The translations under genes were made by a program, and so were the position numbers. Shown in pieces: positions 1 to 64,000 of a stretch of DNA of 64,000 bases. The stretch covers positions 29,250 through 93,249 of the forward strand of contig NZ_JAVDBT010000016.1 in NCBI RefSeq assembly GCF_030848395.1, read 5' to 3'. Source of the stretch: Pseudogemmobacter lacusdianii. Its GTDB lineage: Bacteria; Pseudomonadota; Alphaproteobacteria; Rhodobacterales; Rhodobacteraceae. Under the pieces are notes generated by a model. The model did no database searches, was not told the origin of the DNA, and was given only the letters and a program-made list of their open reading frames with translations. Positions within the stretch are counted from its first letter, which is position 1; the number at the start of each line of letters is the position of its first letter.

Positions 1-248
1 GGCGTCCCGTTCGAGATCGAGCGGTGTTTATGGGCGTATAGCCCGGTCAGCAAACCCGCGCGCGCCGGTCCGCAAGGATAGGCTTGGGTGTAATGGCTGC
101 GGAAACTGGTCGCCTCACGCGCAAGGGCGCTGAGGTTTGGCGTGGGGATGAAGCTGCCCGGCACGCCGGGGGCCAGATCACCGCGCCATTGATCGACGGT
201 GATGAAGACCACATCGGGGCGGCGCGGGGCGTCAAGCGGCAAAGACAT
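1..248 (-). CDS. Sulfatase-family phosphonate monoester hydrolase, N-terminal part (runs off the window)
   Basis: Only the first 82 codons are present; the gene continues beyond base 1. The translation begins MSLPLDAPRRPD and shows the alkaline phosphatase/sulfatase core start (VFITVDQWRGD, residues 14-24) with the metal-binding Asp19. It then has the formylglycine motif C59-G-P-A-R63, in which the Cys is normally matured to formylglycine as the nucleophile. The local sequence resembles phosphonate monoester hydrolase/phosphodiesterase of rhizobia more than arylsulfatases. The start overlaps the end of the ABC ATPase gene by 17 bp, so it is the last visible cistron of the phosphonate operon. 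A role in releasing free phosphonates from esters is inferred from that context; a generic arylsulfatase cannot be excluded. Confidence 0.75.
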   Translation of the reverse strand, partial: MSLPLDAPRRPDVVFITVDQWRGDLAPGVPGSFIPTPNLSALAREATSFRSHYTQAYPCGPARAGLLTGLYAHKHRSISNGT

Positions 249-1269
249 CGGCGCTCTCCTGATCAAAGGTGACATGCAAAGATTGACCGGGCTCAACCCC
301 GCGCAGGCCCTCACTTGGGGCGTCAAGCTTCAAGGTTTGCGACAGGCCATCAGCATGGCAAGTCAGATAAAGCCGGGTGATCGGACCCTGGAAGAGCTTG
401 GCCTCGACCGTCACGGCTAGGCCCTGCCCTGCCGGAACGATCCGCAGCGCCTCGGCGCGGACCCAGACCTGATGCGCGGCGCTATTGGCCGCGGCCTGCC
501 GGAAAAAGCCGCCAATCCGCAGCTCGCCGCCCTGAGGCGATACGTCAAAGCGGTTGCGGGTGCCGATGAAGCTGGCCGTGTAGCCCGAGGCAGGCATCTC
601 ATAAAGCGCTTCGGGGCGCGAGGCTTGCTCGACGCGGCCTTCATGCATGATCACCACGCGGTCGGCGATGGCCATAGCCTCGGCCTGATCATGGGTCACC
701 AGAACCGTGGTGGTTCCCACCGTCTTTTGGATGCGAGCAATCTCATCGCGCAGATGGTCGCGCACCTGCGCATCCAGCGCCGAGAGCGGCTCGTCCAACA
801 AAAGCACATCCGGGCGCGGCGCCAAGGCGCGGGCCAAAGCGGTGCGCTGTTGCTGACCACCCGAAAGCTGGTTCGGGTGGTGATCGCCGCGCGGGCCAAG
901 CCCGGTCATCTCCAAAAGCTCGTTCACGCGGGCGGTGATGGCAGAGGCGCTTTCCCCTGCAATCTTCAGCGGAAAGCCGATGTTTTGGCGCACGGTCATA
1001 TTGGGAAACAGGGCATAGCCTTGGAACACCATGCCAATGCGGCGCGCTTGCACCGACAGATCGGTGACATCGCGCGTGCCAAAGTGGATCTGGCCGCTGC
1101 TTGGTTGCTCAAGCCCCGCGATGATCCGCAAAAGCGTGGTCTTACCGCAGCCCGAGGCGCCAAGCAGCGCGATCATCTCGCCTTGGGCGATATCAAGGTC
1201 GATGCCGCTGAGCGCGGGTTTGCCGTTGAAGCTTTTGGTGATGGCACCAAGATGGATGGGCGTACTCAT
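232..1269 (-). CDS. ABC transporter ATP-binding protein, aminoethylphosphonate-type importer
   Basis: This 345-residue protein energises import by hydrolysing ATP on the inner face of the membrane. It has Walker A at residues 37-44 (GASGCGKT), a Q-loop Gln at 83, the signature LSGGQQ at 135-140, Walker B at 155-160 and the H-loop His at 193. A C-terminal TOBE-like part of about 80 residues follows, as in the PotA/FbpC/PhnT class. Its start overlaps the upstream permease stop by 4 bp. The neighbouring phnX, flavin oxidoreductase and phosphonate-ester hydrolase make 2-aminoethylphosphonate or a relative the likely substrate. Spermidine or iron import would be the alternative on sequence class alone. 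Confidence 0.85.
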   Translation of the reverse strand: MSTPIHLGAITKSFNGKPALSGIDLDIAQGEMIALLGASGCGKTTLLRIIAGLEQPSSGQIHFGTRDVTDLSVQARRIGMVFQGYALFPNMTVRQNIGFPLKIAGESASAITARVNELLEMTGLGPRGDHHPNQLSGGQQQRTALARALAPRPDVLLLDEPLSALDAQVRDHLRDEIARIQKTVGTTTVLVTHDQAEAMAIADRVVIMHEGRVEQASRPEALYEMPASGYTASFIGTRNRFDVSPQGGELRIGGFFRQAAANSAAHQVWVRAEALRIVPAGQGLAVTVEAKLFQGPITRLYLTCHADGLSQTLKLDAPSEGLRGVEPGQSLHVTFDQESADVFAA

Positions 1270-2093
1270 GATTTTGCCTTTTTCGGCAGGCTGGCGTTGG
1301 CGGTGCGGCCGTTCAGGCTCACCATCGCAATCGACAGGACAAGCGTAATTGTGAAGTTGATCACCGTCATCACGGCAAGAAGGTTGTAGTCCGCATCCGC
1401 ACCTTTGAGCATGTTGAGCGCGTAAAGCTGCACCGTCTCATAGCGCGAGCCGACCAAGAGCTGGGTCAGGACCAACTCGTTAAACGAGGTGCCAAAGGCC
1501 ATAATGCCCGCCATAGCGATGCCGGGGCCGACATTGGGCAAGATCACCCGGATCAGCGTCGCAAAGGGGCTGGCACCACAGGTGCTTGCGGCCTCGGACA
1601 AGGCGCGGACATTGGCCGCCGCCATCGCATTATCCAGCGCCCAATAGGCAAAGGGGAAAGCCAAGGCGACATGGCCCAGACCCAGCAACCATACCGTGCC
1701 TTGCGCTTGCGGCAGGTAGTCTCCGGTCAGGGTCAAAAGCCCAAGACCGATGATCAAAGTGGGCAAGGCGAAGGGCACCGCCGCCAGCATTTGCAGCGCG
1801 ATACCGATCTTCGGATTGCGCACCCTTTGCCACCAGACCGCCGGCAACAGCAGCGCCAGAGTGACAAAGGAGACCACAACCGCCAGACCAAGGGTGCGCA
1901 GCAAGACGCTGACAAAGCGCTGATCGATGAAGGACTTGGCCCAGTGGCTGAGCGTATAGCCTTCGGGCAGCATCTCGGATCGCCAGACGGTGGCCAAAGA
2001 GTAAAGCAGCGTGGCGGCAACCGGCAGAAGGATATAGGCGGCCACGAAGGCCAGCAGAATCCGGCCGGGCAAGACTGAACTTTTCACAGCCAT
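1266..2093 (-). CDS. ABC transporter permease 2, aminoethylphosphonate-type importer
   Basis: This 275-residue inner-membrane protein has about six hydrophobic segments and the binding-protein-dependent permease EAA loop (residues beginning EAASTCGASP, with the conserved Gly), the site that docks to the ATPase. It belongs to the PotC/PhnV-like class. It overlaps the preceding permease gene by 10 bp and the following ATPase gene by 4 bp, implying translational coupling. Substrate assignment to 2-aminoethylphosphonate or a related phosphonate is inferred from phnX in the same operon. Confidence 0.82.
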   Translation of the reverse strand: MAVKSSVLPGRILLAFVAAYILLPVAATLLYSLATVWRSEMLPEGYTLSHWAKSFIDQRFVSVLLRTLGLAVVVSFVTLALLLPAVWWQRVRNPKIGIALQMLAAVPFALPTLIIGLGLLTLTGDYLPQAQGTVWLLGLGHVALAFPFAYWALDNAMAAANVRALSEAASTCGASPFATLIRVILPNVGPGIAMAGIMAFGTSFNELVLTQLLVGSRYETVQLYALNMLKGADADYNLLAVMTVINFTITLVLSIAMVSLNGRTANASLPKKAKS

Positions 2094-2989
2094 TTCGCCC
2101 CCCGTTTAAGAAGCTGACGGTAAGCCAAAAGGCTGACGATCGCGAAAATCATCAAGATCACCGCCATGACCGGCATCCTCTGGCTGCCAAAGAGCGAGCC
2201 CAGCATATTGCGGCTCATGTCAAGCGTGATCAGCGGATAGGCAGGCATTGAGGAATTCGACAGCGCCAAGGGCAGCGCGTATTGGCCGATGGCCGAGGTA
2301 AAGGTCAGGATCCAACCTGCACCCAGATAGGGCAGCAGCATCGGAAGACCGACATAGCGCCAAAACTCGGGACGCGAGGCGCCACAGCATTGGCAGGCCT
2401 CCCACCAGTCCTGCCGTACCAGCCCCATCGCGGGCAGTGTCAGCAGCACATACATCGGCACGAAACCGTAGCTATAGGCGATGACAAGGCCGACAAAGCC
2501 ACTTGGCACCGGCGGGGTGAAGTCAAACCCCATCGAGCGCAGGCCCAGCGTGATCATGCCGTACGTCCCCAGCGCTGCCATGAAACCAAAGGCCAGACCA
2601 ATGCCGGAGAAATTGTTGGCGACCGTCAGAAGGCCCATATGCAGGGTTCTCCAGCCGCGGGTCATGCGGGTTAGCATCCAGCACAAAGGCCCGCCCACCA
2701 AGGTCGCCACCGTGGCGACAGTGGCGGCCAGCATCACCGTATTGCCAATGGCGCGCCAAGCAGAGGCACTTGCAAGCACGCTTTGCCAGTTATCCAGCGT
2801 AAAGCCGGTGCCCTCGGGCCCGGCAAAGCTTCTGCGCACCATAATCAGGCAGGGCAGGATCAGAAGGGTTGCACTGATGACAATGATCGGCAGCGCCGGA
2901 CCCCAGTCCGACAGCCACCGAACGAACGGATTGCGCCCGGCTATTCGCCGGGACGCAACAGGCGCAGCATCGCCAAGGGCGCGCTGCAT
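2084..2989 (-). CDS. ABC transporter permease 1, aminoethylphosphonate-type importer
   Basis: This 301-residue multi-pass membrane protein starts with a hydrophilic N-terminus of about 30 residues before the first membrane segment. It carries an EAA-type cytoplasmic loop (EACQCCGASRPEFWRY) that would contact the ATPase. It resembles PotB/PhnU-class permeases and pairs with the downstream permease to form a heterodimeric channel. The gene begins 2 bases after the stop of the substrate-binding protein gene. The import function is clear; the phosphonate substrate is inferred from neighbours. Confidence 0.82.
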   Translation of the reverse strand: MQRALGDAAPVASRRIAGRNPFVRWLSDWGPALPIIVISATLLILPCLIMVRRSFAGPEGTGFTLDNWQSVLASASAWRAIGNTVMLAATVATVATLVGGPLCWMLTRMTRGWRTLHMGLLTVANNFSGIGLAFGFMAALGTYGMITLGLRSMGFDFTPPVPSGFVGLVIAYSYGFVPMYVLLTLPAMGLVRQDWWEACQCCGASRPEFWRYVGLPMLLPYLGAGWILTFTSAIGQYALPLALSNSSMPAYPLITLDMSRNMLGSLFGSQRMPVMAVILMIFAIVSLLAYRQLLKRGAKWL

Positions 2990-2991
2990 GA

Positions 2992-4095
2992 TCAGCCGTT
3001 CACAACGTTGTCGACCCAGTATTGGGCGAGCGCGCTGACATCGATGGCCGACCAGTCTTCGACTTGGATGACGTCTTTGTACAGCTCATCCGGCAGCCAG
3101 GAGGTGCGAGCCTCGGCCGGAAGCTCCAGATCGCCAAGCACCCAGCGGATCGGGCGTGCGCCGAATTTTGCGAAGGCGATCTGCGCCTCATCCGAAAGAA
3201 CGAAGTCAAGCATCAGCTTGGCAATGTTCATCTTTTCCAAGTTGTAGCGGTTCACTTGGATGGCCGAAGGCGCGTAGATCGTGCCTTGCGGGATGATGAC
3301 TTCGCAGTTGATGCCCTTTTCTTTCAACGCAGCGGCCTGAGCGATGCAGTTGAAGTCGTATTTGATCTGGATCGGCACTTCGCCGCGTTCCATGGTCAGC
3401 GAGGTCGAAGAACCGCCCGCCATTTGCGGCACAAGTTTGCGCGCGAATTCAGCGCCCGGCGCAAGATCGGTGGCCGAGCCGCCGAAGGCATAGGCCCAAG
3501 CGATGAAGGTTGCCATCTGCGTGCCGCCCATGCCCGAGGCATCAACCGCGCTGATCAGGCCGGTGTATTCGGGCTTCAAGAGGTCTTCCCACGAGCGCGG
3601 CACGTTCTTGACCACGTCGGTGTTGACGATGATCGCCGGAACGCCGGTGAAGGTTGCAACCCAGCCCCCCGTTGCCGACTTCAGGCTTGCGGGCAGTTTG
3701 TCGGCATTCGGCGGCAGGTAGTTCGGCACCACGCCGCGCGCTTCAGCGACCGGCCCGAAGAGAATGCCGATATCGCCCGAGATGCCCACCGGGTTGTTAC
3801 GCTCGGCGTCGAACTTCAGGATCTCTTCCATCGAGGACATGTCGGTGTCGTGATGGGTGTAGGTGAAGTTATAGGTCGCGGCCATGCGCTCCATGACTTC
3901 GCCGTAATTGGCCCAAGTCGCCGGCATACCGTAGGAGGTGTAGACCTCAGCCTCAAGCCGTGCAGCCTCGATATCGACCGGAAGCGCCCAGTCTTCCATC
4001 GTTGCGGCAAAGGAGATGGACGGCAGCAAAGTAGCCGCCGAACCAAGCAAGGAAGCCTGCAGCAAAGCACGGCGCGAGAGGGAGAACGTGGTCAT
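2992..4095 (-). CDS. Periplasmic substrate-binding protein, aminoethylphosphonate-type ABC importer
   Basis: This 367-residue protein captures the substrate in the periplasm. The N-terminus has a twin-arginine-like motif (S7-R8-R9-A-L-L), a hydrophobic stretch and a probable cleavage site near residue 30 (SFA-AT), so export may use Tat. The mature part looks like the iron/spermidine/thiamine-binding class of bacterial extracellular proteins, which includes the 2-aminoethylphosphonate binders PhnS and AepX. It is the first transporter gene of the operon, 62 bp after phnX, and is followed at once by both permeases and the ATPase. The ligand is inferred from phnX; no ligand residue was assigned. 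Confidence 0.82.
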   Translation of the reverse strand: MTTFSLSRRALLQASLLGSAATLLPSISFAATMEDWALPVDIEAARLEAEVYTSYGMPATWANYGEVMERMAATYNFTYTHHDTDMSSMEEILKFDAERNNPVGISGDIGILFGPVAEARGVVPNYLPPNADKLPASLKSATGGWVATFTGVPAIIVNTDVVKNVPRSWEDLLKPEYTGLISAVDASGMGGTQMATFIAWAYAFGGSATDLAPGAEFARKLVPQMAGGSSTSLTMERGEVPIQIKYDFNCIAQAAALKEKGINCEVIIPQGTIYAPSAIQVNRYNLEKMNIAKLMLDFVLSDEAQIAFAKFGARPIRWVLGDLELPAEARTSWLPDELYKDVIQVEDWSAIDVSALAQYWVDNVVNG

Positions 4096-4157
4096 CTTTT
4101 AAGAACCCTTCTGGGAGTTAGTCATCTTGGTAGTAAGCAATCGCCGTAAGGCAGGCG

Positions 4158-4961
4158 TCAGGGACGCTGACCTGCGGCGAGGCGGTCTTCGATCTCGGCC
4201 AGCACGGCGGGAAGATCGTTGATGGTGTCGATCACGAAATGCGCCCCAACCGCGGTGAAGCGTGCGGTGGCGCGGTCGCGGGCGGTCGAGCGCTCCTCTG
4301 CGGAAAGCGCGTCAAGCTCGGCCTCGCTCAGCCCGGTTTCATTGCCCGAAAGCGTCAGGCCAACGGTCCAAGCGCCAGCATTGCGGCCCTCTTCAATGCC
4401 CACCGGGGTGTCATCGACTTTGACGACATGGGCGGCATTGGCGATTTCCAGTTTCAGCATATTGGCAAACATGCCCGCCGCATGGGGGCGACCTGCGCAA
4501 AGCTCGTCCGAGCAGAACAGCAGATCCGTCGCCACACCGCCCTCGGCCGCGACGGGCAGGACGCGGGTCATGATCGAGCGGGTATACCCGGTGGTCGATC
4601 CGATCTTCAGACCCCGCGCGCGCAGATCGGCCAGAACCTTTGCGGCGCCGGGAATGGGCGTCGAATAATGGGCTGCCGTTTCGGTGTTGAGCGGCAGGAA
4701 AACCTCATAAAGCGCGTCGATGGCCGCGTCGTCAGGGGCTTTGCCGTGCTGCGCCTGCCATGCGGCGGCGACGCGCGGCGTGGCGAAGACCGCCGCGATA
4801 TGGTCACGCTTGCCGCGCCCCATCGGCGCGCGGGCCTCATCCAAAGTGATCTCCACGTCAAAGGCGGCAAAGGCCTTTACGAAAGCGCCCATCGGCGCGC
4901 GCGATCCGAAATCGACCAGCGTTCCGGCCCAATCGAAGATAACGGCTTCCAGCTTGTTCAT
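4158..4961 (-). CDS. phnX: Phosphonoacetaldehyde hydrolase (phosphonatase)
   Basis: PhnX cleaves the C-P bond of phosphonoacetaldehyde to acetaldehyde and phosphate in the cytoplasm. This 267-residue protein is a HAD-superfamily enzyme with the nucleophile in D10-W-A-G-T. The phosphonatase-specific cap lysine is present in MGRGKRDH (K51), which forms the Schiff base with the aldehyde. The later HAD motif KVDDTP is also present. Length and motifs match authentic PhnX rather than a generic HAD phosphatase. It overlaps the upstream flavin oxidoreductase gene by 4 bp, so the two steps are translationally coupled. No phnW aminotransferase is in the window. Confidence 0.95.
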   Translation of the reverse strand: MNKLEAVIFDWAGTLVDFGSRAPMGAFVKAFAAFDVEITLDEARAPMGRGKRDHIAAVFATPRVAAAWQAQHGKAPDDAAIDALYEVFLPLNTETAAHYSTPIPGAAKVLADLRARGLKIGSTTGYTRSIMTRVLPVAAEGGVATDLLFCSDELCAGRPHAAGMFANMLKLEIANAAHVVKVDDTPVGIEEGRNAGAWTVGLTLSGNETGLSEAELDALSAEERSTARDRATARFTAVGAHFVIDTINDLPAVLAEIEDRLAAGQRP

Positions 4962-6115
4962 TGCAGATCCTCGGGCAAATGGGTGGAGGTGCCGAAGAGG
5001 TCGGCGATGATTTCTTCACCAAAGGCGAAGCTGGTTGAGGCGCCGGTGCCACCGGTGATCATAGCGACCCGGACATGCGGTTCGGGCCGAGCCATAAGCA
5101 CGCGCCGGTCGCTGGCCGAGGCATAGCTGCCCGTCCAATGGCCAATGATGCGGCGATTGGGTTGGTCGATCACCTCGTCAAAGAGACCCATGATGAGATC
5201 ATCGAAATCGGCGGTGGCAAAAGGTTCGACCGCCGGGCCATAAACATGGCTGTCGCCCACGACGAGCGAGCCATCTGCCGATTGCACGACGATCAGATGC
5301 ACGCCCGCCGCGCGATGGGCGGGGGCCTCGCGCTCAAGCCTTGCGATAAGGCTCTCGGCACGCGGCAATGCTCTAAATCCGTCATAGCGGGCCAAGGAAT
5401 GGTCCGACATCACTGCGCTTTGCAGCTTGGGCATGCCATCCGCGGCCACGCGCAGCATCTGCAGCGTGCATTTTTGCAAAGCCGCCTCGCGGGAGATTTC
5501 TGGGTATAGGGTGGCAAAATCGTCACCCGGGCAGACCACAACCGCGCCGGCCGAGATCTCACCTGCCGAGGTAACGACGCCGCGCGCCGTCACTTCAAGC
5601 ACGGCCGTGCCAAAGCGGAAGTCGACGCCTTGAGACTTCTCAAGCCAAGCGGCGAGCTTCGGGAGCGCCTCGCGGCTTTCCACCCGCAGATCGGGGGCGC
5701 TGAGCAGCACGTCACGCAGACCATCAATGCGCAGGTTCGGGATGCGGCTCAGAGCCTCTTCACGCGTAAGAAGCCGGCATTCAGCCCCCATCTCAGGCAG
5801 CGCAAGATAATCATGCAGCAGCGTGGCCGCTTCTTCGCGATAGGCGGGAAGCATTTGGCCTTCTTGGAGAATCGCGATGCCAGCCTGCGGGGCCACCTCG
5901 GCCCAGACATCGCGCGAGCGCCGCGCGCGCCGCCAATGCGGACCGGCCATTTGCCCCGCGACAGTGACAAAGCCAAAATTGCGCACCGAGGCCCCGTTGG
6001 CCCGAGCGTCGCGCTCAATCACGCAGACAGACTTGCCTGCCCGGACCCCTGCCAGCGCGGTGCCAAGCCCTAGGATGCCGGCACCGACAACGACAAGATC
6101 GTAAAACTTTAACAT
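4958..6115 (-). CDS. FAD-dependent amine oxidoreductase of phosphonate catabolism
   Basis: This 385-residue protein has an N-terminal dinucleotide-binding motif (VVGAGILGLG, residues about 9-18) and the DAO/glycine-oxidase fold layout, with a late GGTGAS motif that closes the FAD site. It matches the phosphonate-associated FAD oxidoreductase family often found beside phnX; members have been reported to oxidise 2-aminoethylphosphonate derivatives such as N-methylated or 1-hydroxy forms to phosphonoacetaldehyde. It is the first gene of the minus-strand operon and overlaps phnX by 4 bp, which supports that role here. Exact substrate is unknown. The start ATG follows a hairpin leader with an AGAAGG ribosome site. 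Confidence 0.85.
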   Translation of the reverse strand: MLKFYDLVVVGAGILGLGTALAGVRAGKSVCVIERDARANGASVRNFGFVTVAGQMAGPHWRRARRSRDVWAEVAPQAGIAILQEGQMLPAYREEAATLLHDYLALPEMGAECRLLTREEALSRIPNLRIDGLRDVLLSAPDLRVESREALPKLAAWLEKSQGVDFRFGTAVLEVTARGVVTSAGEISAGAVVVCPGDDFATLYPEISREAALQKCTLQMLRVAADGMPKLQSAVMSDHSLARYDGFRALPRAESLIARLEREAPAHRAAGVHLIVVQSADGSLVVGDSHVYGPAVEPFATADFDDLIMGLFDEVIDQPNRRIIGHWTGSYASASDRRVLMARPEPHVRVAMITGGTGASTSFAFGEEIIADLFGTSTHLPEDLQ

Positions 6116-6146
6116 GTAGCAGCCCTTCTTCTTGGGGGACTGCTAC
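6116..6146 (-). promoter_or_regulatory. Hairpin leader directly before the phosphonate operon start codon
   Basis: Read on the minus strand, GTAGCAG and CTGCTAC form a perfect 7-bp inverted repeat around a 17-nt loop, and the 3' arm ends one base before the ATG at 6115. CCC and GGG just inside can extend the stem past a bulged T. The AGAAGG ribosome-binding site lies in the loop. It could gate translation or serve as a protein site; which one is not visible. Confidence 0.55.
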
Positions 6147-6418
6147 GGGGCCTCTGAATCAACCATGTGGAGAAAATGTATCAGAAGCATGAAATCGTAA
6201 GGCGACGGCGAGAAACATAAAAACTTCAATCGCCCCTGATGACTTTCTAAGTTAATCAGATACTTGGACTGAGCCCCCCTGCATTTCGCACGCTCCTACG
6301 GATCTCTGACCGCCAAGCTTAGCGAGGGCGGGAGTAGGATCGGCGCGGCAAAGCCCGGCTGCTCCCATCTGCTGGCCTGCCAGGAGGCCTTGCAGGGTGT
6401 AAAACAACCACCCAAGAG

Positions 6419-6445
6419 AAGCACACGCTTAAATATTAAGCACAC
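6419..6445. promoter_or_regulatory. Direct repeat AAGCACAC x2, candidate AraC-type binding site
   Basis: AAGCACAC occurs at 6419-6426 and again at 6438-6445, a 19-bp period (about two helical turns). The palindrome GCTTAAATATTAAGC lies across the spacer and second copy. Same-face direct half-sites are typical of AraC-family activators, and an AraC-family gene starts 115 bp downstream. The assignment is inference. Confidence 0.45.
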
Positions 6446-6560
6446 AACCTAAAGGTTAGGCTGATGACAACTGTTTTACTTGCGCTCGGCTCTCATTGCC
6501 CTAAGTGTTAAGTATCTACTGTTACGCAACTGGTAGTATTGATTATTTTGCCTTCTTGAC

Positions 6561-7568
6561 GTGCCTTCAATGTTCCTTTCTGAGTTTGACACTTCGCGCC
6601 TGCCAAGGCGGTCAAGGCTTAAGGCCTGGCGAGAGGCTGCGACTGCAGTCTGGGACATTTCACAAGCCGATGAGCAAGATTTCAGCGCCAAGGTGAAAGC
6701 CTGGCATGGGCATGAGCTGATCTTCGGCACGATCGAAAGCACCAGCCAAACCACCAATCGGACCGAAGACTGGATCGCTCAAGACGGCTTCGATTATTAC
6801 ATGCTGCAGTTCTACAACCGCGGTTTTCGCCGAATCTTGGACCGATTCGAGGATCGCACGGCCCGCGGCGGCGATCTTGTCACCTTGGACATGACCCAGA
6901 CGGTCAGTACGATGTCGTCAAGTTACCTCAGCAATGATCTGGTCATCCCCCGCCGCAAGCTGGCGCCTTTGCTGGTCTATCCCGATGCGCATGGCGGCCG
7001 GGTGCATGATGCAAGACTGCCGCTCGTGTCGCTTTTGCGCAGCCATCTTGCAGCGCTGACCGAGGCCGCACCAAAGCTCACCGATCTGCAAATGGCCGAT
7101 CTTCAGCCCGCCACAATCGCATTGGTTGCGGCCACGCTAAATGGTGTGGTCAGCGAGGATATCGCCCCCGAGGTTCGCAGCTCCCTTCTCCTGCCCATTC
7201 GCAAATTTGTTGATGCCCATTTGCGATCGCCCGACCTTGGTTTGCCGCATATAGCCGCGCAATTTGGCCTGTCGCGGTCGACCGTCTACCGGATCATGAA
7301 ACCGGTCGGCGGGGTCAGCGCCTTCATTCTTGAGCGGCGGTTGCGCGCCTGCCGTGCTGACCTCAGACGGCCTGAGTTGCGTCACAAGACGATCTCCGAG
7401 ATCATGCTGGGATGGGGGTTTAGCAATCCGCAATCCTTCAGCAGCATGTTCCGCCGCGCCTTTGGCATGTCTCCGCGCGCGTTCCGACAACAAAGTGCAG
7501 TTCAGAAATCTGTGGCTGCCACCGAGATCGACAGCAACTGGAGTCGCTGGATCAAGGAGCTGAGCTGA
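6561..7568 (+). CDS. AraC-family transcriptional regulator, probable regulator of the phosphonate operon
   Basis: This 335-residue protein has an N-terminal AraC-binding-like domain and a C-terminal double helix-turn-helix of about 100 residues. Helix motifs include AAQFGLSRSTVYRIM and the family signature region around IMLGWGFSNPQSFSSMFRRAFG followed by SPRAFR. The listed start is GTG at 6561; an in-frame ATG at 6570 is an equally good choice, and neither has a clear ribosome site. It is transcribed away from the flavin oxidoreductase/phnX operon, so it probably activates that operon in response to a phosphonate or its aldehyde. That link rests on position alone. Confidence 0.85.
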   Translation: MPSMFLSEFDTSRLPRRSRLKAWREAATAVWDISQADEQDFSAKVKAWHGHELIFGTIESTSQTTNRTEDWIAQDGFDYYMLQFYNRGFRRILDRFEDRTARGGDLVTLDMTQTVSTMSSSYLSNDLVIPRRKLAPLLVYPDAHGGRVHDARLPLVSLLRSHLAALTEAAPKLTDLQMADLQPATIALVAATLNGVVSEDIAPEVRSSLLLPIRKFVDAHLRSPDLGLPHIAAQFGLSRSTVYRIMKPVGGVSAFILERRLRACRADLRRPELRHKTISEIMLGWGFSNPQSFSSMFRRAFGMSPRAFRQQSAVQKSVAATEIDSNWSRWIKELS

Positions 7569-8158
7569 GCTCGGCCCCAGAGGCTTTGGCGCCAGAGGAT
7601 GACATGCGTCGCTCGGCTCCGTTGCCGCTTGAAGAGAGGCCCTCAAGCGCCTCACACCGCACCCGTGAGGTCGCCACACCGTCCCATCTGCGACCACGGG
7701 AACGGGCAAATTCCGTGAGGGTTTTGCGGGACAGCCCTGCGTCAAGACGGGACGCAGAATGAAGTCTTGGCGTAAAGCTTGGACCCAGAATGAAGTCCCA
7801 TCACTTAGCACCCCAGCGATCATCGCAAGCGGTTGACACAGCCACAAGGCACATGGGATGCGACTAGCAGTTGTAGAAATTTGCCGATCACAAACCATAT
7901 GACGTATCGAATAGAGTAAGCCTAAGCCCCTATCTGACGATGCCGAATTCTCAATTCTCATCGTCGCGATAACGTCGCCTGTCGCCCCATTCACGGCGGT
8001 CCTGCGACTGAGACATGACCAAACATTGCTAAGCCCGTCTGCTTTCAGGCGCCCATTCCGGCGTCTGGATCGAAGCCTTGCGCCATAATTTTGGCCCTCA
8101 CCAAGGACGCGAGAAAAGCATGCAGGCAAGGCGCGACCTAAGTGAGAGGAAAGAGATC
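7569..8158. other. 590-bp non-coding region upstream of the adhesin gene
   Basis: No gene is supported on either strand. A 12-bp direct repeat CAGAATGAAGTC lies at 7755-7766 and 7786-7797, each inside a longer similar context. An open minus-strand frame crosses the region but has no ribosome site and no recognisable family, and it runs on over the AraC gene. The adhesin promoter should be here; base composition is slightly more AT-rich between 7850 and 7990. Confidence 0.4.
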
Positions 8159-9988
8159 ATGATGAAAACTCAGATGAGGGGCGGACGCCTGACCATTTGG
8201 AAAGGCCGCGTCGCCAGCATTGCTCCGGCGATGGCGGGCTTGGTGCTGGTGTCCTTTGCGGGCGTCGCGCAAGCTCAAGACGCAACTTACGACAACCTGA
8301 CGGTCAACGAAAACCTCACCGTTACCGGCACGATCGATGCCACGAACGTAGTTGCCGGCACGGTCGATGCCACAAACGTACTTGCCGACACGATCGATGC
8401 CACAAACGTACTCGCCGGCACGGTCGATGCCACAAACGTACTTGCCGACACCATCGATGCTACAAACGTACTTGCCGACACGATCGATGCCGGCAACGTT
8501 ATAGCAGATAACGTTATTGTTGACGGCATCGTATCGGCAGACACCGTATCGGCAGACAACGTGGTGGCCGACAATGTGTTGGCTGACACGGTGGATGCCG
8601 ATCTCGTGGATGCCGTTTTGGTGGAAGCCGAAACCGTGGAAGCTGACTTGGTCAATGCAGACACCGTCAATGCAGACACCGTCAATGCAGACGTGGTGGA
8701 CGCCGGCGTTGTCTATGCAGACACCGTAGATGCTGACGTCGTGGAGGCCGGTGTTGTTTATGCAGACACCGTAGATGCAGACGTCGTGGAGGCCGGCGTT
8801 GTCTATGCAGACACCGTCGATGCTGACGTTGTCGAGGCCGGTGTTGTCTATGCAGACACCGTCGATGCCGACGTTGTCGAGGCTGGCATCGTCAATGCAG
8901 ACACCGTCAATGCCGACGTTGTGGAGGCCGACACCGTCAATGCCGACGTCGTGGAGGCCGGCGCTGTCAATGCAGACACCGTCAATGCAGACGTTGTCGA
9001 GGCAGGTGTCGTCTACGCGGACACCGTAGATGCCGACGTTGTGGAGGCCGGTGTCGTCTATGCAGACACCGTAGATGCTGACGTTGTCGAGGCCGGCGTT
9101 GTCTATGCAGACACGGTAGATGCCGACGTTGTCGACGCCGACGTTGTCTATGCAGACACCGTAGATGCTGACGTCGTGGAGGCGGGCATCGTCTATGCTG
9201 ACAACGCTATTATCGACGAAAACTTGAACGTGGGTAACGACCTGACTGTCGACGGTCATAGCACCATGAACGATGGCCAGACCGTCCGCGGCGGCCAAGA
9301 CGTGCGCGGTGGTCAAACTGTGCGCGGCGGCCAAGAAGTTCGTGGCGGCCAAGATGTCTACGGTGGCTCGACCATCAATGGTGGTCAAACGATCAACGGC
9401 AAGACCACCCTCAACGGCAACCTGTCGATGACCTCGGGCAATGAAAACACGACCTTTGACGTGAACGGCCGCGGTATGACCGTCACCGTGGGCGGCGCAG
9501 GCGATGGCCTTGTTGTTCGCGAAAACCGGGTCAGCTTGCTGACTGCGGACGGTAAGAACGGCATTGAGTCGAAAAAGGGCCATACCAGTGTGACCGGCGA
9601 GAAGTCCTCGACGGTCTCGGGTGGCGGCACCAGCATGGTCGTGTCTTCGTCGGGCGTTGCCTTGGATGACGGCGCCGGTGGCCCGGTCCGCATGAGCGGT
9701 GTGGCCGATGGTATCGCCCCGACCGACGCTGTGAACCGCCGTCAGCTGGATGCTGTGGCTGACAAGATCAACGGTGGCGTGGCGATGGCAATGGCGATGA
9801 CCCAGATGCCCGTCCCGACCGGCGATGAGAAGTTCTCGCTGGGCTTTGCAGCGGGCCACTTCGATGGTGCGAATGCTTTCGCCATCGGCGGTGCTGCGCG
9901 TCTGGGCGAAAACTGGCTGCTGCGCGGCTCGGTGAGCAACTCTTCGGGTGAAACCGGCGCCGGCATCGGCATCGGCTACAGCTGGTAA
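8159..9988 (+). CDS. Trimeric autotransporter adhesin (YadA-anchor family) with pentad/hexad repeat stalk
   Basis: The chosen start is ATG 8159 (second ATG at 8162), preceded by GAGAGGAAAG. The 609-residue protein has a signal peptide ending at AQA near residue 39. Residues 59-345 carry V or I at every fifth position with consensus [VI]-x-A-x-x, and residues 352-424 carry a hydrophobic residue at every sixth. A YadA-stalk-like motif (about 511-530, DAVNRRQL) leads into a C-terminal anchor of about 75 residues that ends in W, expected to form a twelve-strand barrel from three chains. From residue 41 to 376 there is no Lys or Arg, so the stalk is strongly acidic. Surface adhesion or biofilm is the family role; the ligand is unknown. 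Confidence 0.85.
   Translation: MMKTQMRGGRLTIWKGRVASIAPAMAGLVLVSFAGVAQAQDATYDNLTVNENLTVTGTIDATNVVAGTVDATNVLADTIDATNVLAGTVDATNVLADTIDATNVLADTIDAGNVIADNVIVDGIVSADTVSADNVVADNVLADTVDADLVDAVLVEAETVEADLVNADTVNADTVNADVVDAGVVYADTVDADVVEAGVVYADTVDADVVEAGVVYADTVDADVVEAGVVYADTVDADVVEAGIVNADTVNADVVEADTVNADVVEAGAVNADTVNADVVEAGVVYADTVDADVVEAGVVYADTVDADVVEAGVVYADTVDADVVDADVVYADTVDADVVEAGIVYADNAIIDENLNVGNDLTVDGHSTMNDGQTVRGGQDVRGGQTVRGGQEVRGGQDVYGGSTINGGQTINGKTTLNGNLSMTSGNENTTFDVNGRGMTVTVGGAGDGLVVRENRVSLLTADGKNGIESKKGHTSVTGEKSSTVSGGGTSMVVSSSGVALDDGAGGPVRMSGVADGIAPTDAVNRRQLDAVADKINGGVAMAMAMTQMPVPTGDEKFSLGFAAGHFDGANAFAIGGAARLGENWLLRGSVSNSSGETGAGIGIGYSW
8714..9193 (+). repeat. 45-bp tandem repeat array inside the adhesin gene
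   Basis: Residues 186-345 are built from a 15-residue unit (YADTVDADVVEAGVV and variants), about ten copies plus one 10-residue partial copy. The DNA copies are similar but not identical, with silent differences between GTC/GTT/GTG and GCC/GCT/GCA, which suggests older duplications. Upstream, residues 59-118 use a 10-residue unit (TIDATNVLAD type). Copy number could vary by recombination or slippage. Confidence 0.9.
9212..9430 (+). repeat. 18-bp (hexapeptide) repeat in the adhesin gene
   Basis: Residues 352-424 have a hydrophobic residue at each sixth position (I352, V358, V364, M370, V376, V382, V388, V394, V400, I406, I412, L418, M424). The core copies read VRGGQD, VRGGQT, VRGGQE. This switches the period from five to six immediately after the long pentad block. 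Confidence 0.85.
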
Positions 9989-10006
9989 GGCCAGCCCTTT
10001 CTAACG

Positions 10007-10046
10007 GATGCCCCCGGAAGCTCTGTTGAAGACTTCCGGGGGCATC
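10007..10046 (+). terminator. Stem-loop terminator after the adhesin gene
   Basis: GATGCCCCCGGAAG and CTTCCGGGGGCATC form a perfect 14-bp stem with a 12-nt loop, 18 bp after the adhesin stop codon. The downstream tract TCTATTC is only modestly T-rich, so termination may be partial. Confidence 0.75.
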
Positions 10047-10100
10047 TCTATTCAGTTGGTGACCAAGCGAAATCTTTTACCGACCTTGTGAGCAAGCCTC

Positions 10101-10697
10101 GTGAATAAAATTCTGTCTCTGTGCTGCACTGTCGCTCTTTTGATGCCAGGGCTTGCCTTTGCTCAGGACAATGACAAGCCGGTTACAGTGAAAGGTGCAG
10201 GCGGTGCGCCCTGCGCCGAAGCGATCCGGGTTTTCGGGCCAACGGGCACCGACCATGATCGTGGCTTCTATCTTCAATGGGTGAACGGATTTTCGGTTGG
10301 CGTGGCGCTGGCCCATGAGGTTGTCGATGTCTCGCCGACCGGAGACCCGGGTGACTTGGTGAAGATCGCGCTTCTGATCTGCGAAGAGGCCAATTTCGCC
10401 GAAGGGATCTGGCACAGCGCCGTGGCGACCGCCATTGGCCGGATGCGCCCCTATTGGTCGAACGATCCGACACGGGTGAGTGTCACCTATGAAAGCAACA
10501 GCTACTGGTTCTATCAAGATGTCGTCATGCAGCTGCAGACGGATCTGAATCTTCTGGGCTATAATTTGACAGTCGACGGCAACTTTGGCGGTCAAACTGG
10601 CGCGGCAATTGCCGACATTCAAAGCCAGATCAACATCCCGAATATGCCAGTGCCGACCGGCCCCCTCTTTTACGCTATGACCCGCCCCCCGCTTTAA
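10101..10697 (+). CDS. Secreted protein with peptidoglycan-binding-like C-terminus
   Basis: The 198-residue product starts with a clear Sec signal peptide (MNKILSLCC..., cleavage near residue 21, AFA-Q). The middle section (residues about 35-110) is unrecognised and contains two Cys residues that could pair. Residues about 145-180 (DLNLLGYNLTVDGNFGGQTGAAI) resemble the three-helix peptidoglycan-binding domain found in periplasmic hydrolases. It starts with GTG and lies 112 bp after the adhesin gene on the same strand, beyond a strong stem-loop. A cell-wall role beside the adhesin is possible but unproven. Confidence 0.7.
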   Translation: MNKILSLCCTVALLMPGLAFAQDNDKPVTVKGAGGAPCAEAIRVFGPTGTDHDRGFYLQWVNGFSVGVALAHEVVDVSPTGDPGDLVKIALLICEEANFAEGIWHSAVATAIGRMRPYWSNDPTRVSVTYESNSYWFYQDVVMQLQTDLNLLGYNLTVDGNFGGQTGAAIADIQSQINIPNMPVPTGPLFYAMTRPPL

Positions 10698-10723
10698 GGC
10701 AGGGACGGGTCAGCTTTGGTAAG

Positions 10724-10739
10724 GGCCGCAGGAGCGGCC
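10724..10739. terminator. Short GC hairpin between convergent genes
   Basis: GGCCGC-AGGA-GCGGCC is a perfect 6-bp stem with a tetraloop, midway between the secreted-protein gene (plus) and phnM (minus). There is no T run on either side, so it is a weak terminator candidate. Confidence 0.4.
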
Positions 10740-10767
10740 GGTTCGGGTGGCTGGAGGTCAGCGGGAC

Positions 10768-11907
10768 TTATGCCACCCGCTCACCGCCGACCCAGACGCC
10801 GCGCACCAGCGTCGCCGGACCGGATCTTTGCACCCGGATCACATCGCCGCGCAAACCAAGGGCCAAGCTGCCACGATCGGCCAGAGCGGTGGCCTTTGCC
10901 GGTGCCTCGGTCACAGTGCGGACACCGCGCGCGGTGTCGCCCCAAAGATCACCCAGCATCAGCGCCGCCGAGAGGAGGCCCGAGGGCACATAATCCGACG
11001 AAAGGATGTCCAAGAGACCAAGTTCGGCCAAATGCGCCGCCGCGACATTGCCCGAGTGCGAGCCGCCCCGCACCAAGTTCGGCGCGCCCATCATCACCGC
11101 AATGCCCTGATCGCGGCAGGCCTGCGCGGCCTCTTCGGTGGTGGGGAATTCGGCGAAACAGGCGCCATGCGCTTTGGAAGCTGCCACCTGCTCGGCCGTC
11201 GTGTCATCATGGCTGGCAAGGACCGCCCCCAAACGCCGCGCCTCTTGCACGGCCGCCGCCTCATGCACGGCGCCAAGCCGCTCGGCAATGGCCTGCTGGG
11301 TGGCGACATGGTCGCGGAAACCCTCATCCGACATGCCGTGTTTGCCGACCATGTATTCCTTCAACTTCGACAGATCACGAAACTGCCGTGCGCCGGGGGT
11401 ATGGTCCATCAGGCTGACGATGCCGACGGTGTCTTCGGGGCCGAACTTTGCCAGTTCTTCGACCAAGGTCTCCGAGCAGACCTCGGCGCGCAGGTGCAAA
11501 AGATGGTTGATCCGCAAGGCCCCTTTGCCGCGCAAAGCGATGATCTCATCGGCCAAAGCGCGGGCATATTCGCCGTAATTGGTGTTGGAATTGGTGATCG
11601 AACCGACGCGAAGCGCGTCGAACACCGTGGTGATACCAACGCTGGCAAGCTCTCCATCATGGGCCAGAATGGCGGCATGATGCGGCCAATGCACTTTGGG
11701 GCGCGGCTGGATATGGCGCTCAAGATTGTCGGTGTGCAGCTCAATCAGCCCCGGCAACACCAGATCGCCGTCGCAATCCAAAGCCCCCGAAGGCACCGAG
11801 GATCCGCTGGCGATATCGGCAATCTTGCCCTCTTCGATGCGCAGGCTGCCGCGGATCACCTCATGCGGTAACACAAGGGTGGCATTGGCAAAAATCGTAT
11901 CCGTCAT
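10768..11907 (-). CDS. phnM: Alpha-D-ribose 1-methylphosphonate 5-triphosphate diphosphohydrolase
   Basis: PhnM removes pyrophosphate from ribose 1-phosphonate 5-triphosphate to give the 5-phosphate that PhnJ acts on. This 379-residue protein belongs to the amidohydrolase superfamily and has the metal motif H-T-D (in LIELHTDNLERHIQPRP), the PhnM variant of HxH. Later metal-site motifs include LMDHTPG and SHDDTT, and the C-terminus has SSDYVPS. Length and motifs match PhnM. It stands alone on the minus strand, separate from phnGHIJKLN, and faces the DUF1045 gene across a 95-bp promoter region holding a symmetric Pho-box-like site. Confidence 0.93.
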   Translation of the reverse strand: MTDTIFANATLVLPHEVIRGSLRIEEGKIADIASGSSVPSGALDCDGDLVLPGLIELHTDNLERHIQPRPKVHWPHHAAILAHDGELASVGITTVFDALRVGSITNSNTNYGEYARALADEIIALRGKGALRINHLLHLRAEVCSETLVEELAKFGPEDTVGIVSLMDHTPGARQFRDLSKLKEYMVGKHGMSDEGFRDHVATQQAIAERLGAVHEAAAVQEARRLGAVLASHDDTTAEQVAASKAHGACFAEFPTTEEAAQACRDQGIAVMMGAPNLVRGGSHSGNVAAAHLAELGLLDILSSDYVPSGLLSAALMLGDLWGDTARGVRTVTEAPAKATALADRGSLALGLRGDVIRVQRSGPATLVRGVWVGGERVA

Positions 11908-11961
11908 CTTACTTTATCCTGTCTTGCCGAAGCACGCGCTTAGCCGTTGAATGGCACACAG

Positions 11962-11981
11962 CTGTCACAGCGATGTGACAT
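11962..11981. promoter_or_regulatory. Symmetric Pho-box-like element between phnM and the DUF1045 gene
   Basis: TGTCAC-AGCGAT-GTGACA is a perfect inverted repeat. Read to the right it gives CTGTCAC-AGCG-ATGTGAC, and to the left ATGTCAC-ATCG-CTGTGAC; each matches 12 of 14 positions of the CTGTCAY-N4-CYGTCAY Pho-box pattern. It could bind PhoB for both divergent genes. No binding evidence is available here. Confidence 0.5.
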
Positions 11982-12002
11982 CTGGCCGCTAAAGGGCAGC
12001 GC

Positions 12003-12683
12003 ATGAACATCAGACGCTACGCCGTGTATTACGCCCCGCCGGCCGGGGCCTTCGCCGATCTGGCCAATCATTGGCTGGGCTGGGATGCCGAACAGGGGCT
12101 GGCGATAGCCCAGCCCGAATGGGGCCTGCCCGCCGCCGAGATCACCCGCGAGCCGCGCCGTTACGGCTTTCACGGCACCATCAAACCGCCCTTCCGTTTG
12201 GCCACCGATCAAAGCGTTGAGGCTTTGCAAGGGTCGGTGCAGGCGCTGGCGGCCAGCCTTGCGCCGGTCACGCTGCCCGGGTTGCGGCTTAAGAACCTCG
12301 ACGGGTTTCTGGCTTTGGTGCCGCAAGGCGATGAGGGGCCTTTGCGCGATTTGTCCAGCGCGGTGGTGCGCGGGTTGGAGCCCTTCCGTGCGCCCCTGAA
12401 CGAGGCCGAGATCGCCCGCCGTCGCCCCGAAAGCCTGAGCCCGCGGCAGCGCGAGTTGCTGGCGGAATTTGGCTATCCCTATGTGATGGAAGAGTTTCGC
12501 TTCCACCTCACCCTGACCGACCGTTTGGCCCCAGAGATCGCCACTGAAGCCGCAGACATCTTGCAGCGCCAATTCGCCCCGGTGCTGCCGCAGCCCTTCG
12601 CCATCGCTGAGCTTTGCCTTTTTGGCGAAGACAGCGACAGCGGCCAGTTTCACTTGCTGCACCGCGCGCCTCTAAGCGGTTGA
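12003..12683 (+). CDS. DUF1045 phosphonate metabolism protein (2H phosphodiesterase-like)
   Basis: This 226-residue cytoplasmic protein belongs to the DUF1045 family, regularly encoded in alphaproteobacterial C-P lyase loci. It carries the two short motifs of 2H phosphodiesterases, H-G-T-I (in YGFHGTIKPPF) and H-L-T-L (in RFHLTLTDR). It probably hydrolyses a cyclic or linear ribose phosphate made by the C-P lyase pathway, possibly replacing PhnP, which is absent from the window; that is inference. It is divergent from phnM, and its last 34 bp overlap the end of phnN on the other strand. Confidence 0.8.
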   Translation: MNIRRYAVYYAPPAGAFADLANHWLGWDAEQGLAIAQPEWGLPAAEITREPRRYGFHGTIKPPFRLATDQSVEALQGSVQALAASLAPVTLPGLRLKNLDGFLALVPQGDEGPLRDLSSAVVRGLEPFRAPLNEAEIARRRPESLSPRQRELLAEFGYPYVMEEFRFHLTLTDRLAPEIATEAADILQRQFAPVLPQPFAIAELCLFGEDSDSGQFHLLHRAPLSG

Positions 12684-13195
12684 AGCGCTGCCAAAAACCG
12701 GGCGATGCCCTCTTGCGGGGTGGTGTCATTCACCACCTCATGCAGCTCTAGCCCCTCGGGCATGGCCAGAGAGGCGCGGGCCAGACGGGCGGCGAGATCC
12801 GCCCCGGACTCGCGCCCCCGCGCCGCCAGCCGTTGCGCGATGATCTCGGGCGGGGCGGTGACATGGATCACCGCCAGATCCGGGAATTGCGCCTGCGCCG
12901 CGCCCAGCATCTGGCGCGAGCAGTTGAAGAGCAAAACCCCCTCGCCCGCCAGCTCGGCCTTGGGGATCGCATAGCCAAGACCATGCGCGCGCCAGTGCAA
13001 CGCAAATTCGCCCCGCGCCTCGCGCGCGGCGAATTCATCCTCGCTGACGCCCTCGAAATCCTCGCTGCCTGCGGCGGAAGGACGGGTGATCACCCGCCGT
13101 GCCAGCCGCACATCGGCCGCCGATTGCGCCGCCGCTGCCATCAGAAGATCCTTGCCGGCCCCCGAGGGGCCGACGACGGCGACCAGCCGGATCAT
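12650..13195 (-). CDS. phnN: Ribose 1,5-bisphosphate phosphokinase
   Basis: PhnN phosphorylates ribose 1,5-bisphosphate to PRPP, returning the sugar from the C-P lyase pathway to nucleotide metabolism. The 181-residue protein has a P-loop GPSGAGKD near residues 9-16; the Asp where most kinases have Ser/Thr is typical of PhnN. A guanylate-kinase-like fold follows. The start overlaps the stop of phnL by 4 bp, and its 3' end overlaps the convergent DUF1045 gene. It is the last gene of the phnGHIJKLN operon. Confidence 0.92.
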
Positions 13196-13881
13196 GCCGA
13201 AAGACCCGGCGTGAAGCTGGTCACATCCACCAGCCGGTCACAGACCCGCTCACGCGCTGGTTCGTCATGGAAGATGCCAAGGATCGCGGCACCACGGGCT
13301 TTGGCCTCTTCGATCAGCGACAAAACCACTTCGCGGTTCACGGCATCAAGGCTGGCAGTCGGTTCATCGAGCAACAGTGCCGGGTAGTCATGCGCAAAGC
13401 CGCGCGCGATGTTCACCCTTTGCTGCTCACCGCCGGAAAAGGTGGTGGGCGACAGCGCCCACAGCCGCTGCGGGATGTTCAACCGCTCCAGCAAAGCCGC
13501 CGCTTTGGCGCGGGCGGCGTCCACCGGGGTGCCAAGCACCAAAAGCGGCTCGGCGACCACATCGATCGTCGGGACGCGCGGCAAAACCCGCAAGAACTGG
13601 CTGACATAGCCCAGCGTATGGCGGCGCAAAGCCACGATGTCGCGCGGCAAGGCCGTGACCACATCCACATCGCCGATACGGATCGAGCCGCCTGCGGCAA
13701 GGTAATTGCCATAGACCATCCGCATCATGGTGGATTTGCCCGAACCCGACTGGCCAATCAGCCCGACGCATTCGCCAGCCGCCACATCAAGATGCCCCCC
13801 CACCATCACCGGCAGCACGGTGCCGCCTTGATTGTGCAGGGTGAAGTTTTTGGAAAGATTACGAACTTCGATCATCATCAC
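13192..13881 (-). CDS. phnL: C-P lyase accessory ABC-type ATPase PhnL
   Basis: PhnL is an ABC-type nucleotide-binding subunit associated with the C-P lyase core rather than with a transporter. The 229-residue protein has Walker [10 protein letters not shown] (about 42-50), signature [14 protein letters not shown] and Walker B ALLLDEP. It overlaps phnK by 4 bp upstream and phnN by 4 bp downstream. The family is required for methylphosphonate activation with PhnGHI. Assignment from order and sequence is firm. Confidence 0.93.
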
Positions 13882-14669
13882 ACCTGCAAGACCGAGGAGA
13901 CAAGAAGCTGGGTATAGGCATGCTGCGGATCATCCAGCACCTGATCGGTCAGGCCCGCCTCAACCACATGCCCGGATTTCATCACCATCAGCCGGTCGGC
14001 CAAAAGCCGCACCACCGCCAGATCATGGGTCACGATCACCACCGACAGGCCCAGATCGCGCACCAAGCCGCGCAAGAGATCCAAAAGCCGCGCTTGGACC
14101 GAGACATCAAGGCCCCCTGTCGGCTCATCCATAAAGACCAGCTTCGGCGCGGTGACCAGATTGCGCGCGATCTGCAAGCGCTGCTGCATCCCGCCCGAGA
14201 AGGCCGAGGGACGATCATCGATCCGCTCGGCGGCGATCTCGACCCGGCCAAGCCAATCGGTCGCGGTGTCGCGGATCTGCCCGTAATGCCGGGCCCCCAC
14301 GGCCATCAGCCGCTCGCCCACGTTGCCGCCAGCGCTGACGCCCATCCGCAACCCATCGCGCGGGTTTTGGTGCACATAGGCCCAATCGCTGCGCAACAGA
14401 CGGCGACGCTCGGCCTCGCTTAAGGCCAGCACATCCACACCATTGTAGGACAGCCCCCCGGCATCGGGGCGTTGATGCCCTGCCAAGCAGGACAAAAGCG
14501 TCGATTTGCCCGACCCGCTTTCGCCCACGATCCCCATCACCTCGCCGGGATAAAGATCAAAGCTCACGTCTTTGCAGCCGATGCGCGCCCCGTAATAGCG
14601 GCTCAGACCCTGCACCGAGAGCAAGGGTGCGGCGGCCTGCGCCGAGAGTTGTCGCTCCATCATGACCAT
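13878..14669 (-). CDS. phnK: C-P lyase core-associated ABC-type ATPase PhnK
   Basis: PhnK binds the PhnGHIJ core through PhnJ and couples ATP hydrolysis to turnover. The 263-residue protein has Walker [10 protein letters not shown], signature [14 protein letters not shown] and Walker [13 protein letters not shown]. It resembles dipeptide-transporter ATPases, as PhnK does in other bacteria. Its first base is the last base of the upstream phnJ stop region (shared base 14669), and its stop overlaps phnL. No membrane partner is encoded next to it, in line with a non-transport role. Confidence 0.93.
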
Positions 14670-15535
14670 TATGCGGCCTCCGGGGAAAGGCGCCCGCGAT
14701 GGCCTTCGGCCTGCCGCGTGGCGCAGAAATCGGTGTCCGAGCAGACGAACATCCGGCTGCCCTGATCGTCGGTGATCACCTCATCGAGATAGCTGGTGCC
14801 GCAGCCACAAAGGTCGCAGTTATGCTCGGCTTTTGAGGCTTGGAACGGGTGATCGTCGAAATCGAGGCTGACGACCTTGGTGAAGGGCGGCAGAGCGTAG
14901 ATCCGGCATTCGCGACCGGCCCCAAAAAGCTGGATGGCGGGACTGTCATTCAGTTTGGGGTTGTCGAATTTCGGGATCGGAGAAGGGTCCATCACATAGC
15001 GGCCCTCGACCTTGACCGGATAGGCATAGGCGGTCGAGACCTCGCCGTGGCGGGCGATGTCTTCGTAAAGCTTCACATGCATCAGCCCGTATTCTTCCAG
15101 CTCATGCATCTTGCGCGTCTCGGTCTCGCGCGGTTCAAGGAAGCGCAAAGGCTCTGGGATCGGCACTTGATAGACTAGGATCTGGCCCTCGCTCAGCGGC
15201 TGTTCGGGGATGCGGTGGCGGGTCTGGATGATCGTCGCCTCAGCCGTTGCCTCGGTCACCGCCACGCCCGAGGTGCGCTGGAAGAAGCGCCGGATCGAGA
15301 CTGCGTTGGTGGTGTCATCCGCGCCTTGGTCGATCACCTTCAACCGGTCGACCGGCGTCAGGCAGGCTGCCGTCACCTGCACCCCGCCGGTGCCCCAGCC
15401 ATAAGGCATCGGCATCTCACGGCTGGCAAAGGGCACTTGGTAGCCGGGCACCGCCAAGGCTTTCAACAAGGCCCGGCGCAGCATTCTTTTCGTCTGTTCG
15501 TCCAGATAGGCGAAATTATAAGCCTGATCGGTCAT
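14669..15535 (-). CDS. phnJ: Carbon-phosphorus lyase catalytic subunit (radical SAM) PhnJ
   Basis: PhnJ uses S-adenosylmethionine and a 4Fe-4S cluster to break the C-P bond of ribose 1-phosphonate 5-phosphate. I chose the ATG at 15535 (MTDQAYNFAYLDEQT), giving 288 residues and the family's usual N-terminus; a longer frame upstream is non-homologous. The C-terminal part carries C-x2-C-x21-C-x5-C (CDLC ... CSDTDFC), the cluster ligands plus the Cys that makes the thiyl radical. All catalytic residues are intact. The start is 70 bp from the phnI stop, the widest gap in an otherwise overlapping operon. Confidence 0.95.
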   Translation of the reverse strand: MTDQAYNFAYLDEQTKRMLRRALLKALAVPGYQVPFASREMPMPYGWGTGGVQVTAACLTPVDRLKVIDQGADDTTNAVSIRRFFQRTSGVAVTEATAEATIIQTRHRIPEQPLSEGQILVYQVPIPEPLRFLEPRETETRKMHELEEYGLMHVKLYEDIARHGEVSTAYAYPVKVEGRYVMDPSPIPKFDNPKLNDSPAIQLFGAGRECRIYALPPFTKVVSLDFDDHPFQASKAEHNCDLCGCGTSYLDEVITDDQGSRMFVCSDTDFCATRQAEGHRGRLSPEAA

Positions 15536-15605
15536 CGGGTTTTGACCTTTTTCGGGGCCGCAGGGCGGCCGGATTTCAGGAAGGCAAGGACAAGGAAATG
15601 CGGCA

Positions 15606-16694
15606 TCACGCTGCATCCTCGGGCTTTTGCGCAGCGATCGCCTCGGCGCGCAGGCGGCGGACAAGCTCCAGCTCGGCTTGGAAATCGACGTAATGCGGCA
15701 GTTTGATATGTTCGAGGAAGCCAGTGGCTTGGATGTTGTCGCAATGCGACAGCACAAACTCCTCATCCTGCGCCGGGGCGCCGATGTTATCCTCGCCCAG
15801 CTCTTTCCAGCGCAAAGCCCGGTCGACAAGGCTCATCGAGATCGACTTGCGTTCGGACTGGCCAAGCACAAGGCCGTAACCACGGGTGAATTGCGGCGGC
15901 TCGATTTTAGAGCCTTTGAACTGGTTCACAGACTCGCATTCGGTCAGCTCGATCTCGCCAATCTCGACGGCAAAGCCCAACTCGGGCAGTTCCACCTCAA
16001 CCGCGACGCGGCCAATGCGCAACTCGCCCACGAAAGCATGGGTGCGCCCGTAGCCGCGCTGGGTGGAATAGGCCAGCGCAAGGGTGAAGCCCTCATCCGC
16101 CCGCGCCAAGGCCTGCAAGCGCAACGCCCGGTCGGCGGGCAATTCCAGCGGCTCACGGGTCAAGTCGCGCGGGGTGAGATCGCTGAAAGGCTCGGCCTCG
16201 ATCAGACCGTCTTGGTCCAAAAGCTCAGTCACATGCGGGACCGCCTCGCCGATTGCGGGGCTGCGCGGCGCGGCGGGGGCCTCGCCTTCCGCCATCAGAG
16301 CAAAGTCCAAAAGCCGGTGGGTATAGTCGAAGGTCGGCCCAAGGATTTGGCCACCGGGGAGGTCCTTGAAAGTCGCCGAGACGCGGCGGTCCACGGTCAT
16401 TGACGCAGTATCAACCGGGGTTGAGGCGGTGAAACGCGGCAAAGTGGTGCGATAGGCGCGGATCAAGAACACCGCTTCAATCAGATCGCCCCGCGCCTGT
16501 TTGATCGCCAAAGCGGCGAGATCAGGGTCGTAAAGCGAGCCTTCGGCCATCACCCGGTTCACCGCCAGCGCCAGCTGTTCGCGGATCTGCGCGATGCTCA
16601 ACTCGGCAATGGCAAGATCGCCGCGCCGCTCTTCGGCAAGCCAGGCATGGGCGGCATCGATGGCACGCTCGCCGCCTTTGACAGCAACATACAT
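15606..16694 (-). CDS. phnI: C-P lyase core subunit PhnI
   Basis: PhnI is the nucleosidase-like subunit that, with PhnG, PhnH and PhnL, exchanges the adenine of ATP for phosphonate. This 362-residue protein matches PhnI in length and in its start (MYVAVKGGERAIDAAHAWLAEERRG). Visible motifs include the TRGYGL and VLGQSERK region toward the C-terminus. It overlaps phnH by one base, so the two are translationally coupled. The C-terminal tail is rich in Ala and charged residues. Confidence 0.94.
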   Translation of the reverse strand: MYVAVKGGERAIDAAHAWLAEERRGDLAIAELSIAQIREQLALAVNRVMAEGSLYDPDLAALAIKQARGDLIEAVFLIRAYRTTLPRFTASTPVDTASMTVDRRVSATFKDLPGGQILGPTFDYTHRLLDFALMAEGEAPAAPRSPAIGEAVPHVTELLDQDGLIEAEPFSDLTPRDLTREPLELPADRALRLQALARADEGFTLALAYSTQRGYGRTHAFVGELRIGRVAVEVELPELGFAVEIGEIELTECESVNQFKGSKIEPPQFTRGYGLVLGQSERKSISMSLVDRALRWKELGEDNIGAPAQDEEFVLSHCDNIQATGFLEHIKLPHYVDFQAELELVRRLRAEAIAAQKPEDAA

Positions 16695-17260
16695 CAGTTG
16701 GCCTCCACTTTGGTGCTGCGCGGCAAGGCGGCAAGGCGCTTGTCGCAGGTCAGGATCACGTCAAAGCCCAAGGGGAAAAGCTTGCGATTGGCTTGGAAGG
16801 CGGCCGTCTCGGGCAGCGAAAGCCGCGCCTCCGCCGCGATCCCCGGCCCGGTCAATCTGGCCCCGGTCGCCGTCAGTTCCGGCATCTCGACGATCAGCGT
16901 GGCTGAGCGGTCGGGATAGGCAGGATCGCCGATTTTGAACTGGGTGACGGGGTGCAGATCCTCCCAAGCGCCAAGGGCGAACTGCGCCTCTTGTGCTGAG
17001 ACCAGCGGCGCGCCGCAGTGAAAGGCGATCCAACTGCGCAGATCAGCACAATCGTAGGCTCCGGCCAGATGCAGAGGGGTCGTCGCATCGGTCAGCGTCA
17101 AAAGCGTGACACCGGCGGCGACGGACAAGGGCGCAGGCGGCTCGGCGCCTAGCACGGTATGGATGCGACCCGGCCGCGCCATCGCTTCAAGCAAAGCGCG
17201 GAACGCATGGGCAGATTGCGGGGCGGGATCGGCGAAACCGCCGGTCAAGATTGCGGTCAT
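16694..17260 (-). CDS. phnH: C-P lyase core subunit PhnH
   Basis: PhnH is a small non-catalytic subunit of the PhnGHIJ core complex, with a PLP-transferase-like fold. This 188-residue protein has family features such as the N-terminal FADPAPQSAHAFRALLEAMA and the segment LTDATTPLHL. It overlaps phnG by 4 bp and phnI by one base. It acts in the cytoplasm. Confidence 0.92.
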   Translation of the reverse strand: MTAILTGGFADPAPQSAHAFRALLEAMARPGRIHTVLGAEPPAPLSVAAGVTLLTLTDATTPLHLAGAYDCADLRSWIAFHCGAPLVSAQEAQFALGAWEDLHPVTQFKIGDPAYPDRSATLIVEMPELTATGARLTGPGIAAEARLSLPETAAFQANRKLFPLGFDVILTCDKRLAALPRSTKVEAN

Positions 17261-17736
17261 TTATCCTCTCCGCGCATCAGGGTGAAGAATTCCACACGGG
17301 TCGCGGCGGCCTTTTCAGCCCGCAGATCGCGACGGGCCTTGGCCTCTTGGCGCAAGGGGGCCAACACCTCGGCCTCCAGCGCCGCAGCGCCTGTCGCTTG
17401 CAGCATCGCATCCAGAAGGGCGGCGCGCAAAGCGTGGGATTTGTCGCGGCCTTGCACGAAAGCATGGCCGACAGAGCCCGCCGCCAGCTTCACCGAGCAA
17501 CGGGTCACGGTCATCTCGCCAAGGTTAAAGGGCGCGCCGGTGCCACCCACCCTGCCCCGCACCATCACCGCGCCAATCTCAGGCGCGCGCAAAAGTTCAT
17601 GGGCGGGAAGCTTGGGCAGCAGTTCGGCCAGCCGCGCCGGCGAGGCCTTGGCCAGAACGGCCATCCACTCTTGCCGCGCGGCTTGAGCGGGGTCCGCAAG
17701 CGCGACCGTGTCAGGGGAGTTTTGCATCTGAGACAT
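17257..17736 (-). CDS. phnG: C-P lyase core subunit PhnG
   Basis: PhnG is the first gene of the phnGHIJKLN operon and encodes a 159-residue core subunit. Recognisable segments are the N-terminal ARQEWMAVLAKA and the central GGTGAPFNLGEMTVTRCSV, followed by GHAFVQGRDK, all typical of PhnG. Upstream, on the minus strand, lie a perfect 20-bp palindrome and a Pho-box-like site shared with the divergent phnF. That arrangement fits dual control by PhnF repression and phosphate starvation. Confidence 0.93.
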   Translation of the reverse strand: MSQMQNSPDTVALADPAQAARQEWMAVLAKASPARLAELLPKLPAHELLRAPEIGAVMVRGRVGGTGAPFNLGEMTVTRCSVKLAAGSVGHAFVQGRDKSHALRAALLDAMLQATGAAALEAEVLAPLRQEAKARRDLRAEKAAATRVEFFTLMRGEDK

Positions 17737-17759
17737 TTGTCCTCGACAAGATTTCGGAC

Positions 17760-17779
17760 TTGTCTAGATAACTAGACAA
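17760..17779. promoter_or_regulatory. Palindromic operator, probable PhnF binding site
   Basis: TTGTCTAGATAACTAGACAA is a perfect palindrome: 8-bp arms around ATAA. It lies 24 bp upstream of phnG and 67 bp upstream of phnF, and a related half-site (ACTATACAA) follows at once. GntR/HutC-type regulators such as PhnF bind short palindromes centred on TATA/TAGA-like cores. Assignment to PhnF is inferred from position. Confidence 0.7.
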
Positions 17780-17827
17780 CTATACAAATCCATAAAGGCC
17801 CGCCGCTTCGGCCTCAACGCTTTTGTT

Positions 17828-17845
17828 GTGAAATTTTGGTGACAG
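17828..17845 (-). promoter_or_regulatory. Pho-box-like site upstream of phnG
   Basis: Read on the minus strand the site is CTGTCAC-CAAA-ATTTCAC: the first half matches the Pho-box half-site fully and the second at 5 of 7. It lies 92 bp upstream of phnG and touches the phnF start codon, so PhoB binding could also hinder phnF expression. Confidence 0.5.
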
Positions 17846-18565
17846 ATGAGTCGCACTCCGATCTGGCAAAGCATCCATGCCACGCTTTCGGCCGAGATCG
17901 CCGAAGGGATCTACCCCCCCGGCACCCGCCTGCCGACCGAGGCCGAACTGGCCAGCCGCTTTGGCGTCAACCGCCACACCGTGCGCCATGCGCTGGCGGC
18001 TCTGGCTGAGGGAGGTTTGGTCAGCAGCCGCCGGGGTGCGGGGGTTTTCGTCACCGCAAGGCCAACAGATTACCCGCTGGGCCGCCGGGTGCGGTTTCAC
18101 CAAAACGTGGAAGCCACCGGGCGCACGCCCTCGCGCAGATTGACGCTGCTCGAGACCCGCCCGGCTTCGACAAAAGAGGCCGAGGCTTTGGCCTTGCCCC
18201 CAGCGGCCCCGGTGCATGTGGTTGAGGGCCTGTCGCTGGTTGATGGCCAGCCCGTCGCGCATTTCCGCTCGGTCCTTGATGCCGGGCGGTTCCCCGAGCT
18301 TTTGCGCCATCTGGCGCAGACCCCTTCCCTGACCGCCGCGCTTAAGGCTTGCGGGTTGGAGGATTACACCCGGAAGGAAACTCGGCTGACGGCGAAACTC
18401 GCCACCCCATTGCAAGCGCTGCATTTGCAACTGAAAGAGGGCGCGCCAATCCTGCGCTCGGTCGCGATCAATGCCGATGCGGCGGGGGTGCCGGTGGAAT
18501 ATGGGTCAACATGGTTTGCGGGGGATCGGGTGACCCTGACCGTCTCGCCCGAGGGGGCAGGCTGA
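17846..18565 (+). CDS. phnF: GntR/HutC-family phosphonate repressor PhnF
   Basis: This 239-residue regulator has an N-terminal winged helix-turn-helix (residues about 5-70, with TRLPTEAELASRFGVNRHTVRHAL) and a UTRA ligand-binding domain for the rest of its length. This architecture and the divergent position from phnG identify PhnF, which represses phn genes when no phosphonate-related ligand is bound. The probable operator is the palindrome at 17760-17779. It ends 20 bp before the convergent hexapeptide acetyltransferase gene. Confidence 0.92.
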   Translation: MSRTPIWQSIHATLSAEIAEGIYPPGTRLPTEAELASRFGVNRHTVRHALAALAEGGLVSSRRGAGVFVTARPTDYPLGRRVRFHQNVEATGRTPSRRLTLLETRPASTKEAEALALPPAAPVHVVEGLSLVDGQPVAHFRSVLDAGRFPELLRHLAQTPSLTAALKACGLEDYTRKETRLTAKLATPLQALHLQLKEGAPILRSVAINADAAGVPVEYGSTWFAGDRVTLTVSPEGAG

Positions 18566-18584
18566 CGGTCAGGGTGTGGCGGGA

Positions 18585-19202
18585 TTAGCCGCTGTATTTT
18601 TCCAAGAAAGCCTCGGCCTTCAGCTGACGGAAATCCGTCAAAGCCGCCTGCAGGCGGGTGTGATCCCACTCCCACCACGCCAAGGCCAGCATCCGCTCGG
18701 CCACGTTGGGGGTAAAGCGCGCCCGGATCGGCACCGCTGGAACGCCTGCCATAATCATATAGGGCGGCACATCCTTGGTGACGATCGCGCCCGAGGCAAT
18801 GACCGCGCCGGTGCCGATGGTGACATCGGGCTTCACGATCACCCCATGCCCCAGCCAAGTGTCCACGCCAATCACCGTGCGGCGGCTGCTGCGACGGGCG
18901 AAGAACTCTGCGTCATCCGCCTCGCCTTCCCAATAATAGGAGGAGCGATAAAGGAAGTGGTGCAGGCTGGCGTGATCCATCGGATGATCGGTCGGCCCGA
19001 TCCGGCACATCGAGGCGATATTGGCGAATTTGCCGATATGGCTGTTGGCGATATCGCAAAGCCGGCCGCAATAGGCGTAATCGTCAAAGCGGCTGTTCAG
19101 GATCACGCTCTGCTCGCCAAGCTCGACCCAAGCGCCGCAGCTGGAATTCTCCAGCTGCACGCCCGGATGGATCAAGGGCTGATCTGAGGATAATTTGGTC
19201 AT
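18585..19202 (-). CDS. Hexapeptide-repeat acetyltransferase of phosphonate loci
   Basis: I chose ATG 19202 (MTKLSSDQPLIHPG), which overlaps the phnE2 stop by 4 bp and gives 205 residues; upstream codons look non-homologous. The protein is a left-handed beta-helix acyltransferase of the chloramphenicol/virginiamycin acetyltransferase class, with hexad runs such as IGVDTWLGHGVIVKPDVTIGTGAVI and a catalytic-type His (DHPMDHAS). Members of this family recur in phn operons, sometimes annotated as phosphonate metabolism transferases. It may acetylate aminoalkylphosphonates as PhnO does; the substrate is inferred. Confidence 0.8.
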   Translation of the reverse strand: MTKLSSDQPLIHPGVQLENSSCGAWVELGEQSVILNSRFDDYAYCGRLCDIANSHIGKFANIASMCRIGPTDHPMDHASLHHFLYRSSYYWEGEADDAEFFARRSSRRTVIGVDTWLGHGVIVKPDVTIGTGAVIASGAIVTKDVPPYMIMAGVPAVPIRARFTPNVAERMLALAWWEWDHTRLQAALTDFRQLKAEAFLEKYSG

Positions 19203-20539
19203 GCGTTGCCCTTGATCAATTTGCGGCGCAACCAGCCCGAGAAGCTGTCCATCGCCATCACGGTCAGCACGATCAAGACCATGTAATAGGCCACATCTTC
19301 CCAATCTTTCTGGGTCTGGATCGCTTGCGTCAGCAAAAGGCCGATGCCGCCGCCAACGATTGCGCCGATCACGGTGGCGCCACGGGTGTTGGATTCAAGG
19401 AAGTACAGCACTTGGCTCAAAAGCACCGGAGCGACCTGCGGCAGCACGCCGAAGCGGGCACGTTGCACAGTATTGGCGCCGGTAGAGCGGATGCCCTCGA
19501 CCTGCTTTTCGTCAATGTTTTCCAACGCTTCCGAGAAGGTCTTACCAAAGCTGCCAGTGTCGGTCAGCAAGATCGCCAAAGCCCCGGTCATCGGCCCCGG
19601 ACCAAAGGCACGGGCCAGCACGATGGTCCAGATCAAGCCATCAACGCCGCGGATGAAGTCAAACACCCGGCGCAGCGCAAAGCGCAGGCTGGCAAAGGGC
19701 ATCATGTTGCGTGCAGCCATAAAGGCCAAAGGCAAGGCCACAAGGGCAGCGCCAAAGGTGCCAAGGAAGGCCATCAGCACGGTCTCGAACATCGCCCAAG
19801 CGACATCCCCGTGCCGCCACATCGAATTGGTCCAGAAGTCGTGCAACACGGCCGAAATGTTCGACCGCTCCGCCTCGACCCGCTCTCCCCAAAGCACCGA
19901 GGCGGCGATCTCAGGCCAGCTCATATAGTGGAACGGGCTTTCGATGCCGAAGAAGAACAAAGCCCAGCCTGCTTGATACTTGAGGGTCTCGGCCTTGGCG
20001 CGGGTGTAGGAGAACCGCCCGGCATCGGTGGTGACGCTGACGCGGGACTCGCTGGCGCTGATCCACTCGGGCAGCGGCTGCGGCGCATCAAGCGTCACCC
20101 CATCCGCCGTCTGGGTGATCACGATATCGCCGTAGCCCGGCACCTCATAGCGCGCGCCACCGTCGAAATAGGTGATCAAATGGCCATTCCCAAGGTCAAC
20201 CTTGGTGCCATCGCTGGTCTCGCTGACCCATTCGGGCAGATAGCCCGCCGGATAGGTGCCCTTGCCCTCACCATCGATGGCAATGCTTACCACGCCCGAG
20301 CGGTTGTTGCGGGTGACATGGGTCTTATGCTGCCAGAAGTCCGACATCAGGATGGCGGCATTGTCCATCCGCGCGCGGCTTGCCAGCCCCGGCAGATCAA
20401 AGGCCATTGCGCTATAGATCAGATAGGCCAGCACGATCAGCGGCAAGAGCATCGCCTTCATCTTGCGCCGGGCAAATTGTGCGGTGACGCTTTGGGCAAG
20501 GCTTGGGGAAACCGAAGGGTTCAGGGTGGTGGTGGTCAT
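19199..20539 (-). CDS. phnE: Phosphonate ABC transporter permease PhnE2
   Basis: This is the second of two PhnE permeases. At 446 residues it is much longer than its partner because a roughly 170-residue soluble, probably periplasmic segment (about 60-225) sits between the first membrane segment and the conserved permease core. The core has the EAA-type loop near GIRSTGANTVQRARFGVLPQV. Long PhnE2 forms are known in rhizobia and relatives. It begins 3 bases after phnE1 and is coupled to the acetyltransferase gene by a 4-bp overlap. Confidence 0.9.
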   Translation of the reverse strand: MTTTTLNPSVSPSLAQSVTAQFARRKMKAMLLPLIVLAYLIYSAMAFDLPGLASRARMDNAAILMSDFWQHKTHVTRNNRSGVVSIAIDGEGKGTYPAGYLPEWVSETSDGTKVDLGNGHLITYFDGGARYEVPGYGDIVITQTADGVTLDAPQPLPEWISASESRVSVTTDAGRFSYTRAKAETLKYQAGWALFFFGIESPFHYMSWPEIAASVLWGERVEAERSNISAVLHDFWTNSMWRHGDVAWAMFETVLMAFLGTFGAALVALPLAFMAARNMMPFASLRFALRRVFDFIRGVDGLIWTIVLARAFGPGPMTGALAILLTDTGSFGKTFSEALENIDEKQVEGIRSTGANTVQRARFGVLPQVAPVLLSQVLYFLESNTRGATVIGAIVGGGIGLLLTQAIQTQKDWEDVAYYMVLIVLTVMAMDSFSGWLRRKLIKGNA

Positions 20540-20542
20540 GAT

Positions 20543-21418
20543 TTATCCCTTTACCAGACGCGCGCGGGCATTGTCGGACAGGCGGTCAATCACCGCGATG
20601 GCAAGGAAGAGCAGCAAGAAGATCGCAACCACTTGATCGTAGCGGCCAAGGCCCCATTGCATGGCGATCTTTAGATCATAACCAATGCCGCCCGAACCCA
20701 CGAAGCCAAGGATCGCCGAGGCGCGGACGTTGATCTCAAGCCGCATCAAGCCATAGGACAGCCAGTTCGGTGCGACCTGCGGCAAGATGCCAAGCCCCAT
20801 CCGCTGCATCCAATTGGCCCCGACCGAGGTCAGCCCTTCGACGGGCTTCATGTCGGAATTCTCAGCCGCTTCGGAGAAAAGCTTGCCCAAAGCCCCGGTG
20901 GTGTGAATGGCAATGGCGATGACCGCAGGCACCGGGCCAGGGCCAAGGATATAGATCAAGATCAATGCGATCACGATCTCAGGCACAGCGCGGCTGGCAT
21001 CCATGATACGGCGCAAAACCGGCGTCAGGCGCGGCCAAGGCGAAAGGCCGGGCGAGGACAAAAGCGCCATAATCACGGCCAGCGCGCCGCCAATCAGGGT
21101 GGATACCGCTGCAATATTCAGCGTCTCGATCAGCGAGGGCAGATAGGACCAGAAAAGGCCCGGCAGATTGGCGCGCTTTTCCCAAGCCTCGGCCACCACT
21201 TCAGAAGGAAAGGCAAAGACCATCGGCAGGCCCGAGAAGAACCCTCCGGCGTTGCGCTCTTCGGCCAGATGAAAGCCCGAGGCCATCGTGGCGATGAAGA
21301 ACACCAAAAGGATCGTGCCATAGAGCCGGCGGCGCCGGGTCAATTCCATGTAATGCGCAGCCGGATCGTCGGCTTTCGGTCTTGGTCCCGGCTCAGGCCC
21401 GAAGGCGATATCTACCAT
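20543..21418 (-). CDS. phnE: Phosphonate ABC transporter permease PhnE1
   Basis: This 291-residue inner-membrane permease forms the channel with PhnE2. It shows an N-terminal membrane segment at about 34-52, several further segments, and the EAA-type loop VEGLTSVGANWMQRMGLGILPQV. It follows phnD after an 85-bp gap that contains a stem-loop and T-run, so its expression is probably set below that of the binding protein. Confidence 0.92.
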   Translation of the reverse strand: MVDIAFGPEPGPRPKADDPAAHYMELTRRRRLYGTILLVFFIATMASGFHLAEERNAGGFFSGLPMVFAFPSEVVAEAWEKRANLPGLFWSYLPSLIETLNIAAVSTLIGGALAVIMALLSSPGLSPWPRLTPVLRRIMDASRAVPEIVIALILIYILGPGPVPAVIAIAIHTTGALGKLFSEAAENSDMKPVEGLTSVGANWMQRMGLGILPQVAPNWLSYGLMRLEINVRASAILGFVGSGGIGYDLKIAMQWGLGRYDQVVAIFLLLFLAIAVIDRLSDNARARLVKG

Positions 21419-21456
21419 GAAGGCTCTCCTTGCCCGGCCAGGGCCGTAGGCATGTA

Positions 21457-21490
21457 AAAAAGCGCCGCGCCCCTTGGGGACACGGCGCTC
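21457..21490 (-). terminator. Attenuating stem-loop between phnD and phnE1
   Basis: On the minus strand AGCGCCG ... CGGCGCT pair (7 bp), and CCCC/GGGG inside add to the stem; the hairpin is followed directly by TTTTTT. This has the form of an intrinsic terminator placed inside the operon, 13 bp after the phnD stop. It would give more binding protein than permease. Confidence 0.75.
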
Positions 21491-21503
21491 TTAGGCTGGG
21501 AAA

Positions 21504-22403
21504 TTATTGGCTGGCTTCTTGCAGCTTGCGTGCGGCGATCACGCCCAGATATTCGTCGTGGCCAACCTCGACGAAGTCCTTGGCTTCACCGGCAGCAACG
21601 CTATAGGCGCAGGCCTTGTCGGTCTCGTGCAGGTCAGCGGTCAGTTGGGTGACTTTGGCCTTCACGTCTTCCGGAAGTGCCTTGCGGACAACCATCGGGC
21701 CTTCCGGGATCAGCTTGGACTTCCAGATCTCTACGAGATCATTCATCTCGACCAGACCGGAATCCGCGGCTTTGCGGAAGGCGCCCGAGTTGTAGCCGTC
21801 TTCCCAGTTGCCCAGACCATCGGCCCAGCTGACGCCTGCGTCCACATCGCCATTGGCGACAGCAACGATGGTCTGCTCATGGCCGCCCGAGAATTTCACT
21901 TCCGAGAAGAATTCTTCAAGGTTGCCAAGGGTTTCGGTCAGTTCAGCTGCCGGCACCAGATAGCCCGAGGTCGAATTCGGCTCGGCGAAGGCAAAGCCTT
22001 TGCCTTTGGCCTCTTCGATCGAGGTGATGCCCGAGTCTTTATGGGCAAAGCCGAAGGCGTAGTAGCCGGTCGAGCCGTCCATGTTTTGCTTGGTCAACTT
22101 CACTTCAACGGCTTCAGCGTCGGTCAGGTAGATTTTGGCATAGCCCGAAGCGCCCAGCCAAGCCATGTCCAAGGTGCCGCCCAAGAGGCCCTGGATCACG
22201 CCGTCATAATCGGCGGGGGTGAAGACCTTGACCGGCACACCCAGCTCTTTTTCAATCGCCACGCGGTAGCATTCGCTCGAGGTCATGCGGTCTTGCGCAT
22301 TCTCGCCGCCAAGGATGCCGATGTTGAAGCCGGTGATGCCTTGCGCCGAAGCAGCCGAGGTCAGCGCGGTGGTGGCCGCAAGGGCCAGAACGATCTGTTT
22401 CAT
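21504..22403 (-). CDS. phnD: Phosphonate-binding periplasmic protein PhnD
   Basis: PhnD captures phosphonates (and often phosphate or phosphite) in the periplasm for the PhnCE importer. The 299-residue protein has a Sec signal peptide ending near residue 20 (ASA-Q) and the family's N-terminal and hinge segments: NIGILGGENAQD, WLGASGYAKIY and the Ser/Thr-rich ligand loop EPNSTSGYLVP. It is the second gene of the operon, after phnC. An attenuator follows it. Confidence 0.93.
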   Translation of the reverse strand: MKQIVLALAATTALTSAASAQGITGFNIGILGGENAQDRMTSSECYRVAIEKELGVPVKVFTPADYDGVIQGLLGGTLDMAWLGASGYAKIYLTDAEAVEVKLTKQNMDGSTGYYAFGFAHKDSGITSIEEAKGKGFAFAEPNSTSGYLVPAAELTETLGNLEEFFSEVKFSGGHEQTIVAVANGDVDAGVSWADGLGNWEDGYNSGAFRKAADSGLVEMNDLVEIWKSKLIPEGPMVVRKALPEDVKAKVTQLTADLHETDKACAYSVAAGEAKDFVEVGHDEYLGVIAARKLQEASQ

Positions 22404-22469
22404 AACGTCTCCGTCGGTGGAAAAAGGCCGCCCCCCCCGTTCCGGGGCAAGGCGGGCCGGGGGAAAGGG

Positions 22470-23288
22470 TTAAGCCATCATCTGATCGGCATAGGCCTGA
22501 TCGGGGATGTGATCTTGCGGGATCGAGGTCGAGGTCGCGGCCTCGTTAAAGCTCTCATCCGCGCCATAGATGTCGCGGGCCACGCCGGTCGAAAGTTGCG
22601 ACGGCACGCCGTCAAACACGATGCGACCATCGCGCATGCCGATCACCCGGTCGCAATAGCGCCGCGCAGTGTCCAAAGTGTGCAGGTTGGCGATGACCAT
22701 CCGCCCGTCTTCGGTGTTGATCCGCTTCAGCGTGTCCATCACCACTTGGGCGTTCATCGGGTCAAGCGAGGCAATCGGTTCATCAGCAAGGATGATCTTG
22801 GGGTCTTGCATCAGCGCCCGCGCAATCGCCACGCGCTGCTGCTGCCCGCCCGACAGAGCCTCGGCCCGCTTCGGGGCCTGCTCGGCGATGCCCAGCCGGT
22901 CAAGGATCTCAAGCGCGCGCAAGATATCGCTGCGGGGCCAGAGGTTGAAGAAAGTGGTCAAGGTCGAACGGCGATTGAGCAGCCCATGCAGCACGTTCGA
23001 GGCCACATCCAAGCGTGGCACCAGATTGAACTGCTGGAAGATCATCGCGCATTGGCTTTGCCATTCGCGGCGCTGCGCGCCTTGCAGGGCAAGGATGTTC
23101 TGGCCATCCACCTCAATCGCACCCGAGCTGGCATCGGTCAGCCGGTTCATCATCCGCAGAACGGTCGACTTGCCCGCACCCGAGCGCCCGATGATCCCGA
23201 CAAAGGCCGGCCCGTCAATGCGGAAGTTGATCTGATCCACCGCAGTGCGGTTGCCGAAAATCTTGGTGACGTTCTGAACGCGAAGCAA
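22470..23288 (-). CDS. phnC: Phosphonate ABC transporter ATP-binding protein PhnC
   Basis: PhnC hydrolyses ATP to drive phosphonate import. The 272-residue protein has Walker [10 protein letters not shown] (about 35-43), signature [15 protein letters not shown], Walker B KIILADEP and the PhnC-typical [14 protein letters not shown]. The start appears to be TTG at 23288, with GGGAGA nearby; no in-frame ATG or GTG fits the family start better. It is the first gene of phnCDE1E2 and has a good Pho-box match 65 bp upstream. Confidence 0.92.
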
Positions 23289-23352
23289 AAGCCATCTCCC
23301 ACAGGTCTAGGTGGGGGATAACGGCGACACATCACAGCCGATGTTCAGTTCG

Positions 23353-23370
23353 GTGACGTTTTTATGATAA
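23353..23370 (-). promoter_or_regulatory. Pho box upstream of phnC
   Basis: The minus strand reads TTATCAT-AAAA-ACGTCAC: two 7-bp half-sites 11 bp apart with an A-only spacer, matching the alphaproteobacterial pattern CTGTCAT-(A/T)4-CYGTCAY at 11 of 14 half-site positions. It lies 65 bp upstream of the phnC start. PhoB activation under phosphate limitation is the expected function. Confidence 0.65.
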
Positions 23371-23424
23371 TGCAAGAGGGCTGAGCCATAGCGATCGCCC
23401 TGCCCCGCGCCTGCTGTAGCTTGA

Positions 23425-24981
23425 TTATACCCGGTCCGGCGACTTTCGGATCACCTTGCCTGAGGCGGAGAACCGGGTCGGAGAGGTCGGCGTCAGCACA
23501 ATCCGACAGGGCGCGCCGAAGGCTTGGAACACGGCGGCCTCCAAGCCCTTTACCTCAGGCTCGGCCGCCGCTGTGCTGTGAAGATAAATCACCAATGCTG
23601 CGCGGCCGTCGGGGCCTTCTTCCAGAACCGACACCACGTCTTTGCTTGTGCAGCCGGTCGTTTCGCGCAGCAATTGGTCGATATCATCAAGGTTGATCAT
23701 CCGTCCATTCACCTTGGCCGCATGATCGCCTCGACCAACGACGAAGAGCTGCTGGCTGCGGAGAAACCCGATATCCCCGGTGTCATAGAGCGGCTGGGCG
23801 GTTTTCGGATGGGCAAAGGTTGCAAGGCCCGTGGCCAAGCTTGGGGCCGAGACGCAGATGCGCCCCGCCTGCCCCTCTGCGCACAGCTGACCTTCAGGGT
23901 CGACGATCGAAACATCGACCCCCGGCAAGGGCGCGCCGCAATCAAGATAGCCGCCCCCATTATCGGTGCAAATGCCTTCCCGGATGCCACTGCCGATGCT
24001 GACACCAAGACCCAGCTCGGCCATACCATAGCTTGGGTGGATCACCCCTTCGCGGCCCCCCAAACCGAAGCGAGCGATAAACTCTTGCAAGACCTGCGCC
24101 TTGATAGGCTCGGCCCCAACACCAATGACACGCAGCTTTGCAAGCGCGGGCAGTGGGCGGTTCTCGGCCTGCTGGCGCCGGCTGCACAGCTCTAGCCCGA
24201 AGGGCGGCACATAGGTGATGCTGGCACCAGTCCGCGCGCAAAGGTCTAGCCAGTCCAGCGGCGCCCGCAGGAAGGCACGTGGCGAAAGCAGATGCAACTC
24301 GATCCCGCTATAGACCGAGCAGAGCAGCATCCCCACAAAGCCCATGTCATGCGCCAACGGCAGCCAAGAAAGGGCGCAATCGGAGGGGCCAACCTGCAAG
24401 CGCGTACAAAGGGCGCGGACGGCATGGTCCAGCGCAGAATGCCCAAGCGCGATCGCCTTTGGCTGCGAGGTCGTGCCAGAGGTGAACTGGATAACCGCCA
24501 GATCAGCGGCTTCGTGTTGGCGCGGTACAAAGGCCGTGGCCTCTGTCTCATCCAGAAGGCTTTGCGATGCGACCAGCTGAACCGAGGCTACAAGCGCAGA
24601 GCCGCGCACCATCTCAAGAATGTCGTCATCGGCGATCAGAAGATCCGCCTTGGCCGCCGCAAGATACTGCGCAAGCCGCTGAACCTCGGCCATGCGGTCC
24701 TTGCGCGGATGCGGCTCGGCCAGATTACAAGGCGTGCAACCTGCCGCCTGCACCGCAAAAAAGAGGGTGACAAAGTCAGCATCATTGCGCGCGATCAGGG
24801 CAACCCGCGCCTGCCGCGGCAGATCAAGCGACACCAAGAGATTGGCCGCCTGCTCAGCTTTACGCTGCAATCTCGCATAGCTGAGCTTCACGCCCGGCTC
24901 GGTCGGACGGTCGTAGAAGGTGATCCCCGTCGCGGTCTGCGCCGCACGGCAAAGCGCCTGAAAGGCGGTTTCGGCCCCCAT
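23425..24981 (-). CDS. Fatty-acyl-AMP ligase-like adenylating enzyme
   Basis: I chose ATG 24981 (MGAETAFQALCRA), 4 bases after the P450 stop, giving 518 residues. It is an ANL-superfamily enzyme: FTSGTTSQPKA (166-176), YGMAE (318-322), TGD (401-403), VGRGDH (415-420) and the C-terminal catalytic Lys in SGKVIRK (K509). The stretch WLPLAHDMGFVG (206-217) and the SPRAFLRAPLDW segment are typical of fatty-acyl-AMP ligases, which load acids onto carrier proteins rather than CoA. The adjacent ACP gene fits. Substrate is unknown; an amino acid or aryl acid is possible. Confidence 0.82.
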   Translation of the reverse strand: MGAETAFQALCRAAQTATGITFYDRPTEPGVKLSYARLQRKAEQAANLLVSLDLPRQARVALIARNDADFVTLFFAVQAAGCTPCNLAEPHPRKDRMAEVQRLAQYLAAAKADLLIADDDILEMVRGSALVASVQLVASQSLLDETEATAFVPRQHEAADLAVIQFTSGTTSQPKAIALGHSALDHAVRALCTRLQVGPSDCALSWLPLAHDMGFVGMLLCSVYSGIELHLLSPRAFLRAPLDWLDLCARTGASITYVPPFGLELCSRRQQAENRPLPALAKLRVIGVGAEPIKAQVLQEFIARFGLGGREGVIHPSYGMAELGLGVSIGSGIREGICTDNGGGYLDCGAPLPGVDVSIVDPEGQLCAEGQAGRICVSAPSLATGLATFAHPKTAQPLYDTGDIGFLRSQQLFVVGRGDHAAKVNGRMINLDDIDQLLRETTGCTSKDVVSVLEEGPDGRAALVIYLHSTAAAEPEVKGLEAAVFQAFGAPCRIVLTPTSPTRFSASGKVIRKSPDRV

Positions 24982-24983
24982 CG

Positions 24984-26156
24984 TCAAAACGCCACGCTTG
25001 GAAGCTGCTTCAGCGACAGCGAGAGCCGCCAGTCCAGCGCCCCCAAGGGACCCGAGACGATCTTCGGCGCGCTCAGCTCGGCAAACCCCTCGACCGCAGC
25101 TTTCAGCATCTGCCGCGCGAAGAGTGCACCGGCGCATACCCTTTCGCCCGCTCCAAAGGCCAAAAGACGACCAAGCTTATCCTCGGCCAAGACACTGTCG
25201 CGGATCCTTGCAATCAGCGTATCGGCATCGGTACCATTCACGCCAAGTAGGTTGGCGATGACCCGATGACCCGGCGCAAGTACCCTCCCATCCGCAAAGC
25301 TAAAATCGCAAAGCGCGCGCCGGGCGACCAAGGGAGTTGCAGGCAGAAAAGTCAGCGCACCCTCAACAAACCGCGCCGCCGCATTGCCGCCCTCGGCGCG
25401 GATACCTTCAGCCAATTCAGGGTGAGACGCGAGCGCGAGCACCATCCAATGCAATGCAGAGCTTGAAGAATCGACGCCCGCGACGATCAGGTTCAACACC
25501 TCAAGATCGACGTTCTCGATCTCGCCGCGCGCCTCGGCTTCGGTGAAGCGCGCAAAGATCGGCTGCGAGGCAGCATGGCCCTGCCGCAAGCGGCGCAAAG
25601 CGTCCAAAGCCTGCTCACGCGCGGCTTTGAAAGCGCGCAGCTGGGCCGCGCGGGCATCAGGCTCAATCGTTTTGAAATAGTGGTTGGAGACAAAGGTGTT
25701 GCGCGACGCCGTATCAGAAAGCAGCATGATCGCGCGCGCATCGATCAGGGGCAGCTGATCCTGTTCGACGCCAAACTGGACCTCTAAAAACACGTCCAAC
25801 AGCAACTGATAGAGCGCGGAGTGACAAGGAGCCGGGGGATTGCGCCCTGCCTCGAAGATCATCCGCGCGACACGGGCTTTGGTTGCAGCGGCAAGCGCGG
25901 GGGCTGAAAACTCTTTGAAAAACGTGTCGCTGAGCGCGCGCCGTGCCTGCCAAGCGAGACCGTTTTCCGTAAAGCGCGACGGTCCAAGGATTTGCCGCAT
26001 CCACTGCAAGTCTTTTTCCAGCACATGCGAGGGCGCGCGCATGACGGCAAAGATATCGGCAGGCTTTTGGATCAGCAGGATCTGCTCCCCCTGCATTGTC
26101 AGCGGGCGGTTTTCCTGCGGATGGCTCTGCGCGATCTGCAGCAGCTGATCAAACAT
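24984..26156 (-). CDS. Cytochrome P450 lacking the ExxR motif
   Basis: This 390-residue protein is a soluble bacterial P450: helix-C W69-x3-R73, I-helix AGVDS (226-230) and heme-binding FGAGERVC with C341 as the thiolate ligand. The K-helix motif ExxR is absent: where EELLR is usual, residues 265-269 read E-G-A-L-T. The DNA reading there is unambiguous and in frame. It overlaps the ACP gene start by 8 bp and is followed by the adenylating enzyme, suggesting oxidation of an ACP-bound acyl or aminoacyl group, as for BioI- or NovI-type P450s. Redox partners are not nearby. Confidence 0.85.
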   Translation of the reverse strand: MFDQLLQIAQSHPQENRPLTMQGEQILLIQKPADIFAVMRAPSHVLEKDLQWMRQILGPSRFTENGLAWQARRALSDTFFKEFSAPALAAATKARVARMIFEAGRNPPAPCHSALYQLLLDVFLEVQFGVEQDQLPLIDARAIMLLSDTASRNTFVSNHYFKTIEPDARAAQLRAFKAAREQALDALRRLRQGHAASQPIFARFTEAEARGEIENVDLEVLNLIVAGVDSSSSALHWMVLALASHPELAEGIRAEGGNAAARFVEGALTFLPATPLVARRALCDFSFADGRVLAPGHRVIANLLGVNGTDADTLIARIRDSVLAEDKLGRLLAFGAGERVCAGALFARQMLKAAVEGFAELSAPKIVSGPLGALDWRLSLSLKQLPSVAF

Positions 26157-26427
26157 CCGCGCCTGTCACCAAAGCAAAAATATCGTTCACAGTGGTGCAA
26201 CGATATAGCGCATCGAGGTTCAGGATCTGCCCGGTCAAATCTTCGATCTCCAGCGTGATCAACTCGATCGCCAGACTGTCGATCGTTGCCCGGTCGCGCA
26301 GATCCTCATCCATCGACAAAGCGCCTTTGGGCAAGGCAAGGCAGCGGCATATCGCATCACGCAGCTTCTCGGGCGTGAGAGCTTTGCGTGGGTTGGGCGC
26401 GGCAAAATGGATCGGCTGCGAGGTCAT
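26149..26427 (-). CDS. Acyl carrier protein-like domain protein
   Basis: I chose ATG 26427 (MTSQPIHFAAPNPRK), giving 92 residues; the upstream frame overlaps the GNAT gene and is non-homologous. The protein has the length and helical pattern of a stand-alone ACP/PCP, with the phosphopantetheine site in T-I-D-S51-L. The acidic stretch after it (ELITLEIEDL) is also typical. It sits between the GNAT acyltransferase and the P450 and probably carries the intermediate made by the ligase. A phosphopantetheinyl transferase would have to be encoded elsewhere. Confidence 0.8.
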   Translation of the reverse strand: MTSQPIHFAAPNPRKALTPEKLRDAICRCLALPKGALSMDEDLRDRATIDSLAIELITLEIEDLTGQILNLDALYRCTTVNDIFALVTGADV

Positions 26428-26434
26428 AAATGGC

Positions 26435-26986
26435 TTACTTCGGTTCAGGGAAAAGCGCGTAAAGCAAGATATCGTCGCGTTTGCCGTTCGGCGTGAGCAC
26501 CTCACTGCGCAAAACGCCTTCCAATTGGAACTTCGACTGATCGGCGTAAAGCCGGGCGGCTGCATTCGCGCGATTGATCCGCAGCTTCACCTTTGCCACC
26601 CCCATCCGCTTGAAAAGATGGCGCATCAGAACGCGGCTGGCGTTCAGCAAAAGCTCTGCTCGATCCTGCAAGGCGCGATCCATAGCCAAATCGAAATCGG
26701 CCAATTTATGCGTCTTGTCGAACCGGACCTTCAGATAGCAGTTCAGCCCGAGATTGGCTGCATCCGCGATGGTCAGAAGAAGGAAGCCCTCATCCCGGCA
26801 TTGCTCGATATGGCGCATATGGTCGAAGAGGGTGAAAGCACGGGTGCTGATGTTCAATCCGCGCTTCACATAATCGCTGTTGAACCAAGCAAGATATGCG
26901 TCGGTGAGGTCGGAAACCTCCAAGGTTCGAACAACAAATCCACCGGCGAATGGGAGCGAAATCTTATGTGTCATACGGACGGTCAA
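26435..26986 (-). CDS. GNAT-family N-acyltransferase
   Basis: This 183-residue protein resembles RimJ/RimL-type GNAT acyltransferases: VRTLEVSDLTDAYLAWFNS near the N-terminus, a central beta-strand segment, and LRINRANAAARLYADQSKFQLEG for the C-terminal core. The start at 26986 or the Met four codons later are both possible. It precedes the ACP gene by 7 bp in the same operon. It may transfer an acyl group from the ACP to an amine, releasing the product; using acetyl-CoA instead is equally open. Confidence 0.75.
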   Translation of the reverse strand: MTVRMTHKISLPFAGGFVVRTLEVSDLTDAYLAWFNSDYVKRGLNISTRAFTLFDHMRHIEQCRDEGFLLLTIADAANLGLNCYLKVRFDKTHKLADFDLAMDRALQDRAELLLNASRVLMRHLFKRMGVAKVKLRINRANAAARLYADQSKFQLEGVLRSEVLTPNGKRDDILLYALFPEPK

Positions 26987-27023
26987 GCGACAGGAAGCCC
27001 CATCGCTTGACCTACCTCTTTCA

Positions 27024-27728
27024 TCAGAAGCGGTAATTCACACCGATCTTGACCTGACGAGAGTCGCCAGATTGATCGAATGACGCTTCCTGGGGCACAT
27101 CTTCGCCGTCCACCCAATGTTCTGTGTAGTGCCCAATACTATCAAAGCTGTAGCGGTTGATCTCCGCGAAGATCGAAAGGTTCGGTTGCAGATAGTGCTC
27201 CACCCCCAGACCAGTAACGGTCGCCTTACCGCTGTTCGAATGCTCCTCCAGATCCACATCTTCTTCGTCTAAGACGACCCAGTTTTCACCCAGCTTACCA
27301 TTCGCACGCCCCACAGAGCCGTAGAAGAGCGTTGTTTCGCCGAGCACGTAGCCCCCGCGCAATTTCAAAGTTGCGAGGCTTTTCAAGGAATCTTGCGAGT
27401 CCGACAGCGTGTCGAAGTCAGCAATGGCGCCGATCACAAAGTTGCCGTAGCGCTTATCGTAACCGACCCGAACCCCATAGGATTTGCTTTTCACCCCGTA
27501 ATAGGGTGGCCAGCCCTCATCGCAATCGTCTCCAGGAAAGCAATTCTTGTCGAAATCGCTGTTGACGTGCGAGAACGTACCACCAGCATAGAAACCATCA
27601 AAGGTCACGCCGGAGGCGATGGATGAGGCGCTTCCGACTGGAGCGACAGGCGTTCCATCTTGGGCAGCGACCAGGCTGGCAGATCCAAAGGTCAGCGCCA
27701 CTGCCAATGCAGCAAGTTTTGTATTCAT
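27024..27728 (-). CDS. Outer-membrane beta-barrel protein
   Basis: The 234-residue product has a Sec signal peptide ending near residue 22 (VAA-Q) and then alternating hydrophobic/polar strands with Gly and aromatic residues. It ends in NYRF with the C-terminal Phe expected by the barrel assembly machine. The pattern (GFYAGGTFSHVNSDF ... KIGVNYRF) matches the eight-stranded OmpA/Omp25-like barrel family common in Alphaproteobacteria. It is on the same strand as and 37 bp upstream of the GNAT gene, so it may share the cassette's promoter. Function is unknown. Confidence 0.8.
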   Translation of the reverse strand: MNTKLAALAVALTFGSASLVAAQDGTPVAPVGSASSIASGVTFDGFYAGGTFSHVNSDFDKNCFPGDDCDEGWPPYYGVKSKSYGVRVGYDKRYGNFVIGAIADFDTLSDSQDSLKSLATLKLRGGYVLGETTLFYGSVGRANGKLGENWVVLDEEDVDLEEHSNSGKATVTGLGVEHYLQPNLSIFAEINRYSFDSIGHYTEHWVDGEDVPQEASFDQSGDSRQVKIGVNYRF

Positions 27729-28340
27729 AGTGTTAGGCTCATATCAGAAGAGGTTTCTTTGGCAAAAATTCTGCAACAACGGAACGACCAAGATAGGATC
27801 TACCCCTAAAAGCTGAACATGAGAAATTCAACTGCTTTCCAAGAAGAAACGCCCCATTATCAGAGCCTTCTACATGGATCCGCGCGCCTACCTCTCCCCC
27901 CCCCGACCATCTAAAGCCCCGCCATGTTTAAGCATATTCGCCGGTTACTTTTTCCATATTGAAGACAATCTCTAGCAATAGTTGCGCCAGCACGGTTAGC
28001 GATACCGCTTTGGGGAGAAGGTTTGGCCACCGAAGCTGACGGGACCGGCGACGCCGTATTAAAGCTGAATGCCCCCGCTCGCTGCCGCAGAACCTGCCAA
28101 AGCAAGGGCCAGCAGCTATCCGCTGCCATTAAAGAAAACACCGCAGAATCAAACAGATATCTTCAAACCTCGACGATCTAGGTTTGGCTCAATCAGTGAC
28201 GAACTGGACAACTCAGTCCAGTACGAGTATCGCGCAGACGAGGCCCAAGGCGAAAGCGCCCCTTGGGACCGGGTACGAGAATTCTGCATTCGGCGATGGC
28301 CCCGCCTTGAGGGGCCAATACCGTCAGTCGAGGGGAAGAT
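27729..28340. other. Divergent 612-bp intergenic region with no supported gene
   Basis: This stretch is more AT-rich than its surroundings and separates the barrel gene (minus) from the GlxA-type regulator (plus). Weak open frames exist on both strands, including one ending at 28344, but none has a ribosome site or family resemblance. Promoters for both directions should lie here. No strong inverted repeat was seen. Confidence 0.4.
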
Positions 28341-29384
28341 GTGACCATACCGCTGTCTTTTCCGGTCGCCACCCCGCCCGATCTTTCCGGGGTAGAGCCC
28401 GACATGAAGGTGGGCTTCCTGCTCGCCCCACGCTTCACGCTGATCGCCTTGTCCTCTTTCGTAGATAGCCTGCGCCATGCCGGTGACGAGGCCGATTTCA
28501 GCCGTCAAATCTATTGCGCATGGCAGATTTTATCCGAGACCCCGGGCCAGAGTGTTGCTTCCTCGAGTGGCATCGAGGTTGTACCAAGCACAGCCCTGTC
28601 GCAGGCCGGTGACATCACCCATCTGGTGGTCGTTGGCGGGCTTTTACCTGATTGCTACCATTTCGATCCGCCGACCCTGCAGTTCATTCGCGATGCCTAC
28701 GCTCGAGGGGTCAGCATTGTCGGCCTCTGTACCGGCAGCTTCCTTCTGGCTGAATTGGGTCTGTTAGAGGGACGGCGCTGCGCGGTCCATAATGAGCATA
28801 TTTCGGCGTTTCGCACGCTTTACCCTAAGGCGCTTGCGACGGCGGATGATCTCTACGTCTCGGACCGCGGTGTATTCACCTGTCAGGGCGGGACATCGGC
28901 CTTGGAGCTGGCCTTTCACCTGATCGATATCCACTGCGGCAAAGCGCGGGCGACGAAGGCGATCAACTCTCTGTTGATGCAGGGAAAATTCAACCACAGT
29001 CACCGCTTTCGCCCGCATGGGCATATGGCTGCATGCGGCAATCGTAAGGTGGAGCAGGCCGTTGAGATCATGGAGCGCCATTTGATCTCTCCGATGCCGA
29101 TCACCGATGTGGCCCGCAGCGTTGGCTGCTCGACCCGCGAATTGTCGCGGCTGTTCCAAAAATATGGGGGGCAGACGCCAAGCGAGACCTGGCGCCGCAT
29201 GCGCGTTGCGCATGGCCATTGGATGCTCCTGAACACCGAACGGAGCATCACTCAGATCGCTTACGAATGCGGTTTTGCCGATTCCGCCCATTTCACGCGC
29301 TGTTTTAAAGACATCTATAAGACGCCCCCCAATGCCTATCGCATCATGCGGCGCGTGACGCCAAACACCACGATTTCTGGCTAA
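28341..29384 (+). CDS. GlxA/GbdR-type transcriptional regulator (DJ-1-like domain plus AraC HTH)
   Basis: This 347-residue protein has an N-terminal DJ-1/PfpI-like class I glutamine amidotransferase fold, with the nucleophile-elbow-like GLCTGSFLLAELGLLEGRR. The C-terminal AraC double helix-turn-helix has VARSVGCSTRELSRLFQKYGG and YECGFADSAHFTRCFKDIY. The start is GTG at 28341 with GAGGGGA just upstream. Such regulators (GbdR, CdhR, ArgR) control betaine, carnitine and arginine catabolism in other bacteria. It heads a plus-strand amino acid importer operon and is the likely regulator of that operon and perhaps the sarcosine oxidase genes. Confidence 0.85.
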   Translation: MTIPLSFPVATPPDLSGVEPDMKVGFLLAPRFTLIALSSFVDSLRHAGDEADFSRQIYCAWQILSETPGQSVASSSGIEVVPSTALSQAGDITHLVVVGGLLPDCYHFDPPTLQFIRDAYARGVSIVGLCTGSFLLAELGLLEGRRCAVHNEHISAFRTLYPKALATADDLYVSDRGVFTCQGGTSALELAFHLIDIHCGKARATKAINSLLMQGKFNHSHRFRPHGHMAACGNRKVEQAVEIMERHLISPMPITDVARSVGCSTRELSRLFQKYGGQTPSETWRRMRVAHGHWMLLNTERSITQIAYECGFADSAHFTRCFKDIYKTPPNAYRIMRRVTPNTTISG

Positions 29385-29494
29385 AGCTGGGCCACTTGGT
29401 CAGGACCGCAGGTCGCTCAGCCAGGCTGTCAGAAGCCCGCAGAAACGCGAACCTGCCATCACACGCCCATAATCATCACGAGAGGATAGCGAGC

Positions 29495-29522
29495 CCCCGA
29501 CTGGCAAGCCCCGACTGGCAAG
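29495..29522. repeat. Tandem duplication of CCCCGACTGGCAAG
   Basis: Two perfect adjacent 14-bp copies lie in the 284-bp leader between the regulator and the binding-protein gene. They may be a recent slippage duplication or a paired protein site. Confidence 0.7.
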
Positions 29523-29668
29523 CGCCGAGAGGACGCGATGTGCAGAACCACGAAAAAATTGCGCCCCTCCGTTCAAAATTTCATCTGGAACGTTCAAGTC
29601 GCCGAACAACCTCTGCGCCAGACTACCTCAAAACCAACACCACACTGATAACAATCGGGGAGAATAAA

Positions 29669-30568
29669 ATGCCGATCATGTCCAAAGTCCGCAGCAGCGC
29701 AAAGGCTGCAATTCTTGGCGCCGCTGCGCTGAGTTTCGCTCAGGCCGCGGCCGCAGCTGGCACCTGTGAAGGCGCCGAGCTGGTCGAGGATGGCAAGCTG
29801 GTCGTTGCCTATAACGGCGATATGCCCGGCACCGGCACCAAAGACGGCAAACTCGTCGGGATCGACGGCGAGATCATGGGCATCGTCGCCGAGCGTCTCG
29901 GCCTCGAGATTTCTCCCCAGCTGATGGAATGGGCAGCCGAGATTGAATCGGTGAAATCGCGCCGCGTCGACATCATGCATGGCATGATGGGCTGGACCCA
30001 ACCGCGCACCGAAGTCATCACGATGACCGACCCGATCTACTACGCTGGCTCGCTCATGACCCAGCGCAAAGGCGCAAATATCACCAGCTTCGATCAGCTG
30101 AAAGATCTGCGCGTTGCGACGGTACAAGGCTTTGCCCAAGCGACCGAGCTTGCGATCATCCATCCCGATGTCGTGCTTTACGAAACCGGCGATGCTGCCG
30201 TGCGCGATCTGGTCTCTGGCCGCGTGGACGTGATCTTCCTTGATCCGCCGATGATGCAATATCTGAAGATCGCTCAGCCCGAGCTTGAGATCGAATCGAT
30301 CCCCGTCACCGAACCCTTCGATCCCGAACTGGCCGTTATCACTGGCAAATTCATGGTCGTCTTCGGCATGTCGAAAGAAGCGCCGAAGCTGGAGAAATGC
30401 ATCAACGACATCATCGCCGATCTGTGGGCGAACTGTGAGAACCTGAAAGTGGCAGCCACCTACGGCTTTGACGACAAGTTCTGGTTCACCCCGCAAGAGG
30501 CGAACCCGCGTCCGGGCGTTGACCGTCCGCAAGACTGGGCCTACCCGGCGCTTGGCGCCTGCAGCTAA
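29669..30568 (+). CDS. Family 3 (polar amino acid-type) periplasmic solute-binding protein
   Basis: I chose ATG 29669 (MPIMSKVRSSAKAA), preceded by GGGGAG, which gives 299 residues with a Sec signal peptide cleaved after AAAAA near residue 30. The mature part is a family 3 binding protein: LVVAYNGDMPG, VGIDGEIMGIVAERLGLE, RVDIMHGMMGWTQPR and LVSGRVDVIFLDPP. It is expressed with an ATPase and two permeases downstream. Ligands of this class are amino acids, opines or betaine-like compounds; the amine-catabolic neighbourhood favours the last group. The four Cys may form disulfides. Confidence 0.87.
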   Translation: MPIMSKVRSSAKAAILGAAALSFAQAAAAAGTCEGAELVEDGKLVVAYNGDMPGTGTKDGKLVGIDGEIMGIVAERLGLEISPQLMEWAAEIESVKSRRVDIMHGMMGWTQPRTEVITMTDPIYYAGSLMTQRKGANITSFDQLKDLRVATVQGFAQATELAIIHPDVVLYETGDAAVRDLVSGRVDVIFLDPPMMQYLKIAQPELEIESIPVTEPFDPELAVITGKFMVVFGMSKEAPKLEKCINDIIADLWANCENLKVAATYGFDDKFWFTPQEANPRPGVDRPQDWAYPALGACS

Positions 30569-30611
30569 GCAAATCTGACCCGTACCGGCCAAATCCGGTG
30601 CAACGGATCAG

Positions 30612-30635
30612 GGGCGGCGCGCCCGCGCGCCGCCC
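30612..30635 (+). promoter_or_regulatory. GC-rich stem-loop after the binding-protein gene
   Basis: GGGCGGCGCGC and GCGCGCCGCCC are a perfect 11-bp inverted repeat separated by 2 nt, 43 bp after the binding-protein stop. No T-run follows. It probably protects or attenuates the transcript so that binding protein is made in excess. Confidence 0.6.
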
Positions 30636-30754
30636 TCGCCCATTCGACCCGACCGCTGAAAAACGCCTGCAAAAGACTTGGCCAGCGGACGCATGTCTCC
30701 CCAATGAATGGGAACGGGCAAATTCACGTCAACAGGTGCGACTTCGGGGTAAAG

Positions 30755-31528
30755 ATGACCGAGAACAAAGAATTGCTGCGGATTGAGGGCTTGAGGAAAG
30801 ACTTCGGCACCCTGCAAGTGCTGAAAGACATCAGCCTGTCTGTCGGGCAGAGCAAGAAAGTGGCCCTGATCGGCCCTTCTGGTTCCGGCAAAACCACGCT
30901 TTTGCGCTGCATCAACCATCTCGAAAGCCCCACTGGCGGGCATATCTATCTCGATGGGGATCTGATTGGCGAAGAGAAGCGCGGCGTTCGCTATGTGCGC
31001 AGCTCAGCCGCGCGCTTGGCCCGTCAGCGGTTGGACATGGGGTTCGTGTTCCAAAACTTCTACCTCTGGCCGCATTTGACCGTGCAAGAGAATGTCGCGC
31101 TTTGCCCTTGGAAAGTGCAGGGCAAAAGCCAGAAAGAGGCAATGGATCTGGCCGAAGCCATGCTGGAAAAGGTCCATATGGCGCATAAGCGCAAAGAATA
31201 TCCCGAAAGGCTCTCAGGCGGGCAGCAGCAGCGCGTAGGCATTGCCCGCGCCTTGGCCCAGCAACCCAAGATCATCCTCTTTGATGAGCCGACCTCCGCC
31301 TTGGACCCCGAGCTGGTGGGCGAGGTGTTGGGCGTTATCCAAGAGCTCGCCGCCGAAGGCCGCTCGATGGTTCTGGTGACGCATGAAATCCGCTTTGCGC
31401 GTGACGTGGCCGATGAGGTCGTCTTCATGGATGGCGGCCTTGTGGTCGAAAAGGGCGCGCCGGCTGATGTGATCGACAACCCATCGAATGAGCGCACCAT
31501 CCGCTTCCTTGGCCAGTTGCGGGGCTGA
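30755..31528 (+). CDS. Polar amino acid-type ABC transporter ATP-binding protein
   Basis: I chose ATG 30755 (MTENKELLRIEG), with GGGGT upstream, giving 257 residues and the usual length for GlnQ/HisP-type ATPases. Motifs are Walker A GPSGSGKTT, Q-loop FVFQNFYLWPH, signature [15 protein letters not shown], Walker B IILFDEPTSALDPE and the H-loop VTHEI. It powers the importer formed by the two permeases that follow with a 3-bp gap. Confidence 0.9.
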   Translation: MTENKELLRIEGLRKDFGTLQVLKDISLSVGQSKKVALIGPSGSGKTTLLRCINHLESPTGGHIYLDGDLIGEEKRGVRYVRSSAARLARQRLDMGFVFQNFYLWPHLTVQENVALCPWKVQGKSQKEAMDLAEAMLEKVHMAHKRKEYPERLSGGQQQRVGIARALAQQPKIILFDEPTSALDPELVGEVLGVIQELAAEGRSMVLVTHEIRFARDVADEVVFMDGGLVVEKGAPADVIDNPSNERTIRFLGQLRG

Positions 31529-31531
31529 TCG

Positions 31532-32197
31532 ATGGAACAATTCGGCGATTTATTCACGCGCTCTGCAAGCCATCTTGAGGTTTTGCTGCAAGGCGCCGGC
31601 GTGACGGTGATGATCACCCTTGGCAGCTTCGTCATGGCGGTGACCATCGGGCTGGTGCTGGCTGTGGCGCGCACTTGGAAGATCCGGCCGCTGAATGCGT
31701 TGATTGCGATCTATGTCGAGGTCTTTCGGGGCCTTCCGACACTGACATTGCTCTTCATCTGCTATTTCGGCCTGACCTATGTTGGCATCAAGCTGAACCC
31801 GCTGCCTGCCGCGATCATCGGCCTTGGCCTTTCGGGTGGCGCCTATTGCACCGAGATCTTCCGGTCCGGCATTTCGGCCCTTCACCACGGCCAGCGCGAA
31901 GCGGCAGCGGCCATTGGCATGACGCCGATGCGGGCGATGCGGTTCGTGATTTTGCCACAGGCTTTGCGCATCACCCTGCCCCCCTTGGGCAACTATGCGA
32001 TCGGATTGATCAAGGACACCGCCGTCGCCTCGGCAGTGGCTGCGCCTGAGATCTTGTTCCGCGCCCGGAACCTTTCGACGGAGACCTTCGACACGGCGCT
32101 GATCTACCTGCTGGTTGCGGTTCTCTACCTTGTTATGACCTTCCCGCTTGCGCGCTGGGTCGACCATCTTGAGAAGAAGCGGAAGGCCTGGCAATGA
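31532..32197 (+). CDS. Polar amino acid-type ABC transporter permease 1
   Basis: This 221-residue permease has five hydrophobic segments and the family EAA loop REAAAAIGMTPMRAMRFVILPQALR. The segment YVEVFRGLPTLTLLF is diagnostic of the HisM/GlnP family. Its stop overlaps the start of permease 2 by 4 bp. It forms a heterodimeric channel with that protein. Confidence 0.9.
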   Translation: MEQFGDLFTRSASHLEVLLQGAGVTVMITLGSFVMAVTIGLVLAVARTWKIRPLNALIAIYVEVFRGLPTLTLLFICYFGLTYVGIKLNPLPAAIIGLGLSGGAYCTEIFRSGISALHHGQREAAAAIGMTPMRAMRFVILPQALRITLPPLGNYAIGLIKDTAVASAVAAPEILFRARNLSTETFDTALIYLLVAVLYLVMTFPLARWVDHLEKKRKAWQ

Positions 32198-32895
32198 TGG
32201 AATATCTCGACCAATTTGCGGCCTTCCTCTCGGTCTATCCGGCGAAACTGCCGCAATGGGAAGGCGTGCTGATCCGCGCGATCAAGACAACGCTCATCGT
32301 GACCGCAGGTTCGTTCGCGGTGGCCCTTGTGATCGGTGTGTTGCTGGCCCTTGCCCGGCTCAGCAAGAATGCCCTCCTGCGCGGCATTGCGCGCTTTTAC
32401 ATCGAGATCGCCCGCGGCGTGCCAGCGCTGGTGATCCTGTTCTTGCTCTATTTCGGACTGCCCCCCTTGGGCATCGTGATGGATGCTGTGCCGACCGCCA
32501 TTCTTGGCCTTGGCCTGTCAACCGGCGGTTATGTGGCCGAGATCATCCGGGCTGGTATCGAGGCGACCCATAAAGGCCAGCGCGAGGCCGGCCTGACGAT
32601 CGGCATGAGCAGCTGGCAGATCAACCGCTACATCATCTTGCCGCAGGCGGCGCGGATTTCGCTGCCTTCGCTGATGAACACGCTGATCACGGTACTGAAA
32701 GACAGCTCCCTCGCCTCGCTGATCACCGCGCCTGAGCTGATGCTGCGGGCCAAGGCGATCTCTTCGACCGACTTCCTGCCCATGCACATCTTGTTGTTGG
32801 TAGGCGCAATTTACCTTTGCCTTGCCATTCCTCTGTCGCAACTGTCGCGCCTGCTGGAGCGGAGGATGTTCTCGAAGCTCGGAAACCGCATGTAA
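32194..32895 (+). CDS. Polar amino acid-type ABC transporter permease 2
   Basis: This 233-residue permease is the partner of the preceding gene, with YIEIARGVPALVILF and the EAA loop REAGLTIGMSSWQINRYIILPQAAR. It is the last gene of the importer operon and is followed 8 bp later by a strong intrinsic terminator, so the SDR gene downstream has its own promoter. Confidence 0.9.
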   Translation: MMEYLDQFAAFLSVYPAKLPQWEGVLIRAIKTTLIVTAGSFAVALVIGVLLALARLSKNALLRGIARFYIEIARGVPALVILFLLYFGLPPLGIVMDAVPTAILGLGLSTGGYVAEIIRAGIEATHKGQREAGLTIGMSSWQINRYIILPQAARISLPSLMNTLITVLKDSSLASLITAPELMLRAKAISSTDFLPMHILLLVGAIYLCLAIPLSQLSRLLERRMFSKLGNRM

Positions 32896-32903
32896 ATGCG
32901 CCC

Positions 32904-32936
32904 AAAGCCCCCTGCCGAAAGGTTGGGGGCTTTTTT
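32904..32936 (+). terminator. Intrinsic terminator of the amino acid importer operon
   Basis: AAAGCCCCC and GGGGGCTTT form a 9-bp stem with a 12-nt loop, ending in a run of six T. It begins 8 bp after the permease stop. Confidence 0.9.
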
Positions 32937-33138
32937 CGCATCTCTGCGCCTCGGTCAAAGCGGCGAGTTCACCCCTGCAGACAGATGTGGCCTATACCCG
33001 CTGGCCACTGAGTTTAGCGCAGCCCCGGATCGCGGCCCAGCGTCTTTAGCCCATCCTCTGTGACCCGATCACATCTTTCCCCTGATCCCAGACTGTCCGG
33101 TCATCTCCGGCCATCACGCCCAAGCTAAGGACTTTCAC

Positions 33139-33936
33139 ATGACACAAACCGCACTCCCCCGTGGGCGCTTTGCGCTGAACGATCGCGTGGCCCTCGTGAC
33201 CGGAGGTGCCAGTGGCATTGGCCGCGCCTGCGCTTGGGCTTTGGTCGAACAAGGCGCGATGGTGGTGATTGCCGACCGCAACGCTGAGGCGGCTGACGCG
33301 GTCACCACCGCGCTGCGCGAAGCTGGTCACCAAGCGCAGTCTTTGGCCCTCGATGTAACCGATGCTGCAGCCGTTAAGCGTGAAATCGCTGCCCTCCCCG
33401 CGCGTTACGGATCACTGGATATCCTTGTCCATAGTGCGGGCGTCGGTGCAGAGCGGCTCTTTCTTGAGACCACCGCCGAGGATTGGGCCCGCATCACGGA
33501 TATCAACCTGAACGGCACGTTTCATGTCGCTCAGGCCAGTGCGGCCTGCATGGTGCGCCAGTCCTATGGGCGGATCGTGCTGATCTCATCGGTCGCAGGA
33601 TTGCGCGGCGGCACCGGACGTGCGGCCTATGGCGCGACCAAGGGGGCGATGCTGGCCCTTGGCAAAGTGATGGCCGTGGAATTGGCCCCCTACGGCGTCA
33701 CCACGAATATGGTTGCCCCGGGCGCGATCGAAACGGAGTTGGTGGCGCGCATGCATGATGCCAAAACCCGTGAGGCCTATCTTTCAGGCATTCCGATGCG
33801 CCGCTATGGCACGCCCGAGGAAGTGGCCGATACCATTGCCTTCTTGGTCAGCGATGCGGCGGCTTATGTGAACGGGGTTGAGCTGGGAATTGACGGCGGT
33901 TTCATGGCCGCGGGCGTGATGAAAGAGGCGGGCTGA
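33139..33936 (+). CDS. Short-chain dehydrogenase/reductase
   Basis: This 265-residue classical SDR has the NAD(P)-binding motif TGGASGIG (21-28), NSAG-type motif HSAG (98-101) and the catalytic set Ser150/151, Tyr164 and Lys168 (YGATK). The C-terminal end (GVELGIDGGF) is typical of the family. Asp46 at the end of strand 2 suggests NAD(H) preference. It is monocistronic between two terminators, next to the importer and sarcosine oxidase operons. It could oxidise a hydroxy compound derived from the imported substrate; the substrate cannot be told from sequence. Confidence 0.85.
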   Translation: MTQTALPRGRFALNDRVALVTGGASGIGRACAWALVEQGAMVVIADRNAEAADAVTTALREAGHQAQSLALDVTDAAAVKREIAALPARYGSLDILVHSAGVGAERLFLETTAEDWARITDINLNGTFHVAQASAACMVRQSYGRIVLISSVAGLRGGTGRAAYGATKGAMLALGKVMAVELAPYGVTTNMVAPGAIETELVARMHDAKTREAYLSGIPMRRYGTPEEVADTIAFLVSDAAAYVNGVELGIDGGFMAAGVMKEAG

Positions 33937-33973
33937 GGGTCATCCCCCCTGCCCGCCTCGCTCTATCCGAATG

Positions 33974-34005
33974 AAAAAGACGGCGGATTGCTCCGCCGTC
34001 TTTTT
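33974..34005. terminator. Bidirectional terminator between SDR and soxG
   Basis: AAAAAGACGGCGGA and TCCGCCGTCTTTTT form a 14-bp perfect stem with a 4-nt loop. A-run and T-run flank it, so it can stop transcription from both sides. Its right end touches the soxG stop codon. Confidence 0.9.
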
Positions 34006-34583
34006 CAAAATGCAGGGGAAGGCTCTTTGGCCGCTTGCTTCAGCCAATCGACAAAATAGCGCGCGCGGCTGCGCTCGACCCCAGCCAGCAGACGACCCGG
34101 TTCAATATGGCAAAGGATGACGTTCACCTCTGCCACCAGTGTGCGCTTGGCACTGCCCGGTGCGATCCCGCCAGCGTCCAGTGAGACAAAGCCGCCCCGA
34201 CGCAGCAAGGCTTGCGGATCGGCACCGGAGATCTCGATCCAAGCGAGATGGTCGCCAAAAAGGCTGGCCGTGATGCGGCGATCGTCGAAGGCAGCATTGA
34301 TGCGTGCGACCAGAGCCATTTCGGCCTCGGGCGCACATTGGATCACCCACGAGCGTGGAGAAAGCCAAATGGCCTGCAGGCCATCCTGTGCTACCATCGG
34401 ACCAGCGCCCGTTGGAACCGTCAGACCAATGCTTGCCAGTTCGGCTGCCGCATCATCATCGGTTGCCACAACCAAGACAGCCGCCAGATCGGCCCGGTCA
34501 TGGATGTCATGGCGATGGACGCTTGCAAGGGCATGGCTGCTGCCATGCAGATTGCCAAAGGCAGACTTTGCCAGAATGCTCAT
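34005..34583 (-). CDS. soxG: Sarcosine oxidase gamma subunit
   Basis: SoxG is a structural subunit of heterotetrameric sarcosine oxidase. The 192-residue protein shows the family pattern: an N-terminal domain with a central WLSPRSWVI, a later DHLAWIEISG, and a GcvT-like C-terminal part. It overlaps soxA by 4 bp and is the last gene of soxBDAG. Sequence conservation in this subunit is always low, so position carries much of the call. Confidence 0.85.
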   Translation of the reverse strand: MSILAKSAFGNLHGSSHALASVHRHDIHDRADLAAVLVVATDDDAAAELASIGLTVPTGAGPMVAQDGLQAIWLSPRSWVIQCAPEAEMALVARINAAFDDRRITASLFGDHLAWIEISGADPQALLRRGGFVSLDAGGIAPGSAKRTLVAEVNVILCHIEPGRLLAGVERSRARYFVDWLKQAAKEPSPAF

Positions 34584-37513
34584 TGCCGCAGCCTTTCGTT
34601 TTCGGGATCGTAGAAGACAGGCGATGTGATCCGGGCGCGGCTGGTGCGGCCGTTCGAGTAAAGCGTGACCTCCTCGCCCTGCCGTGCAAAGCCGCGTTCG
34701 ATCAATGCCAGACCGATCGGATGGCCAAGCGTCGGACTGTCGCAGCCCGAGGTGACATAGCCTTCGGTCTTACACGGCGGGGCTGTGCAGCCCGGTGCAA
34801 GCACCCGTGCCCCCGCCTCAATCTTGCCAGAGACCGCCACCAGCCCAACGAGTTGCTCACGCTCATCGCTGAGTGCAAAGGGCAAAGTCAAAGAGCGTTT
34901 GCCGATGAAATCATCCTGACGCTTGGCAACCAGAGCCGCCATGCCGACCTCGGTCGGACCTGTGCGGCCATTGGTGTCCGAGCCAAGGTGGATATAGCCC
35001 TTTTCCAGACGCAGCCGAAGCCAAGCTTCCATGCCGATGGCGCGTGGCGCGCCTGCGGCATCGCCCTTCAACAGCGTCTCATAAAGCGCTTCGGCGTAGC
35101 GGGATGGGACCGAGATTTCAAATTGCAGCTCGCCGGTGAAGCTGACCCGCGCAACGCGCAGCGGGATACCCTGCCAGCTGCCCTCGCGGACCTGCATATG
35201 TTTGAAGGCCGCCGGGCTGATGTCGAAATCTGGATTCAGCACAGCCAGAATGTGACGCGCCCGCGGACCTGCCACAGCAATGCTGCACCAGTTCGAGGTC
35301 ACATTGCCCACCGCAACCCGCGAGCTGGGCCATTCGGTCTGCCGCCACCGTTCAAAATGCGCCGCCACCGCCTCGGCATGCCCCGAGGTCGGGCCAGCGA
35401 GATAGTGGTTCGGCCCCAGACAGGCCACCACACCGTCATCATAGATGACGCCCTCTTCGTTCAACATCACCGAATAGCGCACCGAGCCGGGCTTCAGCGT
35501 CGCCATATCCGAGACATAGAACCGGGCAAGAAATGCCGCCGCATCTGGGCCTGTCACCTCGACCTTACCCAAGGATGAGCCGTCAAAGATCCCCACATCA
35601 CTGCGGACAGCTGCCATCTCAAGCGCGACAGCCGTGTCACGGTCAGAAGCGTCTGGGCGGTGATACCAATCGGGGCGTTGCCAGCCAAAATCTTCAAAAT
35701 CCGCGCCAAGGCGCCTGTGTACGGCATCGGCCGGCAGATAGCGGCGTGGAGCGATCAAATCGCCCTCATGACCGCCCGCGATTGTGCCCATGCGGATCGC
35801 CGAGACCATCGGCCGGAAGGTGGTGATCCCCACCTCTGAAATCTCGCGTCCGGTCAAATGGGCCAGCATGGCAAGCCCGTTCACATTGGAGGTGCGGCCT
35901 TGGTCCGTGCCCATACCAAGCGTGGTGTAGCGCTTGAGATGCTCAACGCTGACATAGTTCTCACGAACCGCAATCTCGACGTCAGAGAGTTTCACGTCGT
36001 TCTGATGGTCGATCCAGACCTTGTTGGCCGGCACACCCGAAGGCCTGCGGATCAAAGACACGCCCCCAAATGCAGGAGCTTTGACCAGCGGCGTGGCCTT
36101 TGCTTGGCGCTGCGACGACTTGGCCGCGGCTTGCAAGCTTTGGCCCAGTGCCTCGGTCAGGCTGGTGCAGCCTGTGACGCCACCGGACGCCTGCCAGCCC
36201 TGCGGCAGCTCGGGAACGGTGAACATCTGAAGCGCATCATTCCAGACCGGCTTTGCGCCGCGATGGCAGGCCAGATGAATAAGCGGCGTCCATCCCCCCG
36301 CAACGGCAAGACCGTCGCAGGCGAATTTGCGCACCCCGCTTGGGGTTGAGACCGTCAGGCCGCGCAACTGGCGGCCTGCCTTCATAGCCGTGATGGCCGC
36401 TTCAAAGACAACTGGGATGCCCAAGGCTTCAGCTTGAGCCAAATGGACAGCCTCGGCGCGGGGACGAGTGTCCAAAATGGCCACGACCTTGATCCCGGCG
36501 TCTTGCGCAGCAAAGGCGGTCAGCCAGCCACTGTCATTGCTGGTCTTGACGACCAGCTGTTTGCAAGGAGCGACGCCATAGTCACGGATCAACCGCCGCA
36601 CCGCGCCCGCCAGCATGACGCCCGGTCGGTCATTGTCGGCAAAGAGCAGCGGCCGCTCCACCGCACCCGAGGCCAAAATGACCTGCTTTGCGTGCAAGGT
36701 GATATGGCGCTCGGCCGCGATCCCCCTGGCATCGATCACGCTTTGCACAAGCGTGAAAATATTGGTGTCATAGGCAGCCGCAACCAACGTCGAGGTCAGG
36801 ATCTGCATCCCCGGCGTGGCCTTGATTTCCTTGGCAATATCTTGGGCCCATGCGATGCCGGGCTTGCCGTCAATCTCGGCCTCTTCCCAAAGAAGCGATC
36901 CGCCCGGCCTTTGCTCTTGCTCGGCCACAAGCACCGAAAGGCCAGAGCCGATCAGCCCCTGCGCCGCCGCCAGTCCAGCCGGGCCCGCGCCCACGACCAA
37001 AACGTCGACCGCCTGATACTGGTGCTGCGCCGCGCGGCTTTCCTTGCTGCCATCGGGTCGACCAAAGCCAGTGGCGCGACGAACGATCGGCTCGAACCAG
37101 CTCCAGTTCGGCCACATCATGGTCTTGTAGTAGAACCCTGCCCCGAAGAAGGGCTTGCCCAATCCCGCCAATGCCCCAATGTCAAACGAGGCACTGGGCC
37201 AGCCGGTGACCGAGCGCACCTCCATCCCCTCAGCCAAAGGCATCTGCCCGGCGCGGATCGACGGCGTGTAGCCGTGGGCATCGCGCACCGAGACCATCGC
37301 ATTCGGGTCTTCTGCGCCCAAAGCCATGAAGCCGCGCGGGCGATGGTATTTAAAGCTGCGACCAACGATGCCGACGCCATTGGCGATCAGGGCCGAGGCG
37401 AGGCTATCGCCTTCAAACCCCTGCATCTTTTTGCCGTTCCAAGTGAATGAAATCGGACGGCTCCGGTCGATATGGCCGCCAGAGGCCCGTCTTTTGCTGC
37501 CAGTCAAGCTCAT
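34580..37513 (-). CDS. soxA: Sarcosine oxidase alpha subunit
   Basis: SoxA binds NAD+ and tetrahydrofolate and channels the methyl-derived formaldehyde to 5,10-methylene-THF. The 977-residue protein has an N-terminal ferredoxin-like segment, an FAD/NAD-binding module with VLVVGAGPAGLAAAQGL (about 172-188), and a C-terminal GcvT aminomethyltransferase domain from about residue 590. The length matches family members. It overlaps soxD and soxG by 4 bp each. Together with SoxB it oxidises sarcosine to glycine. Confidence 0.95.
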   Translation of the reverse strand: MSLTGSKRRASGGHIDRSRPISFTWNGKKMQGFEGDSLASALIANGVGIVGRSFKYHRPRGFMALGAEDPNAMVSVRDAHGYTPSIRAGQMPLAEGMEVRSVTGWPSASFDIGALAGLGKPFFGAGFYYKTMMWPNWSWFEPIVRRATGFGRPDGSKESRAAQHQYQAVDVLVVGAGPAGLAAAQGLIGSGLSVLVAEQEQRPGGSLLWEEAEIDGKPGIAWAQDIAKEIKATPGMQILTSTLVAAAYDTNIFTLVQSVIDARGIAAERHITLHAKQVILASGAVERPLLFADNDRPGVMLAGAVRRLIRDYGVAPCKQLVVKTSNDSGWLTAFAAQDAGIKVVAILDTRPRAEAVHLAQAEALGIPVVFEAAITAMKAGRQLRGLTVSTPSGVRKFACDGLAVAGGWTPLIHLACHRGAKPVWNDALQMFTVPELPQGWQASGGVTGCTSLTEALGQSLQAAAKSSQRQAKATPLVKAPAFGGVSLIRRPSGVPANKVWIDHQNDVKLSDVEIAVRENYVSVEHLKRYTTLGMGTDQGRTSNVNGLAMLAHLTGREISEVGITTFRPMVSAIRMGTIAGGHEGDLIAPRRYLPADAVHRRLGADFEDFGWQRPDWYHRPDASDRDTAVALEMAAVRSDVGIFDGSSLGKVEVTGPDAAAFLARFYVSDMATLKPGSVRYSVMLNEEGVIYDDGVVACLGPNHYLAGPTSGHAEAVAAHFERWRQTEWPSSRVAVGNVTSNWCSIAVAGPRARHILAVLNPDFDISPAAFKHMQVREGSWQGIPLRVARVSFTGELQFEISVPSRYAEALYETLLKGDAAGAPRAIGMEAWLRLRLEKGYIHLGSDTNGRTGPTEVGMAALVAKRQDDFIGKRSLTLPFALSDEREQLVGLVAVSGKIEAGARVLAPGCTAPPCKTEGYVTSGCDSPTLGHPIGLALIERGFARQGEEVTLYSNGRTSRARITSPVFYDPENERLRQ

Positions 37514-37812
37514 GCTGCGCCCTCCTGAGCAATGGTCACATCTGAAAATGCTTCATCGAAACGCAGGATCTGACGTATCTGATGGCTCACGGTATGACGC
37601 TCAACCTTGAACCATTGGCCGCATCCGGCGCTGCAGCACCATTGCTCTTGCAACCAACCCTTGGTGTTGGTGCGCATGAACAAATATTCCGTCCATTCAG
37701 TATCACTCGCGATGGCGGGATCGGCGGGACGCATAATCCCGGCCTCGCCGCCCCAAGTGAGTTCGGCTTCAGACCGCATCTCGCGGCAGTAAGGGCAACG
37801 CAGCAAAATCAT
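37510..37812 (-). CDS. soxD: Sarcosine oxidase delta subunit
   Basis: This 100-residue subunit carries a zinc site: CPYC near the N-terminus (residues 6-9) and CCSAGC in the middle supply the Cys/His-type ligands seen in SoxD. The length and the central GWLQEQWCCSAGCGQWF are characteristic. It lies between soxB and soxA and overlaps soxA by 4 bp. Confidence 0.93.
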   Translation of the reverse strand: MILLRCPYCREMRSEAELTWGGEAGIMRPADPAIASDTEWTEYLFMRTNTKGWLQEQWCCSAGCGQWFKVERHTVSHQIRQILRFDEAFSDVTIAQEGAA

Positions 37813-37845
37813 AGGGAGGTCCGTAGGTTGGCCCGAGTGCGGGCG

Positions 37846-39099
37846 CTAATGTGCAATACCGGAGGCAGCGCCCTCGTCGACAAGACGATTGTCGCGGAAC
37901 CGGTCGAGCCCAAATTTCTCAGCCAAAGGATGCGGGCGGTTGGTGGCAATGGCATGGGCGAGCATCAGCCCCCCCACCGGGATTGCCTTGAAACCACCCG
38001 TCCCCCAGCCGCAGTTGATGTAGAGGTTCGACACCGGCGTCGCCCCGATGATCGGAGAGCTGTCGGGCACGATATCAACGATGCCGCCCCAATGACGCAT
38101 GAGCCGCGCTTGACCAAAGGCGGGGAACAATTCCACCGCAGCTTCGACCACTTTTTGCACCGTGCGCGGGCCGCCACGTTGGCCATAGCTTTGGCCGGGG
38201 TCCAGCATGGCCCCCATCACCAACTCGCCCTTTTGGGTCTGGTTGAGATAGACGCCCGTGGCAGGAGAGATCATTGCGACGTCAAGGATCGGTCGGATCG
38301 GCTCGGACACCATTGCCTGCAGGCAGCGACTGGTGACCGGCAGCCGGAACCCGGCCATATCGGCGATGACCGAAGAGTGGCCTGCCACGGCCACGCCTAC
38401 GCTGTCGCAGCCGATTGTACCGCGGCTGGTGTCGATTGCGGTGATCCGATCCCCCTCACGGGTGAAGCCTTTCACCTCGCAATTTTGGATGATGTCGATG
38501 CCCATACGGTCAGCGCCGCGCGCATAGCCCCAAGCCACGGCATCATGCCGAATGGTGCCGCCGCGCTGCTGCAATACCGCGCCCAGCACTGGCCAGCGCG
38601 GATTATCCGCGCGCAGGCCGGGGATCAGCTTGGCCAGCGCCGCGCGATCCAGAATTTCCGCATCAATCCCGTTGCAGCGCATCCAATTGAGCTTGTGCCG
38701 CGCGGATTCCATCTGGTGCTGATCATGGAACAGCGTGACCCAGCCACGCTGCGACAGCATGATGTTGAAATTCAACTCACGCGCGAAGTCTTCGTAAAGC
38801 TTCAAAGCTTTGTCATACATGGCAGCGCTTTCGCTGAACATGTAATCCGACCGCACGTTGGTGGTGTTGCGCCCGGTGTTACCGCCGCCGATCCAGCCCT
38901 TTTCAAGCACCGCGATGTCACGGATGCCGTGTTCGCGCGCCAGATACCAAGCGGTCGCCAAACCGTGACCGCCGCCGCCGATGATGACGACCTGATACTT
39001 CTTCTTCGGTGCTGGGGATCTCCAGGCCTGTTTCCAGCCCCGGTTCCCGCTCAGGCCCTGCCGCGCCAGCGACAGGAGCGAATAATCTTGCCACCCCAT
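37846..39099 (-). CDS. soxB: Sarcosine oxidase beta subunit
   Basis: SoxB holds the noncovalent FAD that oxidises sarcosine and the covalent FMN that passes electrons to oxygen. The 417-residue protein has the dinucleotide motif VVIIGGGGHGLATAWYL (about 37-53) and GNTGRNTTNVRSDY, a segment conserved in SoxB. Its ATG shares one base with the stop of the upstream enolase-superfamily gene, so the two are translationally linked. Confidence 0.95.
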   Translation of the reverse strand: MGWQDYSLLSLARQGLSGNRGWKQAWRSPAPKKKYQVVIIGGGGHGLATAWYLAREHGIRDIAVLEKGWIGGGNTGRNTTNVRSDYMFSESAAMYDKALKLYEDFARELNFNIMLSQRGWVTLFHDQHQMESARHKLNWMRCNGIDAEILDRAALAKLIPGLRADNPRWPVLGAVLQQRGGTIRHDAVAWGYARGADRMGIDIIQNCEVKGFTREGDRITAIDTSRGTIGCDSVGVAVAGHSSVIADMAGFRLPVTSRCLQAMVSEPIRPILDVAMISPATGVYLNQTQKGELVMGAMLDPGQSYGQRGGPRTVQKVVEAAVELFPAFGQARLMRHWGGIVDIVPDSSPIIGATPVSNLYINCGWGTGGFKAIPVGGLMLAHAIATNRPHPLAEKFGLDRFRDNRLVDEGAASGIAH

Positions 39100-40232
39100 C
39101 AGAAGCTGTTCCGTGCCCGGTGCAACTCGGCCGCACGGGCCACGTTGTCATGGTCAATCTCAAAGCCAAGGCCCGGACCTTCCAGCACTTTCACCGCACC
39201 GTTGACCGGGGTGAGGTCGGGAGATTTCACGATATCCCAATCAAGGAAACGGGTCATATGCTGGTTGGCATCGTCAAGGTTCGGGATGACGGCCGCGACT
39301 TGGTTGCCCGCGCAGGTCGTGATGCCGGTCTCATAAAGCCCGTGCAGGCAGATGTTCACATCGGCAGCTTCGGCGATATGGGCGATCTTCAAGAGATTGG
39401 CGAAGCCGCCCGTCTCATGCAGGCCAATGGTGATCATATCGGCCGCACCCGCCCGGATCACGTCGAAAGCCTCAAAGGGCGTGAAGACGGATTGGTCAGC
39501 GCCAATGGGGATCGGGCTTGCGGCACGGATCTGCGCCAAGGCCATCACGCTTTCGCAATGGCAAGGCTGCTCTACCAATTCAACACCGTAATCGGCCAGT
39601 TTGCGGATCATCCGGCTGGCGTGGAGCGGGTTCCATTTTTCATTGGGATCGACGCGCATGCGGTGGTCCGGCCCGATACGGTCACGCACCATACGCGCGG
39701 TCTCGAGATCCAGCGCATCGCCGCGACCAACCTTGAAGTAGATCACATCGAAACCAGCTGCGGCCAGCACCTCGGCATCATCAGCCACTTCCTCGGCCGT
39801 CTCGCCTTGGCAAAAGCCGAAATGCCGGATTTCGTCGCGCACCTTACCGCCCAGAAGCGCGTGAACGGGCTGGCCTGCGGTCTTACCCGCCGCATCCCAA
39901 AGCGCCATCGACAGACCGGCAAGGACCTGCCCCGCATAGCGCGGGCTTGAGCAGGTGCCATAGGCTTGGAACATAACCTGATAGGCATCCCGCAACAGGC
40001 CATTGCTTTCAAAGACCGAGCGCCCGATGCAACGCGACGCCGCGATCCGCAGATGCGCCATGACGGCCTCGGCCGAAGGTGTGGCAACCGACTCACCATA
40101 GCCGATGACGCCCTCGGTGGTCTCGACTTCGACCAGCACGACACCAGCCCCTTCGATCACCCCCTGCGACCAGTAATAGGGTTTGGTGTAGGGGACCAAG
40201 AGGGGCGTCAGACGGATATCGGCGATCTTCAT
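39099..40232 (-). CDS. Enolase-superfamily enzyme (mandelate racemase/muconate lactonizing family)
   Basis: I chose ATG 40232 (MKIADIRLTPLLVP), with GAGAG upstream; a longer frame adds 14 residues. The 377-residue protein has an N-terminal capping domain and a TIM-like barrel with metal ligands in VDPNEKW, VEQPC and GADQS. The second-strand base motif usually KxK or KxH reads K-V-G here, and the end has LHGLYETG. It heads the soxBDAG operon and is fused to it by a one-base overlap. A role in epimerising or dehydrating an N-methylated amino acid before sarcosine oxidase is plausible; the substrate is unknown. Confidence 0.82.
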   Translation of the reverse strand: MKIADIRLTPLLVPYTKPYYWSQGVIEGAGVVLVEVETTEGVIGYGESVATPSAEAVMAHLRIAASRCIGRSVFESNGLLRDAYQVMFQAYGTCSSPRYAGQVLAGLSMALWDAAGKTAGQPVHALLGGKVRDEIRHFGFCQGETAEEVADDAEVLAAAGFDVIYFKVGRGDALDLETARMVRDRIGPDHRMRVDPNEKWNPLHASRMIRKLADYGVELVEQPCHCESVMALAQIRAASPIPIGADQSVFTPFEAFDVIRAGAADMITIGLHETGGFANLLKIAHIAEAADVNICLHGLYETGITTCAGNQVAAVIPNLDDANQHMTRFLDWDIVKSPDLTPVNGAVKVLEGPGLGFEIDHDNVARAAELHRARNSF

Positions 40233-40646
40233 GATTTGCTCTCGCAGCTGAGGGACCACGGGCGTGGCCTGCATAGGTGCAAGCTCCGGCCTTCAGGCGG
40301 TATTTATAAATGCCAAAGTCGCAAGCGATTGAACGGATCGGATAATTGCCAGAACGCAGCCGACCGCGCATGGGCCTCCAAAGGCGGTGCTGCTGGGGCA
40401 CCGATCACCCCAGCCCGGCATCCCTGCCCTGCCCGCTCTACCTTCTGCCCGTCCGTCCTTAGAGCCCCCGCCCTAGGCCAACAATTTGACCGGCTAGCAT
40501 AACTTTTTGCATCAACTAACATGAGAAATGCGGGCGATCACAACCGCGCATCCAGATGCTAGCCATAGCAGATCGGGTCCGAATGACGCCGGCACCGCTT
40601 CTCGTCCGCGTCAAGAGAACCCGCAAAAAATCGTTTACGCAGGGTT
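40233..40646. other. Divergent promoter region between the sox operon and the dimethylglycine dehydrogenase-like gene
   Basis: No gene is supported in these 414 bp. The near-perfect palindrome GGTATTTATAAATGCC lies at 40299-40314, and TCGCAAGCGA follows it at about 40320. AT content rises between 40480 and 40530. Both divergent promoters should be here, and a common regulator (perhaps the nearby LysR or GlxA-type proteins) would be economical. Confidence 0.5.
40299..40314. promoter_or_regulatory. Palindrome GGTATTTATAAATGCC, candidate operator
   Basis: The inner ten bases ATTTATAAAT are a perfect palindrome and GG/CC extend it after one mismatch. It lies 67 bp upstream of the enolase-superfamily start. 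LysR-type regulators often bind T-N11-A palindromes of this size, and a LysR gene lies 3 kb away. Assignment is tentative. Confidence 0.4.
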
Positions 40647-43094
40647 ATGACATCAATGAAAAGCGAAGCAAAAGTCGTCATCATCGGCGGCGGAGCCGTA
40701 GGGGCCTCGGTCCTTTATCATCTGAGCAAACAGGGCTGCACGGATGTGGTTTTGCTCGACCGAAGCAAGCTGACTTCGGGCTCCACATGGCATGCCGCAG
40801 GTCTTTTGGTCAGCTATTCGCGCTCGCGGAACATCACAAAGATGACCAAAGAGACCATTGATATCTATAAAGACATTCAGAAAGAACACGGCGCTTCCGT
40901 TGGGCTTTATCAGGTCGGCCAGCTGCGCATCGCCAACACGCAAGAGCGTATGGACGAGTTCCAAAGCTACATCGGCATTGCCGAAGCGGCGGGAAATGAG
41001 GCGCGGCTCGTAACCCCTGAGGAAATCAAGGTTCTCCATCCCTTGCTGGCGCAAAACGCCAATATCATTGGCGGCCTCTTCCATCCCAATGATGGCTACA
41101 TCAACCCCTCTGACATCACGATGGCAATGGCCAAACTGGCGCGCGAGAAAGGTGCGACGGTTGAAGAGGACACCGAAGCGCAGGCCTACGAGCAGCTGCC
41201 GGACGGCCGCTGGAAGGTCACCACCAACAAGGGCGAAATCATTGCCGAACAGCTGGTTTTCGCCACCGGCAACTATGCCCGCGAGAATGCCCGCCGCGTG
41301 GGGCTGGACCTGCCCTGCATGCCGATCTTGCACCAATATTGGACGACAGAACCACTGCCGGAGCTGCTGGAAAACCGCAAGAATGGCGTGCCGCAATACC
41401 CGATCCTGCGGGACGAAGATTACGGCGGCTATCTGCGCGAAGATACTGGAGGTCTGCAGTTCGGCCCCTATGAGTTCGAAAAGGATCTGAAAGTCTGGGC
41501 CGTGGACCGTGTTCCGCCAGACTTCGGCATGGATTTGCTGCCTGAAGATTTCGACGCGGTCGAAACCCAGTGGAGCAAAGTGTTTGAACGCATTCCCGCC
41601 ATTGGCTCCGTTGGCATCAAGTCCAACACACGCGGGCCGTTCCAAATGACGCCAGATGGTGCGCCGCTTGTTGGTCCTGCACCGGGCCTTGCGAAACTAT
41701 GGCTGGCCGAGGGCGTTCCGGGCGGCATCGCTTGGGGCGGCACAATTGGCCACCGCCTCGCGCTTTGGATCCTGAACGGCGATCCCGGCATGGATTGTTC
41801 TGAGGTCGATCCTCGCCGCTTTGGCAACCATGTGTCAAAACGGTGGACGATGGAGAAAGCCCGTCAAACCTGGGGTGTGCATATGGAAGTGCATTATCCC
41901 GGCGAAGACCGTCCTGCGGCTCGTGCGGCAAAAACCTCGCCAGCCTATGACCTCCTTACGGCGAAGGGCGCGGTTTGGTCGGCATTGGATGGCTGGGAAT
42001 TCCCCCGCTGGTTTGCCCCGTCGCCCGAACTGGCCGTCCCCCAACACAGCTTCCGCCGCACCAAGCAGATGGAATATGTGCAAGCCGAGGTCCGTGCTGT
42101 ACGCGAGACAGCCGGTCTGATCGAAATGGCGGCGATGACGCAATTCTTGGTCAAGGGCCCTGGCGCGGCCGTATGGCTGGATGGCCTCTTTGCCAACAAC
42201 CTGCCCAAAGTCGGCCGCATCGGTCTGACGGTCATGTGTAAAGAAGACGGCGGCATCATCGCGGAATATACCGTGATGCGGTTGGCCGAGGATGCGTTCT
42301 ATCTTGTCTCGACGCCAAGCGGCGAGGTGATGAATTGGCATGAGCTGTCACGTCTTCTGCCCACCGATGGCAGTGTGACCTTGCAAAATCTGTCAGAGCA
42401 GATGGGGGTCATTTCGCTCTCGGGTCCGAAATCGCGCGAGATCTTGCAGCCTTTGACCGATAACGATCTCTCTTCCGAGGCTTTCCCTTGGCTCTCGATC
42501 CAGAAAGGCGAAGTGGGCTATGCCCGCGACATCTGGCTGGCGCGCGTGTCCTACACCGGTGAGATGGGCTGGGAGCTGCACTACCCCCTCAGCTACGGGC
42601 GCCATCTGATCGATCTGCTAATCAAAGCCGGTGAGCCGCATGGCATGAAGCTCTTTGGCTTGGATGCGATTGAATCGTTGCGTCTGGACAAGAGCTATCG
42701 GTCGATGCGCCGTGAACTGGCTTGGGATGTGACCCCCCTTGAGGCTTCGCTGGACCGCTTTGTGAAGCTCGACAAAGACTTCATCGGGCGCGATGCGATC
42801 GCGGCCCAAAAAGCCAAGGGCCTAAGCCAAAAGCTGGTGACGTTGAAGCTGCCAAATGCAGTGACCTCGGTCATTGCCAATGAGGGCGTCTATAAAGACG
42901 GCAAATTGGTGGGCCGCGTCACCTCGGGCGGTTGGTCTTATCACTTCGGCCACGACATCGCATTGGCCTTGGTTGAGACTGCGCATACGCCAGTGGGCAC
43001 GGAGTTGAAGGTCTGGATTCACGACGAAATGCGCGATGCCACCGTTATCGCCGACAGCCCCTATGACCCAACCAACGCGCGCCAACGCGCCTAA
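40647..43094 (+). CDS. Dimethylglycine/sarcosine dehydrogenase-like flavoenzyme with GcvT domain (first copy)
   Basis: This 815-residue protein has an N-terminal DAO-type FAD domain (VVIIGGGAVGASVLYHL, 10-26) with SGSTWHAAG. H49 in that motif is equivalent to the His that binds FAD covalently in dimethylglycine dehydrogenase. A FAO_M-like linker and a C-terminal aminomethyltransferase (GcvT) domain from about residue 430 complete the family layout, so N-demethylation should yield methylene-THF. It is divergent from the sox operon, fitting stepwise demethylation of dimethylglycine then sarcosine. The precise amine is not proven. Confidence 0.87.
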   Translation: MTSMKSEAKVVIIGGGAVGASVLYHLSKQGCTDVVLLDRSKLTSGSTWHAAGLLVSYSRSRNITKMTKETIDIYKDIQKEHGASVGLYQVGQLRIANTQERMDEFQSYIGIAEAAGNEARLVTPEEIKVLHPLLAQNANIIGGLFHPNDGYINPSDITMAMAKLAREKGATVEEDTEAQAYEQLPDGRWKVTTNKGEIIAEQLVFATGNYARENARRVGLDLPCMPILHQYWTTEPLPELLENRKNGVPQYPILRDEDYGGYLREDTGGLQFGPYEFEKDLKVWAVDRVPPDFGMDLLPEDFDAVETQWSKVFERIPAIGSVGIKSNTRGPFQMTPDGAPLVGPAPGLAKLWLAEGVPGGIAWGGTIGHRLALWILNGDPGMDCSEVDPRRFGNHVSKRWTMEKARQTWGVHMEVHYPGEDRPAARAAKTSPAYDLLTAKGAVWSALDGWEFPRWFAPSPELAVPQHSFRRTKQMEYVQAEVRAVRETAGLIEMAAMTQFLVKGPGAAVWLDGLFANNLPKVGRIGLTVMCKEDGGIIAEYTVMRLAEDAFYLVSTPSGEVMNWHELSRLLPTDGSVTLQNLSEQMGVISLSGPKSREILQPLTDNDLSSEAFPWLSIQKGEVGYARDIWLARVSYTGEMGWELHYPLSYGRHLIDLLIKAGEPHGMKLFGLDAIESLRLDKSYRSMRRELAWDVTPLEASLDRFVKLDKDFIGRDAIAAQKAKGLSQKLVTLKLPNAVTSVIANEGVYKDGKLVGRVTSGGWSYHFGHDIALALVETAHTPVGTELKVWIHDEMRDATVIADSPYDPTNARQRA

Positions 43095-43105
43095 GTCACG
43101 CACAG

Positions 43106-43133
43106 AAAAGGAGCGGTTTCACCGCTCCTTTTT
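43106..43133 (+). terminator. Intrinsic terminator after the first dehydrogenase-like gene
   Basis: AAAAGGAGCGGT and ACCGCTCCTTTT form a 12-bp perfect stem with a 3-nt loop, ending in five T. It starts 11 bp after the stop codon. Confidence 0.9.
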
Positions 43134-43264
43134 CTTCGCTTTGGCAGTCTACCTTCCCATGAAGCTCTGCGCGACATCATCCGAGTTTGATGCGCCTTAA
43201 ACCTGCGATCCACGCAATACCTCGATGCTTGCAAAGCGCTTCGCTGACGGCTTAAGCATAGCGA

Positions 43265-44194
43265 ATGCATCGACTTCGCACCCTCGTCCCCTCGGCCAAT
43301 CACCTCTTCGTCTTTGAGGCCGCGGCCCGACGGGGCAGCTTCACCGCTGCTGCTGAAGAGTTAAACGTCAGCCAGCCTGCCGTTTCCAAGACGATCAAGG
43401 CCTTGGAAGAGGCCACCGGATTGCAGCTCTTTCGGCGTCGCCATACCAGCGTCGAGCTGACGGCCGAAGGCAAGCGTCTTTATAAAGAGACGCAAACGAT
43501 GTTTGACAAAATGCATATGGTGATCACCGCTCTCAGGAGCAAATCCTCACCTGATGTCGTTCATCTGTCCTTTTCCACCACCTTTGTTCAAATGTGGCTT
43601 TTGCCAAGGCTGAAGGACTTTAAAGCCAAGCATCCCAACGTGTCGCTTCGCATTGAGCAAAGCACGCGAGAAGATTTCGACCTCGACGTTGAGAATATTG
43701 ACCTCTCGGCGCGTTTGGGTGACGGCAAATGGCCCGGTGTGGAAAGTTGGCTGATTGCGCCTGAAGAGATCATGGCCGTGTGCAGCCCTGACTATCTGGC
43801 CACCTCCGCCCCGATTGATCGACCCGCCGATCTTTTGCAGCATTCTCTTCTGCATTTCGAAGAGAAATACAGGATGCGGTTGGGCTGGCATGAATGGTTG
43901 TTGCACCATTCCGTGCAACTTCCCAAAGGCCCGAAGGAAACCGTCTTCACCGATAGCCTATCTTCGGTAGAGGCCGCCGTTCTCGGCCACGGCGTCGCGC
44001 TGGCATGGCGACATCTCTCGGCCGAACATATTCGCCGTGGACGGCTGATTTGCCCCCTGCCCGATCACATCTATAAATCTGGTGAGGCGATATATTTGAC
44101 GATGCCGATCCATCGCACGCCCAAGCCCGGTGCTGCTCTCTTTCGCGATTGGTTGGTCGAGCAGGTCGCCTTGGAAAACCAAGCTGAGGCTTAG
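43265..44194 (+). CDS. LysR-family regulator (GcvA-like)
   Basis: This 309-residue protein has the LysR N-terminal helix-turn-helix (LFVFEAAARRGSFTAAAEELNVSQPAVSKTIKAL split over residues about 13-46) and a periplasmic-binding-like effector domain. The sequence at the start of the HTH is close to GcvA-type regulators of glycine cleavage and amine genes. It follows the dehydrogenase-like gene on the same strand after a terminator, so it has its own promoter. Probable targets are that gene and the divergent sox operon. Confidence 0.85.
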   Translation: MHRLRTLVPSANHLFVFEAAARRGSFTAAAEELNVSQPAVSKTIKALEEATGLQLFRRRHTSVELTAEGKRLYKETQTMFDKMHMVITALRSKSSPDVVHLSFSTTFVQMWLLPRLKDFKAKHPNVSLRIEQSTREDFDLDVENIDLSARLGDGKWPGVESWLIAPEEIMAVCSPDYLATSAPIDRPADLLQHSLLHFEEKYRMRLGWHEWLLHHSVQLPKGPKETVFTDSLSSVEAAVLGHGVALAWRHLSAEHIRRGRLICPLPDHIYKSGEAIYLTMPIHRTPKPGAALFRDWLVEQVALENQAEA

Positions 44195-44541
44195 CGACAA
44201 GCTTCCTCGCCCATCTTTGCCTTGGCCCGCGACGTCTTCGTGAATTTGTCGGCATCACGATCTTTCCAGAAGCAGCCAGCCCGGCTTAGGAACGCTGCCG
44301 CAATGGGCCCTCGCACCACGGTCATCTTACCGGTTTTTTGACGGCGAAGCTAACCCCAGCTCTGCGCCGATTGGCCCGATGCCACCGCCGCTGGGCTCAC
44401 GCCTTTGCCGGATCCCCTGCTTAATCGCTGGGGATCCCGCTCAGGCTTCGTTCAATTGCAATTGGGAATGGTAAGGCAAACCGCCGCGACCCCGTCTTCG
44501 TTCGCCGCCTCTCACAGCGTTCCGCAAGCAGGCCCCCCTCG
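44195..44541. other. Non-coding gap between convergent genes
   Basis: These 347 bp hold no supported gene. GGATCCCC and GGGGATCC (44410-44437, 12-nt loop) form a stem without a T-run. A weak 4-bp hairpin followed by TTTTTT at 44319-44339 could end the LysR transcript. Confidence 0.5.
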
Positions 44542-45594
44542 TCAGGCGACCCCTGCCCTCAGCAGCATGCCGAAGAGATCGCGCGGCTCATCGGGATCTG
44601 CAAGAAGATCAAGGTCTTCGCTGTGCGGGTGGTCTTTCAACAAACGTTGCACATACCGCAACGCGCTGAAATCTTCGGTGGCAAAGCCGACGCTATCGAA
44701 GAGGGTAATTTCCTTGTCCGAGCTGCGCCCCGGCGCCGCGCCCGTGATCACTTGCCAGAACTCGGTCACCGGATGATCCGCTGACAGTTGCTGGATCTCC
44801 CCCTCAATGCGGGTTTGCGGCGGATATTCCACGAAGATGCTGGAGCGATGAAGAATGTCGCTGTGCAGCTCGGTCTTGCCGGGGCAGTCGCCGCCGACTG
44901 CGTTGATATGCACGCCTTCGCCGATCATATTGTCGGTGAGGATCGTCGCATTGGTCTTATCGGCTGTCACGGTGGTGACGATATGGGCGCCCAGAACGGC
45001 CTCTTGCGCGCTGCCGCAAGCGGTCACTTTCAACCCACGCCCGGCCAAATTCTGCGCGCAACGCTGCGTTGCCGTTGGGTCGATGTCGTAAAGCCGAACT
45101 TCATCGATGCCGCAGATCGCCTTGAAGGCCAAAGCCTGAAACTCGGACTGCGCCCCATTGCCGATCAAAGCCATGACGCGAGATCCGCTTGGCATCAGAT
45201 GTTTGGCGACCAAGGCCGAGGTAGCCGCCGTCCGCAAAGCCGTCAGAATGGTCATCTCGGTCATCAGCACCGGATAGCCCGTTGCCACATCAGACAGCAC
45301 GCCAAAGGCGGTGACGGTTTGAAGACCGTCCTTGGTGTTCTTGGGATGGCCGTTCACATATTTGAACCCATAAGCGATGCCGTCCGAGGTCGGCATCAGC
45401 TCGATCACCCCATCGGGCGAATGTGCGGCCACCCGTGGGGTTTTATCAAACAGGGACCAGCGCCCGAAATCCTCGGCGATCACCTCGGACAGTTCGATGA
45501 GGAACCGGTCCACGCCGACCGCGCGGACAAGGTTCATCATGTTCTCGACGCTGACAAAGGGAACCGTATTCAGCGCGCGGGGTTCGGTTTGCAT
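44542..45594 (-). CDS. Ornithine cyclodeaminase/mu-crystallin family enzyme
   Basis: This 350-residue protein has the family fold: an N-terminal substrate domain and a Rossmann NAD domain with the motif ALIGNGAQSEFQAL (near residues 143-156), then VTTVTADKTNATIL and NAVGGDCPGKTEL. Typical reactions are ornithine to proline with loss of ammonia, or reduction/dehydrogenation of imino acids. It precedes a Liv-type importer on the same strand, 54 bp upstream of livH's stop side, but whether it is co-transcribed with it is unclear because it lies downstream of livH. Substrate may be an amino acid delivered by that importer. Confidence 0.85.
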   Translation of the reverse strand: MQTEPRALNTVPFVSVENMMNLVRAVGVDRFLIELSEVIAEDFGRWSLFDKTPRVAAHSPDGVIELMPTSDGIAYGFKYVNGHPKNTKDGLQTVTAFGVLSDVATGYPVLMTEMTILTALRTAATSALVAKHLMPSGSRVMALIGNGAQSEFQALAFKAICGIDEVRLYDIDPTATQRCAQNLAGRGLKVTACGSAQEAVLGAHIVTTVTADKTNATILTDNMIGEGVHINAVGGDCPGKTELHSDILHRSSIFVEYPPQTRIEGEIQQLSADHPVTEFWQVITGAAPGRSSDKEITLFDSVGFATEDFSALRYVQRLLKDHPHSEDLDLLADPDEPRDLFGMLLRAGVA

Positions 45595-45648
45595 GTTTTC
45601 TTCGCCTTACAAGGTCGCTGAGGTTGATTGGTCAAAGGTCGACTAAAG

Positions 45649-46536
45649 TCAAAGTTTGACGAGAGTTTTGCGCGCCAATAGGCCTTGCGGGCGGAACAGC
45701 AAGACGCTGATCACCAGAAGGATGGCAAAGGCATCGCGATAGGGCAGCAGGCTCTCGGGCAGATAGGCTTGCAAAATCACTTCGATGAAGCCCAGCAAGA
45801 AGCCCCCCGCAACGGCGCCCGACAGACTTCCCAATCCGCCGATGATAGCGGCGATAAAGGCCTTCAACACAGGCAAAGCCCCCATCAAAGGATCGACACT
45901 GCCCCGTTGCGCGACCCAAAGGATGCCAGCCACACCGGCGAGCAATCCCGAAATAGCAAAGGCCGTGGCCACAACCGAATTTGCGCGCAGCCCCATCAGG
46001 CGCAGCACGGCGAAATCTTCCGCGGCCGCGCGCATCGCCCGCCCCGCAATGGTGCGGTGCAAGAAGAGGTTTAGCCCCAGAAGCATCGCCAAAGTCACGA
46101 TGATCGAAATCAGCTGGATCATCCCCAAATGAAGCGGGCCGATGGTGACCACTCCAGACAGCGAGGCCGGGATAGAGACCGGGATCGGGCGCGCCGAGAT
46201 CAGGTTTTGGAACAAGACCCGCAAGATCGCGCTGACCGCAAAACTGGTCAGCAGCAGCGTCGTCCCCGATGCGCCGCGCACGGGCCGGAAGGCCACCCGC
46301 TCCATCAAAAGCGCGGCGGTCATGGCCACCCCAAGCCCGGCAATCACCGCCAAGGGGAAAGGCATGCCCCAGATCAGGGCAAAACAGACGGCATAGCCCG
46401 TGACCGTCATCAGCTCGCCATGAGCAAAGTTGATCAATCCGATGATCGAGAACACCACCGCCAGACCAAGGGCCAGCAAAGCATAGGTGCCGCCAAGGCT
46501 CAGCGCGTTCAGAAGTTGCTGCAGGAAGATTTCCAT
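45649..46536 (-). CDS. Branched-chain amino acid-type ABC transporter permease (LivH family)
   Basis: I chose ATG 46536 (MEIFLQQLLNALSLGG), giving 295 residues and the usual LivH N-terminus. About eight membrane segments are visible, with the family loop MRAAAEDFAVLRLMGLRAN and the motif INFAHGELMTVTGY near residue 38. It is 16 bp downstream of livF. It forms the translocation channel with the LivM part of the fusion protein. Confidence 0.9.
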   Translation of the reverse strand: MEIFLQQLLNALSLGGTYALLALGLAVVFSIIGLINFAHGELMTVTGYAVCFALIWGMPFPLAVIAGLGVAMTAALLMERVAFRPVRGASGTTLLLTSFAVSAILRVLFQNLISARPIPVSIPASLSGVVTIGPLHLGMIQLISIIVTLAMLLGLNLFLHRTIAGRAMRAAAEDFAVLRLMGLRANSVVATAFAISGLLAGVAGILWVAQRGSVDPLMGALPVLKAFIAAIIGGLGSLSGAVAGGFLLGFIEVILQAYLPESLLPYRDAFAILLVISVLLFRPQGLLARKTLVKL

Positions 46537-46552
46537 AGCGAGGTCCCTGTCT

Positions 46553-47278
46553 TCACGCGCCGAGATAGGCGTTTTGAATTTCTGGAGAGGCGCGCAGCTC
46601 GGCGGCGCTGCCTTGCAATTCGATACGGCCATTGGCCAGGACATAGCCACGGTCAGCGATCTCAAGCGACTGTGCCACGTTCTGCTCGACCAAAAGGATC
46701 GTAAGCCCTTGATCGCGCAGGTCGCGGATCAGGTCGAAGATTGCATCCACCACTTGCGGGGCAAGGCCCAATGAGGGCTCATCCAGCAGCAACAGATCTG
46801 GCGAGGACATCAGCGCGCGCCCGATCGCCAACATCTGCTGCTCGCCCCCCGATAGCAGGCCGGCCTTTTGATGCAACCGCTCGGCCAAAATTGGGAAACG
46901 CGCCAACATATCAGCCTTCACCGCGGCAGGATTGCCCCGTTTGGCATGTTTCGCCCCGCCCAAGATCAGGTTCTCTTCCACGGTCAGCGATGCAAAGACC
47001 CGGCGCCCTTCGGGGACCAGCGTCATACCGCGGCGCACAATCGTCTCAGGTGGAAGGCCAAGCAGGTCGATGCCCGCAAAAACCAGGCGATTTGCCTTGC
47101 GCGGCGCAAGCCCCACCAAAGCATTCAAGGTCGAGCTTTTTCCCGCTCCGTTCGCCCCTAAAAGCGTGACGATTTCGCCCCGTTTGACGGTCAGGTCAAT
47201 GCCATCCACGGCCTCGACTGGGCCATAGCTGACAGTCAGGCCTTCGATGGTCAGAAGGGGTTCATCCGACGGGGTCAT
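46553..47278 (-). CDS. Branched-chain amino acid-type ABC transporter ATP-binding protein (LivF family)
   Basis: This 241-residue ATPase has Walker A GANGAGKSS, Q-loop-region GMTLVPEGRRVFASLTV (a LivF hallmark), signature LSGGEQQMLAIGRAL and Walker B LLLLDEPSLGLAP. It pairs with the LivG part of the upstream fusion. Gene order on the minus strand is livMG fusion, binding protein, livF, livH. Confidence 0.9.
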   Translation of the reverse strand: MTPSDEPLLTIEGLTVSYGPVEAVDGIDLTVKRGEIVTLLGANGAGKSSTLNALVGLAPRKANRLVFAGIDLLGLPPETIVRRGMTLVPEGRRVFASLTVEENLILGGAKHAKRGNPAAVKADMLARFPILAERLHQKAGLLSGGEQQMLAIGRALMSSPDLLLLDEPSLGLAPQVVDAIFDLIRDLRDQGLTILLVEQNVAQSLEIADRGYVLANGRIELQGSAAELRASPEIQNAYLGA

Positions 47279-47307
47279 GATCTTCGTGCTCGCTGACAGA
47301 GGGGAGA

Positions 47308-47335
47308 CGTGGCCCCGGAGATGCTCGGGGCCACG
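47308..47335 (-). promoter_or_regulatory. Stem-loop between the binding-protein gene and livF
   Basis: CGTGGCCCCG and CGGGGCCACG form a perfect 10-bp stem with an 8-nt loop, 12 bp after the binding-protein stop. No T-run follows on the minus strand. It likely stabilises or partly attenuates the transcript to favour binding protein. Confidence 0.6.
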
Positions 47336-47347
47336 CGATGGTTGGGC

Positions 47348-48508
47348 TTACGGTGCCGGGATATCCGCCGCTTCCGGCAGACCTTGTGCAACCAGTTCGC
47401 GATCACCGCCCTTAACGCGGACAAGCGCAACCGAGCGCAGCGGCATGCCGTTGGTGCCTTTGAAGGTGATCGGGCCGGTCACACCAGCCAAGTTTTCCAG
47501 ATTGGCAATGCCATCACGGATCGCGGCGGGCTCGACGCTGTCCGCTGCGGTCACAGCAGCTTCGATGATATTGCCAAGGTCATAACCGTTGGCGATATAG
47601 ATCGTGTCCGGAGCGTTGCCGGTTTTTTCCTGCCATTTCGCGTTGAACGCTTCCAGCGCGCTGCCTTCGGTGGCGTGACCAGCGGTCGAGAAGACGACGC
47701 CTTCAGCCAGTTCGCCCAAGCTGAACGTGGTCGGGCTGTCGATCGCATCAGCGCCGATGATCGGAGCGGTCACGCCTGCACCGCGCAGTTGGCGGATGAA
47801 GGCCGGGAAGTCGGGCTCATAGGCAGCGGTCATGATGACGTCAGGCTGCGGGTTCATCGCCGCGATCTTGGTCACTTCAGCGCTGAAGTCTTGCTGACCC
47901 ATCGTGAAAGTACCCTCACCCAAGAGCGTGCCGCCCTTGGCCTCGAACACCTGACCGAAATATTGCGGCAGTTTCAGCGTATAGGCCGTGTCCGGCGAGG
48001 TCAGGATATAGGCGGTCTTATAGCCTTGCTCGATGGCGTGGTTGGCCAGCATCGTGGCTTGCACGTTATCGGCCGGATAGTTCGAGAACATGTGATCGCC
48101 CACAGCCAGCGGCAGGGTCGGCGTGGTGGCGCAGAAGGAGATCGCCGGGATGCCAGCGTCTTGGGTAATCATACCGGCCGCAATCGACGGGTCAGCATCG
48201 CAAGGGGTGATGATCAGCTGCGCGCCCTCATCGACCAATTCTTGCGCGACCAAAGCGGTCTGAGCCGAGTCGGTGCGGGTGTCTTTGATGATGGTCTTGA
48301 TCGGGAACTTGCCCGCGATACCGCCAGCGGCGTTGATCTCATCGATCTTCAACTGCAGACCCGCCAGGTTCGGCTGATCATAGGGAGCGAGATAGCCGGT
48401 TTGCGCGGTGGCAAAGCCGATCACCAGATCGTCCGCCATAGCCGGCACCGTGCTCAGCGCGCTGATCGCGGCGGACAGCAGCAAGAGTTTGTTTTTTTTC
48501 ATTTGCAA
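47348..48508 (-). CDS. Branched-chain amino acid-type periplasmic binding protein
   Basis: This 386-residue protein starts with a Sec signal peptide (MQMKKNKLLLLSAAISALST, cleavage near residue 25, AMA-D). The mature part is a Leu/Ile/Val-type periplasmic binding fold (Peripla_BP_6) with VIGFATAQTGYLAPYDQPNLAGLQL at its start. Such proteins bind many amides and amino acids besides branched-chain ones. The divergent catabolic operon suggests an amide or amine ligand rather than leucine. Confidence 0.87.
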   Translation of the reverse strand: MQMKKNKLLLLSAAISALSTVPAMADDLVIGFATAQTGYLAPYDQPNLAGLQLKIDEINAAGGIAGKFPIKTIIKDTRTDSAQTALVAQELVDEGAQLIITPCDADPSIAAGMITQDAGIPAISFCATTPTLPLAVGDHMFSNYPADNVQATMLANHAIEQGYKTAYILTSPDTAYTLKLPQYFGQVFEAKGGTLLGEGTFTMGQQDFSAEVTKIAAMNPQPDVIMTAAYEPDFPAFIRQLRGAGVTAPIIGADAIDSPTTFSLGELAEGVVFSTAGHATEGSALEAFNAKWQEKTGNAPDTIYIANGYDLGNIIEAAVTAADSVEPAAIRDGIANLENLAGVTGPITFKGTNGMPLRSVALVRVKGGDRELVAQGLPEAADIPAP

Positions 48509-48535
48509 AGTTCCTCTGTTGGTAGGGGCGAAAAG

Positions 48536-50329
48536 TCAGGCGGCGGCGCGGCGCTTGCCGATATAGGCTTCGATCACGGTCGCGTTGTTGCGGATCTCTT
48601 CCGGAGTGCCTTCGGCAATCATCTCGCCCTTGTTGAGAACGACGATATGATCGCAAAGCCGCATGATCAGCTTAAGATCATGTTCGACGACCAGAAGACC
48701 GATGCCGAAATCGCTGCGGATCTTTTGCAAGACGGCGATCAGCGCATCCGTCTCGGCGGGGTTCATGCCTGCGGCCGGCTCGTCCAGCAGCAAGAACGAG
48801 GGGCGCAATGCCAAAGCTCGTGCGATTTCCAACCGCCGCTGCGCGCCATAGGGCAGCGAATTGGCGGGCCGTTCCGCCAGATCCTGCAAGTCGACCACGT
48901 TAAGCGCGGCCATTGCCAGAGCGCGGCTGTCCTCGCCAGACTGGGCCACGCTGTCGGCGGCCACAGTGACATTCTCCAGCACGCTGAGGTTGCGGAACAG
49001 GCGGATGTTCTGGAAGGTCCGACCAAGGCCGCGCATCGGCACCTTATGCGGCGCAATCTTCGCCGTATCGGTGCCGTTCAGAAGGACCCGGCCAGAGCTT
49101 GGTGGCACCACACCCGAGATCGCATTGATCATGGTCGACTTCCCGGCGCCGTTCGGGCCGATCAGACCGGTCACAAGGCCGGGGCGGACCGTAAAGCTGA
49201 CATTCTCAAGCGCCACAAGACCCGCGAAGCGACGGCCCACGCCATGCACCTCCAGCGAGGCTTTGCCCGCCGACGGGGCCTCAATGGCACCAATCGCGGT
49301 CACTTTCGCCTCGGGAAACAGCCGCTCATCCACTTCGCGCAAGCCAAAGAGCCCATCGCGCAGTCGATACATCACGATGAGGATCACGATGCCGACCCCG
49401 ACATCCGTCAGGCCAAACATCTGAGGCAGCGCGACGCCAAGAACCTCTGAGCCGCCTTCCAGCCCACGCAGAAGATCGACCATAACGACGATCAGCGCCG
49501 TTCCCCCGACGGCCCCCGAAACGGTCGTCATCCCGCCAAGGATCAGCATGGACATCAAAAGGAAGGTCAAGTTGAAGTAGAAATCCTTGGGCGAGAAGGC
49601 TCCAAGGAAATGCGCAAGCAAAGCCCCCGCCGCGCCCGAGGCCAAGCCTCCCAAGACCCAAGCGATAAAGCGTTCCCGCGTCACATTTACACCGCTGGCG
49701 CGGGCCGCAATCTCATCCTCACGCGCAGCCCGCAGCGCCAAGCCGCCCTTCGTGTCACGATAGATGCGCGCCAAGGCCACGGCGATCAGCGCCACGGGCA
49801 GCGCGACAAAGGCGGACACGCCGCGCGGGATGCCGAAGAAGGTTTGGCTGCCCCGCGTGATATCGGCCGATGCCACCAAAGTGACATGGACGATGACCAA
49901 AAAGCCCAATGTCGCGATCGATGCCGCAGAGCCGCTCAGTCGGGAAAGCGGCAGGCCAAAGAGCACCGCGACAAGGCCTGCCACCGCCAGCGCGCCCAAC
50001 ATGCCGATCCAGAGCGAATGCCCCCCCGCGATCGCGGCCAACCATTGCGGCAGATTGGGCAGGCTGGTCGAAAGAAGCGAGGTTTGGATCGTTAAGAGGG
50101 CAGAACCATAGGCGCCCAGCGCCATGAAACCGGCATGGCCAAAAGAGATAATCCCCGAATTGCCGCTGTAGATCTGCATCCCGACCACAGCGCTGACATA
50201 GATCAAGTAAAGCGCCGTCAGACGCGCGTAGGAGGCCGGCATGAAAAATTCAGCGATGATCGCCAGTGCGATAAGCGGCAGCGCAAGCGTGAGGCAGCCT
50301 TTGACGGCTTGTTTCCCGATTCGCGGCAT
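48536..50329 (-). CDS. Fused LivM permease-LivG ATPase of a Liv-type ABC transporter
   Basis: I chose ATG 50329 (MPRIGKQAVKG), preceded by GGGGGA, which gives 597 residues. Residues 1 to about 330 are a LivM-type permease (SGNSGIISFGHAGFMALGAY at 55-74, loop AAREDEIAARASGVNV at 201-216). Residues about 357-597 are a LivG-type ATPase, with Walker A GPNGAGKS (391-398), the usual NIRLFRNLSVLENV and Walker B FLLLDEPAAGMNP. A short linker joins them. LivM and LivG are normally separate; the fusion is continuous in frame with no stop. Confidence 0.9.
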   Translation of the reverse strand: MPRIGKQAVKGCLTLALPLIALAIIAEFFMPASYARLTALYLIYVSAVVGMQIYSGNSGIISFGHAGFMALGAYGSALLTIQTSLLSTSLPNLPQWLAAIAGGHSLWIGMLGALAVAGLVAVLFGLPLSRLSGSAASIATLGFLVIVHVTLVASADITRGSQTFFGIPRGVSAFVALPVALIAVALARIYRDTKGGLALRAAREDEIAARASGVNVTRERFIAWVLGGLASGAAGALLAHFLGAFSPKDFYFNLTFLLMSMLILGGMTTVSGAVGGTALIVVMVDLLRGLEGGSEVLGVALPQMFGLTDVGVGIVILIVMYRLRDGLFGLREVDERLFPEAKVTAIGAIEAPSAGKASLEVHGVGRRFAGLVALENVSFTVRPGLVTGLIGPNGAGKSTMINAISGVVPPSSGRVLLNGTDTAKIAPHKVPMRGLGRTFQNIRLFRNLSVLENVTVAADSVAQSGEDSRALAMAALNVVDLQDLAERPANSLPYGAQRRLEIARALALRPSFLLLDEPAAGMNPAETDALIAVLQKIRSDFGIGLLVVEHDLKLIMRLCDHIVVLNKGEMIAEGTPEEIRNNATVIEAYIGKRRAAA

Positions 50330-50431
50330 CTTTCCCCCTAACACAGCGCAGGTCGCAGTCCTGTATCCAACATGGTGCACTCGCGCCCGTTGTGTCAATA
50401 TCATTTCACAAAGCCAAAACATGTTGACTTT

Positions 50432-50447
50432 TGTATCGTATGTTACA
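50432..50447. promoter_or_regulatory. Imperfect palindrome between livMG and the RpiR gene
   Basis: TGTATCGTATGTTACA has inverted TGTA/TACA ends and matching inner bases (TGTAnCnTAnGnTACA). It sits in the AT-rich centre of the 160-bp divergent promoter region, 43 bp upstream of the rpiR-type gene. It is a candidate operator for that regulator. Confidence 0.4.
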
Positions 50448-50489
50448 TTGTCATAGGACGAAGGACGGGACCGCTCAAAGGGCGATAAA

Positions 50490-51398
50490 ATGGCAATCCG
50501 CGACCGCTTGACGAATGGCAGCGTGCAGCTCACGCCTTCGGATCTGAAGGTCGCCCGCGCCCTGTTGGCAGATTACCCGGCAGCTGGGCTGAACACGGTG
50601 GCGCAGCTTGCAGCCATTGCTGGCGTGTCTGGACCGACCGTGGTCCGCTTCGTCTCGCGCCTTGGTTTCGATGGATTTCCCGAATTTCAAAAGGCGTTGC
50701 TGGCCGAGGTTCAAGCGCGGATGAACTCGCCCTTAGCGATGATCGACGCCGGAAAAGCGACGGCGGTGCCGCAAGAGCAGATCTATCAAGAGGTGATCCG
50801 CACCTGCGTTGGGATGCTGGAAACAACCGCTGATATGGTTTTGGCGGCCGAATTCGACATGGCGGCTCGCCTTGTCAGCGATCCGAGCTATCGGCTGCAT
50901 TTCATTGGCGGGCGCTTCTCGGGCTATCTCGCTGGGATGCTGTGGCAACATATTTGCCAGCTCAGAACCGATTGTATGATGGTCAGCAACAGCCAGCCCG
51001 ACCGGATCGATTCTCTGGTCGACATCGGGCGGCGGGATCTGATCGTCGCTTTCGATTACCGTCGCTATCAGACAGATACCATCCAATATGTCACCGCTTC
51101 GGCAGAGCGCGGCGCGCAAGTGGTGCTCTTTACAGACCCCTGGACCTCGCCACTGGCAGCCTATGCGAAGGTCGTCATCAGCGCCCCGGTTGAGGGCCCC
51201 TCTCCTTTCGACACGATGGTGCCTGCGCTTGCCCAAGTTGAGGCTCTGATCGCAGCGGTCACCACCCGATTGTCAGCGACCTCACGCGGCCGGATCGCCG
51301 AGATCGAGGCCCTGCGCAAGCATTCGGGCATCACCGAAGACCAACATTCCCCCCTACCTAAGACCGCGCCAGAGTCCGCGGGCCAAGCCGGAGACTGA
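50490..51398 (+). CDS. RpiR/MurR-family transcriptional regulator
   Basis: This 302-residue protein has an N-terminal RpiR helix-turn-helix (TVAQLAAIAGVSGPTVVRFVSRLGFDGFPEFQ, within residues about 36-67) and a C-terminal SIS sugar-isomerase-like domain that senses a ligand. The SIS region begins near residue 120 (RLHFIGGRFSGYLAGML). It is divergent from the Liv-type importer and heads a catabolic operon two bases away from the isochorismatase-like gene. It should control both transcripts in response to a pathway intermediate. Confidence 0.88.
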   Translation: MAIRDRLTNGSVQLTPSDLKVARALLADYPAAGLNTVAQLAAIAGVSGPTVVRFVSRLGFDGFPEFQKALLAEVQARMNSPLAMIDAGKATAVPQEQIYQEVIRTCVGMLETTADMVLAAEFDMAARLVSDPSYRLHFIGGRFSGYLAGMLWQHICQLRTDCMMVSNSQPDRIDSLVDIGRRDLIVAFDYRRYQTDTIQYVTASAERGAQVVLFTDPWTSPLAAYAKVVISAPVEGPSPFDTMVPALAQVEALIAAVTTRLSATSRGRIAEIEALRKHSGITEDQHSPLPKTAPESAGQAGD

Positions 51399-51399
51399 T

Positions 51400-52062
51400 A
51401 TGAGTGAACTTATTTCGATCGAATTTGGCGGCCAGATGGTCCGTCGTGACAGCGCTTATGAAAAAGGCGCTTGCACCTATTTGCTGGTCGATATGCAGCG
51501 CATCTGGGCCGAACCGATGATGGACCCGACCCATCCGATGCCGGCTGACAGCTATTTTATGCGCCGGGTGCATGAGACGGTCATCCCCAATCAAGTGAAG
51601 ATCCTGAACGCCTTCCGCGAAGCCGGCGAGAATGTTTGCCATACGATCATCGAAAGCCTGACCGCCGATGGCCGGGATCGCTCACTCGATCACAAGCTGT
51701 CGAACATGCATGTGCCGAAGGGCGCGCCGGAAGGCGCCATCATTCCCGCGCTGACCCCGACCGAGAATGAGCCGGTTCTGCCGAAAACCTCCTCTGGTCT
51801 CTTCAACTCGACCAATGCCGATTATGTGCTGCGCAACCTGAACACCCGGTTCTTGATCATCGCAGGGATCGTGACCGATCAATGCGTGGACATGGCGGTC
51901 CGCGATGCCGCTGACCGGGGGTATTTGGTGACGGTGGTGCAGGATGCTTGCGCGACCTACACGCCCGAGCGGCATGAGGCTGCGCTGCGCGCCTATGGCG
52001 GCTATTGCTGGATCACCGATACCGAAACCGTTCTGGCCCGCCTTGCGGCGCTTCAAGCGTAA
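51400..52062 (+). CDS. Isochorismatase-like cysteine hydrolase
   Basis: This 220-residue cytoplasmic enzyme has the cysteine-hydrolase triad of the isochorismatase-like superfamily: Asp31 (LLVDMQR), Lys129 (VLPKTSSG) and Cys162 (VTDQCVDMAV). The cis-peptide-type segment GIVTDQC is intact. Members hydrolyse amides such as N-carbamoylsarcosine, nicotinamide or ureido compounds. Its neighbours act on gamma-glutamyl and N-formyl/acyl amino compounds, so an amidase role is likely; isochorismate is not a likely substrate here. Confidence 0.85.
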   Translation: MSELISIEFGGQMVRRDSAYEKGACTYLLVDMQRIWAEPMMDPTHPMPADSYFMRRVHETVIPNQVKILNAFREAGENVCHTIIESLTADGRDRSLDHKLSNMHVPKGAPEGAIIPALTPTENEPVLPKTSSGLFNSTNADYVLRNLNTRFLIIAGIVTDQCVDMAVRDAADRGYLVTVVQDACATYTPERHEAALRAYGGYCWITDTETVLARLAALQA

Positions 52063-52071
52063 GAGCCCCAC

Positions 52072-53385
52072 ATGCAGCCCAAAGAACTTGTCAGCTTTGT
52101 CACCACCGATATCGTCGCACTGACCCGCGGTCGGTCCGTGCCCGCCAGCGCGCTGCCCGCTGCGCTGGCCAAAGGCGTAGGCTGGGTGCCTGCAAACCTG
52201 TCGCTGACGCCTTTTGACGAGATTGCCAGCCCCAACCCCTTTGGCTCCTCCGGCGATCTGCGCTTGATGCCTGACCCGGCGACCGGAGTGCGGGTCGAGG
52301 GCTTGGGCGGGCGCACGCCGTTCCACATCTACCATTCCGACATCGAGAACTTGGACGGCACCCCTTGGATGGGCTGCGTGCGGTCGATGTTGAAGGCCGC
52401 GGTCGCTGATCTTGAGGCTTTGGGTTTGCGCGTGGTCTCGGCCTTTGAGCAAGAGTTCCAAATCCTTGGCGCAAGCTGGCCTGCAGCGCCCTCTTTTGGA
52501 CTGGCCGCACAGCGCCGCGCCGACCCCTTCGGGCCGCTTTTGATGGCGGCACTTGAAGAGGCCGACTGTGATCCGGAATGTTTCTTGCCCGAATATGGCA
52601 AGGATCAGTTTGAGATCGTCTGCGGCCCTGCCGATGCATTGCGCGCAGCCGATCGGGCGGTGACCATCCGCGAGATCACCCGCGAATTGGCGGCGACGAT
52701 GGGCTGGCACGCCAGCTTCTGCCCCAAGACCGACCCGAATGGCGTCGGCAATGGCGTGCATATCCACCTTTCGCTCACCGATCTGCAGGGCAATCCGGTG
52801 ACCTTCGATGCCAACCGTCCGGGGCGGCTGTCTGAAAAGGCTGGGGCTTTTGCGGCCGGGATCGTCCGCCACATGGCGGCGCTGACCGCCCTCGCCGCGC
52901 CTTCGGTGGTGTCCTACCAACGGCTGAAACCGCATAATTGGGCGGCCTCTTGGACAACTTTGGGCGAAAAGGATCGCGAAGCGACATTGCGCATCTGCCC
53001 AACGTCTGAGCGTCCCGGCTATGACCCATCGCGCGCCTTCAACATGGAGTTTCGCGCCGCAGATGCCACCGCAAGCCCGCATCTGTCGCTGGCCATGCTG
53101 ATCCGCGCTGGGATCGAAGGCATCAAAGCAGGGCTGGAAACGCCTCCGCTGATTTCGGGCGACCCCGACGAGATGACCGAGGCACAGCGCGAAAGCCTTG
53201 GCATTCGTCGTTTGCCGACAAGCCTGCCCGAAGCCTTGGCTGCGATTGAGGCGGATAAAGTGGTCTGCGGCTGGCTCGATCCCGTCTTCCTCGACTGCTG
53301 GATGGGCATGAGACAGAAAGAGATGGAGATTGTCGCCGATCTCGATGATGTCGCCCTCTGCCGCCGTTATGCGGAGGTCTACTGA
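52072..53385 (+). CDS. Glutamine synthetase family ligase (gamma-glutamyl-amine synthetase-like)
   Basis: This 437-residue protein belongs to the glutamine synthetase superfamily; glutamate and metal/ATP-site motifs are present (FEQEFQILG, VGNGVHIHLSLTD, NMEFRAADATASPHL). The segment RLKPHNWAASW replaces the RLVPGYEAP of true GS, as in relatives that join glutamate to amines (PuuA, GmaS and others). It follows the isochorismatase-like gene by 9 bp and overlaps the next gene by one base. Activating an amine as a gamma-glutamyl amide is the best guess; assimilation GS is unlikely given context. Confidence 0.8.
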   Translation: MQPKELVSFVTTDIVALTRGRSVPASALPAALAKGVGWVPANLSLTPFDEIASPNPFGSSGDLRLMPDPATGVRVEGLGGRTPFHIYHSDIENLDGTPWMGCVRSMLKAAVADLEALGLRVVSAFEQEFQILGASWPAAPSFGLAAQRRADPFGPLLMAALEEADCDPECFLPEYGKDQFEIVCGPADALRAADRAVTIREITRELAATMGWHASFCPKTDPNGVGNGVHIHLSLTDLQGNPVTFDANRPGRLSEKAGAFAAGIVRHMAALTALAAPSVVSYQRLKPHNWAASWTTLGEKDREATLRICPTSERPGYDPSRAFNMEFRAADATASPHLSLAMLIRAGIEGIKAGLETPPLISGDPDEMTEAQRESLGIRRLPTSLPEALAAIEADKVVCGWLDPVFLDCWMGMRQKEMEIVADLDDVALCRRYAEVY

Positions 53386-54170
53386 TGTCCAATGATAAAG
53401 CCCACGCCCTGCCGCCGCTGCTGGAAATTGATGAGCCGCCGCCCTACGGCGTGATCAATCCCGACGGCAATTCGGATGTACTCTTGCTGTGCGAACATGC
53501 GCTGCCGCGCGTTCCGCGCAGGCTTGGCCATCTGGGCCTGCCGAAATCCGAACGTCTGCGCCATATCGGCTGGGACGTGGGCGCCCTGGCTTTGGCGCGC
53601 GATTTGTCCGATCGGTTGGATGCTGCGCTCTTTCACACGGGGTACTCGCGGCTTGTCGTCGATTGCAACCGGCCACTCGACAACCCCTCGCTGATGCCCG
53701 CCGTCAGTGAAACGACCGTCATCCCCGGCAATCAGGACCTGTCCGAGGCAGAGCGCGCTCAGCGTCTGGACAACCTATTCCACCCCTATCAGTCAGCGGT
53801 CAGCCGCCGCCTTGATCTACGCCAAGCCGCAGGGAAGCGCACCTTTGTCATTGGCGTCCACAGCTACACCCCCGTTTACAAGGGGGGCGAGCGACCTTGG
53901 CATGCGGGCATTCTTTATGCTGGCGCGCAGCAGTTTGCGGGCCGCTTTATGGAGGCTTTGAAGCAAGACAAGGCTCTGGTGATCGGCGACAACGAGCCCT
54001 ACCGGATCGACCATGACGACTATTCGGTGCCCGTACACGGCGATGCCCGCGGTCTTCCAGCCGTCTTGCTAGAAGTCCGGCATGATCTCATCGCCACGCA
54101 TCAAGGCGTTGCGGAATGGGCTGAGCGCGTCGAACATTGCATTCTGCAGGCAATCGAGGCGACGGCATGA
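53385..54170 (+). CDS. N-formylglutamate amidohydrolase-family enzyme
   Basis: This 261-residue protein is of the N-formylglutamate amidohydrolase family (HutG type), with VLLLCEHALPRVP near residue 28, RLVVDCNRP and the metal-site-like VIGVHSYTPV. It is encoded between the GS-like ligase and the aminotransferase, with one-base and 4-bp overlaps. It may cleave an N-acyl or gamma-glutamyl bond in the pathway. No histidine-utilisation genes are nearby, so the classical Hut role is improbable. Confidence 0.83.
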   Translation: MSNDKAHALPPLLEIDEPPPYGVINPDGNSDVLLLCEHALPRVPRRLGHLGLPKSERLRHIGWDVGALALARDLSDRLDAALFHTGYSRLVVDCNRPLDNPSLMPAVSETTVIPGNQDLSEAERAQRLDNLFHPYQSAVSRRLDLRQAAGKRTFVIGVHSYTPVYKGGERPWHAGILYAGAQQFAGRFMEALKQDKALVIGDNEPYRIDHDDYSVPVHGDARGLPAVLLEVRHDLIATHQGVAEWAERVEHCILQAIEATA

Positions 54171-55468
54171 GCGATCTTTACGCGCGGGACTCAGCTGCCA
54201 TCGCGGGCCTTCAGAAGCTGCGCTTCTTCCCACAGGCCGTGGTCGGAGGTAAGGGCGCGACCCTAGAGGCCGACGACGGGCGCAGCCTGATCGACCTTTC
54301 AGGGGCTTGGGGCGCCGCGAGCCTTGGCTATGGCCACCCAGCGCTTGTCGCGGCCGTCACGGCGGCCATCGCCAACCCGGCCGGCGCCTCGGTGCTCTCC
54401 TCGGCAAATGGCCCTGCCCTTGCGCTGGCCGAGCGGTTGTTGAAGGTCTTCCCATCCGATCAGCCGCAAAAGGTTTGGCTTGGTCACTCTGGCTCTGATG
54501 CCAATGAAGCGGCCATTCGCGCCGCGCGCCGCGCCACCGGTCGTAGCGGGATCATCGGCTTTGCCGGGGCCTATCATGGTTGCACCATCGGCACGATGGC
54601 CGTCTCGGGCCACCCCACATTGGCCTCGGACAAAGCGGCTGACCTGATCCAACTCCCCTACCCCGGCGCCTCGGCCGAAGGGCCCGATGCTGACAGCATC
54701 TTGGAACTGCTTATGCAGCGCCTGCGCGAGGTCGGACCAGAGACGATTGCCGCCTGTATCTTTGAGCCGATTTTGGCGGATGGGGGCCTTATCGTGCCCC
54801 CTGCCGGTTTCTTGGCGAAGCTGGATGCAATCTGCCGCGCGCATGGCATTTTGATGATCTGCGATGAGGTCAAGGTCGGGCTCGCCCGCACCGGTCGGTT
54901 GAACGCCTATGAGCATGAGGGCTTCCGGCCTGACATGTTGATTTTGGGCAAAGGCCTAGGCGGCGGCCTGCCGCTTTCCGCCGTGATCGGCCCAGATTGG
55001 GTGATGGATTGTGCCACCGCTTTCGCCATGCAAACCCTGCATGGCAACCCGGTCTGCGCAGCGGCAGGACTGGCCGTACTTGCGACGATCGATGCGGAAT
55101 CCCTGTCGACCGAGGCTACGCGCAAGGGCGACCTTCTCAAAGCCGGTCTCTTGGAACTGGCCAGCCGTCACCCCTCAATGGCCGAGGTGCGTGGACGTGG
55201 CCTTGCGATCGGTGTCGAAATCAAAGGGGCCGAGACGCCGCTTGAAAGCGATGCCACCGCGACTGCCGGCCTGATGTTCCATGCGCATAGCATGGGTCTT
55301 GTGGCCTATTGCGTCGGTCCAAACTCTAACGTTCTGGAACTGACCCCGCCGCTGACCATCACCGAAGATGAGATCGCACAGGCGCTGAAACTGCTGGATG
55401 CGGCCCTCACCGATCTTGAGGCCGGGCGGATCGACGGCAAGGCATCTGCCGATTTCGCTGGCTGGTGA
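54167..55468 (+). CDS. Class III PLP-dependent aminotransferase
   Basis: I chose ATG 54167, overlapping the upstream stop by 4 bp (ATGA), giving 433 residues. It is a class III (omega) aminotransferase: GSDANEAAIRAAR for the PLP phosphate loop, D233 in CDEVKVG, and the PLP-binding Lys262 in GKGLGGG. These enzymes move the amino group of 4-aminobutyrate, diamines, beta-alanine or similar omega-amines. As the last gene of the operon it would deaminate the amine released by the upstream hydrolases. Confidence 0.88.
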   Translation: MSDLYARDSAAIAGLQKLRFFPQAVVGGKGATLEADDGRSLIDLSGAWGAASLGYGHPALVAAVTAAIANPAGASVLSSANGPALALAERLLKVFPSDQPQKVWLGHSGSDANEAAIRAARRATGRSGIIGFAGAYHGCTIGTMAVSGHPTLASDKAADLIQLPYPGASAEGPDADSILELLMQRLREVGPETIAACIFEPILADGGLIVPPAGFLAKLDAICRAHGILMICDEVKVGLARTGRLNAYEHEGFRPDMLILGKGLGGGLPLSAVIGPDWVMDCATAFAMQTLHGNPVCAAAGLAVLATIDAESLSTEATRKGDLLKAGLLELASRHPSMAEVRGRGLAIGVEIKGAETPLESDATATAGLMFHAHSMGLVAYCVGPNSNVLELTPPLTITEDEIAQALKLLDAALTDLEAGRIDGKASADFAGW

Positions 55469-55549
55469 GAGAAAGCGGAGGGCGCGACGCCCCTAAAGGT
55501 GGGGTTGCCTTAAGGCGCAGGTCTGCCCCTTCTGGTCGTCTTGCCAATT

Positions 55550-55583
55550 TTGCCTTCCGGCCTTTCCTTGGGCCGGAAGGCAA
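55550..55583 (+). terminator. Stem-loop after the aminotransferase operon
   Basis: TTGCCTTCCGGCC and GGCCGGAAGGCAA form a perfect 13-bp stem with an 8-nt loop, 82 bp after the aminotransferase stop. No T-run follows, so it is a terminator or transcript-end protector. Confidence 0.6.
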
Positions 55584-55714
55584 CGAAGATCTGCGGGCAT
55601 AGGCCCGAGGCTGGTCGCCTGATCCTCTGAGATCACCCGACCACGCTGACCATAAGACGCCAGCGCGGGCCCTTAGGTATTTGCCCTTCGGACCTCACGC
55701 TTATTCACGCTCCC

Positions 55715-56644
55715 TCACACCGTGAAACCGTCAGGGTAGTCAGAAACCGAGATGATCCAGTCACGCACAGCGATTGTCTGCGCAGACAATCGCTCGTTTT
55801 TGGACCAGACGAGATAGATACCGTTGCCTGTTCGCCAAGACCAATCGCTAAGCGGCACAAGCATTTTTCGGTCGATCAGGTTTTGGACAACATGTTGCCA
55901 TCCGAAAGCAAAGCCCTCACCCGATGCCGCAGCCTGCAAGACCAGCGCGTAATCATTCAATCTTAGACCAGACCCGCTGTCTCGGCCGCTCACTCCGTGA
56001 TGGGCGAACCACTTCGACCATGACGGCCGCTCGCGAATAGGCTCCTCAAGATGGATGAGCCTTTCATTCAGTAAATCCTCCACCGAACGCAGCGGCTTGG
56101 TTCTTGCCATGACCTGAGGACTGGCCACAGGAAAGATGACCTCATCTGCGATCCGCGCCGAGTCGCATCCGGGCCAATTTCCATTGCCCAGCCGTATAGC
56201 AAGATGGATGCTTTCCGGCTCCAGATCCGGTTCTCGGATGCTGATTTGCATGCGAAGGTCGATCTCTGGATGAAGCGCCCGCAAGCTGCCAAGCCGCGGC
56301 ATCAGCCAATAATAGGAGAATGCCGAGGACGAGCTTAGCGTAACATATTGGTTCCGCGCCGCATCGCGAATGGTTGAAAGCGAGCTTTCGATATCGGCCA
56401 AGGCTTTGGAAACATCGGTATATAGCCGCTCTCCAGAGGTCGTTAATGCAACGCGGCGATGACCGCGGTTGAAGAGTTGCACCCCCAAAATATCTTCAAG
56501 CTGCTTAATGGCTGCGCTGACCGAGGGCTGCTGCATATGCAGCTCTGCCGCGGCGCGTGTGAAGGAGCCAAGCCGCGCAGCAGATTCAAAGATCAGCAGC
56601 ACACGGGTTGAGGGCAGTCTGTTCAGCATACGATCCATAGCCAT
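55715..56644 (-). CDS. LysR-family transcriptional regulator
   Basis: This 309-residue protein has a LysR helix-turn-helix (FESAARLGSFTRAAAELHMQQPSVSAAIKQLE within residues about 19-50) and a LysR substrate-binding domain. The start could be the first Met or the third residue Met. It is transcribed away from the MttB-like gene across 87 bp, the classic LysR layout, so it probably controls that gene and the dehydrogenase-like gene after it. Confidence 0.87.
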   Translation of the reverse strand: MAMDRMLNRLPSTRVLLIFESAARLGSFTRAAAELHMQQPSVSAAIKQLEDILGVQLFNRGHRRVALTTSGERLYTDVSKALADIESSLSTIRDAARNQYVTLSSSSAFSYYWLMPRLGSLRALHPEIDLRMQISIREPDLEPESIHLAIRLGNGNWPGCDSARIADEVIFPVASPQVMARTKPLRSVEDLLNERLIHLEEPIRERPSWSKWFAHHGVSGRDSGSGLRLNDYALVLQAAASGEGFAFGWQHVVQNLIDRKMLVPLSDWSWRTGNGIYLVWSKNERLSAQTIAVRDWIISVSDYPDGFTV

Positions 56645-56731
56645 AGCCTATCCTAAACATATGGATTTTCAAGGATCACTGACTGCCAGAAAGCCGCTAA
56701 CGAACAGGGGAAGTTTCGCAGGAGTTCGACA

Positions 56732-58258
56732 ATGGCAAGGCGTGCTCGGAGCCCCCGGCAACATCTTGAGGGGGGGATTGCACAGCCGTCGCCCTTCATT
56801 CGGCGCAAGCTACCCTATTTCGATCCGCTCAGCCCCGAAGAGCTGGAGAAGATCGAAGCCCAAGTCGATTGGCTTTTGGAGAATGTAGGCTTTGCCTTTA
56901 GGGATGACCCGCAAGCCTTGGAGATCTGGCGAAAGGCCGGTGTTACGCCCTCGGGTGAGCATGGCGATCTGATCCGGGCCGATGCGAAATGGGTGCGCGG
57001 ACTTTGTGCCAAGGCGCCAAGTCAATTCGTGCAGCATGCGCGCAATCCCGAACGCTCGGTCACGATTGGCGGTGACAATCAGGTCTTCGCCCCGGTCTAC
57101 GGCTCGCCCTTCGTGCGCGATCTGGAAGGCGGGCGTCGCTACGCCACCTTCTCTGATTTCGAGAAGCTCGTGAAGCTGACCTATATGCATCCGAACCTGC
57201 ATCACGGCTCGCTGGTGATCGCCGAGCCTACCGATTTGCCGGTGTCGAAGCGGCATCTCGACATGGTTTTGGCGCATATGACGCTCAGCGATAAGCCGCA
57301 TCTTGGCGCCATCACTGAGAAATCTCGCGCCCAAGACACCGTTGATATGGTGGAAATCCTTTTCGGTGCCGAACGGATGGAGCGCGACGTTTGCATCATG
57401 GCAAACGTCAACACCAACTCTCCACTGCTGGTCGACCGCGTGGTGACCGAGGCGATCCAAGTCTATTGCGGCCGCGGTCAGGCCATCATCGTCACGCCCT
57501 TTATCCTAACCGGTGCGATGGGCCCAGTATCGACAGCGGCAGGCATTGCGCAAGCTATGGCCGAGGTGATGATCTGCTGCGCCTTTGCCCAATTGGTCCG
57601 GCCCGGCGCGCCTTTCGTGATGGGGAATTTCCTCTCCTCGATGTCGCTGAAGTCCGGCGCGCCGACTTTCGGCATGCCCGAACCGGTGCTCTCAAACTAT
57701 GCGATTGGCCAGTTGGCACGCCGCTTGGGCCTGCCCTTGCGCTGCGGCGGCTCGCTCACCGCTTCGAAGATCGAGGATGCTCAGGCGGCCTATGAAAGCG
57801 CGGATTCGATGCATTCGACGGTTCTGGCCGGATCGAACTTCACCCTCCACGCCGCTGGCTGGCTGGAGGGCGGGCTTTCGACCGGGTTTGAGAAGCTGAT
57901 CATGGATGCCGACCGGCTTGGCGGCTACCAAAAGCTGTTCGGCCTTGGGCTTGAGACCGATGACAACGCCTTTGCCCGCGACGCTTATGCCGAGGTGCAG
58001 CCCGGCGGGCATTTCCTTGGCTCTGGGCACACGATGCGGAACTACCAAACCGCGTTTTATGAGCCGAAGCTTTCCGACAGCGAGAATGTCGAAAGCTGGG
58101 AAGAAGGCGGCTCGATGGACATGCGCCATCGCGCCTTCCTGCGCTGGAATGAAATGTTGCGCCACTACGAGCCGCCCGCCTTGGACGCCGCCAAGGCCGA
58201 GGAACTGGCCGCCTATGTTGCCCGCCGCAAAAACGAACTTCCCGACGCCTGGTACTGA
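56732..58258 (+). CDS. MttB-superfamily methyltransferase without pyrrolysine
   Basis: This 508-residue protein belongs to the trimethylamine methyltransferase (MttB) family but its frame has no internal amber codon, so it is a non-pyrrolysine member like the glycine betaine methyltransferase MtgB. The region around GGSLTASKIEDAQAAYES corresponds to the catalytic barrel end where MttB has pyrrolysine. The family moves a methyl group from quaternary amines to a corrinoid protein. No corrinoid protein is visible within the window. It is followed 32 bp later by a dimethylglycine dehydrogenase-like gene. Confidence 0.83.
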   Translation: MARRARSPRQHLEGGIAQPSPFIRRKLPYFDPLSPEELEKIEAQVDWLLENVGFAFRDDPQALEIWRKAGVTPSGEHGDLIRADAKWVRGLCAKAPSQFVQHARNPERSVTIGGDNQVFAPVYGSPFVRDLEGGRRYATFSDFEKLVKLTYMHPNLHHGSLVIAEPTDLPVSKRHLDMVLAHMTLSDKPHLGAITEKSRAQDTVDMVEILFGAERMERDVCIMANVNTNSPLLVDRVVTEAIQVYCGRGQAIIVTPFILTGAMGPVSTAAGIAQAMAEVMICCAFAQLVRPGAPFVMGNFLSSMSLKSGAPTFGMPEPVLSNYAIGQLARRLGLPLRCGGSLTASKIEDAQAAYESADSMHSTVLAGSNFTLHAAGWLEGGLSTGFEKLIMDADRLGGYQKLFGLGLETDDNAFARDAYAEVQPGGHFLGSGHTMRNYQTAFYEPKLSDSENVESWEEGGSMDMRHRAFLRWNEMLRHYEPPALDAAKAEELAAYVARRKNELPDAWY

Positions 58259-58290
58259 CCGGCGCCGACAAGACTGATGAGGAAAGACCC

Positions 58291-60762
58291 ATGACCAACA
58301 TACTTGCCCAATCCACCCTTAATATTCAGACGGACGAAAGTGCGCGCGGCAAGCCGTTGCCCAGCCATGCCAAATGCGTGGTGATCGGCGGCGGCGTGGT
58401 CGGTTGCTCGATCCTGTTCCACCTGTCGAAATTCGGCTGGAAGGACGTGATCCTCTTGGAGCGCAATGAGCTGACCAGCGGCTCGTCCTGGCATGCTGCG
58501 GGGCAGATCCACACGATCTCGTCCGACCCGAACATCAGCCGTCTGCAGAGCTATACGATCAACCTTTACAAAGAGATCGAAGAGCTTTCGGGCCAATCGG
58601 TTGGCCTGCATTTGACCGGCGGCTTCTACCTCGCCTCGAACAAAACCTGGTATGACTACCTCAAGCGCGAGCGTTCGAAAGCCCGCTACATGGGCCTGAA
58701 CCAAGAGTTCATCAGCCCCGAGGAAGTGGCGCGCCGCCACCCGCTTATCAACCCGAAATACTACCATGCCGCGCTTTGGGACGATCAAGACGGCGATCTT
58801 GACCCCTCGGGCACGACTTACGCTTTCGCCAAAGCGGCGCGGCATTATGGCGGCCAATATTTCACCCATACCCCGGTCATCGCCACCAAGATGCGTTCGG
58901 ATGGCCAGTGGGAGGTGACCACCTCGCGCGGGACCGTGATTGCCGAGCATGTGGTGAACTGCGGCGGCCTTTGGGCGCGCGAAGTCGGCCATATGGCGGG
59001 CCTCAATCTGCCGGTGCAGCCGATGGAGCACCATTACCTGCTGACCGACCGGATCGAAGAGGTCGCCACCTTCGGCTCGCGCCTGCCTTGCGGCTTTGAC
59101 TACGAGGCGAACCTCTACTTCCGGCAAGAGCGCGACGGGATGCTGCTGGGCACTTATGAACCGGTGGGCGTTCCGTGGAAAGTCGGCGGCACGCCGTGGG
59201 ACTTTGGGCATGAGCTTTTGCAGCCCAACCTGGAGCATATCGCAGACCGGCTGGAACTGGGCTTTGAGCGGATTCCGGCGCTGGCCAATGCTGGCATCAA
59301 GGATGCGATCAACGGCCCCTTCACCTTCGGCCCCGATGGCAACCCGATGATCGGGCCGGTTCCCGGCATGCGCAACTATTGGTGCGCGGTCGGCGTGATG
59401 GCAGGATTCTGCCAAGGCGGCGGCGTGGGCCTGACCATGGCGGAATGGATGATCGACGGCGAGCCCTCGATCGACGTTTGGGCGATGGATGTGGCGCGCT
59501 TCGGCAAATGGGCCTCGCCCGATTGGGGCACGGTGAAGAGCTGCGAAAACTATGAGCGGCGCTTCGTGATGACCTTCCCGAACGAGACCCTGCCGAAAGG
59601 TCGCCGTCAGCAAACCACAGCACTTTATGACCGCCTAGTCGCCAAAGGCGCGCGGATGGGCCAAGCCTTCGGTCTGGAGAACGCGCTTTGGTTCGCCAAT
59701 GGTCCCGAAGATGCGCATGAAATCCCAACCTTCGAGCGCAACCGAAGCTTCGACTATGTCGCGGCAGAGTGCAAAGCCGTCTCCGAGGCTGTCGCCGGCA
59801 TCGAGATTGCCAACTTCGGCAAGCATGAGATCAAGGGCCCCGGCGCACGCGCTTGGCTCGACCGCACGATGGCAGGCTTCGTGCCGAAACCCGGACGGAT
59901 CGCTCTGAACCCGATGATTACCGAAAAAGGCCGCGTTTACGGTGACTTGACCGTCGCTTGCCTTGCCGAGGATCACTTCATGCTCTTCGGCTCGGGCGGG
60001 ATGCAGGATGCGCATTCGCGGTTCTGGGCGAAGACCCTGCCCGCGGATGTCACCCATAAGAACCAGACCGCCGAATGGCATGGTATCGCACTGTCCGGTC
60101 CGAAATCGCGCGAATTGCTGGCGTGGATCACCCGCGACGACGTCTCGGCCGAGGCCTTCAAGTTCCGTGACACCCGCCAGACCTTTGTCGGCGGCGTGCC
60201 GGTCATCCTTAACCGGATCAGCTTCTCGGGCGAGTTGGGCTTTGAGCTTTATTGCCATCCGCAATACCTCATCCGCCTTTCGGAAGCGATCGAAGAGGCT
60301 GGCGCGGATCTGGGCTACAGATGGTATGGCAGCCGCGCGCTGATGAGCTTGCGGCTGGAGAAAGGCTGGGGCGCATGGGGGCTTGAGTTCCGCCCGGACT
60401 TCAACGCCATCGAATGCGGCATGGACAGCCTCATCAACTGGAAGAAGGACTTCGTCGGCAAGGCCACGACCTTGAAGGCCAAAGAGGAAGGTCCGAAGCG
60501 CAAGCTGGTGGTGCTGACAATCGACACACCAATCGACGTCTCGCTCGACGAGGCTGTTATGGCGGGGGATGAGGCGGTTGGCTACATCACCTCGGGCGGC
60601 TATGCCCACCGGCTCGGCAAGTCGATGGCTATGGCTTATGTCGCGACTGCTCATTCTGCGCCCGGCACCAAACTGCAGGTGGAGATCCTTGGCGAGCGCT
60701 ACGATGCCGAGGTGCAAGACGGGGCGATCTATGACCCAAGCGGCCAGCGCATGCGGGCATAA
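58291..60762 (+). CDS. Dimethylglycine/sarcosine dehydrogenase-like flavoenzyme with GcvT domain (second copy)
   Basis: This 823-residue protein has a DAO-type FAD domain (VVIGGGVVGCSILFHL, about 30-45) and SGSSWHAAG with H68 as the likely site of covalent FAD attachment. A FAO_M-like linker and a C-terminal GcvT domain follow. It shares architecture with the 40647 gene but differs in an extra 18-residue N-terminus, so these are paralogues rather than a recent duplication. Its place behind the MttB-like gene suggests removal of N-methyl groups from the product of that enzyme. Confidence 0.87.
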   Translation: MTNILAQSTLNIQTDESARGKPLPSHAKCVVIGGGVVGCSILFHLSKFGWKDVILLERNELTSGSSWHAAGQIHTISSDPNISRLQSYTINLYKEIEELSGQSVGLHLTGGFYLASNKTWYDYLKRERSKARYMGLNQEFISPEEVARRHPLINPKYYHAALWDDQDGDLDPSGTTYAFAKAARHYGGQYFTHTPVIATKMRSDGQWEVTTSRGTVIAEHVVNCGGLWAREVGHMAGLNLPVQPMEHHYLLTDRIEEVATFGSRLPCGFDYEANLYFRQERDGMLLGTYEPVGVPWKVGGTPWDFGHELLQPNLEHIADRLELGFERIPALANAGIKDAINGPFTFGPDGNPMIGPVPGMRNYWCAVGVMAGFCQGGGVGLTMAEWMIDGEPSIDVWAMDVARFGKWASPDWGTVKSCENYERRFVMTFPNETLPKGRRQQTTALYDRLVAKGARMGQAFGLENALWFANGPEDAHEIPTFERNRSFDYVAAECKAVSEAVAGIEIANFGKHEIKGPGARAWLDRTMAGFVPKPGRIALNPMITEKGRVYGDLTVACLAEDHFMLFGSGGMQDAHSRFWAKTLPADVTHKNQTAEWHGIALSGPKSRELLAWITRDDVSAEAFKFRDTRQTFVGGVPVILNRISFSGELGFELYCHPQYLIRLSEAIEEAGADLGYRWYGSRALMSLRLEKGWGAWGLEFRPDFNAIECGMDSLINWKKDFVGKATTLKAKEEGPKRKLVVLTIDTPIDVSLDEAVMAGDEAVGYITSGGYAHRLGKSMAMAYVATAHSAPGTKLQVEILGERYDAEVQDGAIYDPSGQRMRA

Positions 60763-60768
60763 TCCGGC

Positions 60769-61803
60769 ATGAAGCATATGGTCCCCACATCCGCGCAGTC
60801 GGTTCCGATCGACGGCCAGACAAAACTGCGGCGCTACGTCTTTCTTGCGCTATCCAGTTTCTCGGCCTTCGATCTGACCGCTGCTATTGAGGCACTGAAG
60901 GATGCCAACCGTCTTCACGGGCGCAATGTTTACGCATGGCGCATTCTCAGCGTGGACGGCTCTGGCGTCACATCCTCAAGCGGATTGCGGATCGATGTTG
61001 ATGGTGGGCTAGAACAGCTTAACCGAGATGATACGCTTGTCGTCCTGAACGGCGATGACTTCATCGCCAATGCCACAACGAGAGTATTGACTTGGTTGGG
61101 CGTTCAATCTCGGCGCGTTGGCCGGTTGGGGGCGATCAGCAGCGGTGTCTACACCGTGCTGAAAGCCCGCGCCATTCGGCCAGCGCAGGTCGCGGTGCAT
61201 TGGACCTATCGCAGCGGGTTACAGGAGGCGTTCTCGGACATCCAGATCGACCGGTCGGTGTTCAATGTCTCGGGGACGACCTTTACCTGCTCTGGTGGGC
61301 TCGGCACCGTCGACGTTATGCTGCATCTGATCCGGGAAGATCATGGTCTGGATCTGGCAACTTCGGTGTCAGATAGTCTCATTTGCTCGACGCCACGGAC
61401 CATGGCGCATGAGCAGACCTTCTCCCAAATGACCCGGGTTGGTGATCGCAATTGGATCGTGGCCAGTGCCATTGAGCTTATGCAAGATAAGATCGAATAT
61501 CCGATCCCCCCATCCGAAATCGCCAGAAAGATTGGGGTTTCGACCCGACAGCTTGAGCGGCTGTTTTCCCGCCATATGAACTCTACCCCCAAAACCTATT
61601 ATATGCGCTTGCGCATGGAGCAGGCCCGGAACCTTCTTTTGCAGACGAACATGCAGGTTATCGAAGTCAGTGTTGCCACAGGCTTCAACACCCCCAGTCA
61701 TTTTAGCAAAATCTACCGCAAGCACTTTGGGAACAGTCCCCATCGCGAACGTGGTTTCTCGGCGACCGGGCTCGCCCCCATCAGCGTGGCCAAGGCTGCT
61801 TAA
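60769..61803 (+). CDS. GlxA-type transcriptional regulator (DJ-1-like domain plus AraC HTH)
   Basis: This 344-residue protein has a DJ-1/PfpI-like N-terminal domain in which the usual nucleophile-elbow Cys is replaced (GAISSGVYTVLKARAI), so it is a sensor and not an enzyme. The C-terminal AraC domain has IARKIGVSTRQLERLFSRHM and VATGFNTPSHFSKIYRKHFG. It begins 6 bp after the dehydrogenase-like gene. It is likely to activate this amine-demethylation operon or the importer that follows. Confidence 0.85.
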   Translation: MKHMVPTSAQSVPIDGQTKLRRYVFLALSSFSAFDLTAAIEALKDANRLHGRNVYAWRILSVDGSGVTSSSGLRIDVDGGLEQLNRDDTLVVLNGDDFIANATTRVLTWLGVQSRRVGRLGAISSGVYTVLKARAIRPAQVAVHWTYRSGLQEAFSDIQIDRSVFNVSGTTFTCSGGLGTVDVMLHLIREDHGLDLATSVSDSLICSTPRTMAHEQTFSQMTRVGDRNWIVASAIELMQDKIEYPIPPSEIARKIGVSTRQLERLFSRHMNSTPKTYYMRLRMEQARNLLLQTNMQVIEVSVATGFNTPSHFSKIYRKHFGNSPHRERGFSATGLAPISVAKAA

Positions 61804-61865
61804 CGAAAGCCGCCCTGTGCGGCGCCAGCTTCCTCTCACTGATCCCCCATCTATGGACGGCGCAA

Positions 61866-61886
61866 CTATCGCTCTTAAAGCGATAG
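61866..61886. promoter_or_regulatory. Inverted repeat CTATCGCT-CTTAA-AGCGATAG
   Basis: Two perfect 8-bp arms around 5 nt lie in the 297-bp gap between the GlxA-type regulator and the importer gene. No T-run follows, so an operator upstream of the importer is as likely as a terminator of the previous gene. Confidence 0.5.
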
Positions 61887-62100
61887 GCTGCAGGCCAATT
61901 TCTGGGCCAGCAGATCAAGGAATTCGCAGAACTTACATAGCCGTGGGTTATGCATTCCATAACAATTTTCAGAGGTCACGCCGCCCAAGGCCGCGCCTTA
62001 GCATGACCCACCGCCCGTTAATCTGAGCGCCTCATACCGCCAGAAACCTCCGGTCATCAGTACGGTACCAGTTGTAAGTTAAACCAACAGGGAAGACAAA

Positions 62101-63747
62101 ATGTCCAAAAATGGCAAAGATAGCTCCGGCCATCACGCAGCGCTGATGTATGCACAAGAGGTGCAAGACGGAACGCTCAGCCGCCGAGAGTTTCTGACGC
62201 GCAGCACCGCGCTGGGGGTCTCCGCAGCCGCGGCCTATGGCCTCATCGGACTTGCCGCGCCCACCCCGGCCCATGCCGAGCCGCAAATGGGTGGTGTGCT
62301 GCGGATGAATATGGAGACCCGCGGTCTGAAAGACCCGCGCACGGCCGATTGGAACCAAATCACCAACTTCACCCGAGGATGGCTGGAATATTTGGTCGAA
62401 TACAACAACGACGGCACCTTCCGCGGCATGCTGCTTGAAAGCTGGGACACCAACGAAGACGCCACCGAATACACGTTGAAAGTGCGTCCGGGCATCAAAT
62501 GGTCGAATGGCGATGATTTCACCGCCGAAGACGTGGTGCATAACTTCACCCGCTGGGCCGATGGTACGGTCGAGGGCAGCTCGATGTCGGCACGGATGTC
62601 CGGTCTGCAAGATCCGGCCACCAAACAGGCACGCCCGGACGCCTTCGAGGTTATCGATGCGCTGACCGTTAAGATTAAGCTCAGCCATCCCGATATCACG
62701 CTGATCGTCAGTGCCGCAGAATATCCGGCCGCCATTGTGCACAAAAGCTACGACAACTCGGATCCGTCGGTGAATCCGATTGGCACCGGCCCCTATATGC
62801 CGGAAGTCTTCGAAGTTGGCGTCAGAGGTGTGCTCGTCAAACGCGCTGACCCCTGGTGGGGCACCGAGATCTACGGCGGCCCCTATTTGGACCGCATCGA
62901 GTATATCGACCTTGGAGTCGACGTCTCCGCTTGGGTGACGGCCGCCGGTTCAGGTGAAATTGATGCGACCTATCAAACGGTTGGCGATTTCGTCGAGATC
63001 ATGGACGGGCTCGGTTGGAATAAGATCGAGGCAGAGACCGCCAATACTCTGACGGTTCGCTTCAACCAAAACGCCCCCGAGTTCAAAGATCTGAACGTGC
63101 GCAAGGCCCTGCAAATGGCTGTCGACAATAAGGTCGTTTTGGAACTGGGTTATTCGGGCCTGGGAACCGTGGCGGAGAACCATCACGTCAGCCCGATCCA
63201 TCCCGAATATGCCGAACTGGCGCAGCAAGAGTTCAACCCGGCCAAGGCGAAAGAGCTGATCGACGCCGCGGGCATGACTGACTTTGAGTTTGAATTGATC
63301 TCGCTGGACGACGACTACCAAGCGGCGACCTGCGATGCCGTTGCGGCGCAGATCCGTGATGCTGGCATCAAGATCAAGCGCACTGTCATGCCAGGCTCCA
63401 CCTATTGGAACGGCTGGACCACCTACCCCTTCTCAGCCACCGAATGGAACATGCGCCCGCTTGGCGTGCAAATCCTGGCCATCGCCTATCGCTCGGGCGA
63501 GGCTTGGAACGAAAGCGCCTTCTCGAATGAAGAGTTCGATACCAAACTGGGCGAAGCTGTTGCCATCGCCGATGCCGACAAGCGCCGTGAAGTGATGAAA
63601 CGGCTTGAAGAGATCTTGCAAGAGCAGGCTGTGCTTATTCAGCCCTACTGGCGCTCGGTCTTCCGCCATGCCGATCCGAAAGTGGGAGGCTGCGACATGC
63701 ATGTCACCTTCGAGCATCACCACTATAAGTGGCATTGGATCGCCTAA
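62101..63747 (+). CDS. Family 5 (dipeptide/oligopeptide-type) solute-binding protein, Tat-exported
   Basis: This 548-residue protein has a twin-arginine signal (S27-R28-R29-E-F-L-T) with a hydrophobic stretch and a cleavage site near residue 59 (AHA-E). The mature sequence is a family 5 binding protein: [22 protein letters not shown] and the later [23 protein letters not shown]. Such proteins bind peptides, opines, nickel or modified amino acids. The amine genes upstream favour a betaine-like or amino acid derivative. A stem-loop separates it from the permease gene. Confidence 0.88.
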
Positions 63748-63755
63748 GATCCTTA

Positions 63756-63783
63756 GGCCCTGCCCGCCGTCTCGGGTGGGGCC
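63756..63783 (+). promoter_or_regulatory. Stem-loop between the binding-protein and permease genes
   Basis: GGCCCTGCCCG pairs with CGGGTGGGGCC over 11 positions (two G-T wobbles) around a 6-nt loop, 8 bp after the binding-protein stop. It resembles the other stem-loops found after binding-protein genes in this window. Confidence 0.55.
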
Positions 63784-63850
63784 CCTTCCGCTCAGCTAAG
63801 ACCAAGGGGGCAAGCACGCCACCCTAGCCCGCCTTCGGGAAGAGATGCCT

Positions 63851-64000
63851 ATGCTCATTTTCGTGTTGAAACGATTTGCCGTGATGCTGATGACGGTACT
63901 CGCGCTGACCTTTGTAGTTTTTTACCTTACGAACCTACCGCCGAACCTTGAAAAGCTTGCCAAATCAGAAGCTTCCGCGCGGATGACGGATGAGCAGGTG
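63851..64000 (+). CDS. Dipeptide-type ABC transporter permease, N-terminal part (runs off the window)
   Basis: Fifty codons are visible. I chose ATG 63851 because GGGAAG lies at a suitable distance; an in-frame ATG two codons earlier is too close to it. The translation starts MLIFVLKRFAVMLMTVLA, the single N-terminal membrane segment typical of DppB-type permeases. It is 103 bp downstream of the family 5 binding protein, so it should be the first permease of that importer. Confidence 0.75.
   Translation, partial: MLIFVLKRFAVMLMTVLALTFVVFYLTNLPPNLEKLAKSEASARMTDEQV

Follow-up and report, generated by a model that had tools for sequence, protein, structure and literature searches.

Trimeric autotransporter adhesins (TAAs) are reported to have stalks that are mainly coiled coils of right- or left-handed type, and their necks share the consensus DAVNxxQL (PMC7247746). 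β-layers also occur in TAA stalks: in the α/β coiled coil, heptads are broken by hexads or nonads, and the pentadecad (15/4) is named as a further coiled-coil periodicity (PMC4786415). A second kind of trimeric rod, the triple-stranded β-helix, is described for fibers of phage T4. In the VxGxxxxx repeat of gp5, the Val (g) lies inside and is followed, after one residue, by Gly (a); the chain kinks by ~130 degrees across these last two residues, and 5 + 18 strands make up 110 Å (PMC3004832; PMC4576200). The gp12 helix is reported to be narrower, averaging 6 residues per turn around a hydrophobic interior (PMC3004832), and gp34 to form a 2 nm triple β-helix with main-chain hydrogen bonds that are exclusively inter-chain (PMC5537660).

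We analyzed 64,000 nucleotides of the Pseudogemmobacter lacusdianii genome (the window), which contain a gene for a predicted TAA whose 609 codons run without a frame break (Table 1; residues are numbered from the ATG at 8159, which places the start of residue 59 at 8333 and the end of residue 424 at 9430). The first-pass annotation, made from the sequence without database searches, had called the product a YadA-anchor protein, and a C-terminal match to PF03895, the only Pfam family found at E up to 1, agrees. The adhesin presumably forms a homotrimer in the outer membrane, as its anchor family implies. With the YadA-family type Vc adhesins it has in common the PF03895 anchor and a neck (DAVNRRQL) that fits the DAVNxxQL consensus and, on our reading of the sequence, leads into a coiled coil. 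It differs from them in being headless, as the five-residue repeats start ~20 residues past the signal peptide, and in having what appears to be a β-type stalk, whereas theirs is described as a coiled coil (PMC7247746). Two six-residue-like units, LTVNEN LTVTGT, lie in the short stretch before the repeats. The gene sits between what we take, by resemblance, to be a phosphonate uptake and hydrolysis cluster (232-6115) and a C-P lyase (phn) cluster (10768-23288, minus strand). The gene directly downstream (10101-10697, plus strand) encodes a small protein that looks secreted and has a peptidoglycan-binding domain (PF01471, 30.2 bits) at its C terminus. An antisense open frame of 573 codons (8138-9859, minus strand) lies opposite the adhesin gene and is most simply explained as a by-product of the periodic codons.

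Table 1. Features of the adhesin gene, in window coordinates
Feature	Residues	Position	Strand	Basis
Trimeric autotransporter CDS, C-terminal YadA_anchor		8159..9988	+	Open frame, 609 aa + stop
Signal-peptide-like long N terminus, last letters AQAQ	1-40	8159..8278	+	Translation read by eye
Pentads, first part, 10-residue alternation (IDATN VLADT)	59-118	8333..8512	+	Lag-10 identity 23/30 at +1, +3, +4
+1 register step, one six-residue unit among pentads	115-125	8501..8533	+	Overlap of two registers
Pentads, main part, V-x-A-x-x, largely 15-residue units (VYADT VDADV VEAGV)	120-349	8516..9205	+	Repeat count; AF2 single chain
Hexads V-x-G-x-x-x	352-424	9212..9430	+	13/13 hydrophobic core positions, Gly at +2 in 9/13
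β-rich membrane-proximal region, common to relatives	~430-520	9446..9718	+	tblastn and protein matches
Neck motif DAVNRRQL, then short coiled coil	523-530	9725..9748	+	Sequence reading
YadA-type membrane anchor	551-609	9809..9985	+	PF03895, 59 bits (cut-off 22.7)

The stalk consists of 58 pentad units (residues 59-349) and 13 hexads (352-424). As the first-pass annotation had claimed, V or I occupies every fifth position from residue 59 to 345 (59 of 59 positions; 54 V and 5 I). The core positions read IVVVIVVVIVIVV from 59 to 119 (n = 13) and I followed by 45 V from 120 to 345 (n = 46). The Ala that had been noted two residues on is present in 57 of the 58 units and replaced once by Asp. Uninterrupted, the longest period-five run of V/I is 47; when residues 41-430 were shuffled 5000 times, the longest run averaged 4.06 and never exceeded 11. 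The claimed change to period six over residues 352-424 was equally clear: all 13 positions are hydrophobic (V/I/L/M) and read IVVMVVVVVIILM, with M and L included in the columns, while 5000 shuffles of residues 351-430 gave a mean of 2.48 and a maximum of 7. From residue 345 to 352 there is a step of seven. The pentads contain the single +1 register shift that had been reported, but its placement at 124/125 is not unique; because two pentad registers overlap, it can be put anywhere in 115-124. Higher-order units vary in length along the chain (10, 5, 15, 25, and 15 residues) and the number of pentads in each changes with them, so that no face-specific turn is kept. In its 290 residues, the pentad region has 69 acidic and 0 basic residues and uses eleven amino-acid types, chiefly V, A, D, T, N, and G, with K, R, Q, and M absent.

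Strongly repetitive DNA, so few amino-acid types, and so acidic a composition are also features of a disordered or decayed low-complexity spacer that has grown by slippage. The codons of the pentads in residues 125-345 argue against such an origin. At V and A codons, pN was 0.000, although pS was 0.64 (V) and 0.68 (A). The other positions were freer to change, with pN of 0.46 (+1), 0.58 (+4), and 0.17 (+3), and twelve 15-residue units (two of them overlapping) gave a pN/pS of 0.21. Since the V and A residues are invariant despite synonymous divergence, slippage alone is insufficient. The pentad pattern is under selection and not just the product of recent duplication, and the repeats are either old or rapidly re-coded. 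The intact frame and the recurrence of a β-branched core residue at each fifth position also speak against a slippage-grown spacer, which we consider very unlikely. The invariant V(0) and A(+2), two residues apart, would resemble two inward-facing residues of one β-strand.

The coiled coil that is usual in type Vc stalks was not found here. In agreement with the first-pass annotation, which had set the stalk apart from heptad coiled coils, the longest period-seven run of V/I/L is 3, and AF2 predicts strands only. An unusual α-helical or α/β coiled coil, with β-layers at hexad or nonad spacing or a right-handed 15-residue periodicity, would be in keeping with the prevalence of coiled coils in described TAA stalks (PMC7247746) and with the β-layers known from them, and the 15-residue units can be read as pentadecads (15/4) (PMC4786415). 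The lack of heptad runs, the predicted strands, and a composition of V, A, D, T, N, and G without K, R, Q, or M all point away from it. On the runs and the composition we ruled out a heptad or α/β coiled coil, and we give a less usual variant almost no credence.

The canonical pentapeptide repeat, A(D/N)LXX, has L or F two residues past the Ala and forms a four-sided right-handed β-helix. If a genuine protein of this kind had been fused to a YadA anchor, a period of five and an abundance of Ala and Asp would be expected, and searches did return NCBIfam HetL (E 1.5e-9, 37.6 bits) and PDB 4yfo (E 1.3e-8). However, the HetL score is far under the cut-off of 260 bits, and no Pfam pentapeptide family matched at E up to 1. 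The register also differs: instead of L/F at Ala+2, the adhesin conserves V at Ala+3 (or Ala-2), and its Ala+2 position, which has T 21, V 20, N 10, I 3, L 3, and A 1 times in 58 units, evolves freely. We therefore ruled out the canonical repeat on register and Pfam, in line with the absence of central Leu/Phe noted in the first reading of the sequence, and find a pentapeptide-repeat fusion highly improbable. Bactofilin (PF04519) was likewise excluded as the identity of the adhesin hexads, with no match at E up to 1; among relatives, P0016 and P0017 passed the bactofilin cut-off and P0003 fell below it.

Prediction of the monomer, which the first-pass annotation had proposed, was carried out with AF2 and yielded a confident single-chain solenoid for the regular pentads (pLDDT 91-98 for residues 139-328), with pLDDT of 35-51 in the hexads. 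Each chain could then be a β-solenoid of its own, with 3 or 4 pentads per turn, and the anchor would carry three such solenoids next to one another. The pentads would be a reversed relative of the pentapeptide-repeat helix, the hexads would be like bactofilin or a left-handed helix, and the pentad stalk would be ~7-9 nm long. Several results weigh against this arrangement. AF2 is reported to over-predict solenoids and to return confident ones for meaningless perfect repeats (PMC11795689). It failed on the hexads and also on the aligned mixed-step relative L004, described below, for which it gave no confident single-chain fold (mean pLDDT 51.5, 9 sequences). A Foldseek search with the AF2 solenoid produced no match at E up to 0.001. 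The residue at the pentapeptide center position (T, V, N, I, L, or A) is not conserved, and the number of pentads per higher-order unit is not constant. Separate solenoids are possible but, in our judgment, rather unlikely. When the hexads, a Cereibacter stalk, and phage pentads were searched against the PDB, the matches were weak, compositional, or to hexapeptide helices, or there were none.

To place the stalk among bacterial proteins, we surveyed genomes for the adhesin and for YadA anchors. In its own genus, the adhesin was present in 1 of 13 genomes, the one analyzed here. Anchors occurred in 14 of 295 genomes of the family, 15 of 385 in a class sample, and 40 of 299 in a phylum sample; these samples overlap and count the adhesin's own genome. 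From 71 anchor loci that were fetched we could read 62 frames (up to ~500 residues before the anchor), and the 9 loci without a placeable frame were left out. Period-five V/I/L runs of at least 7 were found in two of the 62 frames, the adhesin described here and L010, an autotransporter of a different genus in the family. The L010 pentad stalk differs in composition from that of the adhesin and is of IQDNAVTNAKI type, with 10 in a row; it precedes a coiled coil and anchor, is apparently cut by a contig end, and matches the tail-fiber family phrog_892 (E 8.9e-21). A further YadA-anchored protein of this family, L017, has a long collagen-like Gly-x-y stalk. A related-locus search of genome contigs returned one locus, a Phenylobacterium gene (L003) that is pentapeptide-repeat-like by eye, and the corresponding search of viral contigs found none.

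Judged by the C-terminal half, the closest relatives are Cereibacter plasmid adhesins (L004, L005) and a few other proteins. In the three best Cereibacter plasmid records, tblastn covered residues 346-609 at 32.5-48% identity, and protein matches span residues 340-560. The Cereibacter adhesins (WP_233864263.1, WP_227590677.1) have a homologous C-terminal part and V-x-G hexads and pentads intermixed in one stalk. They differ in that Ala at +2 is scarce and that the longest period-five run of V/I/L is 3 in L007, a locus from a genome of the family that encodes a protein identical to that of L005 on a Cereibacter sphaeroides plasmid. P0022, which is related to the Cereibacter/hexad stalk, has a Peptidase_S74 tail-spike chaperone at its end in place of a YadA anchor; thus, a similar stalk type bears two different ends.

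We divided these stalks into steps using the core residue alone, ignoring its neighbors. In L004, L005, P0003, and P0002, Gly was at +2 in 64 of 97 six-residue steps versus 3 of 53 five-residue steps (Fisher p 6e-14, a nominal value that is no true probability, since the units are related). Among 31 protein matches, the 9 with clear periodicity (z above 4) showed the same tie (209/405 versus 27/228), and at the other positions there was no six-step excess of Gly (+1, 42/405 versus 41/228; +3, 21 versus 16; +4, 32 versus 21). The 22 proteins left out (z of 4 or less) tended in the same direction, more weakly (187/676 six-steps versus 85/604 five-steps), with no Gly trend in 4 of them. By the same segmentation, the adhesin has Gly at +2 in 9 of 17 six-steps and Ala at +2 in 53 of 55 five-steps; in the relatives, Ala is at +2 in only 11 of 53 and 21 of 228 five-steps. 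Five-steps in the relatives simply go without Gly, and the Ala mark is, in this comparison, peculiar to the adhesin. As the relatives interleave five- and six-residue steps in one stalk, the two periods are most simply read as two unit types of one fiber. This does not support the special junction of two geometries at ~348 that the first-pass annotation had envisaged, because in the relatives the 5- and 6-residue units are mixed singly. The switch at ~348 is probably a change of unit type and not a join of two folds, and with mixed steps in the relatives we rejected a junction of two separate folds at 348 as the simplest reading.

Phage tail proteins contain the same pentad. A seven-unit V/I-x-A-x-x DNA pattern occurred in at least 120 stretches of viral contigs, and among the matches listed, for which 240 viral loci were read, at least 90 loci had pentads in an open frame. 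We chose 31 of the 90 by eye as virion-like; the remainder resemble antisense pentapeptide-repeat genes or simple repeats. The chosen proteins carry repeats of IAANAITANEI type. In a PHROG scan of 10 of the 31, all 10 matched tail families (E up to 1e-5), and 9 matched phrog_26466, a family of unknown function, and phrog_32822, annotated as virion structural protein. The adhesin matched these two families as well (E 1.7e-14 and E 2.6e-7, respectively), with scores that its repeat composition may inflate; phrog_892 was not among its matches at E up to 1. The Cereibacter stalk matched the tail-fiber family phrog_4549 (E 2.5e-9). A tblastn search of phages with the pentads, run with the low-complexity filter on, found nothing. 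One of the 10 scanned phage proteins (L090) has a Peptidase_S74 tail-spike chaperone.

Phage tail-fiber proteins (PHROG 892, 26466, 32822, and others) resemble the adhesin in the hydrophobic residue at 0, the Ala at +2, and the long runs. They differ in having TA.. and AA.. types at +1, +3, and +4, where the adhesin has D/E/Y-A-D/G, and the YadA anchor was absent from all 10 that were scanned. The likeness may go back to shared ancestry, to exchange, or to convergent use of one simple geometry. The geometry, which the first-pass annotation had taken as possibly uncommon, is rare among adhesins. It is less singular more widely, since many phage virion proteins contain the same pentad, one of them (L034, frame 2242-5766, tail-fiber-like) with 64 consecutive V/I/L at period five versus 47 in the adhesin, and L010 has another pentad stalk.

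We also compared the repeats with the T4 fibers. The gp34 helix contains V-x-G hexads (VNGSLT, VNGTAT), and so does the gp12 sequence (IYGTLR, ITGTVR). Step segmentation of the T4 proteins was mostly no better than that of shuffled sequences: the score was reached by 11 of 500 shuffles for gp34 901-944, 116 for gp34 1014-1047, 283 for gp34 1105-1128, and 289 for gp12 240-330. For gp5, 76 of 500 shuffles reached the score with mixed steps and 0 with step 8 only. The adhesin hexads combine the V-x-G corner with a constant step (Gly in 9 of 13), and the pentads bear A for G. The stalk resembles the C-terminal helix of gp5 in its corner of Val, one residue, and Gly, its strict periodicity, and its acidic surface (PMC3004832; PMC4576200), but gp5 has a step of 8 and not 6 or 5, a partly hydrophilic interior, and no membrane anchor. 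The gp12 and gp34 helices are like the stalk, as modeled below, in the ~6 residues per turn (gp12), the hydrophobic interior, the 2 nm width, and short V-x-G hexad stretches; they are unlike it in that the available text of their descriptions reports no clear or gp5-like repeat and mentions no pentads (PMC3004832, PMC5537660).

Given the observed repeats, codon conservation, association of Gly with six-residue steps, phage-type relatives, and anchor, we lean slightly toward a model in which the adhesin is a headless trimeric autotransporter with an intertwined three-chain β-helix of phage-fiber type, ~34 nm long. From these observations we infer the trimer topology, the dimensions, and a function in adhesion or spacing; the trimeric fiber geometry suggested in the first-pass annotation is plausible. 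In the intertwined helix, every layer is predicted to receive from each chain a single strand of 5 or 6 residues. The side chains of the conserved V/I would face the shared core, with the +2 residue at a corner where the chain bends toward the next face. In the adhesin, Ala at this corner accompanies a five-residue step (V-x-A-x-x) and Gly a six-residue step (V-x-G-x-x-x), and by analogy these would be five- and six-residue versions of the gp5 corner. Strand length is likely set by the presence of Gly at each corner. From the outer-membrane anchor, the chain would pass through the neck, the β-rich base, and the 13 hexads, with the 58 pentads running to the tip and no head. If each layer rises 0.48 nm, the 58 + 13 units would span ~28 + 6 = 34 nm, compared with 7-9 nm if the pentads formed solenoids of their own, and the product would be a polyanionic rod of ~34 nm by ~2 nm. 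Judging from the anchor family, its role would be like that of other autotransporter passengers, that of an adhesive, strongly acidic rod held beyond the outer membrane.

The stalk is real, selected, and rare, and it is carried on an ordinary autotransporter anchor. Its repeat, being phage-fiber-like in sequence, is not itself new to the databases. As far as our searches of the open-access literature reach, we found no description of a strict pentad triple helix, of a TAA with such a stalk, of the strict five-residue form on a bacterial adhesin, or of the tie between six-residue steps and Gly. It is conceivable, and we put this forward tentatively, that the stalk is the first strictly periodic triple β-helix with five-residue strands on a bacterial adhesin. 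It would be the thinnest member of a series with strands of 8 (gp5), 6 (gp12 and the hexads), and 5 (the pentads) residues, in which a Gly/Ala corner sets strand length, and in which two widths are placed end to end here and mixed unit by unit in the relatives.

AlphaFold2 reportedly tends to fold perfect repeats into solenoids, and the stalk offers a natural case in which this can be tested. If the model is right, it would offer protein engineering a genetically simple, length-adjustable trimer rod, and the corner rule (Val-x-Gly, six; Val-x-Ala or other, five) would help predict the width and length of many uncharacterized phage fiber proteins. The stalk of an outer-membrane adhesin would then follow the plan of a phage tail fiber, and bacterium and phages would build rods of chosen width from one code.
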